Assembly: GCA_009761415.1 (NCBI GenBank)
Contig: QUOL01000002.1
Location: forward strand, 62,001 to 126,000
Direction of reading: 5' to 3'
Length of the DNA: 64,000 bases
Origin: Sarcomyxa edulis
Lineage: Eukaryota > Basidiomycota > Agaricomycetes > Agaricales > Mycenaceae
Shown here: piece by piece, positions 1-64,000 of the stretch
How positions within the stretch are numbered: the first letter of the stretch is position 1
How the letters are laid out: each line of letters opens with the position of its first letter
Notes under the pieces: generated by a model
Told to the model about the DNA's origin: nothing
Databases searched by the model: none
The model's input: only the letters and a program-made list of their open reading frames with translations
Made by a program: the position numbers and the translations under genes

Positions 1-193
1 GCGCTTCCTGCCAGCAATGTGGAGACAGCTAATCCGAGTTTTGGTGCGTGCACAACATGCATCGGGTTCAGCACGCTACTCTATGTGTGCCAAGTTCCGT
101 GTCAAGCAGTGCTGTCATGTTCGTGGGTTGAAAACTGACCCGATGGACGTCATCATCAGCTTGTCATACGTTTTCATCAATTGGCACTCACCC

Positions 194-667
194 CTACGCT
201 CGCCTCTTCACCCCACCGCCTCCCAACCCAACCCCAGCCAAAAAACACACCCTCAACGCAGCCCCCAAATACACTAACCCCACACTCCCCCAAACCATCT
301 TATTCCACTCCCCCACCTTCCAATACACATCCGCACCCAACGGAGCCATACTAACCAGATGCCCAAAATCAGCCACCAATAACCCAAACAACAATCGTTT
401 CCACGTTCTTATCGATGACGTGGATGATAGGACGAGGTGTTCGTTGATAGCGAAGACGAGGTATAGGTTGGCGAGTTGGAGGAGTGTCATGGTTGTTTGT
501 GTTGTTAGTACCGGCCCGGGGGTTGTGAGGGGGGTGTCGGAGGAGAGGGATAGGTCTTGTAAGTACTGGGCTGGATTGAACGCGGCATAGTATGCGCCTG
601 CTAGTGCGGAGATGGGTTCTATGTAGAGGAAGAAGAGTTTGTACGGGAAACGTGGAATGGCGCTCAT
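194..667 (-). CDS. DUF7704-like integral membrane protein
   Basis: Intronless frame of 157 codons. The frame stays open upstream to 775, but the methionine at 667 (MSAIPRFPYKLFFLYIEP) matches how small fungal DUF7704 membrane proteins usually begin, so I chose it. Visible features are an N-terminal hydrophobic segment with an FLYIEPISALAGAYYA-type motif, a central segment (LLQLANLYLVFAINEH), a third around LLFGLLVADFGHLVSM, and a C-terminal segment (GSVGLVYLGAALRVCFLAGVGL), so about four membrane spans. Length fits the family. Function is unknown; such proteins are predicted to sit in an internal or plasma membrane. It is the only gene left of the NACHT gene and has no operon-like partner. 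The family assignment is from memory of motif patterns, not from a search. Confidence 0.75.
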   Translation of the reverse strand: MSAIPRFPYKLFFLYIEPISALAGAYYAAFNPAQYLQDLSLSSDTPLTTPGPVLTTQTTMTLLQLANLYLVFAINEHLVLSSTSSIRTWKRLLFGLLVADFGHLVSMAPLGADVYWKVGEWNKMVWGSVGLVYLGAALRVCFLAGVGLGGGGVKRRA

Positions 668-3600
668 CGTAAGGCGTGGTAGGGTTATAGCCGATATAGC
701 CGAGTAGTCTGGGTCGTGAGGTAGGGTTAGGGTTACGATGTCCTTCCTCCTGTGGCCCGGTCCTCCTCCTGTCATGGCTGCTATTGACGGTACTGATCGA
801 TGATCGATGATCGATGACTGCTCGTAGCTTCTATGGTATAGCGTACAAGGATATAAGGCATCGCTGGGTTAGGGTTAGGCCTCAAATTTGGTGGTACGTG
901 TGAGTCCGACGACAGTATCGAAAACCCCTCCATCCAAGTCCATCTTGGTTAGCCCTCGTCTGGACCGTATCTCATTTCCGTTATATTGCTCTCTGTAGGT
1001 CTCTCAACTGTATAGTCTAGAGTCGAGAACTGGTTAGGGTTCTATCCTTCGCTTGATTCGGGCTCCTACTGCCAAATTTTTCTATCACCGAAATCACACA
1101 GCTATCCGAGTCCCTGATCATGCTACTCCTACTTCATTCGTAACCCCTCCAAATCTAACCTAAAACGTTCAGACTCTCTGCTTGGACCTCAGATCTCAGA
1201 CGTGTCCTTCGGTGCGTTGTCGATGCGCAAATCCTCCCCGTCGGCCCGTCCCCATACAGCGTATTAGTCTGCACTGGGTACAGCTTTTATTGCCGGGTCA
1301 CGGTTGGCCTCGAATTTGGTGGTACGTGTGCGTGTGCGACGACGGTATCGAGACGCCCGCGATCATCCTGGCTATCCCTCATCTGGACTACATTGAATGT
1401 GCGTTATCTCTGTTCTAGACGTCTCTCAACCTGCTCTCAACAATCACCTCGTTAAGGCTGTGAATTCTACTCGCATTTCAGGTACATTATGCTCCACTTA
1501 CAAGACCCTTTTTTCTGATTCGTTTATGGATGGCCCTCAACAGCACCGTATATCTTCGGTGCACGCAACTGGTCTCACGAATACTCATATCGAGAGCTCC
1601 TTGGTTTACATCAGCACGAATTGCATACCATGGCCCAACTTTTTTTTGCACGGGCTCAAGGTGTGCAATATAACTTCATTTTGCTCTATCTATCGCTCAC
1701 TCACCAGGCTTCTATAACCAGATTTTTGGCTCAACGAATTTGCCCAGCGATGCAGACTTCATTCGTACCCCCTCAATTCAGCACAACACGTCCAGACTCT
1801 CTGTTCTACCCTCAAACGTGATCTTCGCTGCATGCCGATGAACAACAGAAACGCTGTGAATAGCTGCGGCGCCCTATCGACGCTACGGATATTGCGTCGT
1901 TCCTCACCCAGGCTACTCGACGTACAACGTTGGTCATAGTCGAAATATTGTGCATACCGTCATTCAACCTCACATCTTTCCGATCGATGGGTTTGTGGCG
2001 TCTCGTTGTACTGGAATCTCATGACCATGACAGTAGACTTGGTAAACCATGCCGTACTACACCTTCAATCCAAATAAGGTGCGCAATGATATATCCCCTT
2101 ATCCTTTTGCTGGTTCACTAATAGTAGATTTCTTCCAGTATCACTAAAGTTTAGTCTCCGAATTCTACTTCGTGTTTTCATTATACTCGTTCCGCCACCC
2201 CTATATCTTCTTGGAGCTTCCACTACCTCTATCTGAGGGTCGACACTCAGGCTACCCTCCGCTTGTCGCGCCAATTCGATCCGCAGGTTGCTAGTCATAA
2301 ACAGAACAAGCTTGATTGACAAACACCTGGTAAGCACCTTTCATCATCTCATCATCCCCCTTTTCGTATCCCCGTATCCTGGACACCCATGCTGTTCGGT
2401 TGCCTAAAATTGGGGATCCAATGCCAGCTATTGTGCTGCCAGAAAGGTCCGTGTTGATGTATCTGGGATCACTTGTTCGGATGAGTTCGAGTTGCCACCC
2501 CTCCTTTTTTCTCTCCCTAGATGGGCGCGCTGAGAGGCTTCATCTTTTCATTTGTTCAGGTCACTTTCTATGAATTCTATCCCAACATCCTCTCATCTTG
2601 GGGGGCGTCCATCTTTCTGCATCACGACTGACATAGTTTCATTGTCTTATCATAGACGCGATTACCTCTCGCGGCGGTCTACGCGCTCATGTATCGCTTC
2701 AGCTAGGACGCACGTTGGAACGTATTTCAATATAGATTCTCCGAGCGCTATACTATCGCCACTTGCCTCATGGTCTCAAGATTGGATTGGATTGTTCTGC
2801 CCCATATCCGAACTTTGAGAGCGCATGGTAGTGACTAGTCAGCTGTTCCAAGCATTAGGGTCGACCATGACGTTAACCATCTTCGACCGGGAAGAACATA
2901 CTACATATCCAGCGGTGTGAGCGCTCGATGTGTTCCGTTCAGGGGATACATGACGCCTTGCGGTCAGAAATCGGGAACACGAATACAACAAGTCTCCTAC
3001 TCCTCCTTCATTCGTACCCCCTCCAATCCAACCTAACACGTTCAGACTCTCTGTTCGGACCTCAGACATCAACCGTGACCTTCACTGCGTTGTCGATAAT
3101 TGTCAGTAACAGTAACGCAGTAAATTGTAGCGACGCCACAGGATATCGCGGCAGAGATCCTTGGTCGATCCACTCGCAGAGATCACACTCTCGAGGACAC
3201 CGAGGGCACTTGATGGTCGCTTCTTTTAAATTGATTATTCGTCTGGATTGTAATTGTTCGGGTTTACATGAAACGTGACGCGCGTGACGTAAGACCTTTC
3301 CCGCTCTATCGATGTGCAATCTTATCTTTCGACTCACGACTCTGTTTCAGACGAGATGGCACTCTTACTCTTACTCTCTATCAATGCCGATATCGATGGA
3401 ATTACATAGAAGCTGAAGACTCGACGGTGCGCCATACTAGCTACGAAGCGGTATACATGTACATACATGTGCGACGACGAAGCGCACCAGCGCAAATCCT
3501 CCCCTTCCCCGTCCCCTCCACCCGTTTGATTACTGAGGCGCGTCCGAGTCGCTTCCTCAATATCGACGCCGCTTCTTCTTCGTACGCACGCTCATCATGC

Positions 3601-5366
3601 CGTGGCTTCTCCTGGCCTAATCACAATCACAGGAATCGAATCGTCCTCTTTACCCACAAAATCGCCCCACTATCGATGAATGAACGAAAAGTACTTCGTA
3701 TCACCCGCTAATCCATAATCCATACTCCATAGTCCGGAAGATATCGCTGAACCTTGCCTCTCACGTACATCCTTCGTACAGAATATCTCCTCCAAGTCCC
3801 TACGATATCTACGCTGCGGCTGTGCGCATATTCATATCGCCCTTCTCCATCCTCTTCTCCATCCTCTCCGTAACGACCCCGAATTCCAGACCCTACTTTC
3901 CGACGTTCGATTTATCAGCCGTTACTCGGGCCTCAGCTCTCCGATTCCGAGTCTCTCACTCTGACCAAGACCAAGAACATCACTGCCCCAAACAAAACCC
4001 GGCCATCACAACCCAATCGTGATCAACCCCGCACTCATTCATCTATCCTGGCATCCTGGCTCCCTGTACATGTCCGTTCGTCGTCGTGCTTTCACTCTAG
4101 TAGAAGAGTCGTTCAACACACCAAAGAGTCTCTCAACTCACGAAAATGACAAATGACAGCACGGAACTCAGAACTCTGCCCACCCACATAGAGTTAGAGT
4201 AGCGTTAGCGTGCCAAAACCGACGCATGTCGTAGCGTGCTCGAAACCGACGCATGTCTTACGGTTAGGATTTAGCGAATAGCTTTCTCTCTATCGCTATC
4301 GCTATCAGCTGTCTCCCTATCCCTCTCGCGATCACTGGCAAGAATCAAAGCGCCTTTCCAGTCATTTCGTGATTGATTGGACGCCCGCATGATGCATCTG
4401 CATCAGTGCAATGTGAGTTTTCGCTTCCTCCTGCTGGACTGGAGAAAATTGTGGTCCTTCAAGCTTCTTCTCACAACTTTACCTCGATACAGATACAGTA
4501 CGCGTACGCCCCCGCTGGTTGTCGAAAAGAAATAGGCTTGTCTTATCAACTCGACTCATCGCTCATCGTGTCGGCCAAACAGACGCGCGTCTTTGTCGTG
4601 CCAGCCTGCCCAAGCGCGCGATCTATTGGCTAGTCTTGGACCCCTGTTCATTCCCCCATTACCTTGACTTCCAACAACATAACCACATCGCACTAGAATG
4701 CACCTCCGGTTTGTCCGTTCCTGACGGGCGACAGCAGGCACTCTCGTGCAAGCAGTCGGGAATTCTGGACATGCGAATTCCACATTGTAAGCGTCACAGC
4801 GGCGGTCCATGCGAGTGCTGCGAAATGGAAATGAACGGCCGAAAGCCGTCTACTGCGGTACACACGATTCGTCGCCCTCATTATCATCCGACCACCTCGT
4901 CTTTCTCGCGTCTTGCGAGTTGCGCCTCATCCGTGAGGGCCTATCGGGAATGCGTACGAGCCTTTCTCCAGTAAAGCGTGCCATACATAGTACCGGATAT
5001 CATTCACCGGGGCGCCTCCGTCATTTCGAAGCACCAGGACGTGTCGCAACTGACAGACACAATGATTCTAACTAGCGCCCTTGTTATTAAACCTGCACAG
5101 TCAACAAGACCACGTTTCCAACAGTTCTCGTCCAGATCTGCCTTGAGGAGCCTCGCGGGTGGGCCAGTGGTAATGAATGGCGATACTTCCACCCTCTCGA
5201 CGCTTTAACGCGTCAACTTGTGGCCTTGTATTATAAGATCCCTTGACAGGCAGTATGTCCGCAGAAACTCATGGATTCCTGCCCGAATCCTCGTGTGTCC
5301 ATCCTCTTAAGGACTCGCCCTGTGTCTCCCTGATCCATACCCCCACTTTGTTCTCATTCGCCCTCC
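668..5366. other. Gene-poor stretch with diverged dispersed repeats
   Basis: I see no frame here with conserved motifs or consistent splice sites. What is visible is old repeat material. A block beginning with CAAATTTGGTGGTACGTGTG-like sequence near 883-935 recurs near 1311-1355. A second block (ACTTCATTCGTAACCCCTCC, then TTCAGACTCTCTG, then GCGTTGTCGA-type sequence) occurs near 1129-1225, again near 1756-1835 and near 3007-3100. A third shared piece (GCAAATCCTCCCC) occurs near 1229 and 3493. Around 4205-4255 a short unit (AAACCGACGCATGTC) is repeated twice. These look like degenerate transposon remnants of an unidentified type. Confidence 0.5.
722..1042 (+). repeat. Short TTAGGG telomere-type tracts
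   Basis: Three short runs of the fungal telomere hexamer TTAGGG lie within 320 bp: TAGGGTTAGGGTTA at 722-735, GGGTTAGGGTTAGG at 866-879 and GGTTAGGGTT at 1033-1042. Each has at most two full hexamers. They may be interstitial relics or chance matches, and no true telomere is present. Confidence 0.35.
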
Positions 5367-8000
5367 ATGTCGACCACCGACGTCCCAGATCTCTTATTCG
5401 ACCTCAGAACAGAAATCACCCGTATTGCGAATGACGATCAGCAGCACTTACTCGAACAAAACATCACCCAGGAAGACTTCAAGAAAGCTCTGGGAGATCT
5501 CGTTTGCCAACTTCAGAAGACTGCTCCGAAGTCGACAACCGACAAATGGCTCAGTAAAACTAATTCGATCGTCGAAAAGTTGTCGCCCGTGATAGATGCT
5601 GCAGTGGGACTGGGTAGTTCTTTCAGTCCTGGGCCGCTCATCTGGAATTCGATCAAGATCGTCCTACAGGTGTCTTGAACCTCTTTCTCGGCATATCTTT
5701 CCTCTGAGCTGGAATTTTCTCATCATAGATATCCAGTAGCAAATCCGAGGTCTTTGAAGGTTTGCCATTTTCTCCTGGAAGCGTGCCATAATCTGATCGA
5801 TATTAATAGTTCTCTTCGACACTTTGATCTACATCGCCGACAACATGCCTCGAATCTGTTCGTTCGGAAACAATTGGCCGCTGGAGTCACGACTTGACAA
5901 CCCTGGTCATACAGCGCTCGCTGCTATTCTCACTTATCTCACGGATGCGAGCAAAACTATACAATCCAGTGCGTAAACTTCCCTATACTATCTGTCTCGG
6001 AAGGAGACTGAAGCAACCTTAGAGCGAAATATTCTAACCCGAGGCTTTGATTTGTCGGGGATGAGGGAAGCCCGAGCAAAGTTGGAGAGAACCTTTATGT
6101 CTGCCGATTTCGAAGCCATCGCTCGGACCTTCAAGGAACAGCAGAAGGTTGTCAATAGTACGCATCAGTCGTCTCGTTGAATGGAGATCTGATATCTGAC
6201 CAGATCACGATAGAGGAACGATATGAAAAGCTCGTCGAAAAACTGCACACTTCCAACTACGAATCTAGTCTATCCAGGAGGCGTGATGCTCGGCTTGAAG
6301 GTACATGTTCCTGGTCCCTGAATCCAGATACTCGGATAGGCAGATGGTACAACGGTACTGGCGCCTCTCGCCTCTGGATTACTGGCAAGCCTGGATCAGG
6401 GAAGAGTACTCTTGCTTCGTTTCTAATTGACAATCTTCCGACGAGAATATCGGAAGACGAGATACTGCTTTACTATCTCTGCGATAGTAGCGATACAGCG
6501 ACGTCTGTCTTGAAGTCGCTGCTCGTTCAGATTTTGAAGGCCCCCGACCGACGCTTGTATGTGGATGACCTCGAAAGCCTTCAGAATGAAGTGTTGCCGA
6601 AACATGATGATTATCAATTTTCTATCCAAGATATGAAGAAATATCTGGGGTTAGTCTCGAAGTCCTTCACGAAACTATGGTCAGTTCTCATGAGTATTGA
6701 TCAACCTACTCTCATTCTAAAGTACGGGTTTCACAGCATCGTTGTAGATGGTCTTGACGAATGCGATGCTTTCTGCTCGGATGCTACGAAGTCACATTTC
6801 GAGAGCGTCAAGCTCATCAATACCCTCATAGAACTTCCCCACAGTACTACCCGACTTCTTTTCATCAGCAGAAAGGAACCGTACCTAGCAGAACTTCTTG
6901 CCGAATGGGATGTCGTGGAGCTTGGACAGGTTGGCACCACTGTGGACGATCTACGTGCTCTTGCATCGTCAGAGGCCGAGAAGCTGATGAAAGAAATACC
7001 CTTCCTCAGCCAAAGGCAGGATCTGGTATCGGAAATACTCGCCAATGCAGATAGAATGTTCATATACATTCGACTGCTCTTCGACAGCCTCAGGGCGGCG
7101 AAGTCTTCCGCCCCTGTTGTTGTGAAGGAGATCCTTGCGCATTCTCCAAGGGGCCTAGATGCGATGTATGAGAATTACTTCAGTACCCTTCTGCAGAGGA
7201 ATGCAGATATCCCTGGGCGAATCGACATGGCCATCCAGGTCCTTCAATGGCTCATCGTTTCCAAAGAGCCCATCAAATTGGACCGTGTTCGTGAGATCAC
7301 CCAGATCAAACCTGGGGATGAAGATTTTGATCGCACGAGGTTTGTCACTGACATCAAAGCCGAGCTACGAGAGGCTCTGGGGATACTCGTCGAGGTTGAC
7401 TTCTGGGAGGCTAGGCTTGTCCATCAGTCTCTGAGAGACTTTTTCAGACATCCCCGCACCAACTCAGATCTCAACGCTCCCTATCTCCAGCGTCTGTACG
7501 TTGCAATGTCGCCGGAGGCTGTGTCTACCCACGTCTCTCTGACTGCCTGCACCATCGCCTGCGCATCTTCGAGTATGTATCTCTACGAGAAGATGATCAC
7601 GCATCCTTCAAAAGAGACAGCGCGATCTTGGACAGCCAGGATCTACATGTGGCTCAATAGAGAAGTATTCTGCACTGACGTGGACGACTGGGGAGAGAGC
7701 AACTTCCGATTCTTTTCAGCCTCAGCCTTCTCTCTCATCCTATACCTATATAACATCCTTCTGCGGTGCTCGTTGATTGCGTCCGCATTGACGACTTTCG
7801 TGTATCATGACTTGGCACTAGTGACTGACGAGGATAGTCATGAGAGTCTTCCGAGGTCATTCTGCGTCGACCTAGCTTTTGCGCTCGATTCCTTCGCTAA
7901 GGAACAGCTGCGAATATCCAAATTCATCAGCCAGTCTCCATGCCTCTCACCTGCGCATTCCCTATTCCATTTCCATTCCTTCGAAGGTACTTGCCGGTGA
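5367..8000 (+). CDS. NACHT (STAND/NLR-type) NTPase
   Basis: Five exons (5367-5669, 5729-5759, 5810-5968, 6023-6157, 6214-8000) join in frame to 805 codons. Residues 1-200 are a helical N-terminal domain of the kind that precedes NACHT in fungal NLR-like proteins (DUF7708- or Goodbye-like; I cannot decide). The NACHT core has Walker A GKPGSGKST at about residues 267-275, Walker B VVDGLDECD near 386-394, and a following RLLFISRKE arginine segment. A winged-helix-like region (LQWLIVSKEPIKLDRVREI, then LVHQSLRDFF) follows. After that come about 170 residues with no WD40, ankyrin or TPR repeats, so the usual sensor domain is missing. Fungal STAND proteins are oligomerising switches in non-self recognition and cell death. 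The stop lies only 70 bp from a hAT element, which may have cost the gene its 3' part. The start is the first methionine, in a good splice context. Confidence 0.85.
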
Positions 8001-8070
8001 GGCCGATGAACGGCAATACTCGTCCTTAGTAGGTGAATTGGCATGTCATGCAACATATTAGTATAATATA

Positions 8071-8095
8071 TAGTGTTTGTAGGTTGGGTTGGTCC
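8071..8095 (+). repeat. hAT left terminal inverted repeat
   Basis: TAGTGTTTGTAGGTTGGGTT and the next five bases pair imperfectly with the complement of 12872-12896. Agreement is strongest over the outer nine bases. Confidence 0.75.
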
Positions 8096-8430
8096 AACCG
8101 GAAAATTGACCGAAACTGAACCGGACCAAAAGTTGCGGTTGCGTGACTTTTTCGGAGTTTACGGTTGGCGGTCCTTCTTCTCGACCACTTTTAGATCAAC
8201 TGACAAGTCTCGGTTGCACTCGGTCAAGGCCGGTTTTTGGGTACACCATGTTGCACCACCACTGTGGACTTTACAATGCCTCGTAGTCTCTGCAACAGCC
8301 AAGTAAACCAGCTAGTAAAAACTGTCTGTTTCTTCATTCAGGGTTGGGAATCATTGCCAAACATCCAATTAATATTTAAGAATCTTTCGAATAGTACAAA
8401 CAAGAGTGTCCCCTTGTCCTACCTTCTTTC

Positions 8431-11400
8431 ATGCCTCCCAAGAGTTCAAAATCATCTAGACAGCCAAAAAAACCACTTCCAAAACCGAAACCATCCACCT
8501 CAAAGTCGTCTTCCACATCTGCAGCAAAACGGACCACACGGAAATCCCAAGTCGGCCAAAAGCGGAAACATCTCTCGGATGACGATGACGAAGATGATAG
8601 CTCCGACTCAGATGACGAACCAGTTCCAAAACCGAAAAGAGCAACGAAACGGCGGAAGAAATCTGTTGAGCGTGAAGTTGTATCAGATGATCCATCAGAC
8701 GAAGTGGAGGTAGTGGATGCAGATACTACAAAACAATCTGATAAGGAGGACGAGGTAAGACTGATATTGGCCTACTACTGTGCATGGACGTGATCTGGGT
8801 CACCCTGCAATGAAAAATCTCTCAAATATTTACGAGTCAACGTATTGCCAAAGTCCGAACACCACATTCTGAGCATTCATCTTAGGCATATATGGATAAA
8901 TTCTGAAGATGTGTAGTGGCCAAATCCCTCTGCATGGTAGATAATATTGATGAAAACCCAAAAACCCAAAAATCCATAGAAGCGGGTCAAACAGATTTTG
9001 CGAGCTCGATGCTCACTATCGAGGCTCAAACAACACAGGAAACAATTTATTTGATTATAAAGAAGATATAGAGAGGTTTAGAGAGGTACACTGCCGGAAT
9101 TGCGTGTATGAGGAGGGATATATTTCAGAGGCCTTGTAGTGAGTCAGCTCCGAAAAGTGAGACTCAAAACTCACTGTAGATCCATCTGATGCCACAAGTC
9201 ACTTCCGTCTCTTATGGTAATGAGATCTTTATGATACACGCCTGAGTTACAGGTGGTCCACCGGGGTATCCGAGTGCTGTCCAGGCAGCACACAATGATT
9301 TTAGAGCAGATACGGGTGTCAAAAATGAGGCTTGGCCGACTTGATTATCAGATAGCAAAAGAACAGATGGAGCAGTCTTCCCTATATTTTCACCAATGGA
9401 GAAGTACATGTATGTGCAATTAATGCAAAAAATACGAAGGAAAACGGAGCATGAGTTGTCGAGGAAATGTTGTTTGACCCGTTACCGTGTGTGACCCGTT
9501 ACATGTCCAGGCACAGTAGCTGTACAAAGTGATCAACTGACTGGACTTACTTCACATTTGAAGTCGGGTCTCGAAGTTCAGCATAAAGCTGCAATTCCTG
9601 CACCTCGGGCTGTCAGGAACACCACAGCAGACCTCCTCACTATCTTCTCCGATATTGTCGAGGTTAAATTCGGAAGACCTGATGGGACCTATGACACCGA
9701 ACGTGGTTGGTGGTGCAAATGCTGCCGGTATGTCTTTAAAACACTCACCTAGTTGTTTTTGATGGTGATCCAGATTTTCGTGCGTAGTGGAAATCCCGAG
9801 TATATCGCAAAGCATGGAAAGCATAAGTGCTTTCACAAGGGAGGTAATTCTTCGTGCCGTCAGCATATTCGACAACACTACGAGATATATCAGGAGAGAT
9901 GTAAGGACAAGGGAATCACGGAGAATCACAGAGCTATTCCAACTGATGTACTCAAGGCAAGGGAGGAGGAGGTGAAGACGAAGAAGACGAAGAAACAGAT
10001 GAAGCTGGAGAGTTTGTTTGATCAGGTCAAAGGTCCGCGGGAATTTTCACGAGAAAATGTTCTTCATGCCGTCACCCAGTTCATTGTGTGTGACAACCAG
10101 GTGAAGTTTTTCACCAGCAGTTTTTGAGGCTTTGGCTAACTATCAGAGTCACCGCAGGCCTTGATGGTTGCAGACAAAACATCGTTTCGAAACGCGTTGG
10201 TCTCGATGCGCCCCCATGCAGCAATCGCCGACTTACCAAGTGCATTCAATGTTACTACTTATCTCCACAATGAATTTGTCAAGCGTCTCGAGGACTTGAA
10301 AGCTCAAATCACTGTAAGCGATCTATTCAGTACTATAGGCTTTTGATCTGGATTCTGACGATATTATCATTAGGCAGCACCAGGTAGAATATCGACAACA
10401 ACCGATGGATGGTCCGCCGACACTACAAAGGCACAGTTCATGGGACTTACCGCTCATTGGATCGATGTGAAGGACGGGAAATGGACGTTGCGTGGAGAAG
10501 TAGTCGCATTTAGAGCATTATCTGGTGCACATACAGGGAAGAATCTTGGGCGGTACTTCGTAGGTCTATGTGATTGTGTCGGAATCATGAGTAAAACGTC
10601 TTCAAAGGTACGTTAATATTGTTTAAAAGCCTGGTTTCATCACTGACCAGTCTTGTAGCTCTACACAAACACGGCAGACAACACCAGTAACAACGACACT
10701 CTCGCAGAGACGGTCGAGGAGATACACGATCAACGGGACCTTCCCCCTTGGAACGCTGACGAAAACCAACTTCCGTAAGTATATTCAGAGTGTATATTAT
10801 TTTCTTTCACTAACCCTTTGCCTTCAGATGTCTGGCACACGTCGTTAACATCGCAAATGTTGGTGTGATGTCTACTATCACCAAGATTGCTGTCACCGAG
10901 AATACCAACGCGATCTGGGAATACGATCCAGAGCTGCCTGATAATCGGGTATTAGGTGGTTCATTGGATGTCCTAGCTGCTCTTTACACTCTCGTTATCA
11001 AGGTATGTTGCTTACTATACATTCTCTCACCTAGTTATGCTCATTTCTCACAGATCCAAGCATCGGGCCAACGCATTGAATATTTTGAGACAGCACAAAT
11101 GCAGTGCGGCATCACCAGACCACTCAAGATCCCCCTCCACAACAACACTCGCTGGGGAACAGCATATGGAATGTTGGACCGAGCCTTCGAACTACAACAG
11201 TCCGTCAATCTTTTCACTTCTTCTGCAGATGCTCTATTCGGACCTATCACAACTATCCGAGCAAACGGCAGACTCGTCAAACATATTCCCTGGACTGCAT
11301 TCAAATTTATGGACAGCGACTGGGCCCGTGTCGATGACGTGAAGGAGATTCTTGTGGTATGTGCAGTTCTAAGCTGTTTCTCATCACGTCTCTTACTGAT

Positions 11401-12470
11401 TTCTTGTTTCGTGCACTGGCAGGACTCAAACCGTGTTCAGCAATACTTTTCCGCTGAAAAGCGCCCCAGTATCTGGCGCGGTCTACCCGTTCTCGAGTCA
11501 CTCCAGACCTCGTGGGAAGGAAAACGCGAGAAGCCCCGCTTCAGCCTCTATGTTGGTGCCCTCGAAGAAGGACTTGGAAAACTCGGAAAGTATTATTCGC
11601 GGCTTGATAGGAAGCCCGTATATGTTCTATCGCTTGGTATGTGTATATTTCTATTGCCAGTCGATATTGCTTATATAAGTCAACAGTGCTCCATCCGTAC
11701 TACAAAATGACATACATTGATACTTACTGGGGTGGTGAAGAAGAGCAGACAGTAGAAAAAGCAGCCGGAAATCATCATGCAAAGAATTGGAGAGACGAAG
11801 CTCGCAAAATTCTCGAGCTGACGGTACGTCTCTCGTCTTCGTCATTCACGTGTTTGTGGGCATTACTTATTCTTTGTCAGATGGAACAATATTGGAAGAC
11901 CCGTCCAACAAAGGTTCCGCGCCCTGCTACCACCTCTGACTTGACTCAGCCAGCTTCTGGATATACTATGAATGACTTCGAATCCGAGTTTGACCGTCTT
12001 CGCAAGACAATGCTAGCGCAGAAGGATATCGATGAAGATGGTGGTTGGCGAGCTGAACTGAGAAGGTATCTTGGTGATATCCCTGCAGATGTATTTGCTG
12101 AGACGGATATCATCAAGTGGTGGGAGGTAAGTAATTTACTTTGCTCGATATCGAAGCTATCCTGACCAATTGTCAGGATCACTGCCACAAATACCCCACC
12201 TTAGCTCGAATCACATTAGATGTCCTTCCTGCACAAGCATCTTCCGTCCCTTGTGAACGCCTTTTCTCGGGTGCCAAACAAATTGCTGTCGATCGACGTT
12301 CTCACCTCGGAGCTGATCTATTTGAGAAGTTACAGATGATGAAGTATGCATGGAGAGACTCCATGGCTGACATCGCCGCGTGGAACTCTGCACAGGTCGA
12401 GGAGGTTGGTCTCAAGGAGTACAAGGATTTCTTGACGGCGGATAAAGAGATGGATTGCTGGGACAATTAA
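8431..12470 (+). CDS. hAT-family transposase with BED-like zinc finger and hATC dimerisation domain
   Basis: Twelve exons (8431-8754, 9564-9727, 9788-10100, 10158-10313, 10374-10607, 10659-10774, 10828-11002, 11054-11356, 11423-11636, 11687-11823, 11881-12126, 12177-12470) sum to 892 codons with no internal stop. The N-terminus is a basic and acidic low-complexity tail (KRKHLSDDDDEDD, RRKKS) that could be a nuclear signal. A BED-like zinc finger follows (WWCKCC ... NSSCRQHIRQHYEIY). The RNase-H-like core shows TTTDGWSA with the first catalytic Asp, DNTSNNDT with the second, CLAHVVN, then RWGTAYGML and LHPYYK. The C-terminal hATC domain reads WWEDH ... ASSVPCERLFSGA with the catalytic Glu. It would cut and paste its own element. 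All landmarks are present, so the element could be autonomous. The first intron, 809 nt, is far longer than the others. Confidence 0.88.
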
Positions 12471-12871
12471 ATACATGCTGTTCGTAGTACACCTGCCCTC
12501 CTAGGGTATACGAGTGCTCAACCACTCGTTACTCTTCAATGTCAGAGACCACCAAGTCGCTCTTGTGTGCACACACTTGGAAACTTGAGCACTTTAGATG
12601 GCGAGCACTTAGTAGTCTTTGCTAATCCTTGTTTTCACTTAAGATATGTACTTTATGGTTCTCAGATGTAAGGGAAACACGGTCACAACCAGTGCAAAAC
12701 TGGTTATCAACTGGGTATGACCGGTTGCGGTGAAACCAGTCAAAACCGGTTTAAGATCGGGTAAAAACTGTTACAGGCCGGTCATGAGCGGTCTCGGTCC
12801 GGTTTTTGAGATATCTGAAAGCCGATCAACCGGTTTCGGTCTCGGTTATCCAAAAAAAATCTCAAAACCCG

Positions 12872-12896
12872 GACCGGACCGAACCTTCAAACACTA
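12872..12896 (-). repeat. hAT right terminal inverted repeat
   Basis: On the minus strand this starts TAGTGTTTGAAGGTTCGGTC and mirrors 8071-8095 with a few mismatches. Confidence 0.75.
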
Positions 12897-13318
12897 GACA
12901 TAGAACCCCGCATGCAAAACGTATTTGACGTTTTGACTATGTGCTGCTACGAAAACTGAAGTTAAATCATATCAGATATCGACAACTATTGTCGTCGACA
13001 CAGACGATGAAAGTGAAGAAGAAAGAGACCCGAATGACCAGGTTCAGACCCATTTCCGGGAAAAGACATTTGGTACGTCAAGCAACATTAGAAACATTCA
13101 AATCTCTAGTTCCTGACGATATCCAAGAGTTGCTCCCACATATAGGAAATTCAAACAGCAGACCAATATTTGTCAGAGACACGGTAAACAGTTTATTTGT
13201 AACAAGGCAAAGAGATGAGTCACCAGAAATAGAGTACGAATAGTAGATATAGTTAGCAGTGTTTAGAAAACATTCACCAAAATATAGTCGTTGTAAAATA
13301 TCAGTGGCGGTGCAGAGG

Positions 13319-13541
13319 TTTCCACGCCGTAGACATGGGAGAGGCCTGCTGCTGAGTGGCAGTGCAGGCGTGACTGGTTGTGACCAGCAGACGCGTTGGT
13401 TTGAGTGGCTGTGTAAATGTTCACACGCCGTAGACATGGGAGAGGCCTGCTGCTGAGTGGCAGTGCAGGCGTGACTGGTTGTGACCAGCAGACGCATTGG
13501 TTTGAGTGGCTGTGTAAATGTTCCCACGCTGTAGACATGGG
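13319..13541. repeat. 101-bp tandem repeat, 2.2 copies
   Basis: Two full copies (13319-13419 and 13420-13520) and a 21-bp partial copy share the landmark ACGCCGTAGACATGGG at 13324, 13425 and 13526 (the last as ACGCTGTAG). Copies differ by only a few bases. The repeat lies between the hAT element and the interrupted membrane-protein gene. Confidence 0.9.
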
Positions 13542-13646
13542 GATTTTTGGCAAATTTCTCGCTGGAACTGGGATTAAATGAACGAGTTCTTAATAAATTA
13601 AGGACTCGTAACTATCCGCGCAATCTTCGCACATTTATTACGAAAT

Positions 13647-14856
13647 TTGACCTGGACCGTAAATGACGATTTACACGATCAGATCAACGAGTATACCTCG
13701 CAGAGCCAGGGGGCATCCAATGATGATGCTCTTGTTCGCGATACTATTACAGCAATTCGAAAAACCCAGTACGCTATCTTGAATCTCGTGTTGCCCTTCG
13801 CCCTTGCCGTCATCGAGAGAATGCCGGATGATGATGATGATGATGATGACGGTGACGGCCACGACTACGATGGTATACCTAGAGTCCGCAACAGTACGAT
13901 ATTCTTTCACCTCGAGTTGCTTCAAGCCTTAACATCTCGTCTAGACCGCGCGAAACGAATGTCGGAGTTCGTTTATCCAAGTTCTCGGTTTCATCCTCTT
14001 CGTCTCGTGTATGCGCGTTATTATTTAGGGAGGTATACAAAGACCCAACCATCTTGCATCTATAGCTGGGACACGAGCCTTTGGTGGAAAGATTATCCAT
14101 CCTGGTTCTTAGTGATCTGGTCGTTATCCGTCGTTGTTGCCTTCTTGTTACCACTTCCACTCTGGATCATTTCTTTTGTTGGGATTGTCGGTGCGGAGGG
14201 TCATCGATACACCTTCTTTGATCACGATCCATCTCCACTTCGTCAAATGGTTCGCTCGCTCTCCATCTCTCTGTTCATAGGTCGCGTCCTTGCAGAATTA
14301 ACGGGGAACCTGTCACATCTACTCCGTTTCATCTCGACATCCTCGCTCTTCCAAAGTTCTTCGAGTTCATCTTTCATGCTCATGACCTTCAGCACGATCA
14401 TACTTGTGGGCGCTCCGTATGGATTATGCATATTCTTAACTATCGGCAATACTACGGAGACGCGTAGGGAGGACGAGGATGAGGAGAAGGATGACACCTC
14501 TTCCATATTCCCTAGAGGAAGGCGGTTTTTTGGCAAAAAGCAGAAGCCTTTGGCCCTGGACAATAATGCAGACAGTTATGCCTTCCAATATATCTCGGGG
14601 ATTCTCTCCTTCAAGCCGTTGCCCTGGAGGGACATCCTCGACATTCTTCTGGGGCCTTTCCGAATTCTCATGGACGAGACTGGAGTACGTTTGGTAATCA
14701 AGACCAACGACAGGATACGTATCCAAGTCGATCCCCCAACGTACAAACTCATTACGGTTATTGTAGCCGAGCTTGCGTCCATGAACCGCGCCATTCCTTT
14801 CTCGGTTGCGTGGTACGGACCCCTCCCTGCCTCCACCCTCGGAGCAGTCAATTCGA
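13647..14856 (+). pseudogene. 5' part of a membrane-protein gene split by a KDZ element
   Basis: An open frame enters from about 13647 (the codon there is TTG, so the true start is probably in an upstream exon I cannot place) and runs 403 codons to the insertion point. The protein has a polyaspartate run near residue 62. Strongly hydrophobic segments include WFLVIWSLSVVVAFLLPLPL, ISLFIGRVLAEL and FMLMTFSTIILVGAPYGLCI. A short acidic, charged linker follows. I do not recognise the family. At 14856 the frame meets the first base of the KDZ element. Reading on into the element adds only about 20 foreign codons before a stop. Removing the element and one copy of the 8-bp duplication lets the frame continue at 35684 to a stop at 35884-35886, giving about 470 residues in all. 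The gene is therefore interrupted in its last seventh. Confidence 0.85.
14849..14856. repeat. 8-bp target-site duplication, left copy
   Basis: CAATTCGA directly abuts the outer end of the left TIR (CACTTCAGTCAACC). The same eight bases follow the right TIR at 35676-35683. Confidence 0.93.
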
Positions 14857-15996
14857 CACTTCAGTCAACCCCCCCCTCCCAACCTCTTAGGTTGACAAAA
14901 TTGACAGAATATATAACCTAAGAGGTATGAGTGCCCATGGGCACGTGGTCAATCCCAAGATATCTTGGGCTTCCCCAAAATTCCTATGGGACTGTCTGTG
15001 GGTGCGGGATCTTGGGAACGTCCCATCTTTGGGTATGTCCTAGAAGGGCTGCCCATGTCCCACATACCCATGGGACAGCCCATGGCTGCTGGGCTTCCCC
15101 AGAATGTCACAGGGTGTCTGGGGTCACTTTTCCATTTTTTTCTAGCATTTGCGTTTAGCACCAGGTATCATTGTTATGGTTCATTAGCATCCGAGAATGA
15201 TGCAGTACAAGGCCTGTCATTGTATATAAGAAAAAGGATATTATGCAAGGTGTTTATAGCAGGTATAACATAAGGGGGACGGGTAGGCATCACAGGAGGA
15301 GTGTTGACCTCTCTATTGATGTCAACATCCAGATCCAACTGATATGGGTTGTAGTCCCCAACCTCTGTCATGTCATCACAGATAGGGAAATTGGTGGAGG
15401 AAGCAGAAGAGGTGAAGGATTGCTTGAGAGTGGTTATGGGCCAAAAGCAGGGCCGACAAAGGTGAATGGGCATGTACAAGGGAGCACGGTGTGATCTAGA
15501 AATAGTACTGTTCAGGCTGGTGTAGTTGTTATTGTGATGGTGTTAGCGTTGTCGTTGTTAGTGCGGAGGATGGTATTGGAAACAGATACGGCTGTCTTGG
15601 GCGTTGGAGAGACAGTGTTGTTGAAGAGGGGCTGACAAACAATGATTGGCAAGTTTACCAGAAGGTTGGAAGGTGAGAGATGGTGCTGCTCGCAAGGGTT
15701 TGGGAGTTGTGTCTAGAAATGGGTTGTTTAGGTGATTGAGAGAGTCTCTGCCTGAGTGCAGACAGAAGGTAATGGCTGGCTCTGTGTCCTTATTGGGTGA
15801 TGAGGCAATGATCACAGATTTGTCAGAGATATCTGTTGACGGCTCTGCGTGTGTTGCGTGAGGAGAGCGATGACCTGCTAGTGGTAATACTGCTGGATTG
15901 GACTTTGGGATAATCCGCTGTTGTTGATGCATGCTAAGTGGATGACTACCTTTATGATTCGAACTCTCAATAAGGCTTATACCTTCAATCAACATG
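14857..15996 (+). repeat. Left terminal inverted repeat of the KDZ element
   Basis: This sequence matches the complement of 34427-35675 nearly throughout. The outer 70 bp form a nested hairpin: ACCTCTTAGGTT at 14882-14893 pairs with AACCTAAGAGGT at 14915-14926. Perfect palindromes follow, including GTGCCCATGGGCAC near 14931 and CCCAAGATATCTTGGG near 14955. Short open frames here are mirrored in the right TIR and are by-products of the repeat. Confidence 0.9.
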
Positions 15997-15998
15997 TC

Positions 15999-16260
15999 TT
16001 ATATGTACCATATCACTCTTCCCAGGGAATGTAGCACTCTTCCCAGGGAAGGCATCACTCTTCCCGGGGAAGGCATCACTCTACCCAGGGACAAACTATC
16101 TCTACCCGGGGACAGACTATCTCTACCCGGGGACAAACTATCTCTATCCAGTTATGATTTTGGTCCATTGGGAAGATATATGTTTTACCCGGGGAAGACA
16201 TATGTCTACCCGGGGAACATGTATATCTTCCCTGGGAAGATACACATCTTTCAGGGATGT
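15999..16260. repeat. Left subterminal array of CCCGGG-centred palindromes
   Basis: About ten spaced copies of short palindromes (CTTCCCAGGGAA, CTTCCCGGGGAA, CTACCCGGGGA, CTTCCCTGGGAAG) lie immediately inside the left TIR, at intervals of roughly 22-30 bp. Arrays of this kind near transposon ends are often transposase-binding or fold-back structures. Function here is inferred. Confidence 0.75.
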
Positions 16261-16439
16261 TCCCAACTCCTTCCACATACTACGTGGGCTTCCCTAATAT
16301 CATGTGGGACCTGACCATTAATTTAGGGAAGTCCCACAGAGTAGTAGAGAAATTGCCTCACTTGCTACAACATAATATCACTTATGCATCACTTTCTAAC
16401 AACTTGATATATTTGTTAGCCAAAACAATACTAACTAAC

Positions 16440-16560
16440 TATGTAGTCCATGGCAATCATGTGGGTTACACGGGTATGGGCCAATAGATAAATAAATACC
16501 AACTAAGGAGGTAGTCCATGGCAATCATGTGGGTAACACGGGTATAGGCCAATAAATATC
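16440..16560. repeat. Direct duplication of a ~50-bp subterminal unit
   Basis: The string GTAGTCCATGGCAATCATGT followed by ACACGGGTAT and GGCCAATA occurs twice. Three relatives in opposite orientation (GGC(C/T)TATACC ... ATTGCCATGGACTTG) lie inside the right end at about 32169-32325. The unit is thus a second inverted subterminal repeat of the element. Confidence 0.75.
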
Positions 16561-16600
16561 CACCAACCAACCAGTCGAGAACAATACAATTACATATACA

Positions 16601-19600
16601 TCAGAATTCCTCTTCGTCTTGCATCCTGTTACGTTTTCTTGGTGATCCTTCTCGGTTTGGTGTTCCTTTAATAGGTGACACATTTCTGCTGTGAATCGGA
16701 GTTTGAAACACCATAGAGGTACGTGGGATGTCAAGTCCTGTTGTAGTATACGCAGATTGCAATGCATCCGTAAATGTGAACTGTTCGATGGCTTCAATAA
16801 GTTCTTCTTCCATTTCATAATCTGCTTGTTCTTGTTCATCTTCCTCCTCCGAGTCGTCATTGTCATTCCCACTCCCAGCACCCAAACTCATCGCCTTATC
16901 AATCTCCTGTTGTGATGGACCCCATGAATCGGGCATGTCGTGAAAACACCCAACGGCTATCACTTTAGCCTTCCAGATTCCGCATAGCCTAGAAAGAGAT
17001 TGCGCCCTTAACTTGAGTTGATATTCAAGATGAACATCATTGCATTCATTCATGAGAATGGTGATGCATGCCCACTCCTCCATCATCCAGTCCTGCATGG
17101 AACATCTCTCCTTTGACAAGCGGATCTCCTCTTCCTCACAACGATCCAACTCCAAGAGACTTTTGATCGCTTGTCGAACATATTCATCGCCAAGCCACAA
17201 CGGAACAGCATTGGCATCGTCTGTAGCTTCATCTAACCCAATGTCTTGCCAGATATCATCATCAACATCCAAGTCAAAAAGCTTTTCTCGGTTGATCTGG
17301 GGGGGTATAATTGCGCCTCGTGGTGCTTGTTTTCCAGCTTTCAGAGTCGCCATTTCAGAACACAGTTTGTTGTACTTGGCAGCCAATTGAACAATGCCAG
17401 GCTCTTTTCTTTTGACCTGACTAGCCGTGTGACTGTGAAGCTTTTTTTCTGAACAGGATACAATCAAGACATGCACCACAGTCATTTGAGTCAATCAGAC
17501 TTACCATTGCTAGTCTTGCGGTATGCGCGTTCTAGACGGTCCAATTCAAACTTCCTCTGTCTGAGACGGTCACGAATGCGAGACTTTAATGCGCGTGCGT
17601 TCATGCGTAGCCTGAGGAACTGGTTTCCAACCAACGAAGCTAAACGTGCTTTGCCAGTAACCCCAAGTGCCGATCTCTTCCGTTTCAGAGTCTCAGCTAG
17701 ACTCTTGATTCTATCTTGAACCTCGTCCCGTTGACTGCTTGCCTCCACAGCATCCATATCATCCTCATACACACCAATAGCCAACATCTTTTCAATGTCC
17801 ACCAGTTCCTTCTTGTACGCTTTCTGACAATCTTCCAGTGTCATTATCTCTTCAATAATCTTGTCTGCCTTGTCTTTCGATTGACCTTGAGTTAAAGACG
17901 CATCAAGAAATCATGTCTATCATGAAAATACAAAATACTCACGTTGCAAAGGCTTGGTTTGTTCGATGACCTGTGCCTTCCATTCTGCCCTGATCAAAAG
18001 CTCCCAATCATCTCTGGAGACCCTCTCGTCTGTATTGGCGTTACAAAACTCTGTTTCTGCAGCCAACTTCCGCTTCTGACAAGACTCCCACTTCCGCTTC
18101 AGCCAATCACCAAGACTGTTCAGCGACTTGCCATCCAGATACCTGACTTGGGTATCGAGCACGTAGAGTCTGTGGTGATATCCAGAAACCCGTAAAGATG
18201 GGATAAGCAACTTCAGCGCGCTCCAAAACCTTTCACAACCTTCCCCATCTGACCATCCAAAGCCTTTGCACTTGCGTGGATGATAAATCAATTGGCAGGG
18301 CCACTGGTGCCCATACGCATGAAAGACGGATATCCCAAAAGTGATCCGACCCAAGTATTCATCCAGAAAACCCCACTTTGCGCAGCTCCTGTGTATCTGA
18401 CATCCGATGTCATAAAGCCAGCCCACAGTCATATCAGAAGGTATGTTCTCAAATAGCTTCTGAATCAAAGCCAAAGAATAATGCTGCTTCTCTCCCGCTG
18501 AAGTCATATTGGCCAACCACAAGACCCGGTCATGTCTGCAAAGCAAAGCCATGACACCTGTGTCCGCAAAAAATTGAGTGCTGGCCTTCTTCCTTCTTTC
18601 ATCAGCAGCTGTGAATGATTCGTTACATTCCTCCAGAACAGACGTTGGAACCTTCATGGAAGGTTCATAATCATCTTCCTTATCAGCATTGGCTTTACCA
18701 GCTTTCTTTTTCTGTGAAGGTCGGGAGGGCCTCTGCTCAGAAACCTTGGCTTCCATGGCCTTCACTTCTTCTTCCGTGAGAAAAACCGTGTTGGAATGGA
18801 AATATGGAGGGTCACGATAGCCGCCTTTGCTGGTTTTCCGTCTCAATTGGGTGAAACAAGCATCAGAGCTTACGATGACATCAGCGCTGGAAGCAAGTCA
18901 TTGAATGCGTAGACACTATGCGTGAAAATGACACTTACATTGCATTTGGATCATGCACCAAGTCACCACCAAAGCACAGTGGGCACCGCTGCCTCAAGTA
19001 CTCGGTTGGTCTTTTGAGATTGTCACGTGCGCTGGAAGAATTAGCTGCAAACAGTCTAAGTCAAGTTTCATGTAAAAAATGGTAAAGCTTACAAGACTCG
19101 TTCTCATCCTGCAAGTCTTCTTCTTGTTCCTCTTGTTCCTCTTTGTCCTCAATCAAAGTTGCTCGAACATGGTTGATCTTTTTATCCACCATTTTAACGG
19201 TTTCGTTTCCTAAGTAGGAATACCATAGCAAGGCATTGCCAAATCTCCTTCGAAGAGTATTCTGAATAATGACCTCAATCAAAACATGATATTTCATAAA
19301 CATGATCAAGGACTCACTCTAGCCTGTAGAGTATAATTACGGTCCGAGAGAAAGGTCTCCACCGCATCACTCCAAGCTGTAACATTGGGAGCAGTCCGAA
19401 CAAAGAGATGATTGACAAAATCAAGCATGTTGATGTCGACGGCAAGCGATGGCTCGAGTGGAGCACAAGGAAATAGGCCACGCGATAGAAGAAGCTGGGC
19501 GGGAGCACATGTACAGATGGTTAAAGTCTTTATTTCTGCATTTATGTCAGTCCTCAGACCAAAGACCAACCATTACTTTACTCACTGTCAAAATAAACAC

Positions 19601-20054
19601 AAGTCACTGAAATCTTCCTGCGTGTAGTGCCACATTGGCAGTAGAGAGCTTCGCACCGTTCCATGGAACGCAATGACTGCGACTCAGAAAGGACACGGAG
19701 GTAGGGAAGCAAAAGCTCTGGAATGACTTCGTTCTTCCATGTATTCCACTGTTTAAGTCTTTTTTTGCTCGCGGAACTTGTGTGTGGTTTAGGAGCAGCA
19801 GCATTGATTATCTCGGGCTCACCAGCCTCATCATCAAAGTCCAGTAAGTTCTCCGAGCTCCTGCTGGGACTTCGAGTGACGGGCTGGATAAACCGACCCT
19901 CTGGAGCATAAAGGTCCGTTCTGGGAAATATCGTTAAGCCTTGGATACGCTGCCGTCCATGTTCTAGAGCAGGAACCACAGCAAAGGGGTCTATTTTGTG
20001 AGGTGAAGTGGAGGTTGTGAAGCGTCGTCTCAGATTGGGAGTGCGGAAAGACAT
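16601..20054 (-). CDS. KDZ transposase with CxC cysteine cluster
   Basis: Seven exons (20054-19586, 19535-19318, 19273-19093, 19044-18939, 18886-17943, 17885-17505, 17448-16601) join in frame to 1049 codons including stop. The N-terminal part has the cysteine cluster typical of these transposases: CQCGTT, ICTCAPAQLLLSRGLFPCAP, later NTLRRRFGNA and RQRCPLCFGG. The catalytic region has VSSDACFTQLRRK, DTGVMALLCRHDRVLWLANM, GEKQHYSLALIQKLF, GWLYDIGCQIHRSCAKWGFL, VFHAYGHQWPCQLIYHPRK and GFGWSDGEGCERFWSALKLL, all close to the family pattern. A long coiled-coil-rich region and an acidic, then basic C-terminus follow. It should excise and integrate the surrounding 20.8-kb element. I see no frameshift or stop. 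The start is the methionine MSFRTPNLRRRF, as in relatives. Confidence 0.92.
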
Positions 20055-20239
20055 CTTATAGCACAGGAGTGGGGGAGAAAGAAAGGGGGGAAAGGAACCT
20101 GTTGTTGCCAGCACACCTTAGTATTTATTTCTTATCATGAGAAGTGCATGATCTTATTTTGAACTATCACCATGTGATGTCAATTCTATTATTACAAGGC
20201 ATGCTATTGACTGATAAGTCAACAGCACACCTAAGACAT

Positions 20240-20269
20240 ATTATTGTCAATCTGCGGATTGACAATAAT
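20240..20269. promoter_or_regulatory. 13-bp-arm palindrome upstream of the KDZ transposase
   Basis: ATTATTGTCAATC and GATTGACAATAAT are perfect inverted arms around the spacer TGCG. The site lies 186 bp upstream of the transposase start codon and 266 bp past the end of the first passenger gene. It could be an operator-like site or a structured DNA element. Function is inferred. Confidence 0.5.
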
Positions 20270-20534
20270 TCAAGTTGTCAATCCAAATTGACATTGATCA
20301 AGATATGTCGCCGATCTGTAGATCGACGACGAGACAATACTATCCGAAAAATACGTGCATGTGTAAAGAAGAAAAAAACGACGCCAGGCCTGACCCCCCG
20401 AAAGGACACTGCAAGATACTACTAGATATGTATGTACTTTAAGCATGCACAATATTCGTGTATGGAATTGTGCATGCTTAGTGACTACGGTTAGTATGTA
20501 CGTATACAAATGTCAGTTCGATCCAAATGTCCAG

Positions 20535-23511
20535 CTAAGTCGCGGGCGAGCAAGCCAAGTGAGACGGGATCTGGCGAGGGCAGACTGCAGCGCGACCAAA
20601 CGTGTTGTAGAAGATCTGGCAATATGTCTGTGCCAACATCTTTTCGACGTCGCTGATTTTCTTCGAACAGTTTGTCCTGGACATCTCCGCAAACGAAGGG
20701 AGACGGACCCCGTTGAAGAGACGGCGTGTACCATGCGACATGGGCCAGTCCGACATGACGAGTCGGAGACAATGGAGGAAGGGGGCCTTCTCAGCAAAGT
20801 GGACAGCAGCGAGTCCTCGGTTCCTATCTGGCATTTCTACCATGTACCCGGTATCTCCGAAAAAGACGTCTTGGATGGCTTCGTTGCGTGTCCCGGCGTT
20901 GTCTTCTACCCACAAATCCGGCCTAAGATGACGATCCAAAGCGAGCAGTTCGAATCGGAAGTTCAACTCGCACAACTCCCAAAGAATCTCGGACTCGATC
21001 TCGGGAGTCAGAGCCTCGTCCATGGCGGCCTCATCGTAGGTCTCAAAGACAGTGTCGTTCCAAGCAACTTGCGGGGGGACGGTGGTTTGCTGACCGAACA
21101 GGTCATGGACACGAGCGACGCGCGCGGCGTTGTGTGTCTTGCGGCGGGTGGTGGGGCGGGGAGGGGGAGGCGCAGCATCTTTGTCGCCAGACACGTTGGC
21201 TTCATCTGCTTCATCGGCATGGTCGGATTTGTCGACTTCTTCGTCGTCTGCTCCGTAGCCTTCGTCTGCTCCGTAGCCTTCGTCTGCTCCGTAGCGTTCG
21301 TCAGCTCCATCGCCTTCTTCATCTTCGTCAGGCAGCAGGCTAGAATCATCCCTGAGACGTCGCAAAACAGGAGCAACCGCTGATTGGGGTGCAAGATGCA
21401 AAAAGCGGCCTAAGAAAGCCCTCCAATCCTGGTTGCAGACTGCTCGAGGAACAAAGTTCACAGCCCACATCGAGAGTAAAACCGCGCTACGTGCTGCAAT
21501 CCAATTGATGAAGTAGCGAAGTCGATTTTTGGTCGAAATGAACAAACCGTGCTCGGGGAAGAGATATCCCGTTGTCGGCATCTGTTTGGTGGTCTCGACG
21601 CTTGGACGATTTGTCGTGTTCACCTTTGAGAGCCCCAAAGCCCAAGCAGGAATGGCAGGGGGCATCGTTTTTCCCACTATTTCCTGGAATTTGTTCCGAC
21701 CAGGATGTTCATGAGCCTTCCCCTTTCCTTTGTTTGTTTTCCTTTTCTTCTTTGGAGGCTTCGAAGGGGACTCCTCAATGGAATCGGCCGAAACGATATC
21801 GCGCGTGGGGGTAGACGTTGTGTCTCCAGATTGGGAGACGGCAACAGACTGGGATGTAGTTTTAGAGACGGTGGAGGAGGATCTGCCCGTGAAAGCCGAC
21901 GTTGTGCCTGGAGGAGGCTGAGACACTGTGAAGGACTTCGACGTTGATGTCGAGACGTTGGAGCTCGAGACCGTTGTCGATTTAGACGTTGACGACATAG
22001 ACATGGACTTGGAAATAGAGGTGCTCGACTTCGACGTTGACGTTGACGTTGACTTCGACGTTGACTTTGACATAGCTCGCGAAGGTGCTTGGCGGCGTGA
22101 GCCAGACTTAGAAGGACGAACATCTAAGTCATCTTCGTTGCCTGGATTGATGCTAGGCGCGTCAACATCCACGGCAGGATTCGATCCAGCCAGCCTCACA
22201 GGAGCACAAGTCGGGGGCTCAGCAGAGAATGTCAAAGGTTGAGGAGGTGCTACCAAGACAACCGCAACAAGTCAGTTTCACGTAGATAGCATTCAAATTG
22301 GCAATAAATACCTCGATTTGGCCTGGCTTCTCCGCTCCATAGTTCGTAGGTGAAGGAGTCCCAATGTAATGGGTCACCATCAAGCCGGGTTGGAGCTTCG
22401 CGAATACTCTGACCGACTGGGATCATCCGAGCGGGTGCAGGCTCGTCATCGCGCAGACTAAGGCCAGGATATTTTCGGCCGTTTCGGCGGATTGCTCGAC
22501 CAAGACTCTCTGTGGCATCACCAAAGTAGACAATGTCAAAGGGCGCTGATTTTCCAGCCTCATCGCGGAAGTGAACGCCCACGATGTCGACGGGAGCAAG
22601 CTCGTCAACGACTTTGTTGATGTTCATGCGGGGAGGTAACTCGTGCTTCCGGCGTGAGAGCCACACGGGAATGCGCATCTTCATCATGTTGGCGACAACA
22701 TACGGATCGCTCGTGATGCAACCCAACAAGTCGCGCTCAGCGGGTGGACAGTCCGTTTCGTCAAATTGGTCCTTCAACCTGGGGATATAGACCGTGTAAA
22801 ATCTAACGAAGGAGACGATATCTAGGTACAATCTTTGAAACTCTGCAATCTGCAGAACGAGCTCGGCGGGAGTCATCGGGGCGTACATCAGTTGTGTCCA
22901 GAGAAAACGAATGGCGTTGTGCGGATGGTAGAGGTAGCTGATATTTGGGTTTTGGTGACAATGCCACTCATCAAACTTCTTACAAGCCTCCTCGTACAAA
23001 GGCTTTAGCTGCTCTAGCCTCGATTTTCTCAGAACACCAATGGTCATGCGAAATGCATTGTTGAGATCGAGATGAAGATCATCAACGGTAGGAGTCCAGT
23101 AAGCCATAAAGAGGGGATTTTGAGGATCCTTCGTGGGGTAAGGGAGAACGCATGTATGTTGGTACGTTCTGGTCCACCATTGTGGCCACCGGGAGAACTC
23201 GTACTGCGCGAAACGGCCGTCCGCTCGAGCCTGCAGAATTGCAGGACCGTAAAAAACACGGGGAACTGTCTCGGCATTGGGTGACGTGATGATATGCCAT
23301 TCGCGAACGATTGAGTCTGGTAGTACAGGGTCTGAGAGCCAAGGACTGATAGCGAGAACTTTTGCGTCTAATGCATTATAATGACCTGAATCCAGATAAT
23401 TCTATGTTACCGTCGTCTGTGGGACAAAGGCGGGACTTACGTTTCTCATCTGGCCGATGAAAACGAGGGAACGTGGGCCGCTGAGGGTTGTACCAATTCT
23501 GAGATGCCATC
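20535..23511 (-). CDS. KDZ passenger protein 1 (unknown function)
   Basis: Exons 23511-23442, 23385-22312 and 22249-20535 join in frame to 953 codons. The protein starts MASQNWYNPQRPTFP. An aromatic-rich globular domain covers about residues 25-380 (ISPWLSDP, SRWPQWWTRTY, MAYWTPTVDDLHLDLNN). A long Ser/Thr/Lys-rich stretch near 430-520 (SKSTSKSTSTSTSK) precedes a basic patch KPPKKKRKTNKGKGK that could be a nuclear signal. Further on are a second globular part with RNRLRYFINWIAARSA, a degenerate acidic repeat GADE(R/G)YGADEGYGAD, and a C-terminal region with LWELCELNFRFELLALDRHL. I recognise this layout from anonymous basidiomycete proteins found near transposons but know no function. It is transcribed away from passenger 2 across a shared control region. 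Its leader holds three hairpin-bearing introns. The last exon could hide another small intron. Confidence 0.7.
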
Positions 23512-23606
23512 GTACGCAAAAAGAGGGAGGAGTTGGAAAAAATGCAGCAAGACTGAGAAGAATCAGGAGCGAGATTGAAAGCGACACCACAATCGAGATT
23601 AAAGAA

Positions 23607-23820
23607 CTACATTATAATGTATGTCAGAATGAGGGAGAACAAATTGAAGAGATGAGCTGGTGACCCAACCCCGGAACAGACAAAGGAGTCAATGTTTCAG
23701 GGACCACGACGGACAGTAGAGTCAACGTCGTGGTAAGCCAGGAGGTGGACAGAAGAGTCAACTCCTCCTGGCTTGGACAGACCAGAGGAATATGGGAGAC
23801 AATCGAAAAAAACGACTTAC
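23607..23820 (-). repeat. Hairpin-triplet intron M1
   Basis: On the minus strand this opens GTAAGTCG, has branch site CTGAC and ends ATAATGTAG, in the leader of passenger 1. The downstream exon contains the start codon at 23511. Hairpins on the plus strand are 23669-23702 (stem CCCCGGAACA/TGTTTCAGGG), 23704-23733 (CCACGAC/GTCGTGG) and 23738-23771 (CCAGGAGG/CCTCCTGG). Confidence 0.8.
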
Positions 23821-23898
23821 GGGTAAAGTCCAAAAGTAATAAGATTGAGCGGAGTGGAGAGCGACAGCAACAGCAACAGCAAGATCGATAGCGACAGA

Positions 23899-24125
23899 CT
23901 GTGATATAGCTCATGTCAGTATGTTTCAAACCAAGGTAATCTGAACTGAAGCAATATTGTGGCGATCCAACCCCAAGACAGACAAAAGAGTCAATGTTTT
24001 GGGGACCACGATGGACAGCAGAGTCAACATCGTGGTAAGCCAGGAGGTGGACAGAAGAGTCAACTCCTCCTGGCTTGGAAAGACCAGAGGAATATGGGAG
24101 ACAAATGGGAAAAAACCCGACTTAC
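23899..24125 (-). repeat. Hairpin-triplet intron M2
   Basis: On the minus strand this opens GTAAGTCGG, has branch site CTGAC and ends ATCACAG. Hairpins are 23971-24004 (CCCCAAGACA/TGTTTTGGGG), 24006-24035 (CCACGAT/ATCGTGG) and 24040-24073 (CCAGGAGG/CCTCCTGG). Stem 2 differs from M1 at a paired position and keeps pairing. Confidence 0.8.
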
Positions 24126-24189
24126 AGGTGAGATCCAAAAGCAACCAGACCAACCAAAACCGAAAGCGAGGTTGAAAGCGACAGCAAGA

Positions 24190-24434
24190 CTGCACAAGAA
24201 TTTTCGTCAGTATATGGTAGACCAAATGAAAACGGATTATAGAAGACAAGCTGGTGATCCAATCCCGAGACAGACGAAGGAGTCAATGTCTCGGGAACCA
24301 CAATGGACAGTAGAGTCAACAATGTGGCAAGCCAGGAGATGGACAGAAGAGTCAACTTCTCCCGGCTTTGGATAGGCCAGCGATCCAGGGAAGGAGGGAA
24401 GGCAAAAAGAAAAAAAAGAGAATCGAAAACATAC
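24190..24434 (-). repeat. Hairpin-triplet intron M3
   Basis: On the minus strand this opens GTATGTTTTC, has branch site CTGAC and ends TTGTGCAG. Hairpins are 24263-24296 (TCCCGAGACA/TGTCTCGGGA), about 24298-24327 (CCACA/TGTGG, shortened) and about 24332-24366 (CCAGGAGA/TCTCCCGG, one mismatch). Confidence 0.75.
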
Positions 24435-24873
24435 CTTTTTACAATGTCAGAATAATAGGAAGACCAGTGAAACCCAATGTGGTGAATAACACGATGTAGA
24501 GAGTGACGGCAAAAACGAGGATAAGGAGGATGGCGAGAGGGATGAAGAGAAGGGAGGTGAAGAGGGTCAGAGAATCAATGGTGGAGGTGATGGTGGTGGT
24601 GAAGACGTGAGAGGGACTTCGCAACGAACACGAGAGTTTTGAAGCGGAGTTGAAACTGAGTTGAAATTTGATGGCACATGACTAGTCGCGTCCTGCCAAT
24701 TTGGCGTCAAGTCTCGCGTCCTCAACGACACCATCAAGTCAATCACAGGTATGTTCTCTTCATGGAAGTTAACAATTACACCAATCATTTTTTCTAGATT
24801 TTCACTTGGTCTCAAATGTCCCACCAGCTATCGGCCAGGACAGGTCAAGACTTTTGGCCCAATTAGGCAGGCT

Positions 24874-24893
24874 TTCGAAGTTTGAACTTCGAA
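24874..24893. promoter_or_regulatory. Palindrome in the divergent control region
   Basis: TTCGAAGTT and AACTTCGAA are perfect inverted arms around the two bases TG. The site lies between the leftward (M) and rightward (P) hairpin-intron series, where a bidirectional promoter would be expected. Function is inferred. Confidence 0.4.
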
Positions 24894-25022
24894 CCGCCGT
24901 AACGCCACCTCATCTTTTTCTCTCATCGCCATCACCTACTGTCATCGTCGTCGTCCTCATTTCTCTCATCGTCGTCGTCGTCGCCGTTCTCAAGTCGATA
25001 GGTATTTATGTTGGAAGTGCAG

Positions 25023-25254
25023 GTAAGCCAATTCCATCTTGTTTTATCTCGCCTTCTCCCATCTCTCCTGGTCTGTCCTGTTGAGGGAGAGTTGACTCTA
25101 CTGTCCACTCCCTCGACTGCTACGATGTTGACTCTACTGTCCATCGTAGCCCCCAAGACATTGACTCCGTTGTCTGTCTTGGGGTTGGATCACCAAGTTA
25201 CTCCTTTTCGAATCTTTTGTATACGGACATCTGACATTCATCTTGATAATCTAG
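25023..25254 (+). repeat. Hairpin-triplet intron P1
   Basis: Donor GTAAGCC, branch site CTGAC, acceptor GATAATCTAG. Hairpins are 25083-25114 (GAGGGAG/CTCCCTC), 25120-25149 (CTACGAT/ATCGTAG) and 25151-25184 (CCCCAAGACA/TGTCTTGGGG), followed by the conserved TTGGATCACC. Confidence 0.82.
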
Positions 25255-25341
25255 ATTCTCCGTCCCTCAGTCTGTTGTGTTCTTGCTCCCTCGTCGTCGT
25301 CGCCGTTCTCAAGTCGATAGGTATTTATGTTGGAAGTGCAG

Positions 25342-25573
25342 GTAAGCCAATTCCATCTTGTTTTATCTCGCCTTCTCCCATCTCTCCTGGTCTGTCCTGT
25401 TGAGGGAGAGTTGACTCTACTGTCCACTCCCTCGACTGCTACGATGTTGACTCTACTGTCCATCGTAGCCCCCAAGACATTGACTCCGTTGTCTGTCTTG
25501 GGGTTGGATCACCAAGTTACTCCTTTTCGAATCTTTTGTATACTGACATCTGACATTCATCTTGATAATCTAG
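25342..25573 (+). repeat. Hairpin-triplet intron P2
   Basis: Tandem copy of P1, offset by 319 bp. Hairpins lie at 25402-25433, 25439-25468 and 25470-25503. Confidence 0.82.
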
Positions 25574-25794
25574 ATTCTCCGTCTCTCAGTCTGTTGTGTT
25601 CTCGCTCGCTCTCATCCCGATCATCGTTTCATTGTCGTTTTCCGTCAGATCTTTCAATCTCCATGCGGACTCAGTTTCATTTGTACGTGCAAATACTGGT
25701 CAGATCTATTGATACTAAAATCTCCTCGGGCACATTAGGACTAGCAATGTCACTTGTTTTTTTGCTTTGTTCTCAACCGAGATCCTGATCCATG

Positions 25795-26028
25795 GTAAGT
25801 CGTTGTTAGCTTGCTCTGGGTCTTTGCGTTCTTCATTACTGTTCTTCCTACTTCATCCATACAAGGAGGCGTTGACTCTGCTTTCCACCTCCTTGTCTAC
25901 CACGATGTTGACTTGTCTGTCCGTCGTGGTACACACAAGACATTTGTCTGTTTTGGGTTTGCATCACCGGCTCTCTTACGCTCCATCCTGCTTTCCCTCG
26001 ACTGCTGCTAACTCAGTGTACCCCACAG
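25795..26028 (+). repeat. Hairpin-triplet intron P3
   Basis: Donor GTAAGTCG, branch site CTAAC, acceptor TACCCCACAG. Hairpins are 25862-25895 (CAAGGAGG/CCTCCTTG), 25900-25929 (CCACGA/TCGTGG) and a shortened third near 25934-25957 with a deletion in its loop. Confidence 0.75.
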
Positions 26029-26909
26029 ATTCTGGTGCTCGTTCTTGCTCCAACGTTCTCACTAGTTTGCCTGGCTACAATCAATTGCAATATCGTTCAG
26101 AGTATGTATAGTTTCCTACATTCGCTTTCCAGTCTAACTCTACACATTTTCAGCTCTCTCAAGAGTACGATCACGGTCGCGTAGTATTTGCAGACAGACT
26201 ACTCTTCTACATCCCCATGGTATCTTTCTTGCTCCATCCACTCGATCATCTCATGCTTGGATATCAATGCATCCTCCAGTGCTGTGATTTCTAGATAGTC
26301 ACCTTCCTATGTTTTTGATCTTTCGGCAATCTTGATCTCTAGGCTTTCTACGCACAGCCTTGTTCCCTGTTGTGGAGTTTGACGTCCAGACTCCACGAGC
26401 CTGAATACTTCTCGCCAGGTCCAAATCTTGCAGCTCATATCAAGCTATTACTTGGTTCAAACAGGCAGAATATTGCAGCAACATGTGCATGTATATCACG
26501 ATTCACATCGTTGTCACTCGACCAGTTTCACTCCTATATACAAGTATGAATTAGAGCTTTGTTATTGCTCCCTACACATTAACTAGTATGTAATTTATTT
26601 CATGCCACTGTTTTGTGCTTACATTTTGCCCTTCATATTTTATCAGGACATCCTATCGCGAAAAGACGCGTCAGTGCACAAGAACGCGTCTTGCTTGACG
26701 TGATCAACCAAACACGTGAGCCACCAAACACGTGACTAAACAAACAAACTGCTTGCCGCTCTTTTTTTCTTTTCTTCCCTCACATTCGTCCCCCTTCGCA
26801 TTCTCAGTACCCCTGCTCTCTCTCTCTCTCCCACTCTTCCGTTCTCCCGTTCTCCCGTTCTCCAATTTTACAATTTCTTCTCTCTCTTGATAGCGTCCAA
26901 GATCAACAG

Positions 26910-27151
26910 GTAATATTTCTTTTTCGTTTTTTTCTCATCACCTTACCCCCCCCTCCCCTCACCTTCCCTGGTCTATCCAATTGAGGGAGAGTTGACTCTT
27001 CTGTCCACTCCCTCAACCCACGACGTTGACTCTGCTGTCCGTCGTGGCTCCTAGGCATTGACTCCATTGTCTGTCCTGGGGGTTGGATAACCAACTTCGG
27101 AGTGCTTCGACTATTCTCTAATGTTCACCGTGCTGACGTGTATCATTTCAG
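26910..27151 (+). repeat. Hairpin-triplet intron P4
   Basis: Donor GTAATAT, branch site CTGAC, acceptor TATCATTTCAG. Hairpins are 26983-27014 (GAGGGAG/CTCCCTC), 27018-27047 (CCACGAC/GTCGTGG) and an imperfect third at about 27049-27082. Confidence 0.78.
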
Positions 27152-27181
27152 TGTCCCACACAAGTTGAACTTTCACTCTCA

Positions 27182-27296
27182 CTTCCCCGCTCTCCCTTCC
27201 CCGCTCTCGCATCCCCGCTCTCGCATCCCCGCTCTCGCATCCCCGCTCTCGCATCCCCGCTCTCGCTTTCCCGCTCTCGCTCGCGCTCGCGCTCAT
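27182..27296 (+). repeat. 14-bp minisatellite in a leader exon
   Basis: About eight head-to-tail copies of a 14-bp unit close to CATCCCCGCTCTCG lie between introns P4 and P5, so within a leader exon of passenger 2. Open frames on either strand here are repeat artefacts. Confidence 0.85.
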
Positions 27297-27310
27297 CAAC
27301 GTATCGCACG

Positions 27311-27532
27311 GTAAGCTGATTTTCTTGTTTTTGTAGTAGTATACGCTCTCTCTGGCATATCCAAGTGAGGAAGAGTTGACTCCTTCGTCCACTTCCTCGC
27401 TGACCACGATGTTGACTCTGCTGTCCATCGTGGTCCCCGATACATTGACTCCTTCGTCTGTTTCGGGGTTGGATCACCACCTATTCCTCATTCTGTCGTG
27501 TCTGAATTTTCTGACGGTTCGTTCTCACGCAG
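27311..27532 (+). repeat. Hairpin-triplet intron P5
   Basis: Donor GTAAGCTG, branch site CTGAC, acceptor TTCTCACGCAG, 16 bases before the start codon of passenger 2. Hairpins are 27367-27398 (GAGGAAG/CTTCCTC), 27404-27433 (CCACGAT/ATCGTGG) and 27435-27468 (CCCCGATACA/TGTTTCGGGG), then TTGGATCACC. Confidence 0.82.
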
Positions 27533-27547
27533 TGCTCGATTTTGTCT

Positions 27548-30500
27548 ATGGCCCCTCCAACTCAAAGTCGTGTAACGCGTTCCGCGACGCGTCTTGTGCA
27601 AGACGCTCCGCAATCGCAGCCTTCTGCGGAAAACCAGGTAAGCAATATTGTATATGCAGCACCCGCCTTCTTATTAACGATGTTCTTGCGAAGGGGAATC
27701 GAGGAAAGCGGGCGGCTAAAGGGAAGAAGAAATCACAGCCTACCCACGAAGCGCTGCCATCGTCTTCGGACCACGAGCCTGCTTCGTCAGACGACGAACC
27801 CGGCTCCTCAGGCCATGAATCTATGCCAACTGAGCCTGAAAGGAAGACCAAACGGAAGGTTGGACGTCCGCCTCCTGGGACTGTAAGTATTATTATTATC
27901 ATCATTATTATTGAGTTGGTAGTTACAATAATTCGTAGAAACGAACGGCTGCTATGAAAGGAAAACAAAAGGCCCCTGTGACAGCTGCACCCAGTCCTGC
28001 AGTTCCAAGTAATTCCAGCATTTCGACGGCGTCAACGATGTCATCCGCCTCAACCGCTGGAAAAACCAAAAAGCAAGACGTTGGCACAAGTGCAAGGTCC
28101 ACGGTGCCCTCAAAGTAAGCTTTTTTTCGTTCCTGCACTGAATTCTAGTACTTGACTAACTACGTATTGTATAGATCATTCTATGTCGAGGTACCGTCGC
28201 TCTCGGAGTCGATCTCTGGACGGCAATCCCTCGAGAGTCGAGCGACAGGCCGAAAGGATCCTGCTGGTCAAGGGTAAGTCGTTGACACCTATCTGTCCTA
28301 TTCATCTTACTTACGATTGAGTAGGGTATTTCCGGGGCCAGCTTCCACTCTCGTCCCAGGCATCAAGGACCGTCTGCCGTTGGACGGTTCTGCATCGGGC
28401 TCCAGTCTTACGGTCCGGTACTTCTCTCGGGCGGCGGCTATGGTTGCACAAGCAAGAGCCTCACGGGACATTGACGATACCGACCAGGAAGCGACCCCTC
28501 GTCCCACTGCTTCTTATCAGCAGAAGGGTCATGTTGAGGATCTGGGCCCCGCTTACTCCGCCTCACTCGCGCGATTTGTACCGTCGCCTCCACCACCATC
28601 GCAACCGCGAACTCAGTCGCGTGTCCCACCTGCAACACCATCGGCTTCACAAAGAAGACCCCCCCCTGCAACACCATCGGCTTCACAACAAAGACCTCCC
28701 CCTGCAACACCCTCAACATCGCAGAGGAGACCTCCACCTGAGACGCCATCAGCATCGCAGAAGGGACCTTCTGCAGCAACTCCATTAGGTTCGCAAGTTG
28801 CGGCCACTCCTCCATCGCGAACGCCAACCCAGTCAAACCCGCCTCCCACACCATCTGTCTCCCGTGTCCGCAAGACACGGGGGATTGATCGGTCTGCGTC
28901 TATCGCAACCCACGTCTCGCCCCACCCGCCTGTCGATCCTAAGTTGTACAAGGTCGCATTTCCACCCTCGGCCGCCCTGCAGCCTTATAGGCGGCCGAAA
29001 GGAAATTTCGCTTATAATTATGCCTTCTATCATGCCAGGCTCAGAAAAACACAATACGTCCAATACCTCGGAGAAGCGCCTTTCCTGGGCGCTCCCAAGG
29101 ATGTCGAAGAGGCGAACCGACTTCGCAAGACCAAGATCCAGGTGTACGCAACGGAGGAATTCGATCCCCTCCCTGCAGGCTGGATTGCTCCTTCCAACAG
29201 CCTTATGGATCCTGACCAGCTCGCGGATGGATACGATCGATGGCTTGAGAAGAGGCAGCCTACTGTTCAGCAGCGAGACGCCGGCGCTGGTCCCTGGTTT
29301 GCAGTCCTGAAGGCTCCACCAGAGACGCACGAGCCCACTCCCAGTCCACCCGAGACGCGCGAGTCAAGTCCCAGTCCGCGCGAACGTCCTAGCTCGCCAT
29401 TCGAAGTCATTGGTCAGAATCCTGACAATGACTTGCTCATGGAAATCAACAGCGACTATGTTTGTGACCCGGAAACGGGTGACGTTGTCGATGTTTCTGA
29501 GTTAAAGGGGAATGAAGAAGAGGATGGAGAAGATGATGAGGCTCCGATTGTGGAGTCTTCGCCCTCTGGCAGTGACTGGAGCCAAGATCGTCAGGAGCAG
29601 GAAGTGAAGTTGAATTTCCGGCGTAAATTAGGGTACGAAGAGCCAGGTACTGAGGAGGAAGATGAGGCGGAAGACTTGGAACTTGCGGAGGATGTTGTGC
29701 AGAGTCCGGAGCGAGTGGATCGTAAAGGCAAAGGGAAAGCAAAAGAAGTATATGTAGATGAGTCTGAGGATGGTTCTGACTCTGACACTGAGGAAACCAC
29801 CACCGCTGATCAGGGGGAGTTCAAGAAAGGTCCTTTCTCCAAGAAGGAACTTGCGCAAATTGATGCACTTGGCTCTCAAGTTGACGAACTCATCACCAAC
29901 CTTGCGACAACTCTCCGAAGGTCCCCGGAACAAGTCAAGAAGTACGCCGGTCTCAAAATCACTCCCTCACGTGCTGGAAACTTGTGGAATTTGTATGAGC
30001 GTTTCTTTGCTCTGGATCATCCACCGCCGGCGGACAAGAACAACAGTGAGTCTCTTGAATATACACCTTGGTGATGTAAATGCTGATCGAGTCTTGCCAG
30101 TTGTTGCTCTCCGACAGTGGAATCAGGCTGCTTCTGCAGCTTACACCAAATATATGCAGGGCATCAGTCTCAAGGACAAAGTAGCACGGGATGCCAAACG
30201 CCAGGAACTTATGATGGACCTGGAGCTTGCAGAGATCATGATGACTCCACCATCCACTGCTAAGACTGTGAACACCTGTGTTCGCCAGTTGACAAGTCTC
30301 GTAAGCTATTCTTGCTTTCTAATTGCTCATTCTGCCTTTTTGCTGATATCTACATGATTATAGGCTAAATCCTACAGTCGGAAGTATGGTGTTGAGATGT
30401 GGGGAGGTGTTGTCTCCAGGGGTGCTGACCCTGAGGCTGACCTTGCTAGCGCTATGTTCTCGGGCTCTCCAGAAGCGAAAGATATACTGGAGAAGAACAA

Positions 30501-32048
30501 AGTTCCAATCCGTAACCTGCTGACCCTCTTTGCAGCTGGAATCCGGTTAGTACTGAAACTTTCTTTTTTTCGGACACTGCTGATATTTGTCTTGAATGCA
30601 GAGTTCAGGCTGCCAACAATTCGGGGGAAATGATATTGCCACTTATGGCAGACCCCAAGAAAAAGCCCAAACGTGATGAGGTTCGAAGACAGGTGTCTTC
30701 GAGACTTCGTGAACAACTCAGTAAGTCAACAATCAAATGAGTCTTTGAGCTATTCTTCTTACCAGCGTTTTAGCTCTTTGGGTCCCTAGCAAAGGAAAAT
30801 GCCAACCTTCCATGTTCCTTAGAGATGCCACCACCCATCATGTCAGGGCCATGAATTGGCCCAATGACGTTCAACCCATCGGACCTGGATTTGCCGTCCA
30901 TAAGTTGACGGTCATTGAGTTAGGCTTCTTGGCTGCTGCTTTGACTGGACAGGCTGGAGATCCTGCTCAGCTCAGGTTCGAAAAGTGGTCCGAAGGTTTG
31001 TTTGTTGTGTTTCCACTGTTATTTTACTTATCTGATCAAGTTCTTCACCACAGAGGAATGTCAAATGCCCCAGGATTCTCCATCTTATCCCAAGATTCCT
31101 TTGGTAATCTCACGAAAGGGACCTGTTCTCCTTCGAGTTTCGGACTATCTGAAGTCATCGAAGGATAAGGTCGTTGAAGAACCAGGGACTTCGGATGATG
31201 AAGAGGTTCCCCCAGCTCCCTATAACCCTTCGAAGTCCGCTCCGGAAAAATCTGTGGCATCGACTTCCGGTCCTGCTCCCCAACAGCCTTCCCGCCCTGC
31301 CGCTCGCCAACCTCCAACCAGAACTCTGCCTCCTGGGGTTGCTTCTTCCTCTCGCCCCACCCCTGTCTCTCGTAAGCGCTCTGTTTCCCAACAAAGGGCT
31401 GCTTCAGACTCTTTTCCGTTGATGGAGTCCCGTTTGAGGGCGGAGCAGAGGTTGGTGCCAGTGGATGAAGATTACAGTGAAGACCACCTGGAGCAGCATC
31501 CCTCCAAGCGATCAAGGATGCAGGAATCACAACACCATCCCTACCTTCCTTCTCAGATGCCTGGTCGTTCCCCCGATGACCATTTCATCTCTCAGCATTC
31601 CTCTCGTGTTCCCAGCCATCCTCCGGAGTCTTATGAAGTCCAATATCACTCCTCTCGCATGTCCAGTCACCCTCCAGAGCCTCAGCAAGGTTATCGCCAG
31701 CCACCTCGCAATGCTGACTACGGTTACGATGAGCGTTACATGAGGCAAGGGGAGTTTGACATGGATCATCAGGGATATCGTGGTTATGATTATCGACGGC
31801 GCTCACCAGGTCCACAGGAGCAGAGACGCTATTACGACGGAGGATATTCAGAGTCTCGGTATCCTAGTTATCCTCCCCATTCTTCCTGGCACCCTGACCA
31901 TCACGGCTGGCAGCCAAGTGACCAGGCCTATCGTGGGTCTCTTCCTCCACCTCAGAGGAACTCGGGACTTCCTCCCCCCAACGATTTAGACAGAGAAACG
32001 TATGATGGTCCTTCAAGGCTTCGGAATGCGTATCGGGATCAGTATTGA
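27548..32048 (+). CDS. KDZ passenger protein 2, AT-hook-like and proline-rich (unknown function)
   Basis: Ten exons (27548-27637, 27694-27882, 27939-28114, 28175-28273, 28325-30045, 30101-30300, 30364-30545, 30602-30720, 30774-30995, 31054-32048) join to 1331 codons with no internal stop. Near residues 83-92 is KRKVGRPPPG, an AT-hook-like motif, in a basic and acidic low-complexity N-terminus. A tandem Pro/Ser repeat (ATPSASQ(R/Q)RPPP) spans about residues 285-345. A globular stretch with tyrosine-rich FAYNYAFYHARLRKTQYVQYL follows, then acidic tracts, then a helical domain in exons 6-9 (MWGGVVSRGADPEADLA, FAVHKLTVIELGFLAAALTGQ). The C-terminus is rich in Pro, His, Tyr and Arg. Probably nuclear and nucleic-acid associated; function unknown. 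It diverges from passenger 1 and has hairpin introns in its leader. Confidence 0.75.
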
Positions 32049-32159
32049 GTTGTTTATTGGTTTCTATTGGTTTATACATGATTTTCTCTAATTTGACTGT
32101 TTTATATTAGTTTCTGCCTTATTCCTACTATAGCTATGTGGCTTTCCATAATTTCTCCC

Positions 32160-32330
32160 TCAGACTATCATTTTTGGCCTATACCACCTATTGCCATGGA
32201 CTTGCATATTTTTTACGTTTACCTCCAAAGTTTGGCTTATACCCTCCATTGCCATGGACTTGCATATGCCGTTACTTTTACTTTTGGCTTATACCTGCAT
32301 ACCTGCTATTGCCATGGACTTGTGCATGAT
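32160..32330 (-). repeat. Three copies of the right subterminal unit
   Basis: TTGGCCTATACC or TTGGCTTATACC, a short spacer and ATTGCCATGGACTTG recur three times at about 50-85-bp spacing. They are inverted relative to the pair at 16440-16560. Confidence 0.7.
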
Positions 32331-32469
32331 TTCGACATTAGAATATTCTTCGTATATCACAATTAATCAATGTGGACTTGGATAGTTCATGTTCTTCCCA
32401 GTGCCTTGGAATTGATGCAGCTTGAGACATTTCAAAACTTGGAACTTTAACACTTGTCTCAAACAGATG

Positions 32470-32840
32470 GGCTTATCCCACTGGCATTGTGGGACATCCC
32501 CAGAGGTCGGGGAGTTCCCAGACTCCTTGTGGGATTCCCATCCCGATACTGGGATGTCCCAAATAACTTGGGCTATTGCCAAGGTATGTGGGGACTTCCC
32601 AGTTTCACTGATGGGATGTTCCCATCACCTATGGGACATCCCCATCATCAGATGGAACAACCCATATCAGATGCGGGAATGTCCCAGGGAAGCATGTCAC
32701 TTCCCGGGCACAGAGACATGTTCCCATTTCACAGGTTCAACATCCCCACATCAAACTGGGACGTCCCACATCAAACTGGGACGTCCCAACTCAAACTGGG
32801 AAGTCCCAACTCAAACTGCGAGGTCTCAACTCAAACTATT
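32470..32840. repeat. Right subterminal palindrome array A (GGGA..TCCC)
   Basis: More than a dozen short quasi-palindromes of the type TGGGACATCCCA, GGGAGTTCCCA and GGGACGTCCCA occur at roughly 15-30-bp intervals. The central two bases vary while the GGGA/TCCC arms stay. Confidence 0.8.
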
Positions 32841-33052
32841 TGGGTATCATATATTTGTCAGAATAGTTAGCAATACATTGTGTGATCAGATGACACTATG
32901 TAATGACCGTCTGGAATATAATGAAACTTTGCGTTTGAGACATGTCTCTTGTCCACCAATACATGACCATTCCACAAGACTAGGCGTCTAAGGCACACCT
33001 ATTGTCAACGGATTCTAAATTATTCAACAAGAGTTTGCTTTTGATGTACATC

Positions 33053-33600
33053 TCTTGTTAACCAGTTCTGGTAGATCAATTTTGTTCTGGGATTCTTGTA
33101 CGTTTCTTGTCAACCAGTTCTGTGAGATCAATTTTGTTCTGGGATTCTTGTACGTCTCTTGTCAACCAGTTCTGGGAGATCGATTTTGTTGTGGGATTCT
33201 TGTACGTCTCTTGTCAACCAGTTCTGGGAGATCGATTTTGTTCTGGGATTCTTGTACGTCTCTTGTCAACCAGTTCTGGGAGATCGATTTTGTTCTGGGA
33301 TTCTTGTACGTCTCTTGTCAACCAGTTCTGGGAGATCGATTTTGTTCTGGGATTCTTGTACGTCTCTTGTCAACCAGTTCTGGGAGATCGATTTTGTTCT
33401 GGGATTCTTGTACGTTTCTTGTCAACCAGTTCTGTGAGATCAATTTTGTTCTGGGATTCTTGTATGTTTCTTGTCAACCAGTTCTGTGAGATCAATTTTG
33501 TTCTGGGATTCTTGTATGTTTCTTGTCAACCAGTTTTGTGAGATCAATTTTGTTCTGGGATTCTTGTACGTCTCTTGTTAACCAGTTCTGGGCGATCAGA
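33053..33600 (+). repeat. 52-bp satellite, about 10.5 copies
   Basis: A 52-bp unit beginning TCTTGTCAACCAGTTCTGGG recurs with exact period from 33053 to the partial copy at 33573. Two variant classes alternate in blocks: GGGAGATCGAT in the central copies and TGTGAGATCAAT in the flanking ones. It shows no spacer diversity and is not a CRISPR array. Because 52 is not a multiple of three, the same peptide appears in all frames. Confidence 0.95.
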
Positions 33601-34059
33601 TGTTGCCATTGAAATGAGTCACATCGGCCTTTTAAAATGCCACGTGATGTGTCCATGCATGACATGGTCATGCCACACGTCACATGTGCATCATATGTAT
33701 ACTTGATCATTGTTTTGGTGTTCCAAAAGGTCCAAAACCAAATGCAGTAAGTGAGGCTCAAACACTTGAAGTTTTCGGACACTTTTACCACTGCACCAGA
33801 AAGGAATATAATACTAGAACCTTTTAGCAAAACTGTACTGCGTTCAAACTAATTCTACCACCCCATACACCAAGCATTTCAAACCAGATCTCTTTGTCTA
33901 CCGATCCTGAAAAACTTATCTTATTCTGGCATTACCTCAAAAAGACTCTGCCTTCAAGGCACATCTCTTGTTCTCTGGTTCTAAGGCATTGGTCTTGTTT
34001 TACAAGCCTAGACTGCACAAAACTTTCAAGAATTCCACAAAACTGACACAAGACATGGA

Positions 34060-34415
34060 TGGGTACTCCCATCAAGTGTAGGGAACATCCATATTACTGT
34101 GGGAGCTCCCATCAATTAATATTGGGCATTGGTAGGATGTTCCCCAATTCCCTGATTGAATACTACTTATATCATGGGAGCATCCATGGTATATGTGGGA
34201 TATCCCCATCTGACATGGGAAGGTCCCACACTAGCATCATGTCCCATTTGCTTGTCTGGGACCTCCCAAAGATGATCTGGGAGTTCCCATCTCTACAGCC
34301 AGGACGTCCCATGGAGTGCTGGGAACATCCCGTAAATCCTTGGGAAGTCCCATCGTTGGCTGGGACATCCCATTGATCATTGGGAATGTCCCAATCATTG
34401 GCTGGGAGGTCCCAA
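34060..34415. repeat. Right subterminal palindrome array B (TGGGA..TCCCA)
   Basis: A second array of TGGGANNTCCCA palindromes abuts the inner edge of the right TIR, about fourteen sites. It is related to the array at 32470-32840 and distinct from the CCCGGG-type array beside the left TIR. Confidence 0.8.
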
Positions 34416-34426
34416 ACAATACACAC

Positions 34427-35675
34427 AAGACATGTTGAATGAAGGTATAATAAGCCATGTTGAGAGCTTGAATCATAGAGGTAGTCATTTACTTGGCCTG
34501 CGTCAACAACAGCGAGTTATCCCAAAGTCCAACTCAGCAGTATTACCACCAGCAGGTCATCACTCTCCTCACACAACACACGCAGAGCCGTCAACAGAGA
34601 TCTCTGACAAATCTTTGATCATTGCCCAACACCTAATAAGGACACACAAAGTCGTTAGCAGGCAAAATCAATCAAGTCTTTAGCAACAACAACAGCAATG
34701 AGTGTACATAGGAGTGTTTTTAATTCATCCGTATGCAGACGACAAAATCATAGTTGTCATCGATCCCTTTCTGTCTACACTCAGACAATAATACTCACAG
34801 GCAGTGGTCTCTCAATCAGCTCGATAATCTTTTCCACCTCCAAACCCTTGCGAGCAGCACCATCTCTCACCTTTCAATCTTCTGGTAAACTTGCCAATCG
34901 TTGTTGTCAGCCCCTCTCCAACAACACTGTCTCTCCAACGCCCAGTCTAGCCGTATCTGTTTCCAATACCATCCTCCACACCAACAACACCAACGCTAAC
35001 ACCAATCACAATAACAACTACACCAGCCTGAACAGCACTATCTCTAGATCACACCGTGCTCCCTTGTACATGCCCATTCACCTTTGTCGGCCCTGTTTTT
35101 GGCCCATAACCACTCTCAAGCAATCCTTCACCTCTTCTGCTTCCTCCACCAATTTCCCTATCTGCAATGACATGACAGAGGTTGGGGACCACAACTAATA
35201 TCAGTTGGATCTGGATTTTGACATCAATGGAGAGGTAAGCACTCCTCCTGTGATGCCTACCCGTCCCCCTTATGTTATACCTGCTATGAACACCTTGCAT
35301 AAGATTTACGATGACAGGCCTTGTACTGCACTACTCTCTGATGCTAATGAACCATAATAGTGATACCTGGTGCTAAGCGCAAATGCCAGGAAAAAAATGG
35401 AAAAGTGACCCCAGACACCCTGTGACATTCTGGGGAAGCCCAGCAGCCATGGGCTGTCCCATGGGTATGTGGGACATGGGCAGCCCTTCTAGGACATACC
35501 CAAAGATGGGACGTTCCCAAGATCCCGCACCCACAGACAGTCCCATAGGAATTTTGGGGAAGCCCAAGATATCTTGGGATTGACCACGTGCCCATGGGCA
35601 CTCATACCTCTTAGGTTATATATTCTGTCAATTTTGTCAACCTAAGAGGTTGGGAGGGGGGGGTTGACTGAAGTG
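34427..35675 (-). repeat. Right terminal inverted repeat of the KDZ element
   Basis: Complement of the left TIR, 14857-15996. It is longer because of roughly 115 extra bases at about 34650-34765 that have no counterpart on the left. Outer end reads CACTTCAGTCAACC on the minus strand. Confidence 0.9.
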
Positions 35676-35683
35676 CAATTCGA
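35676..35683. repeat. 8-bp target-site duplication, right copy
   Basis: CAATTCGA, identical to 14849-14856, immediately outside the right TIR. Confidence 0.93.
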
Positions 35684-35886
35684 CTCTGAATATCATCGGC
35701 GTAGCTTTGACTCTCGACAAAATCTTCACGTTTATTATGGCTCCTGGGGCGCATCATGCACTGTCTATCTTAGCTGAGCTTCCGGATCGATTCAAAGAGT
35801 TGCAGACGTCGTTCAAGAATGCGAGGCATAGGCAGCTCAAGCTGGTAAAGAAGCAATGGGAATCAATGCAAAGCAAGACGGATTGA
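35684..35886 (+). pseudogene. 3' part of the membrane-protein gene split by the KDZ element
   Basis: Starting two bases into a codon, this stretch continues the frame of 13647-14856 for 66 further codons to a TGA at 35884-35886. It first encodes a hydrophobic segment (LNIIGVALTLDKIFTFIM), then a basic, charged tail (NARHRQLKLVKKQW). The length of the open frame and the hydrophobic continuation support that the two halves were one gene. Confidence 0.85.
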
Positions 35887-37428
35887 AAGCTTCAACTGAT
35901 TTAGGTCGTTCCAATTAGTCGGTTGATATGATAACGTTGGAAATACATCTGCCAGTTTCGTTTCCGTAGGAGGATCGCAAGTAAAAATATGACCTAACCT
36001 ACAAGACGATCATGATGCAATGCCTCGACAAGCCATCAAAAGCTACTCTTTTGGGACTTGCAACTACGACCGGTGTAAGGTCCTAATACTTAATCATGGC
36101 AAAAAGCCCGATGGCTATCGATCCACGTCTGCGACCTGAGGCCTGAGGCGCTCAGCGCTCGGAACACATGGGTCCCTGGGGCCGGGAACCCGCAAATCTG
36201 AGGCAACAGTTTACAAGCCAATCGACCTCGAGACGGGTACCCTAATCCTAAGTTGCACGCTCATTTCATGCGCAGGAATTGTAGCGACATAGCCCGAACG
36301 ATCTTGACACAGGAAGTTGAGAGGAGGAGGTGGCGCCAAGCGTATAGCTGTGCGAAGCAGCAGTATTGTAGGTCTATGAGAGAGGAGTCGAGATCGTCTA
36401 TCAACACAGAGGGAGGGACTTTACCTTCCGTGCACTTACTTGGTTGGCAACGAGTCCGAAGTATTAGCGGGACGCGCTTTTTTCCAGTGTTGGTACAATC
36501 ACCGTCACAAACTGCACGTCCGATATGATGAATCAAATATGACTTCTAGCACACGCTGGCAGGGATAACATTCGAAAGGAGTTGTCAAGCAGTCGAGATG
36601 GCTGGATGTAGCTTGTAATTGTTGCCGGACCGGTATTGTAGAGTATCTCCGAGTTCGTGATCATGAAGCTTGATGAAGCATCGAGGAAGGACGGGGCAGT
36701 GGAGGAGTTGGGATAAGTAGGAAGGGGAATGGGGCCGCCTGGTGTCGGCGAGTCAGGACGAGGCTCCCACCGGCTCGAAAGCAGCCAAAGCAGCTTCCTT
36801 ACGACAATTATGGAAGCATCGCGGGCTCAGAAAAGTGAGTCTCGGTTAGTTATTCATCCTGCGCCTAGATTCCGATACTTATATCGTGCTTCACTTCCCG
36901 GGTGATAGCAGAGTGCATCTTAAACAAAGGGTCTCACGGTTGAAAGATCGTCAATTTGCGCACAAGAAGGTAAATGCTCTGAGAGTCGAATTGAGTATTT
37001 ATAGTGTAAATGCAGGACGCGGTTCGTACCATGCGACAGAGGAATTGCACGCAAATTGCACGGTCATGGACACCAGCTCGGCTACGATGACCATAATGAG
37101 AGGCAAGTTGTACAGTTCGGGGATCGATACATATCTTGCTAACTGACCTGTCAATATGTTCCAGTCTTGTCAATGTTTAGCGTTGATTTTCGAAGAAGAA
37201 AGTTGGACTCGGAGGAAAGCATCCGGAACAATTGTTACGATGATCGAGACCGAACGTGGCAATGTCACGGAGAAGTCACAGTGCCTGAGTCACAAACTTT
37301 CACTGCAAATTGGCTGCAAGGTGATGCATCGCACGACGCAATATTAATGAGTCTGGCTCTTTCAAATTGTACAACCTGCTAACCCTACTGACCATCTGCT
37401 ATATAATTTTTTGGTAGAGTTTGCCTGG
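35887..37428. other. Stretch without a recognised gene
   Basis: Only short unconserved frames on both strands. A possible leader intron of the F-box gene may end near 37410. No repeat or palindrome stands out. Confidence 0.5.
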
Positions 37429-39288
37429 ATGTTCTTTTCAAAGATTCGAGCGAGCTTGAAGAAAGGCGATGTTTTGCTTGTCGACCCACTGGCGGAGGAT
37501 GTCTCTACATTGAGACAGCACGGCCTCATCGACTCACAAAGAAACCTCATCGACAGTGAAATTCGTCGATTAGAATCCACTCAGGCGGACGCGGACAATG
37601 ATTTCGCTTCTAGGTATGCTGTGTGCTCCCGTCTTGCGCGTAAATTGTTTCGGAAACCTATTCCCGTCGTCGACAATACCTCCACCATCCTTTCTCTAAA
37701 ATCGCGACGTAACGAGCTAGCCTTGATATCATTACTTCCACCAGAAATACTCACCTTCGTGTTTTCGTTATGCGTACCTCATACTTGCATTCGTGGTCCT
37801 TTCCAGATGTTCAGCGACCCGATCGAGGGATTCGCCTGGATTGGAAGTATATCACACGTCTGCCGTCAATGGAGAGACATTTCTCTAGGAAACGCTAGCT
37901 TGTGGACGTGTCTTACCGCCTCAAATCCTGCGTGGATGGCAGAAATGCTCTCGCGATCCAAGGAGGCACCGTTACACGTCCGCGCTAATTTTTTCGCTAT
38001 CGTATCCGAGTCTCTCTATCTCACCACTAGGCTGGCCTTGCGGAATCTGTCGAGGATTCAACATCTATCGCTCATCTTACCGCCGGATTGGAGCTTCATA
38101 AAGGATCTTCTCAGCCATCCAGCCCCGCTTCTCATCTCTTTTGACTTGGCCATCTATGGGGCATCCTTTCCGTTCTTGATACCAGAGTCTATTTTTTCTG
38201 GGAACGCTCCATTGCTCAGTCGTCTTGCTCTCTATGGGTGCTACTTTCCGTGGAATTCGTCTCTATATACGAATATAACGCACCTTCGACTCTCGCACAT
38301 CAGAACAAATATCACTATGCCTCAGTTTCTCGCTACCCTTGATAGAATGACGATGCTCAGAGAACTAAACCTTTGCCATTCGTTACCGAGTCTTCTCCTC
38401 GACGTAACGAAGGCACCGGAAACGCGATTCTCGATAACACTTCGCTTTCTTTCTCTAGTTTCTCTCGAGGGCCCCGCGACGGATTGTGTCTACTTCCTCA
38501 CCCATTTACAGATACCAAAGAACACAACTCTACGTCTCTTATTAGAGATCCAAAATCCTACCGTCGACTCTCTCGATGATATTTTATCCTCCGTAGCTCG
38601 CCATTGCTGCACCAACACCATTCGCGGACTCATGATCGAGACATATCCAAAAACAGGGCCCCAAATTCAGGCGTGGCCGACCACTGATATGTTACCCCGA
38701 CACAACACCAACACCACCATCAACGAACCTACCCTCTTCCTCCGTATCGCATCTATACTATTGTTGTGGCCAAAACAGCTGTTTCTACATACTATAACAG
38801 AAGTCTGCTCGACGCTCCCTCTACACGATCTCCGAGTCCTACGATGGAGTCATCTGACACTCGATATGCCTTGGAAAAATTGCATACGGTATCTACGATC
38901 AGTGGAGACCTTGTTCGTGGACGCCGATTCGGCTCGTGCGCTGTTGACGTATTTGGAAGAGGATGTGAGGAGGGTGGAGGTGAGGAAGAGGTTGCATGTG
39001 AATGGGGAGTATTCGCCTGGAGGTGATATTTTAGAGGAGGTTTCGTTCCCGGCGTTGGAGACGCTTGTTTGTCGGGGGGCGTTGTTTGGGGAGGTGTTGG
39101 CGAACGAGGAGAGTATGAGGGTGTTGAAGGAGTGGCTGAAGCAGAGGAAGGGGCTTGGACTTGGGTTGAAGGCCTTGCATTTCAGGCATTGTCGTAGCCT
39201 CACGACGGGGGCTCTCGCGCAGTTGAGATGTATCGTTCCGGAGGTTGCGTGGGTACAGAGTTCGAAGGATGATGTTGGTGAGGAGTAG
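37429..39288 (+). CDS. F-box domain protein
   Basis: Single long frame of 619 codons from the first ATG. The frame is open a little further upstream, so a short 5' exon is possible. An N-terminal helical segment (LRQHGLIDSQRNLIDSEIRRLESTQ) precedes an F-box at about residues 97-150: LISLLPPEILTFVFSLCVPH, then ISHVCRQWRDISLGNASLWT. The rest resembles irregular leucine-rich repeats, as in the large expanded F-box families of mushrooms. These proteins usually link a target to the SKP1-cullin ubiquitin ligase through the F-box. Target unknown. No break is visible. Confidence 0.85.
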   Translation: MFFSKIRASLKKGDVLLVDPLAEDVSTLRQHGLIDSQRNLIDSEIRRLESTQADADNDFASRYAVCSRLARKLFRKPIPVVDNTSTILSLKSRRNELALISLLPPEILTFVFSLCVPHTCIRGPFQMFSDPIEGFAWIGSISHVCRQWRDISLGNASLWTCLTASNPAWMAEMLSRSKEAPLHVRANFFAIVSESLYLTTRLALRNLSRIQHLSLILPPDWSFIKDLLSHPAPLLISFDLAIYGASFPFLIPESIFSGNAPLLSRLALYGCYFPWNSSLYTNITHLRLSHIRTNITMPQFLATLDRMTMLRELNLCHSLPSLLLDVTKAPETRFSITLRFLSLVSLEGPATDCVYFLTHLQIPKNTTLRLLLEIQNPTVDSLDDILSSVARHCCTNTIRGLMIETYPKTGPQIQAWPTTDMLPRHNTNTTINEPTLFLRIASILLLWPKQLFLHTITEVCSTLPLHDLRVLRWSHLTLDMPWKNCIRYLRSVETLFVDADSARALLTYLEEDVRRVEVRKRLHVNGEYSPGGDILEEVSFPALETLVCRGALFGEVLANEESMRVLKEWLKQRKGLGLGLKALHFRHCRSLTTGALAQLRCIVPEVAWVQSSKDDVGEE

Positions 39289-40212
39289 AAAGAGGATACG
39301 ACCGTGTTTGAGTGTAACCCTTCTGCTACTCATCTTCGAGGTTTCCACCGTTCGTAATTTTTTTTTACCGTTCTGGTACGACGTCGAAGCATAGATTTAT
39401 CTTCTAATCGGACGCGCTGTGTCTGCATAGTCTAAGAACACTATAAATACTAGTCTCCCAAAGTCAGACAACAAATTCGTGATGATGAGTCGATCACGAA
39501 TATAGATATAAACACAAGGATTCACATTTATTTCGTCTATGTGCTTTTCTTCAGTGCAGGTGATTCGTCGGCGTTTCTAAGTGCACACAAAATGCCTCCA
39601 CCTCTGAATATGGCGCTTCTGACGTTGTAGTGAGATGATCTTTGTGCGACTATATGTGCGATTTCGTCTACTCCATTCTTGACCGTGAAAATTTCAGGAG
39701 GCTTCGTAGAGGCCTTTCAAATTGTCTCGGGTTTCTGTTCTGTTCGACTACATACTTGGGAGAGTCGTGTTCAGGCTGAGGACTATTCAACACTGGCATT
39801 ATATATTTGTTCTTCCCGTATCTACATAGTAGCCGTTGAGATTCTGAGCTTCATCTTAGGCATGGATATGAAACTTACGAAGCCTCATGAGCGAGAGATA
39901 ACCGAGAGCAACTTGATACCGCGGGTTATTTTAGCCGACATCTTCTTGAGAATTTGTGTGATATCTTTGAGCCCTATGTATGATAAATTTGATCAGCTCT
40001 GTATCGTAAGGGAGGCAGTGATAGACGGGTCAATGGACGAACCATTGAAGGCATCGTCTCCAGAACGGAACGGAGGCTCTGGGGGAGATGCGACATCATG
40101 TCCTCTAGCCACATTCATGCTTAGGCCTAGTTGAGAAATATATACATTGACGTTGACTTGGGATCCAAAAGTAAATATACAGATCGACCTTGTATGAAGG
40201 AGGATAACTCAC
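39289..40212. other. Stretch without a supported gene
   Basis: A 151-codon plus-strand frame at 39679-40134 shows no motif or plausible splice partners and probably is not a gene. No repeat recognised. Confidence 0.45.
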
Positions 40213-40411
40213 GCTCACTGAAGACGACGGTGACGTTGTTGTAATTGGTGCGGTTGTCATTTCGAGTATTGTTGTAGACAGTTTGATCTCCATGAACGTT
40301 ACTCAGCGTGCTGGCGTTAACAGCGCTAGTGAGGAAATTAGGAGAGGTTGAAGGAATGGATGGACTCCGGGTCGGACGAACAGTGTCACTATTGGTATGA
40401 GGATGTGCCAT
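40213..40411 (-). pseudogene. Orphan first exon of an NLR-like gene
   Basis: A methionine at 40411 opens 66 codons ending at a good GTGAGT donor. The segment SNVHGDQTVYNNTRNDNRTN is the Asn-rich VxGDQxxYNN signature that precedes NACHT domains in many basidiomycete NLR-like proteins. No NACHT exon follows on the minus strand down to 39300, so this is probably a fragment left after a deletion or insertion, or the start of a very short gene. Confidence 0.45.
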
Positions 40412-40699
40412 GACCAAGGGCCACCAATGTGAGAGGACTCCTTGCCATTTTATACACTGAACGAAGCAAGAAGTTGATGCCGAAGCAAGAACGAAGTAAG
40501 GCTGGATGTTGTCCTTTGCACTTCTTTCCCCATGCACCACATGGGTGAGTGATACATCACATACCTGTAGTAGTAGCACGGGCGTGATTTCCGAGCGAAG
40601 CGAGGAAATCTATCTGCCGGGGGATGAAAAACGCCTTGGGCCAAAATAGCAATTGCAAGGGTCTTGTTCGTATGACTGATCAGTATGGACAAAAATCCG

Positions 40700-40985
40700 G
40701 TTCATACCAGTATGTAACGATCTGTACAATTCTACATTAGCACAGACCGACCTGCAACGATGTATACCGATGCATTTGGGTGCAAGTAGAATGCAAACTC
40801 ATTCATCATGGTTCATAATAATCCAGTGCATTTTGTGAGTCAAGTCTGATGGTTTGATATGCACCGGTATGCACCGGTGCAAACCCAAATGCACCAGGCG
40901 CCACTCGGGTGACTCGGAAGTTCCAACCAATGCATCTGCATGCATCTAAACCTGAATGCATTACAATACACTCCTCCTTTTTCAC
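40700..40985. repeat. TGCA-rich palindromic region
   Basis: Dense short palindromes around TGCA occur: TGCACCGGTGCA near 40868, GGTATGCACCGG, and ATGCATCTGCATGCAT near 40930. Similar motifs (TATGCACTGGTGCATA) recur near 58670-58700. This may be a subterminal or fold-back part of a transposon. Confidence 0.5.
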
Positions 40986-41179
40986 CTCCAAACTCTGGGA
41001 AATGTCCATTCTTTTTTACCTCAAGTTTTGTCTAAATTGGGTGTTATCAATATCATGTGACCCAGACGCGTCAAGACACGACCGACATATCCATCTCCAA
41101 CCTGGACTTTTGTTACTTATCCCAACACCTTGTAACTATACAATATCCTCAATAAACCATATATTTCAGTCATTAGTAC

Positions 41180-42509
41180 TCAGTCTGAGTCGATAGGGCT
41201 GGGATGTAAAGAAAAGCAAGAGTCATAATCTAGGTGACCGAAGAAATCAAAATACTCCTTCTCCGACCCTCCCCCAATGTTCCTAATGTCAAACAGGCCA
41301 GCTTGAGATGCCCCCGTGTCGTCGTCATCATCTGAGTCCCCTATGCTGATGCCATCATCATCCATGTCTCCCATGCAGATCTCGTCGTCATCCGCATCCC
41401 CCCAATCTCTTCTCTTCCATTCTCTCTTCTCTGTTCGATCCCACCTATACCTTCCAGCACCGCTCCATCCTGCATTCTCTCCTGGAAGACAGATATTCTG
41501 TTCCCCTGCTAGCTCACCTTCGTCGATGTAACAACCTGTAATTCGAACACACCTGAGCCTATGATCCATGCTCAACATCTCCGTCAACTGTCTGATCACC
41601 GACGTCTCTGCAATCTCATCGTTTAAGGGCCAGATTGGATACAGGGGAGTTCGAATAATAAGGGTCTGGATGTGGAAGAACAAGTTTAAACCTGAACCCC
41701 AGGTTTTCGAAGAAAAGAATGGAGGTGGCTGGTGAGTTATGTAGAGATCGTTTAGCGTAGGACATAAATCTGGTGATCTCTGTTTCCTTGTTAGATCTCA
41801 TCTATAGCTTGTGTAATTAAACCATATATACTCACCTCAAGCTCCTCTTCTTCCACAGGAATCAAGACTAGTTGATGCAAGGACGGGGGAAATATTATGT
41901 GATGTTCAACAAACCGATGGAACAACTCCACATCTGAGTGACGATAGACCATCTGGAAACTCTCCAATTGGTGCATATCAGGGAGACACCCAACAAGCAG
42001 AGACCATATGGGATCGTGGAGACCGATTGAGTTAAGGGAGAAGGAAAATTGTATAACTCGCACATGCATCGTTAGTCTTCTGGGGGTTACTTGATCTGAT
42101 GTGCGGTACGAGACTACGCTTTTCAGAAACCTGATTGCACGACGTTTTGTTTGTAGATTGACATGGTGATATAGATATGGCAGGATGATGGAATGGTAAT
42201 GGCTGTTGACAGAGAGAAGTCCCAAGACCTCGTCGTTGGTGATATCTTCATCTTCAAGTACCCATGATAATATGATGCTTGTGACCTCGGAGTGGCTACT
42301 GCCACACATCATAGCCTGACATACACCTGGCAGTCATGGTAGTTGAGAGCGTTCAGCAGAGGAACTCATGTCTCTGACTCACCTGATGCGCTTGTCTGAG
42401 ACTCACCCAGAACTTCCTCTTCTATTTCCTCCTCATCCTCATCCTCATGATCTGATCCTCCATCCAGTGGTGTAGAGCCCAATAGAGGGTAATCTGAAGG
42501 TGGTTGCAT
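41180..42509 (-). CDS. F-box-like protein
   Basis: Exons 42509-42383, 42326-41836 and 41779-41180 join to 406 codons. After an acidic N-terminus (DHEDEDEEEIEEEV), residues about 50-110 have an F-box-like pattern: SEVTSIILSWVLED, then LLSVNSHYHSIILPYLYHHVNLQT. LRR-like segments follow (VIQFSFSLNSIGLHDPIWSL, FFHIQTLIIRTPL). The C-terminus is acidic with an internal Asp-rich stretch. The LP-x-E motif that opens most F-boxes is weak here, so SKP1 binding is not certain. The start is the only methionine before the acidic stretch. Confidence 0.7.
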
Positions 42510-42875
42510 GATGATGGACAGAGATAAGCCAAGCAGCTTTCCAAGAGCCAAAGCTGTGTTCGTCGATTCTCATAATGGGTGCATAAACCTGCAATATATT
42601 CATATCTATCTGATAGGAACCTCTAGCGTCGCCTTCACTTAATCACTCTCATCAGAGTCTATATCCCTCATAGCCTCTGGCCTATTGCAGATTTTCAAGT
42701 GCTTCAAGTCGAAACATGAGCCTCATGCACCCATAGTCTGACTGAATACAACATACCTCAACCAACTCTGCAAGCTCAGATGGAAGTAGATTTTCACTTT
42801 TTCGGAGGCAAAGGAATGCGGGGGCGGGGGTTAGGCGTTCAATTTGTGGGGAACTGGCCCGTGACTCGGAGAATT

Positions 42876-42898
42876 AAAGTTCGAGCAGGTCGAACTTT
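42876..42898. promoter_or_regulatory. Palindrome upstream of the FHA gene
   Basis: AAAGTTCGA and TCGAACTTT are perfect arms around GCAGG. The same motif, with a GCAGC centre, occurs upstream of the dioxygenase gene (47450-47474). A related one is upstream of the integrase gene (54532-54582). It lies about 420 bp before the chosen start at 43321. Confidence 0.5.
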
Positions 42899-43320
42899 CA
42901 AAGAGCTCTCGCGCGATGTGCTCTCCACCAAACCCCCTGTGCTTGACAACTGTGCTGAATATTGTGCAAGGTGCGCAGTCATTGTCTTGTTTCATTCTGT
43001 TTCCTCCACTTACTCAGTGATTATTTGGCAGAACTACAGCACGAGGGACCGGTCGATGGGTCTAACTGAGATCAGGCGTCACACAAGAATATTGTTAGCA
43101 AGCGCCCCGGCGCACACCGTGAGCGCCTGCCTGCCCGTCGAGCGCCTCTTCTCGCCCGACTTAATTCCTTTTCAAGTCATTGTGATGCACCGCCGGTCAC
43201 AGCGCCAACATCGAGAGGTGACAGTTGGGGTCCCTGCGACGACCTGTGAGTAACCATCTTGGCTGGCCTATGCTAGCCCGTTCTATCGCTTACTACATCT
43301 GTTACAAAGAACAGCTCGAT

Positions 43321-46300
43321 ATGAGCGGGTTGAATAGGTACGAAGATCGGCCTTCTTACTGCAAACTCATTGAATACCTTGCCAGGAATATAAGAGATGT
43401 TCGGGATCTGCAGCTCAAGTCCCAACAGCTTTCAAACGAAGTCTCAGCTCTCAGATTTGCAATCGCTCGCGACCTCTCAGACTACTACAGCATGCCTTCT
43501 GGTCAAGTAGCACCACGCGTTCACACTCCGGACCAGGAAGAGCTCGACATTGCGCATTCCGATCTTCCTCCTGCTCGAATGCGAGAGCTGAAAGCTCAGC
43601 TCGACGACGCAAATAGCCGTGGAATTATCCTCAGCTTTGATCCAAAAGCGAGACAATGGTTCGAGTGGACACGGTAAGTGAAACAATTCTTTGAAGCATC
43701 GTTTTGGCTTATCAATCTTCTTTCAAGACCCCGCCGTACATTCAAGGATCCCAACAGAAGATCGGCTGTAGTCGCAGCCAGTGGTCTGAACAAGATCGTC
43801 GGTATGGTCAAACCTAAGTGTCCCCATTCAGCTAATGCTTTTCGGACGGCTGCATCGTGCGAGATGCATGCTTATCGTCGCGTCACCGGTGGGATGGAGC
43901 GATGGATCTTTCAAGCAGACCATAAATGTGACTTCATAGGTATGTTTTTGTCTCGCAGTTCTTTCCCGGGCAACTTAGAACCATTGAATGTGTTTTGTCT
44001 AGTATATATTCCCCCCGTCGAGGTGTCCTCCACTCTCGTTCTCGGAAACAACGATCCTGTCAATTCGGCTGCAGGTGAGCTCATTCACATAAAATCTTCG
44101 TAGTACCTTCTTACCCTAATCCCTGTAGGTCCATCGACTGTTCCACTATTTGGGCCACAAGAGGCCCAGGATTGCGATCCCGTGTTTTTACATGATGACG
44201 AAGGCTCCTCATCACAGGCCACCAGTTCATCTCTTGTACCACCTCCTCCTTCACAACCGCGCGTATTCGCAAGTGCACAAAGTGATCTGCTTCCGACTGG
44301 CAGTGACCCTTTGTCGGAGGCTAGCGAGAAATCGGGTGCAGAAGCTGCTCGTCATCTGGTCTTTCGCAAGGCAAACACCAACATGGTGCACATAGGCCGT
44401 AGGTCCGCCGATTCTGACTCAGATTTTCCCCGAGGCGACAACGAGTTATCGGGAGGAGCTATGTTTCGTTGTGCAGTCGTCAGTCGTAAGCATGCAAAGA
44501 TCGCATTCTCAGATAGTGGTCCTGTAAGCGCTGAGCTTATTTGTGCTGTCCCTCCCTAACCTTCAATTCCCAGGTATATCTCATCGATCTGAATTCTCAC
44601 CACGGTACCCACCTTCGTAAGCCGGAAGAAACCGTATCCAGAATGTTGAAGCCAGAATCTCCTACCGTCCTTGTCGATGGGGACATCATCACCTTTGGCA
44701 AGTCCGTGGAGAAGCGCAACGATTTCGTTCATCCAGTCGTCGCCAGAGTTGAGCTGTTGCTTGGATCTTCGTCCGATCACCCTCACACTAGCACTGGCTT
44801 TAAACCACTGCACCTTGTTCACGCCGACAACATATCCTCCGCTAATAAAACACCCTCCAGTGGCCGCTACGGCGTCTATGTTATCCCTGACTCTCGAGGA
44901 TCTACTCCCTCACATGCCGATCACGATTCTGATATTGAAGAAATAGCTGCTCCGGCTTCCAACGGTTCCAGTTCCAGTTCCAGTTCCAGTTCCAGTGTTA
45001 GTTCCAGTGCCAGCGCTCCATCCGAAAATCAAACTGGGATCTGTTCTCTCAATCTCCTCAGACGAATATTCGAAGTCCCAACTTCGCCTTCGTCGCTCAG
45101 AGACCGCGTATCACCGCCACCACCACAACGCCCCGATTTCCATCAGTCTCATGATCCATCCCCTGGATTCTTCTCGCGGCCTGTTCATCCTTACCTTCCT
45201 CCAATTAATGCACCCCTCGATTTCATGTTGGCTCCCTACCCTTACCTCTACGACCCTCCAAGAATCGACGACGTATACGAGGAAGACGCAATCAGTCATC
45301 AATCTCATTCTAGATCAACCTCACCGATGGACTTAGCCAGTCCATCGCCGGGCCCATCATCCCTTCCTCAACTTGTACCCGCTTCTCCTGATACTGCTTC
45401 TAATGTCCCAGGAGAATGGCCGGCGTCAGAATCCCGTCCCGTCTCTCCCCCCGCCTGTCCATCAGTCGGCCATGCCAAGTTTGTCTCAGATTGAGTCTGA
45501 GTCCGGAAACGAGTCCGGAAATGAGAAGGAGAATGAGCCTGAGACTAGTGCGGCTCCGAATGCAAATGCGAATGAGGACCGTAACGACAGCCAGGTCTCC
45601 ATAGACGTTGAATCGAACCCGGGGAGTTCACCTCTTGTCGTGATGTCTGCTACTCCAACTACACCAGCGATTATCGCAGACCCGCCGCTTGATCGCGCCG
45701 ACGCCGCGCCTCCTGCTGCACAAGCCCCATCAGTGGATGCATCTCTGGTCCCAGATGGTGGCGATAGCACAGGAATATCGGAGATGAAGTCGACACTTCA
45801 GAACTTACAGGTACGTAAAACCTCATTCATCTCTGCTCATTCTCGCTGATTGTTGGCGATATAGTCCGAGGTTGCGAAACTACAACTCCACAGACGCAAA
45901 TTCAAATGTCGCTACAACGCCAACCACAGTACCATCACGGACAAACTGACTGATCTCGACTATCGCGTTACAAATACCTCCGACATGTACAGCACCTTGT
46001 CGGAACAGCTGGATCGTGCTACAGATGTTGAGCTCCCCGAGTTACAGGCTCGGATCTTGGATCTGGTACAGCAAGCAGATGCAGATATGCAACGTGCACC
46101 TACGTTTGATGAAGCTGCTTTTTCCAAAGCTATCGTCGAGCGGGAGGATGTCAAGGCTTGCGTTTCGACTTTGAACGAACTTGTGAATGGTAGGTCCCAT
46201 TCAATGTTTTCTCGTTTCTTGATACACCATCTGATCGTCTCTTCAGAGATGAAGGTTCTGCGTGAGACCACGGAGAAACAGATGGCTGCTGAGCTCGATG

Positions 46301-46692
46301 CTGTCCAAGCGGCTCGCGTCGAAGCTTTAGCTGCTATCGCAGTGCAAGCTCAGGTATGTATCACACACAGCGTTATGCACTGTCATTCTAACACCTCCCA
46401 GCCACCTCTTGTTTCGAACTCTCTGAAGCGGAAACGTTACGAGGACGAGGCTAAGGACGAGCTTGCTGCTGCGATAGGGAAAGGTGTTGATGCAGTACCC
46501 ACGATCTCCACCTCCACCGTTGGCATCGACTCCACGTCGTCGTCCACCCTGACCACCAAAGTTAGCGCTGATGGTGTTGTCGTTGGAGTGCCTGCTCTCA
46601 AACGTGCTAGGGTGGTTAGAACGATCGTGCACACTGCGACGGCAGTTGGCGTAGGCGCTATTGCGGCTTGGTCTGCTCTTGCGTTCGCTTGA
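43321..46692 (+). CDS. FHA-domain protein with coiled coil and C-terminal membrane anchor
   Basis: Nine exons (43321-43673, 43728-43939, 44003-44074, 44129-44523, 44574-45404, 45466-45810, 45865-46189, 46247-46353, 46402-46692) give 977 codons. The FHA domain is at about residues 300-385: HIGRRSAD, VVSRKHAKIAF, VYLIDLNSHHGTHLRKP, LVDGDIITFGKS. FHA domains bind phosphothreonine. A serine tract from a TCCAGT repeat and Pro-rich linkers follow, then a helical region with coiled-coil character (residues about 710-880) and a final hydrophobic segment (VGVGAIAAWSALAFA), probably a tail anchor. FHA plus coiled coil plus tail anchor resembles SLMAP-like STRIPAK subunits, but the FHA is not N-terminal, so this is only a suggestion. 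The intron 45405-45465 needs a poor donor (GTCCCA); without it the frame is broken there. Confidence 0.72.
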
Positions 46693-47449
46693 TTCTTCGA
46701 AGACGTTCGTGCCTTGAATGTCTCTTGTATCGCCTCGGTGGCCGCAGCGTCACTCTGCTCAAGCTCCCGTTGTAACTGTTTGATTCGACGATGCGCGGCG
46801 GAAAGTAAATGGTCTGCGTTCGCAGTCGAGTTGTCACTGATGATGCTGCTATCTTCATCATGGGTTTGCTATCTACGACGACTATCTTCACCGTCACTCA
46901 GCATTCCTACCACTACGACTACCCCCTCGAAATCCCTCCATCAAGTATCCCTAGGCCAATTCTCTGCCGTTGCCCTCGCCTCTCCAACTGACGAACTAAG
47001 CCCAGAATTCTCACCACCACCCGAATCTTCACCCGTCCACCCACCCACAACCATCATAAGTCCCTCAGATCTCCCCGCCCAGCTCTACGCAAACCCCAAA
47101 CTCTACGCTCTCCTCTGAACCTCGGGAACGACACGCCGACTACTATGGCGTCGGCTGCTCCGAGTGTGGAGAGCACGACAATGAATTGGAATGGAACATG
47201 ACGGGGTGATGGGTGATGGGGACGCTGTTGAATGACGGTTGGGGTAGGCGAAAGCAGAGGAGCTGGATGGTACAGGTGAAGGTGTTCGAGATGCCGATGT
47301 ACATGTAGAAGATAGTGGTGCTTGACGCGTGGAGAATTGTACATACCTTGTCATAACGACTATGATACGGGGCTTGAAGGTGATTTGACGTGTCTTTTTG
47401 GCAGCGAATTCCACGTAACCCAATTGTAACCCTGCACGAACAATTCACG
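46693..47449. other. Stretch without a confident gene
   Basis: A plus-strand frame ends DLPAQLYANPKLYALL at 47118, and a minus-strand frame at 47054-47344 has a hydrophobic stretch. Neither has splice partners or a motif that decides it, so I call no gene. Confidence 0.4.
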
Positions 47450-47474
47450 AAAAGTTCGAGCAGCTCGAACTTTT
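47450..47474. promoter_or_regulatory. Perfect 11-bp-arm palindrome upstream of the dioxygenase gene
   Basis: AAAAGTTCGAG and CTCGAACTTTT flank CAG, 141 bp before the dioxygenase start codon. Confidence 0.6.
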
Positions 47475-47614
47475 ATTCCCACGCTTCCCTCCACATCCCC
47501 CCGCTCTTTTTACCACCGCGGACGCGTACTTTGCCTCCGTGTTACCTGTTGTCTGTCCTTTCAATATTATGTTGAGGTGTTGTGCTGATTTTATGATTGA
47601 TTACAGGTGCTTTA

Positions 47615-50600
47615 ATGAGTCAGTCTGCTCTAAGTGACATCATCCCGGGGCACATATTGGATCTTATTAGGGATGAGCTTTCCGAGCATCTAGCGCGTCA
47701 AGATTCTCCGGGTCTTGCTTTTTTGCAACGCCTTCTACCTCCGGCACCCTCATCCGCTTTCCTTGACCACGCATCATCTTTGGAGACCTCCTCGGGAATA
47801 GATATCCTCACCCGTGCTCTGTCCCCTTTGTCACCTCTCTCGTCACCTCTCTCGTCACCTCTCTCGTCGCCCCTCTCGTCACCTCTCTCGTCACCGTCAA
47901 AATATAGTGCAGATCTCCCGGCACCGGTGTACACGCTGGAAATAGGGTCTGATGATGCCAACGATGTCTTCGAATCGATCATCACACCTGGTTCATGCGG
48001 TGAGTTGAGTTGCCAAGGCTGCTTGGATCGTTATGGGTTAGACGTTCTCCGCATACGAGGTGGAGCTCGGGGTAGGGGTAGGGGTAGGGGTGTAGGACGT
48101 GGGCGTGGAGTAGGAAGAGGGGCCGGAAGGGGTCGGGGTGGTCGGGGTGGTCGGGGTGGTCGGGGTGGTCGAGGAGCTGGCAGGGGAGGGGCAGCAGGTG
48201 CAGGAGCTCAAGTCGGTATAGACGACTGCGAGAATCGGAATGCGAGGCGCCGTCGTGACCGTGCTCGCGCCCGTCAATTACAAGCTGTACGTCAAAGCCA
48301 AACTAATGGTCAGGCTGCCGCTGCCGCAACGACTCAGACTCAAGGCACAGCTGCAACACAACCAGAGTCACAAGCAGGGTCTGGGGCTGCAGCTGGTGGA
48401 TCAAGAGATGGAGATGAGAGGATGCTAAGTGGACCTGGTGGTGGGGCGGGTGGTGAGACTCAGGATGATAGTTTTGGTGAACATGGTCTGGATTTGGAAG
48501 GGCTGGATATGTTGGATGATCAGTCGACAGTGGTGGGGAATGACAATGAGACAGTGAGAGATGGTGATGACGATGATGAACCGGCAATGGTAGCTGCTCC
48601 TAAATCCTCGAAGCGTAAGGGAGGTCGAAGTGAAGGGCATGTGACGAAGAAGGCCAAGGTTTGGGTCGAGCGGCTTATTGGTCCAGAGATATCAAAAAAT
48701 GCAGGGGCACTAGTGGCTCGCCTTGCCACGATTTCGACTGAAGCAGGACAGGCGGCTCTTTCGTCTTTTCTCAACACTCTTCTTGCCCAATCTGCACTTC
48801 TCAGTCTCAAATCCTTGCACGATCATCATTCCAGTGCTAACCCCACTATCTCAAGTATCTCTGCTCTTTCTCGGAGATGTGACCAATTCGCCAATCTGGA
48901 CCGCGTCAATTCCTTCTGCTATATGGTGACTCTTATAGAACTGGTCTATGCGCTTGACAGGTTTTTATAATACATCCTCAACTATGCTCAGGGTCTGAAT
49001 AAATTGTTTACAGGTCTCATTTTAGCAACACTTATATTGCAGAAAATGCCGGTATTCCCAAGTCGACACTAGCTACCAAAAAGGGTGCAGGTCAGCGGTT
49101 TGCTGGCCTGGCAGCTGGAGGTAAGCAATAAGAACCATAATTGTGTCTAGGGTTTTGTTAAAAATTCAGTAGGAACTTGTTTCATTCTCATCATCATCGC
49201 TGTCCTAGATATGAGAACCTTGCTGCAAGATAACGGTACGTCAAATTGGCAAGACATCTGCGCTCTCGCAAATATTCTTAGAGCTCCATGGAATGGTACG
49301 TGTATTGTTACCGACCGTCAGGTTTATTGCATTGCTGACTTTTTGTCAAGTGGACGACGCACAAGCCAACATTGTTCGCAATGTCCTGATGCCTCAACTT
49401 CGCCGCATTGCTCTCCATCCTGGATTGAAGGATGCACTGAAATTCAGCTCCCTTGAGTTCTACGACGTCAACAAAAGTGATCTACAGCTAGGGTCAATCA
49501 AAAACCAGTATGTTTCTCCATTATTTGTAGATGCGACGGATATACTGAGCTGAGTGAATAGTCACATTTCTCTGGCTAACCGTTCTGCGTGTTGGGACAA
49601 GATTTTTGACAGTCCTACATTGGAAATTCCACCCAGTCCTGGTTTATTGTCCTTTATTGCGCCTGCTATCACGGTAGAAACCCCCGTTCACAATGTTTTG
49701 TCCCGACCAGATCCTTTAAGGATGCTCGACAAAACGCACAGAAAGGTATGGACAGAGAACGAAAGAAGTAGAGCTGAGCAGGGTCTTGTACTAACCAAAC
49801 TTGACGAACTGGAATCCAAGGTACTACACTATTACTGGGACTCTCAAAATGCTAATCTCATTTGCTTGTTCTGTTATAACAGATGAGAACACTTCATACG
49901 TCTGAGAATTCCCCTTCGTACATCAAAATCCCTTCGTCGGTCTGTTCTGGGTACGTGTATGTTGATTGTCAATGTCTACAGCTCATAGACCGTGTTCCTT
50001 GGCAGAAAAACCCTCCACATCAAAAGCAAGGATGGTGGTCTAGTTGCGTTGCTTCTCACCCACCTGAAAGACATCTTCCAGGAGAAAGTTGATGCGTTCC
50101 CTGACATTCTCAACTCAGCAATGGGGGACGAACTCTATCCAGAGACTTCTTTGAGGAAAGAATATACATTCCATGCCTCTCATTTTGAACCGGCATATAA
50201 TCGGTATTGTGAAAAGGTGGTGTTCCAGCTTATTATTCAGTTTTCTGCTCTAACGTTTAGTCATAGGGAACGGGGGCCCCTAGAAATGTCCATCCCAACT
50301 TGATCCAGCGCGAAGGAGTGAGCCGTGTTAATTTCAGTCAACGCACCCCCCATCCTTCCCGAGAAATCAATGAGGATCCAGGAGCGTTCAAGGCTCTGTC
50401 CGATTACATCGCTGATTTCTGCAGGTTTGTGGAAGAGAATGTACGTTGTTTCAAAGCTTCTTTCACATGACCACCTGATTCATTTTTCTTAGCTTCGTCA
50501 TTACCTTCCAGACACTTACGAACGACTCAAGGTGTATTGCGACATCTTACCATATTCCGAAGTCCCTGCGACATATCCATTTGCAGGATTTGTCGTCAAT

Positions 50601-50897
50601 CTGTGTGTATGCACAGATGGACACCGCGACTCTCAAGATGCCGAGGACATGTGTGTGGTGATGCAGTTCAGCAGAAATTGCAAAGGAGGGGGACTTTGTC
50701 TGTACGAAGCCGGCTTGGTTTTTGAGATGGAATCAGGAGACATCCTGATATTTCCTTCTCGTCTACTGACTCACTTTAACCTGCATTTTGAAGGGGTCAG
50801 AGCATCGTTGGTTCTTCATTCCGACAAGCATTGTAAAGATTGGATTGCTGATAGAAACGGGTGGGCTGGGGAAGGAGACTTTGGCATTTTGATATAA
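47615..50897 (+). CDS. TET/JBP-like 2-oxoglutarate Fe(II) dioxygenase with RGG box
   Basis: Nine exons (47615-48960, 49014-49120, 49209-49295, 49351-49507, 49562-49820, 49883-49950, 50006-50216, 50267-50440, 50493-50897) sum to 938 codons without a stop. The N-terminal third has an SPLS repeat and a glycine-arginine RGG box (about residues 148-205) expected to bind nucleic acid. A basic stretch, KSSKRKGGRSEG, may be a nuclear signal. The C-terminal catalytic domain has iron ligands H847 and D849 in GHRDSQD and H897 in LLTHFNLHF, the GGGLCLYE strand, and R906 in GVRASLVLH for 2-oxoglutarate. This matches the JBP1/TET class found in Agaricomycetes. The family oxidises 5-methylcytosine or thymine in DNA, and fungal members are known to be linked with KDZ transposons. 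The substrate of this one is unknown. All ligands are present, so it is probably active. Confidence 0.82.
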
Positions 50898-50973
50898 TAG
50901 ATATCGTATCTCGATATTTAGCCCTGGTCAAATCGATAGATAATAATTTACGACTAATATATATTAGTTATAA

Positions 50974-52586
50974 CTAGACATCCATCATAGTTTTAAGTAC
51001 CATCAGCCATTTCTCCTTGGTACAAGTGATAGCGGCCATTTGACCAGGAAGCATAATGATGTTCCCTTCCGCAGATGGCAAGGGGATTCGTTCGCCAACA
51101 AGCATTGCGGATAACATGTCTCTTGCCTCTTGTTGCTCGGAAGTAAGAACACTGCCATCTCGTCTCCTATTGAGCCGCTCCAGAACAACGCGTGATTTGG
51201 CTACGTTCTTTCGTATGTTGCGAAACGATTCTGGTGCCGCACATTGTGTCCAGTTGACAATATCTGCTAGTTCGATACTGTGATTATCTGCTATAACAGG
51301 CTTGAATCCTCCGTGGCTAATAGGCCAGGTCATTTCTAGTACGTCGCATATTGAATGAATGGTTCGTTCAAGGAGGCAGTGCTTATATGCAGCTCCATAA
51401 GCGGACAACGAAGTTTTGCTGACGTGAATTCGGAGTAAGGCCTCCTGCTGTGGGAAACGATTGCTGAGATACTGATGAATGGGCATGGTAGATAGACACG
51501 GTGGAATTGAAGGAAGTAATGTCGCATGAGGGGGCCTTCGATTGGGGTCCATTATCATAGTATCGTTATCCTCCTGAAAAAATGATGAGCTTTGAGTTGG
51601 CTAGCATAGAAAAGAAACAGCCAACCTCCATCCAGATATAAAGAGAATAGATAGGATCATCGTCGCTTAAGTCATGCAATATGACCACATTTTTCCTAGC
51701 ATCAGATACGATAGTGGGAGCTACTCTTGTTCCGTGTAGCTGGGTGGTAGAATCTGTCAGATCCCTCAACGGTCCTATCTCTTTAAAACCCTTTGTGTGG
51801 TGGTCGTAACCTTGATCTTGAATATCTATGGGATATTTGGATGTGGCCACAAAAATGTCGTTGTCAGGCCACTTGGACAACGATCGCCCAACTGTAGAAG
51901 ATGATGCCAATATGGTGGCAATGAGGTCATGGATCAAGGGAGATTTGGAGGAGACAGTAGTTGGAAGAAGGGCTGTACGTGTAATTTGGCGTCCTTTTAG
52001 ACCGACAAAAATTGTTGCAGATATTTCCCGAGAAACAATTGAAGCAGGTTCAGACGTGGGTTCAGCCTGTACCGGTGTTTTGGTGAGTAGATTTAGATGA
52101 TGTGGCAGGGGTGCAGAGGAGACAACGGGTTTGAATTTCTCCCCAGTCAGAGCAGCAATTTTCTGGAGCATAACTTGGAAAGCACCGTCATCAAAGGGGG
52201 CGCTGGGTAAGGATCGAGGGCTTCTAAGACCTGCATGAACAAGATACTCAGACTTGGGGAAAGAAATGGTGCAACAAGGAGTCTGTGAGCGTACCTGGAG
52301 CAGAATTGATTATAGGGGCTTCCTCATCTTCGGCATCAGACTGAGATTGGCTGCCATAGACAGAGAGAACTTCTATCTCTCTTTCGTCGTTTGATCCTGA
52401 ATCATTCTGAAGATGTTCATAGTTTTCACGATCTGCAGGGTGACTGTCATCCGAGATGGCCAGGCTGGTGTGACGACGGTGGCTAGGATCAGTGAGCGGT
52501 ATCACTGTGAGGTCTCGAACAGTGGTAGTGTGAGACCGGCGAGAGCGGCGTAAGGTAAGAAGAGCTCTGCCTGCCTCGGTGGACAT
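50974..52586 (-). CDS. Unknown protein beside the integrase gene
   Basis: Exons of about 52586-52295, 52230-51626 and 51573-50974 join to 499 codons. The N-terminus is charged and probably disordered (LRRSRRSHTTT, then QSQSDAEDEEAP). A globular middle follows (IATILASSSTVGRSLSKWP; a VILHDLSDDDPIYSLYIWME strand pattern), then a helical C-terminus (LLRIHVSKTSLSAYGAAYKH, SFRNIRKNVAKSRVVLERLNRR). I do not recognise the family. It lies 100 bp upstream of the integrase stop codon in the same orientation and 77 bp from the end of the convergent dioxygenase gene. This tight packing suggests one mobile gene set. Confidence 0.65.
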
Positions 52587-52685
52587 TGTGTACGATGGTC
52601 AGGAAAGAGAGGGGAGTCGGTCCCTTGAAAAAACATTGCAAAGAGCCGGATAGAACCGAACGGAAGTAAATTTCATTGAGGGAGT

Positions 52686-54474
52686 TTATATAGGGTGGTG
52701 AAATGTACGACAAAGTGCCAATGAATCCCTCCAGATAAGTTTACGAACCTGCATATCTCTGCTGAATCGGTCAGGACGTGCTTGTAGCATGTTGTCGAGA
52801 AGCTGGAGTTGGGAAGGGGAAAGCATACAACCTGGTGAGTCACATATGACCTCCGCCATAGTTTCTGGCGATGCAAAGGTAGAAAAGGGGTTGGTGTCAT
52901 CGTATTCCTCTGGATTGTTATGGCGTAGATGATTCATCAAGAGAGGATTGCGCTGCGCCTCCCAATCAATGCCATAATTCTCTGTATCAACGATGTCCTC
53001 ATCCCCCCGAGATATTAGATGCTCGACCCCGCGAGGACCTTGTTGAATTAGACCAAAGATGAACATGTCCCGAGGGCTACGATTACGCTCTCCAGAAAGT
53101 TGCATCTTGTGGCAATTCCAAGCATTGATCCACTCGACAGCCTCTTCATTGAGGGCAGAAAGAAAAAGGTGTTGGAGGAGCCAGATATGAGTGGGGTTGT
53201 CGTACGCGAGCCCATGATTGAATTCGAGGTCGTAATAGAAATTGTACCATTTCTCCCCCAAACCTCTTGTCCAATCGAACCACGTTCTCTCTGATCTGCA
53301 ATTATGTACAGATCTATAATACCATAAATACATTACTTGGAAAAGAGAAAAAATAGACGCACCTGCCCCATATGTAAGAACCTCTTCCTACGCCTCGAAC
53401 TTCTTCCATCTTCTTTGCACAAAGAACGTTCTCGGTACCATGATCTCCTCTGAGCCTACTAGGCCAACCATGAGTTGCGGTTGATTCCATAAAAAGATCC
53501 AGAACAGTATCCGAACGATTGTTGTTGCTGACACGTAGGCCCACGATGAATCTTGACTTTCCATCTATGAAAGCATGCGTCACTTGTTTCCAGCGGATCA
53601 GACCTGAAAGGCATGTTAATAAGAGAAAAAATCACAACTTGAAATTACATACCATGTTGACCGTCATGGTGCCAAAGTGAATTGACGCCAGGAACAGAGT
53701 AAACTCTTCTGATAATTCGCCGGTCGCCAAAAATAGCAGGGGATCCATGGACACGTCTGTAGGAAGCTTCTATACGATCCCGTGGCACTTTGTAGCCTCT
53801 GGCTTGAAGAACTCCACCTATCATGGCGCGGCCAAAGCGGGGAAAGAGCTCCAAAATTGCTGCAACTTCGAGATCCAATGCATCATAATCGTCGCTGATG
53901 CGTGAAATAGCTGGCGCGGATGAAGTCCATGTACGCTGTATCCGTCCATCAGGTAAGGAAGTGTCCTGATAGACTGGTGCACCCGGATTGACTAGACCGT
54001 TCTCCAGTGCTCTTCTTCTGATAGTTCTGGGATGACATCCAATAACGGGTGCCAATCCTGTGGGTCCGCGTACTCCCAAGGCAAATGAAAGGAAGTGAGG
54101 CTCAATATGGACTCTTGGTCTACCTCGTTTGCCATTAGATCGCCGGTGAGATATTGATATAGCTGGTCCTTCAGAGGGGTCCGACGACAATTCTTTTGCC
54201 CGATTCAGGCCATCAATCATAGTGGTGAGACTGGATTGAAGGACTGAATATTCAGCCGCTGGAAAGCAAGTTCTATGCTGCACAAGACATGGATACATGA
54301 GACTGAATAGTGGTCGGGAAAACTCACCAGATCAGCGGCACTCATAAACACAACTACCTCTTCTTTTTGCTGTTCAAGTCTCTCTGCATCACCTAATTGG
54401 GTCCTTAGAGCAATTCGAACTCTGTCTTGCAGAACTACATATGCCGAACGTAGATTGAGAAGTTGAACAGACAT
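52686..54474 (-). CDS. DDE integrase (rve/integrase-core type) of a DNA transposon
   Basis: Exons 54474-54328, 54277-53653, 53603-53363 and 53313-52686 join to 547 codons. An N-terminal coiled coil is followed by a basic GKRGRPRV stretch and a helix-turn-helix (PTGLAPVIGCHPRTIRRRALENG). The RNase-H-like core has the catalytic triad D254 in LWHHDGQHG, D311 in RGDHGTEN and E346 in NCRSERTW, with 34 residues between the second Asp and the Glu, as in retroviral-type integrases. RGSYIWGRSVHN and KWYNFYYDLE follow, then a C-terminal domain with RNPLLMNHLRHNN. This family is abundant in Agaricomycetes and is usually annotated as integrase core domain. No reverse transcriptase or gag is near, so it likely belongs to a cut-and-paste element. 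All catalytic residues are present. Confidence 0.87.
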
Positions 54475-54531
54475 GACCGATTATTGAGAGAAGATAGTCT
54501 GATAAGATAAGATCATTGACGTCTCCTTCTC

Positions 54532-54582
54532 CAAGCGTGAGAAAAAAAGTTTGGGCAGCTAGAACTTTTTTTCTCACGCTTG
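54532..54582. promoter_or_regulatory. Perfect 20-bp-arm palindrome upstream of the integrase gene
   Basis: CAAGCGTGAGAAAAAAAGTT and its exact complement flank an 11-base centre containing GCAGC. The site starts 58 bp before the integrase start codon. Its centre and inner arms resemble the palindromes at 42876 and 47450. It could be a regulatory site, a transposon end or a target for the integrase. Confidence 0.65.
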
Positions 54583-54690
54583 AGAATTCTTCGCGTCAGT
54601 TTACTGTCTTTATCTGAACGCGTTGTGAGACCACGAAGACAGCATTATTTTCATGCAAAGAAGTATTTACAGAGTAAAATCAATACAAGG

Positions 54691-57600
54691 TTAGGTCCTA
54701 TTATAATTACCCCTCTGCATAACCATGACAGAGTGGAACCAAGTATCGAAGACTGTTACCGGTGAAGGATCGTCCAGGGAGCAAGGCTCCAATAACGCGT
54801 TCTTCAACCAAGAGTTGAATGAGATGTCGAATGCAAAGTCACAGAGGTGAAAATTTAGGCAAGGTTCTGGGAATTGAGTGTCGTCCTTCCCATTCAACTT
54901 TAGCTCAATCTGAAAGCATACACCATGAGAAAAAGGTATCCAAACAACATGGAGGAGCGTACCCTAATTTTGAAGTCAGGATCATTAGGGAGGAGATCCG
55001 TGTCGGACAAAGAAAAGAAAAGAAGACGGGCTCTCAAGACAGGATCCCATCGGTCTCGCTCGTAGTCATCCTTGCTGACGACCAGACCTCTCAGAGACCT
55101 AGGATGACCCATACCTGAAAGCCAGCGAAGAATTCGTAACTGAAGGATATTGAACCATAATGTAGATGTTCCCGATTCAAACTCGGTAGAGATGAATTGT
55201 AGGCGGTTTACTATTTGTTCAACAGTTTTGACCTGGCGGTTGTAAAGCCCTGCCATTAGAAGCCGAGCGTCGAACGTAGGGGGAGAAAAGAACTTGGGAA
55301 CATGTCAGTCAGGCTCAGCCATGATACGCAAAAATGTAGTACCTTTGTCATGCTCGTTGCGGAGGCGAGCTGTATATCAAATCCTCGAGAAAATGCTAGA
55401 AACTCGGGATGTGTCCATGGAGCAGCATGCCCTATAAGAACACAACATAACAAAGAAAGATGTATCAACCGGTGAGTTTTAGCAGAGCGAGGTCGAGAAA
55501 ACATAGACGCCTGCAAAGAGCTATGAGCTACGTGAAAGATAGCCAGACTGGTATAGAAGACGTACTTGGAGTGACAGATAATGACTAGTCATCTGTACGA
55601 CAGGATGATGAAAATCCTGAGGAAATACAAGTATGATGTCTCGAGGGAAATCAAACCAAGGCCCTAGGAGAGTAGCTTTACAGGGATCCAGCGCTCGAAT
55701 GAAATCTAGAGACAAATCCATGCCATCCCAATCCCTCTGTGTTGCGGCATAGACGATCCAAGGAGACATGGGTTCTGGACCCACTCCCAAGATGCCCATA
55801 TGTAACGCAGCAAGTGCCCCATCGACATGGAAGGCGGTAGTACGGTTTTGCATTGTTTCACCTAACAAAGTAGTGAATATGGGCTGAGAATATCCCCCAT
55901 CGGTACGTTCGCTCCATCTGGTTTGATCCTCCAATCGGAGAGATATCGCCTCCCGAAAGACCGCTCTTTCAGGTCCAACTCCAATAGCACCTACAGCACG
56001 ATTGGACTGGTTGGGCATTCCAGATCGACTGGCAAGAATATCAGGTCAACGACAGTCTTTGGAGACAGATAAGAGTACGTACATTTCAATACGTCGAATA
56101 ATATGGAAAAATGCTGACGTGGCTGCCGGGGGACATTCTACTCCTGGCTGAGGGTCGAAAGGCCCTGTTTCATCTGGTGAATTGAACGCAAGGAGATCTG
56201 CAATTGTTTGAGCTATGGCTCTGGGTGAAGGTCCTTCGATTGAGACATGGGCATCCTCAGGAGGATCCAACGCCTCCCGGGCTATGTGAGACTGCCAAAG
56301 TAATATTGACATCTCCGAGGCGCGGGGGATGTTGACCATATTATAAGGGTCAACGAGTGATGTGTGAGGTTCAGGAGGCTCGGGGCTTGGAGAGATATTC
56401 AATACGGGCACTTGAGTTTGGAAATCGTTGGCTTCCAATTGAAAGAAATCCGGTGGAAGGGCTTGCTGAGAAGTGGCAAGATCCGACCACATGGAACCAG
56501 GACTTGGTGGATCGGGAGACGACTGTGAAGAAAGGAGAAATAGAGCCTCATTATCTAGGCGCTGGCGTGTTTGACGAGTATAGAGTTCTGGTGAAGGAGA
56601 CCGGGAGTGTCGTTTATGGGAGTTGGTCTAGATTGTTGATGAGTAGGGAACAGGACAAATAAGATACGACGTACAGGACAAAGACCTTCGAAGCAATCAA
56701 CCACCTCCTCCAGATGCATGTTGAGCCAATCGAGAGTCGAGAGAGCTCTGAATGGAAAACAAGCATGTGTGCCAGGGATATCGTCAGATAGAAATTGTGA
56801 AATGGGCCCCGTTATATTGCTATGTTTTGGAGCTAGATAAGGACATCATTGAGGACTGATATGGGCGACTGGGAAAGATAGAAAGTATACCTAAAACCAA
56901 CAGTCCGTCATCTGAAAGTGGGTTCTTGATGGTTTTGATGAGTGGTGCCAGACCGTCTATAGTGAAAGTGCGACCGTAGACCTCAGGTTCAGTCCAAGTC
57001 CTGGGAACGGTGGCATCCCCCCGTTTTGCGTATAAAAGAGACCAAGGAAGGTCGTCAAAATCATTAGCTGGCTTGAACGCATCTTGAAAGTACAAAGAAT
57101 ATACGGCAAGATGAGACTTGAGCTCCTGGTGGAGGAGCTGCCATAATGGGCCTTCATGTGGGAGATCGACAGTGAAGGTGAATGTGAGGTGCGCATTGTC
57201 CAAAGCCTTCAAAAGAAGACTTGTTTGAGTGCTTTTGAATTTGTAGGCCGGCGACGGATTTCCTGGCAGCTCTCCAAGACCATGCTACACAAGTAATAGA
57301 CACCAGTTAGGAACACTGAAAGTATGTGACCAGGATTTGAAAGAATTTACCGTGAAAGGGAGGAGTGCCACTAAATATTGTTTTGTGGAGGTATCGTCAT
57401 TTTGGTGTGCTGTCTCTACTCCTGGTGCTAGACTAAAAGGATAAGGGTTATTCTGAGAGCCCGAGGCATGACTATTGCCTGCAGGAGATGACCTGGAGGT
57501 TGGAGGTTTGATAATAGACCCTTTTTGCTTGCGAAGGGCACCCCGACCCCGGCCGCTGTGTTGAGGAAGATTCCGAGAAGCACTAGCCATACGCTGATTC

Positions 57601-57806
57601 TGGATAGTACCCCTGTCCGGAATGGGGAGGTCAAATGGAGCAATGGGTGGTGGGGGTGGATTAAAAGCCTGAAGAGGAGGCTTTGCTAAAGTATCGAGAG
57701 GCAAGATAGGAGCTGAAAGTGATTTGATAGTCGGAAAAAGGGAGGATGAAGAAGAAGTGAGACTGGCATCCTGTGCTGGTGGCTCTCTAGAAGAGGATTG
57801 GCTCAT
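54691..57806 (-). CDS. Large transposon-associated protein, possibly HECT-like at its C-terminus
   Basis: Exons 57806-57351, 57284-56891, 56832-56675, 56522-56083, 56028-55566, 55510-55343, 55292-54963 and 54909-54691 join to 876 codons in frame. The N-terminus is low-complexity and basic (SGRGRGALRKQKGS). Middle exons are globular with HVDGALAALHMGILGVGPEPMSPW. The C-terminal 230 residues read IGHAAPWTHPEFLAFSRGFD, LRWLSGMGHP, LLPNDPDFKI, then FPEPCLNFHLCDFAFD. This is loosely like a HECT lobe, where a cysteine near the end (here Cys820 or Cys826) would carry ubiquitin. The similarity is weak and from memory. The gene lies just upstream of the integrase gene on the same strand, in the pattern of integrase-type elements with several genes. 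Role unknown. Confidence 0.6.
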
Positions 57807-58499
57807 GGGAGAAAGTCTGAAGAGGCAGAAAGACTTAGGATTCTCCGTCTAGAAAGGGAAAAAGTGTACGCACACTAAAGGAGGAAGATTGGAATGTCGG
57901 ATCCAAGAAACACCACACAGACACAAAGATGTATGTGACCACACCAGATCACTCTGAGAAAGAAAAGGTCCAGAGGGAGGAAGCAACATTATGTCTGTGA
58001 GAACGACGTACAGAGAAGAAACCACCACATTTTGTTGCTAAATGCCCTCCTCTCCAAAATTTGAGATTGGGATCATTGGACAATTGGGTGCCAGAGATGT
58101 TTTGAAACTGGTGATATATGTATCCATGGGTGCAGATACAAGTATCATTGGAGTTACGAGGATTCTGTATGAGGTCATAGAGTCAAGATGAACACATGGA
58201 AAATTGATGTCTGGACGTACAACCAAGGGGCCATCATAATCCGGATAGAAGAAACAAGATCCTCCACAGTCTTGACATCTGAGACAGGATCCCCTCTGAG
58301 GGAGAGTAATATGTTGGGAAGAATGATGGTGGGACATGCAGGGAACAACAGAGGTTTGAAGACGCTGACAGTGACTGGGAGTGAGAGTCGAATTTAAGGT
58401 TTTGGAGGAGCAACGAATTAGGCCCAAATTGAGAGGAAAATTAAAAGTAGGTGAAATCTATTATTCTGGTGCAAATAAAATTCAGATGGGAGATATTGT
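57807..58499. other. Upstream region of the HECT-like gene, with a short Cys-rich frame
   Basis: On the minus strand, about 58380-58038 reads a frame with CLRCQDCGGSCFFYPDYDG and PDINFPCVHLD, a possible small zinc-binding exon. I cannot find a start codon and splice sites that make it a convincing gene. It may be a 5' exon of the gene at 57806 or a remnant. Confidence 0.35.
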
Positions 58500-58715
58500 A
58501 GTGCAAGTCAGTGCACAATGAACCACGCGTAAACATCACGTGCATCTTATAAATACGGATTGTGGCAAAGTGGGCTAGTTCAAATCAATGTGGTACACAG
58601 TACAAAATGGATCTGGGTTGTGGTATGCACTACAATGAGTTGAGATGAACTGGTGCAAGCCAGGTCATACCAGTGCAAACCAGTATGCACTGGTGCATAC
58701 CGAATCAAACTAAGA
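58500..58715. repeat. TGCA/CCAGTGCA palindromic repeats
   Basis: Repeated AACTGGTGCAAGCCAGG, CATACCAGTGCAAACCAG and TATGCACTGGTGCATA motifs occur within about 90 bp. They resemble those near 40700-40985. This may be the subterminal end of the integrase-type element. Confidence 0.5.
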
Positions 58716-59526
58716 ATTTGCTGATTATTGTCCAGTGAGGGCCACCATATGTTCGCATTTTCCGTTGGTATGATTTCTTACTGTCGAATGCTTTCCCGTG
58801 TCTGAAAATAGCTGAGAAAAATCTTGGACAAATCGCCGCGAATTGCATCAGCAAAATCCCCAGAGAATTACAGGCGATCGTAATTGATCAGGATTGTTGC
58901 CATTTTGATATAATATTTGCCCTAGATTAGCACCTAATTCTCACGATTAAGATCGATTGCGTTGATGAACTTGATCGCAATCGTCTCAGCATCGATTATA
59001 CTAGATTATCATCGCATTGCCAAACCTCACCCAACTTGCGTCACAGCGGTCTCCTGCAACCATTGTGACTCTCAACTCACAATTCAGAAAGTTATCGCAC
59101 TTCGTAATTTGCTGTCTCCAGCTGCTATCCTCAGGATTGCAAGATCCTAGGCGCCATGCGGCCTCTAACCCGCTTTTTTCTCGTACGCCTACCAGTAATC
59201 ATCTATATCTTTTTTACTACAATATTCGTTCTCCTCGAATTCCCATTGACGCAAGTATCGGGCCAATCGGCCAGCATCCCAAATCTACGCACTGATATCA
59301 GTACTCCAATATCAACCATTCCATTCCCCGAACACGGACCCCATTCGCGCGACACCTTGTGTCACATGACAATATTCTTACCGACAGAAACTGGAACAAA
59401 CAACGACTTTCCCTCCTTCAAAATCTTGACATGGAACCACCATGCAGTAAGTGCTCGAGTGGTTCTGTCGTATTCACTACATATAGGTGCAGAGAGCCTA
59501 GAATCTCTATATCTCTCTTTTTGTCT

Positions 59527-61133
59527 ATGGCCAGGCCATCATCTCACTCACCCAGTCGCAGTCGCAGTCGTCACCATCACCGTTCTAGCCATTCACGTTC
59601 CCGTGATCCTTCTTCTCGTAGATCTCGTTCACCTCAGAGGTCCCGGCAACCTGATAATGGCCATCGCTCAAGCTCTCACACTCGCCCCGAGATGCCAGGT
59701 CATGGTACAAGGCGTCGTCGCGGGTCTGTCTCGAGCTCTGAAGATGATGCAGAATTGCGGCCACGGACTCGGAAGAGGTTGACTTTGACAATTTTGTTAT
59801 ACCATGTAAAGACTGATAGCATGCTATGCAGGGGAAAAGTACAAGATTCGGACCCGATCATCTTGGCTGGCCGTATTATTGGCAGATATATCGACCTTTT
59901 CACACCCATGGATATAGTCATCTCGAACGGGCGGTCGGTTGACCCTACTGCACCTCCTGATACTTATTCAGCAAAGTGAGCCAGTGTTCCTTCTTCATCA
60001 CACCTTACTGATTGACTTGTGATAGGAAGCTAGACCATTACAAGCTTTATACCCACCTGCTTGTCTTCGCACCAACACTTCCAGACCGGCTTCAAGAGCT
60101 CAAGATAAAGGGACCACGTACTCTAGGCCGCATGGTGCGTTATTACTAATCTGAATCCAACAATATTGACAACTGGTACATCAGCTTGACGAGGCTCGAA
60201 AGGCAGCGCGTGGGACGGACATCAAGGGATTGAAGACAAGCATTGGTATGTGGTATAAGTGGAACCCCACTCTCATTGCTGCGGGAAATCGTGCCCAGCT
60301 GGGTTTTCATCACGCCGCTGCGGGTGAGCTCCTCTGTCCGGCGCAATTGAACTGGAAGGACGAGCAGTACGTATCTGATCCACGTTGAGTTGAGGTATCT
60401 ATTCATATTACTTATACAGGGTACGTCGCGACCTCCAAAACCATATCATTTACAACGATCCGGAGGACTTTCCCAACATGCTGTACCTTGATGGGACAGC
60501 TGACAAGGACAACCTGTTTCGTGGTTTTCTCAAGCATGACATCCTCCTTCGTGTACGTACTTTGTATCTCTTCCATGCATCAAACTCAAATCGGGGGATC
60601 TCCAGGGGTGGCTGCATGTCTTCCATGGACCGTCCACTGCTCTCGAGCTTGACGGCACCAAGAGCCGCCGCTCCGGTAATGCTTACCTTCACAATGTCCA
60701 TCAGGTTAGTATCCCTTCTATCGCATACATTGCTACCCTTGTAGGTTATCCATTCCTCTTTGTAGAGTTGCAGTCCAGCTGACAGATTTATAGATTCATT
60801 TTGCCCTTTCGTCTCAGTCAACATTTTCTGCGGGCGGCACTCCTCGGGCTTGGCCATATCGTCGTTTTTATGAAGTTATCATTCGAACTGCGGAGTCGAT
60901 GTGCCAGGAAGATCTCGACGATCTTCTTGAGTGGTGGGACTCGTGAGAGTCTTCCTACCCTATTCCTAGTCTCTCGATTTACGTTTATTCCCAGACGAGT
61001 ATTCGATGGCATTACCGAAGCTAGCTACGACAACAATTCTGGACCAACGTTGGCATCGCAGATGATGGCCCAATCTAAAGCTCGAGAACTTGAAGCTACT
61101 TCAGAGCCTCCCAGTGATCAGCCTGCAAGCTGA
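59527..61133 (+). CDS. DUF6698-family protein
   Basis: Eight exons (59527-59777, 59832-59975, 60026-60134, 60185-60366, 60420-60552, 60606-60740, 60794-60942, 60995-61133) give 414 codons. The first 80 residues are rich in Ser, Arg and His (SRSRSRHHHRSSHSRSR), with a possible nuclear localisation role. The conserved part runs AGRIIGRYIDLFTPMDIV, LKTSIGMWYKWNPTLIAAGN, LGFHHAAAGELLCPAQLNWKDE and DKDNLFRGFLKHDILLR, then GWLHVFHGPSTALE, VSIPSIAYIATL and IHFALSSQSTFSAGG, as in DUF6698 proteins of basidiomycetes. Function is unknown; the family is expanded and often near transposons. I kept VSIPSIAYIATL as coding and placed the intron at 60741, because this restores the family pattern and avoids a stop. 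Confidence 0.8.
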
Positions 61134-61839
61134 AGTCCATATACCATTTCCTTGTCACCGTCCCTTGACGTACTCTACCGCCTCTTAATATCCCGTCTTT
61201 ATATACATACCTGATAATAACATCTGTTTGAGATTTCCTTGTCCTGCATCAGTGGAAAATATTGCCTACATTTTGGTGCTCTTTTGATAGAACAAGCCGA
61301 ATTCAAGCTTGCGCGCACACAGATCATAATCGGGTCATCGTCACGTTACAACGTGCATGATTTGTTACATACATTGCAATGTCCCTTATTGTGACAGACA
61401 AGACCACTGATTATATCCCGGTTATAACGATCGTCTGGCCACAATGATCGAGGGCAACCGAACACATAGATTTTGCATCGATTTTGTACATGATGATCGG
61501 GTTGTGCGGCATTATTATGCCATTACCATCCTCCGGGGAATTTGCTGATGGCCTTGGCCACAAGTGTGGCTGTGCCGCCGATACGAGAGGCGTCACATAT
61601 TTAAATCTTTGTCAAATTCGCCTCATTTTCTTCGAAAGAGGAGGGGATCGAGCTCAATAAGACTTATAGCTAGGATTCTGAACAATGAAAATTTTTTGCA
61701 CAAGAACGGACGTTGCTATAGCTCTTTTAGGTGTGTCACGTGCCTGTTTACCCTAGGTGTTAAAAACGGATAAACATGGCCGAAAAAAAAAATCCGGCCT
61801 GCGGCGCGTTTATAAACAGTGAATAACTCCTGAGGAGTC
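61134..61839. other. Stretch without a recognised gene
   Basis: Short unconserved frames only. No repeat stands out apart from a TTACAACGTGCATGATTTGTT-like stretch near 61345. Confidence 0.45.
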
Positions 61840-62335
61840 ACTGCGGGCACCAGGCTATTTTTCCCAGGAAAAATGGCCAAAGAAACACGTCAAATGTTCC
61901 CCAACCCATCTTTCCGAGGGAAAATAATAGATGATTTTTGAAAAAAGATTGTAGACAGATAATATATGTTACGTAGATGTTTCTGGTAAAAAAATGACAT
62001 ATTTGTTCACATCTTTTCTGCAAGAAAGATCCAAAAAAGATAGAAAATATCTCTGATATCTTTCCGTACAAAGAGGAGAACTATTTCTGGCTATCTTTCT
62101 GCAGGAAAAAGGATATATCTTTCTGATAAATATTTCTCGTGGTAAGATATATCATGTTTCGGTCCTGTTTCCGGCGTAAAAATTCTGCGAAAATCAATCA
62201 TCTTTCCAAAAAAAAATCTCCAGGAAATATCGAGTGTGTCGCTGAGCGACGCGCTGAGCGCGTACTCATCGCGCGCTCAGATCGGATTTGAGCGGCACGC
62301 TCAACGCGCTCACTCAAATTGGGTCCGCAGGTTCA
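61840..62335. repeat. Array of short TTTCC..GGAAA quasi-palindromes and GCTGAGCG repeats
   Basis: From about 61855 to 62215 the sequence keeps returning to hairpin-like words such as TTTTCCCAGGAAAAA, CTTTCCGAGGGAAA, CTTTTCTGCAAGAAAG and CTTTCTGCAGGAAAAAGG. At 62235-62315 it switches to GCTGAGCG/CGCTCA repeats, for example TCGCTGAGCGACGCGCTGAGCG. It resembles the subterminal palindrome arrays of the KDZ element in design but not in sequence. No gene is visible. Confidence 0.6.
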
Positions 62336-63109
62336 AGTGTAAGTGAATCAAAGAAACCGTTAAAAGTGGCGGGGATGTTCATGCTGTCTAAATAGGAGTA
62401 CCCTAGCGAGGTTTATATGAGCCCTGTGGCACCAGCAGTAGTCCCTGCGTCAACGTCACAGAGAAGTCCTGTCATTGTCTTCGTCGATACTATCCATGCC
62501 CAACCTTTTCAAATCGGACCTGAATGTGATACGCGTCCATTTCCCTCCCTTCGCGTTTTGGTAAGGTTCGCCATGCTCATGTTGTTCGACCAAGTCTGTC
62601 TGTACTTTTTGATCCGCTTTGCTGTCTGCGGTTTTGAGGGTGAATCGTGAGTTTCGCGCTATGACCGTTACGACCTCCGGTAAGTTTCTTCTTGTTGTTG
62701 TCGTAGTTGGAAGCAGAAAGGAGGTGACCAAAGACGATTCGAGTCTGCTGATCAGGGAGTCTTCAGCCAAGACATCTGGCCGGACCTACCTACCTACCCG
62801 GTGTGTCGGAATACAATCCTGGCACCCCCTTGGAAACATGCAGATTACTTAGAGGGGGAGTACGCGTCTGTCACAGTCACTCCCAGTCTCCCACCTGAAC
62901 GCGCATCCATTAGTAAAGACCCGCTCTCAACGCGCTTCTGACCAGCTTATGCATATGGACTCTCCTGTGATCGTTTATTGGAAAAGTAAACTGGGTATGG
63001 AGCTATGAGAGATACAAGGAACGAGAGGATTGAGCGTCTTCAAGCTCGCGAGTCTGATCCCCTACTCCCTGCTCAAGGACACTGGATTCTAGAATGATTT
63101 CAGTGAGTA
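62336..63109. other. Stretch without a recognised gene
   Basis: A short plus-strand frame from 62417 (MSPVAPAVVPASTSQRS) reaches a possible donor near 62562 but has no convincing continuation. Confidence 0.4.
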
Positions 63110-64000
63110 CTACGGCGCAAAACAAATAACATTGCTCATAAATACCTTGAAATGGGGTAATTTAATCAAGCATATCCCATTAGGAATGGTCACGATAATA
63201 TCGGAGCAGGCCTTCTCCACCATGTACATTTGTGGCGGCACTTTGGTGTAATCCACCGCACCGCAGACGCCAAATCTATGATTACTGTTCCTCCGGATTT
63301 CGCACCGAATAACTTTCTCAGCAAAGTCGAGATCGGTCTGGGACAGTGCAATTTCCGTTCCTTCTGCGATGGTGTATGTATAATAAGTAGAAGAAGCTGA
63401 CAAGTAATTGTAACACATGCCTTGGAGTCGCAATTGTATATCTTTGCAACGCTGCCGATGGTTTTTCCATACTTCGATTTGGCATTCGCTGCCGCAGAAA
63501 CAGCCTTCGCGGCACCCTGAGCAGTACGGGAATTTCCATCGAACGTCCCTCCGACGGCACTATACGAGTTCGCGGACTGTCAGTCTGATATAATGTTAAT
63601 TTGAGAATGTCTCACATTATCGTTATCACACCGCCTGAGAATGTCCGGACCAGCTATGGCGAGGAGATTTTCAAGTCTAGCTTCAAATTCAACCCATGCT
63701 GTGTAACGAGTAACTCCTCCGAAACGACCAAATGAGAAGCCCTTCACCATCTTATTCACCTCCCTCTTGACCTCTCGCAAGACCGACAAGTAGAGCATGT
63801 GCTTTCGAATTATGTTCAAGACGTTGCGGAAGTCCTCTTTCAGACCCTTCATAGTGTCTTCTCGTACGCGACCTGGTACATCGATCGATGCAAGAGAGCC
63901 TAACATGGCTGGTAGAAGGCCCGCTCTGAGGGCGAGAACAATACTTGATATCCCGACCATCCCCTCCATACGACGAGCCAGATATTTCATGATTGATGAA
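63110..64000 (-). CDS. MYND-type zinc-finger protein (5' end outside the window)
   Basis: The gene enters from beyond 64000. Its first visible exon (to about 63616) encodes a helical region (RYTAWVEFEARLENLLAI) ending RRCDNDN. An intron with donor GTGAGA and acceptor CGTATAG joins it to CRRRDVRW ... YCSGCREGCFCGSECQIEVWKNHRQRC, giving the paired Cys/His spacing of a MYND finger. MYND fingers mediate protein-protein contacts and are common in anonymous basidiomycete proteins. A further intron starting GCATGTG and ending CATCGCAG (GC-AG type) is likely before EGTEIALSQTDLDFAEKVIRCEIRRN. The C-terminus DYTKVPPQMYMVEK is typical of these proteins. The stop is at 63110. The methionine at 63990 is probably internal. 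Confidence 0.72.

What the first reader, a model, noticed from the sequence alone, without database searches (positions are those of the whole stretch)
23607..27532. Eight long introns that each carry a conserved three-hairpin unit with varying but mostly paired stems
Seen: eight units of about 100 bp occur in two series, three on the minus strand (M1-M3) and five on the plus strand (P1-P5). Every unit lies inside a GT-AG interval of 214-245 nt with a CTGAC or CTAAC branch site just before the acceptor, while most other introns in this window are about 45-90 nt. Each unit has three hairpins in fixed order, ending in TTGGATCACC or a close variant. Loops keep a TTGACTC...TGTC core. Stems differ between copies but usually stay paired: GAGGGAG/CTCCCTC versus GAGGAAG/CTTCCTC; CTACGAT/ATCGTAG versus CCACGAT/ATCGTGG versus CCACGAC/GTCGTGG; CCCCAAGACA/TGTCTTGGGG versus TCCCGAGACA/TGTCTCGGGA. 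Such double changes argue for selection on structure. Both series point with the gene they precede. Inference: an introner-like family or a structured RNA module controlling splicing, export or dosage of KDZ passenger genes, possibly a recognition tag of the element.
Basis: partly seen in the sequence, partly recalled or inferred. Interest (0 to 1): 0.92.

Follow-up and report, generated by a model that had tools for sequence, protein, structure and literature searches.

The report
Triple-hairpin RNA tags in transposon introns
A large mushroom transposon carries, in unusually long introns at the start of both its genes, repeated modules of three small hairpins that show nearly the same loop, and evolution has kept the hairpins while changing their letters, so they are probably docking sites through which the element controls its own genes.

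Summary
All eight units sit in GT-AG intervals of 214-245 nt and fold as a four-way junction: three hairpins plus a closing stem. Each hairpin is a stem, a UU bulge, GAC/GUC and a UCUNNU-type hexaloop. The host is a complete 20.8-kb KDZ transposon (14857-35675; about 1.2-kb TIRs, 8-bp TSD). M1-M3 precede the transposase gene itself, P1-P5 a second gene without Pfam match. The genome holds at least 57 units, seen only in copies or fragments of this KDZ clade. In a divergent subfamily (proteins 36-52% identical) several units have unrelated stems but the same loops and pairing. Covariation exceeds a tree-aware null in all three hairpins (7 of 46 pairs; the top 8 of 9,591 column pairs are structural). 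Splice signals, ATG-poor leader exons and one 231-nt unit-bearing coding intron indicate real introns. No Rfam, introner or MITE family fits. Most likely: an RNA-protein recognition array controlling leader-intron splicing of both genes. The binder is unknown. Strand tests did not exclude a DNA-level role; other fungi and RNA-seq could not be examined.

The parts
14857..35675 (.). Complete KDZ transposon (C12 copy), termini CACTTCAG..CTGAAGTG, flanked by 8-bp TSD CAATTCGA
   Evidence: Inverted repeats 14857-16031 / 34396-35675; TSD read
14857..16031 (+). Left TIR, about 1.2 kb
   Evidence: 86-100% complementary over its long blocks, 75% at the inner end
34396..35675 (-). Right TIR
16601..23510 (-). 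KDZ transposase gene (draft model, 1,990 aa, MASQNWYNPQRP...); KDZ domain within ORF 17923-18897
   Evidence: Pfam PF18758 E 2.3e-64; draft exons
27548..32048 (+). Second (accessory) gene, draft 1,325 aa, MAPPTQSRVTRS..., no Pfam match
   Evidence: homologues at 11 places in the genome, all read as parts of unit-bearing elements
23607..23820 (-). M1 leader intron (214 nt), unit 23651-23789
23899..24125 (-). M2 leader intron (227 nt), unit 23953-24091
24190..24434 (-). M3 leader intron (245 nt, GTATGT donor), unit 24245-24384
25023..25254 (+). P1 leader intron (232 nt), unit 25064-25202
25342..25573 (+). P2 leader intron (232 nt), tandem copy of P1, unit 25383-25521
25795..26028 (+). P3 leader interval (234 nt) with a degraded unit 25844-25976
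26910..27151 (+). P4 leader intron (242 nt, GTAATA donor), unit 26964-27100
27311..27532 (+). P5 leader intron (222 nt), unit 27348-27486
25064..25202 (+). Reference unit: closing stem plus three hairpins, each with TTGACTC...TGTC (UU bulge, GAC/GUC, hexaloop)

Best explanation
Each unit is a structured RNA module in a spliceosomal intron. It presents three copies of one bulged hairpin: paired stem, UU bulge, GAC/GUC, hexaloop UCUNNU or close to it. SHOWN here: the hairpins are kept by compensatory change; loops are nearly invariant while stems turn over; most units lie between splice signals, mainly in the 5' leaders of both genes of one KDZ transposon clade, and none was seen elsewhere in the genome. 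INFERRED: a sequence- and shape-specific trans-acting factor, most likely a protein, binds the three loops and sets how efficiently the leader introns are spliced or retained. That would tune transposase and accessory protein together, as copy-number or tissue control. The best candidates for the factor are an element-encoded protein (the accessory protein or the transposase N-terminal region, both seen only with units) or a host splicing factor. A retained leader intron would add structure and upstream ATGs; the unit-bearing coding intron of the C16 copy, if retained, would give a stop codon in the head of the first hairpin.
For: Covariation: 95.4% of cells paired against 89.0% shuffled; 23 pairs with double changes against 11.7; slid partners 35-47% paired. 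Tree-aware null: 7 of 46 pairs significant, spread over H1-H3; 2 of 9,591 in all-pairs mode, both structural. Divergent C16/C4 set: 21 distinct hairpins pair at 6.29 of 7 positions, permuted mean 3.32, maximum 4.62 in 5,000. Loop specificity: TTGACTCTYATGTC occurs 30 times genome-wide, all in 10 triplets. Introns: donor and branch+acceptor on 33 of 52 triplet units against 5 of 52 antisense and 0.67 shuffled; branch+acceptor alone 45 against 5 antisense; few ATGs in 14 leader exon segments (6 seen, 14.1 expected, 6 of 500 shuffles as low) but no lack in intron flanks (33 against 30.2). C16 draft gene model: the only long intron (231 nt, eight others 54-80) holds a unit inside coding sequence, and its retention reads a stop at the first loop. 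Clade restriction: 9 of 9 N-terminal transposase exons lie within about 0.3 kb of a unit. Units are more conserved than their surroundings in the one element pair compared.
Against: No binder was identified: the accessory protein has no Pfam match and no convincing PDB match (best E 0.2). Strand tests are inconclusive: G-U against A-C changes 39 to 26 (p 0.14); sense fold lower in only 21 of 44 units. The closing stem shows no significant covariation. Donor motifs alone discriminate poorly (37 of 52 sense, 25 of 52 antisense). Two C16 units (P1, P2) have no recognisable splice sites and no closing stem. The draft transposase model also has three introns over 100 nt (109-256) without units, which may be artefacts. 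One element copy (C27) keeps units although the accessory gene was not found beside them. No expression data.
Confidence: 0.5

Rival explanations
1. The excised intron, not the pre-mRNA, is functional: the stable triple-hairpin RNA accumulates and acts in trans, for example as a decoy that titrates a host silencing, export or splicing factor. Many copies per element would then raise the dose.
For: Copy number varies from 2 to 8 units per element copy and is raised by tandem duplication; very stable folds (mean z -7.0); nearly identical loops three times per unit.
Against: The restriction to the element's own two genes and the narrow size of the unit introns (214-245 nt) are explained at least as well by action in cis. 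No RNA data.
Confidence: 0.17
2. The units act as DNA. Either TGACTC/TTGAC is bound in duplex by a regulator (a bZIP/Gcn4-type factor, a W-box-type factor or the transposase; names and motifs recalled), or the inverted repeats extrude as cruciforms recognised as DNA hairpins, regulating the divergent promoters.
For: The loop contains TGACTC. Folding strength does not favour the sense strand (21 of 44) and the G-U excess is not significant. Units flank a divergent promoter region. The C12 TIR also holds several TTGAC motifs near its end.
Against: A duplex site does not need covarying arms or a paired GTC. Units seen beside a gene start point towards that gene, and most lie between splice signals. 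TTGACTC is absent from the C12 TIRs, and the TTGAC motifs are missing from the first 80 bases of the C40a terminus and of the presumed C16 terminus. A unit sits in a coding intron in C16.
Confidence: 0.15
3. Passive structure: the cloverleaf folds away about 110 nt so that an over-long fungal intron behaves like a short one. No specific factor is involved.
For: The eight other introns of the C16 accessory draft are 54-80 nt and the nine of the window's accessory draft 51-71 nt, while unit introns are 214-245 nt; the unit is central in the intron.
Against: It does not explain why the loop UUGACUC..UGUC is kept in triplicate in units whose stems share nothing, nor why C16 P1 and P2 keep loops without a closing stem.
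Confidence: 0.1
4. The units are an introner or MITE family that spreads as introns.
For: Similar intron-borne units in many places with secondary structure.
Against: Units were seen only in copies or fragments of one KDZ clade (complete; two searches listed in part; one search scored 40 of 48 candidates). Copies arise by tandem duplication of exon plus intron and with the whole element. Several C16 units share only loops, not a transposable sequence.
Confidence: 0.03

Closest known systems
KDZ (Kyakuja-Dileera-Zisupton) DNA transposons of fungi
   Same: KDZ transposase domain, TIRs and 8-bp TSD as stated for Zisupton (PMC12730594: abstract, passages and one section read).
   Different: In that text 'hairpin', 'untranslated' and 'subterminal' occur 0 times, and the passages shown with 'intron' concern gene prediction. 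The second gene here has no Pfam match.
P element third intron (IVS3) splicing control, Drosophila
   Same: A DNA transposon controls transposase output through retention of one of its introns, set by RNA-binding proteins (PMC7776569, passages read).
   Different: There the site is a short exonic silencer with pseudo-5' splice sites, not an array of covarying triple hairpins in several leader introns of two genes.
Intron- or UTR-borne structured regulatory RNAs of fungi (RPS13 and lysyl-tRNA synthetase introns; fungal TPP riboswitch in a 5'-UTR intron)
   Same: Conserved structures in fungal introns or leaders, proposed to autoregulate or, for TPP, said to regulate splicing (PMC8216456, passages read).
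   Different: As presented there those are host-gene structures, and that screen covered Ascomycota. Here a transposon-borne module carries three nearly identical loops and is repeated up to eight times per element.
Introner-like elements and repeated stwintrons in fungi
   Same: Sequence-similar introns with secondary structure (PMC8469720 and PMC9024468, search listings and abstract starts only).
   Different: Introners spread to new positions in many host genes (recalled); these stay in one transposon's own genes.
IRE or MS2-type bulged protein-binding hairpins (recalled)
   Same: Stem, bulge, short upper helix and small loop with an invariant recognition sequence.
   Different: Rfam finds nothing at gathering threshold and one hit far below its cut-off, at E 0.1.

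Membership tests
KDZ transposon, Zisupton type | KDZ transposase domain | tested here: met
   PF18758 E 2.3e-64, ORF 17923-18897
KDZ transposon, Zisupton type | 8-bp target site duplication | tested here: met
   CAATTCGA on both sides of 14857-35675; one copy examined
KDZ transposon, Zisupton type | Terminal inverted repeats | tested here: met
   About 1.2-kb TIRs
KDZ transposon, Zisupton type | Transposase groups with Zisupton, not Kyakuja or Dileera, on a tree | not tested
   No tree of transposases was built
Structured (selected) nucleic-acid element | Covariation beyond phylogeny | tested here: met
   7 of 46 pairs in structure mode, 2 of 9,591 in all-pairs mode, own R-scape-like null
Structured (selected) nucleic-acid element | Acts as sense-strand RNA | tested here: inconclusive
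   G-U against A-C 39:26, p 0.14; MFE sense lower in 21 of 44
Spliceosomal intron | Donor, branch site and acceptor on the same strand as the unit | tested here: met
   33 of 52 with strict motifs; 5 of 52 antisense; 0.67 shuffled
Spliceosomal intron | Reading frame kept open by removal | tested here: met
   C16 accessory gene intron 68346-68576, draft model; retention reads stops
Spliceosomal intron | Spliced reads | not testable with these tools
   No RNA-seq available
Introner | Similar introns in many unrelated host genes | tested here: not met
   Whole-genome patterns: KDZ-clade loci plus chance-level strays (complete; 19, 55 listed in part)
MITE | Dispersed copies outside a parent element | tested here: not met
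   No dispersed copies seen (40 of 48 candidates scored); one lone hairpin at C39:534206
microRNA-like or hairpin-siRNA precursor | Long stem with conserved arm sequence | tested here: not met
   Stems mostly up to about 11 bp; arms vary and loops are conserved
Known Rfam family | Match at gathering score | tested here: not met
   0 of 4,227 families in the window; HOTAIR_3 at E 0.1, 21.9 of 80 bits
Intron-borne splicing regulator (P element or TPP-riboswitch type) | Splicing changes when the element is bound or mutated | not testable with these tools
   Needs a reporter assay

The most novel reading that the evidence does not exclude
A DNA transposon marks its own pre-mRNAs with a repeated RNA code (three nearly identical bulged hairpins per leader intron, several introns per gene, on both divergent genes), and an element-encoded protein reads it. 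The result is a self-contained RNA-level feedback circuit that couples transposase and accessory protein output, and gains or loses sensitivity by adding or deleting units through unit-to-unit recombination.
Probability: 0.3. Interest if true: 0.92.

Novelty: new variant of a known kind. Interest (0 to 1): 0.82.

Why it matters
To my knowledge cis-regulatory RNA structures in eukaryotic DNA transposons are barely known; the P element's third intron is the case I recall. Here a clear structured family, with covariation inside one genome and a very specific loop, is tied to one transposon clade and its two genes. The loop gives a short, synthesizable bait, so the binder and any effect on splicing are directly testable. 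If an element protein reads it, this would be an RNA-level self-control circuit in a fungal transposon. If a host protein does, it would show how mushrooms recognise or tolerate these elements.

Tried and rejected
Rejected: (1) Introner and MITE, because copies were seen only inside the KDZ clade. (2) miRNA or siRNA precursor: stems mostly up to about 11 bp, loops rather than arms conserved. (3) Known RNA family: Rfam none at gathering score. (4) A shared transposase DNA site TTGAC in TIR and unit: suggestive in the C12 TIR, but absent from the first 80 bases of the C40a terminus and the presumed C16 terminus. (5) Strand test by G-U against A-C: 34 to 14 in distinct hairpins but 39 to 26 by tree events, p 0.14, and no MFE difference: inconclusive. 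(6) Viral contigs: 26 contigs with one match each, never two, taken as chance. (7) Homologues of the accessory protein in the large protein set: 6,633 candidates, none at E <= 0.001. (8) PDB by sequence: 14 matches, all von Willebrand factor, best E 0.2. (9) Literature: in the parts listed, seven answered searches showed no paper on such units. No structure prediction was run.

Rows dropped and limits: of 167 loop matches in fetched loci, four with hexaloop TCGCGC and no stem (in what I read as accessory coding sequence) and the lone C39 match were left out, leaving 162 in 52 triplets and 3 doublets. Those 162 were collected by their loop, so its constancy among them is partly by construction; the model-found alignment A3 shows altered loops only in the two degraded units C12P3 and C27M1. 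One search aligned 37 of the 47 strong main-family units: seven identical or nearly identical rows and three partial units were not given. One search tested the 52 triplet units, not the 3 doublets and 2 degraded units. One search used 14 distinct exon segments (those between tandem main-family units with both splice sites found).
Full report
WHAT IS THERE. The window is G000:C12:62001-126000 of a 35.6-Mb genome in 40 contigs. The eight units lie in the middle of a complete KDZ transposon at 14857-35675: TIRs of about 1.2 kb, termini CACTTCAG..CTGAAGTG and an 8-bp duplication CAATTCGA on both sides. It holds two divergent genes (draft models). The minus-strand gene starts at 23510 and encodes the KDZ transposase (PF18758, E 2.3e-64). 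The plus-strand gene starts at 27548 and encodes a protein of about 1,325 aa without a Pfam match. M1-M3 precede the first, P1-P5 the second.

ANATOMY OF A UNIT. The eight-row alignment folds as a four-way junction: a closing stem and three hairpins, with 14 of 46 predicted pairs changed on both sides in some sequence. Each hairpin has the same head: a paired stem, a two-base UU bulge on the 5' side, GAC/GUC, and a hexaloop, most often UCUNCU (94 of 162), UCUYAU in the C16/C4 set (30 of 162), and mostly UCCNNY or the like in the rest. H1 in the main family usually carries an A-A mismatch just below the head (read).

HOW MANY AND WHERE. A covariance model of the eight finds 47 full-length units of at least 63 bits in the window plus ten loci fetched around the pattern matches, and five weak matches. 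Ten more units with the loop TTGACTCTYATGTC lie on C16 and C4: that motif occurs 30 times in the genome, all in ten triplets, 0 in the reversed control. The total is at least 57 units. GTTGACTCTNCTGTCC occurs 76 times, 75 in units and one alone on C39. RTTGACTCNNNTGTCY occurs 150 times (reversed control 2); of the 100 places listed, five lie outside units, close to my estimate of about four by chance. All 9 N-terminal transposase exons found in the genome lie within about 0.3 kb of a unit (unit places). The accessory domain is found at 11 places, all of which I read as parts of unit-bearing elements, two of them split by insertions (C40b; and C21b). The C4 copies and C28:47-48k carry units with the accessory gene, but no N-terminal transposase exon was found there. 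Of ten KDZ domains matched in one stretch (2-217 of the profile, one with an internal TGA), eight lie in elements whose leader carries units. Two cannot be judged: C28:2955 runs into a contig end, and C21:9989 has no N-terminal exon of its own type beside it. About 38 further KDZ places, mostly with a split or partial domain, have no unit within about 7 kb by the complete lists; I did not read their leaders.

SELECTION ON STRUCTURE. On 37 distinct main-family units (A3), 95.4% of cells form standard pairs, against 89.0% (sd 0.3) after shuffling partners and 35-47% after sliding; 23 pairs carry double changes against 11.7. I wrote a tree-aware null in the manner of R-scape (substitutions of each column redistributed on a FastTree tree, G statistic with APC, 200 replicates). 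The eight highest of 9,591 column pairs are all structural; two pass E < 0.05 in all-pairs mode, and 7 of 46 in structure mode, in H1, H2 and H3. None lies in the closing stem, which therefore rests on folding alone. The C16/C4 set gives independent evidence. Its two transposase-side units (C16 M1, M2) still resemble the main family in some stems, but P1, P2 and P4 have unrelated stems, and M1, M2 and P3 fold with closing stems of different sequence. Together 21 distinct hairpins pair at 6.29 of 7 positions, against 3.32 (maximum 4.62) with permuted arms. The encoded proteins of C16 are only 52% (transposase N-terminal region) and 36% (accessory, part of the domain) identical to the window's. 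Between C12 and C40b the transposase-side units are 80-95% identical in 40-column windows while most of the leader around them is 30-70%.

ARE THEY INTRONS? Among 52 triplet units a strict donor and a branch-plus-acceptor are both found for 33, against 5 on the antisense strand and a mean of 0.67 (maximum 4) in shuffles. Branch plus acceptor alone gives 45 against 5 antisense; donors alone discriminate less (37 against 25). Of the 42 main-family triplets 41 have the branch and acceptor; intron lengths are 214-244 where both strict signals are found. Fourteen leader exon segments have few ATGs (6 against 14.1, 6 of 500 shuffles as low) and intron flanks do not lack them (33 against 30.2). Three of the six remaining ATGs are in near-identical 216-217-nt segments that seem to hold a further small intron (my reading). 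In the C16 copy one unit sits in a coding intron: the draft model needs a 231-nt intron at 68346-68576 while its eight other introns are 54-80 nt. Retaining it would put a stop in the head of the first hairpin. Against a simple rule that only unit introns are long, the draft transposase model of the window has introns of 109, 167 and 256 nt without units; these may be model errors. The C16 P1 and P2 units have no clear splice sites.

STRAND. Orientation, splice signals and scarce ATGs favour RNA. Two direct tests did not settle it: G-U against A-C changes 39 to 26 on the tree (p 0.14), and the sense fold is lower in 21 of 44 units.

MECHANISM. A loop kept in triplicate while stems turn over is what a bound hairpin would show, rather than a spacer or a small-RNA precursor. 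A plausible way for such a module to act inside an intron is by changing how that intron is spliced. The P element (PMC7776569, passages read) shows that transposons can govern transposase through intron retention, and fungal introns are known to hold structured regulators (PMC8216456, passages read). I therefore commit to a protein-bound splicing-control array with confidence 0.5. The binder and the direction of the effect are inference. The accessory protein is the leading element-encoded candidate only because it was found at no place that I read as unit-free.

EVOLUTION. Unit number differs between copies (minus plus plus side: 3+5 in C12, 4+3 in C40b, 3+3 in C34, 4+2 in C40a, 0+2 in C21c) through tandem duplication of exon plus intron with a period near 300 nt. 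At P5 the C12 and C40b elements change from 32-55% identity to 92-100% at the start of the unit, as if elements recombine at units. On the tree of 37 units, transposase-side and accessory-side units are clustered but not two clades (4 changes, shuffled mean 11.4).

NOVELTY. No Rfam family matches at its gathering score. Seven answered full-text searches showed no description of such units in the papers listed (several lists were cut, for example 12 of 714). That library lacks most subscription papers, and the main paper on fungal KDZ elements in it (PMC12730594) was read in abstract, passages and one section only. I file it as a new variant of a known kind: a new structured intronic RNA family that would work like a cis-regulatory protein-binding hairpin array. 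Not done: other fungal genomes, RNA-seq, any binding test.

Noticed in passing
G000:C39:534192-534207 (L038:4693-4708, minus): A single GTTGACTCTGCTGTCC hairpin with a 6-bp stem, the only one of 76 exact matches outside units; decayed relict or chance.
   Followed up: partly
L042:3269-3353 (C16:66769-66853, plus): ARAGORN calls a tRNA-Thr (TGT) between C16 units P2 and P3, inside the transposon's leader region.
   Followed up: no
L031:6688 (C21:6688): A KDZ element's left TIR begins directly at the end of a unit of another copy (..TTGGATC|CACTTCAG..): apparently a nested insertion into a unit.
   Followed up: partly
window:27201-27700 against L040:6951-7460: Identity between two elements jumps from about 32-55% to 92-100% at the start of unit P5, suggesting recombination between elements at units.
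   Followed up: partly
window:27176-27301: 14-nt tandem repeats (CTCTCGCATCCCCG) in the leader exon just before P5.
   Followed up: no
window:28590-28805: 36-nt tandem repeats in the accessory gene, coding for PPATPSASQ-like repeats.
   Followed up: no
window:14857-14966; L075:3322 downward: The TIR start holds a palindrome CCTCTTAGGTT..AACCTAAGAGG in both the C12 and C40a elements although the rest of the termini differs.
   Followed up: partly
L040:5564-5640, L037:5682-5758, L031:5206-5282, L039:5249-5322: Weak model matches (12.7-23.4 bits) between full units, possibly decayed units that lost hairpins.
   Followed up: partly
G000 (whole genome): About 38 further KDZ places, mostly with a split or partial domain, have no unit within about 7 kb, so the genome seems to hold several KDZ lineages.
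   Followed up: no
window:6159-7997 and 37351-39285: A NACHT/NPHP3-type NTPase ORF and an F-box-like ORF flank the transposon outside its TIRs.
   Followed up: no
G000:C4:187130-187947 and 197287-198104: Two inverted copies about 10 kb apart of the C16-type accessory gene with its two units; no transposase N-terminal exon was found there.
   Followed up: partly
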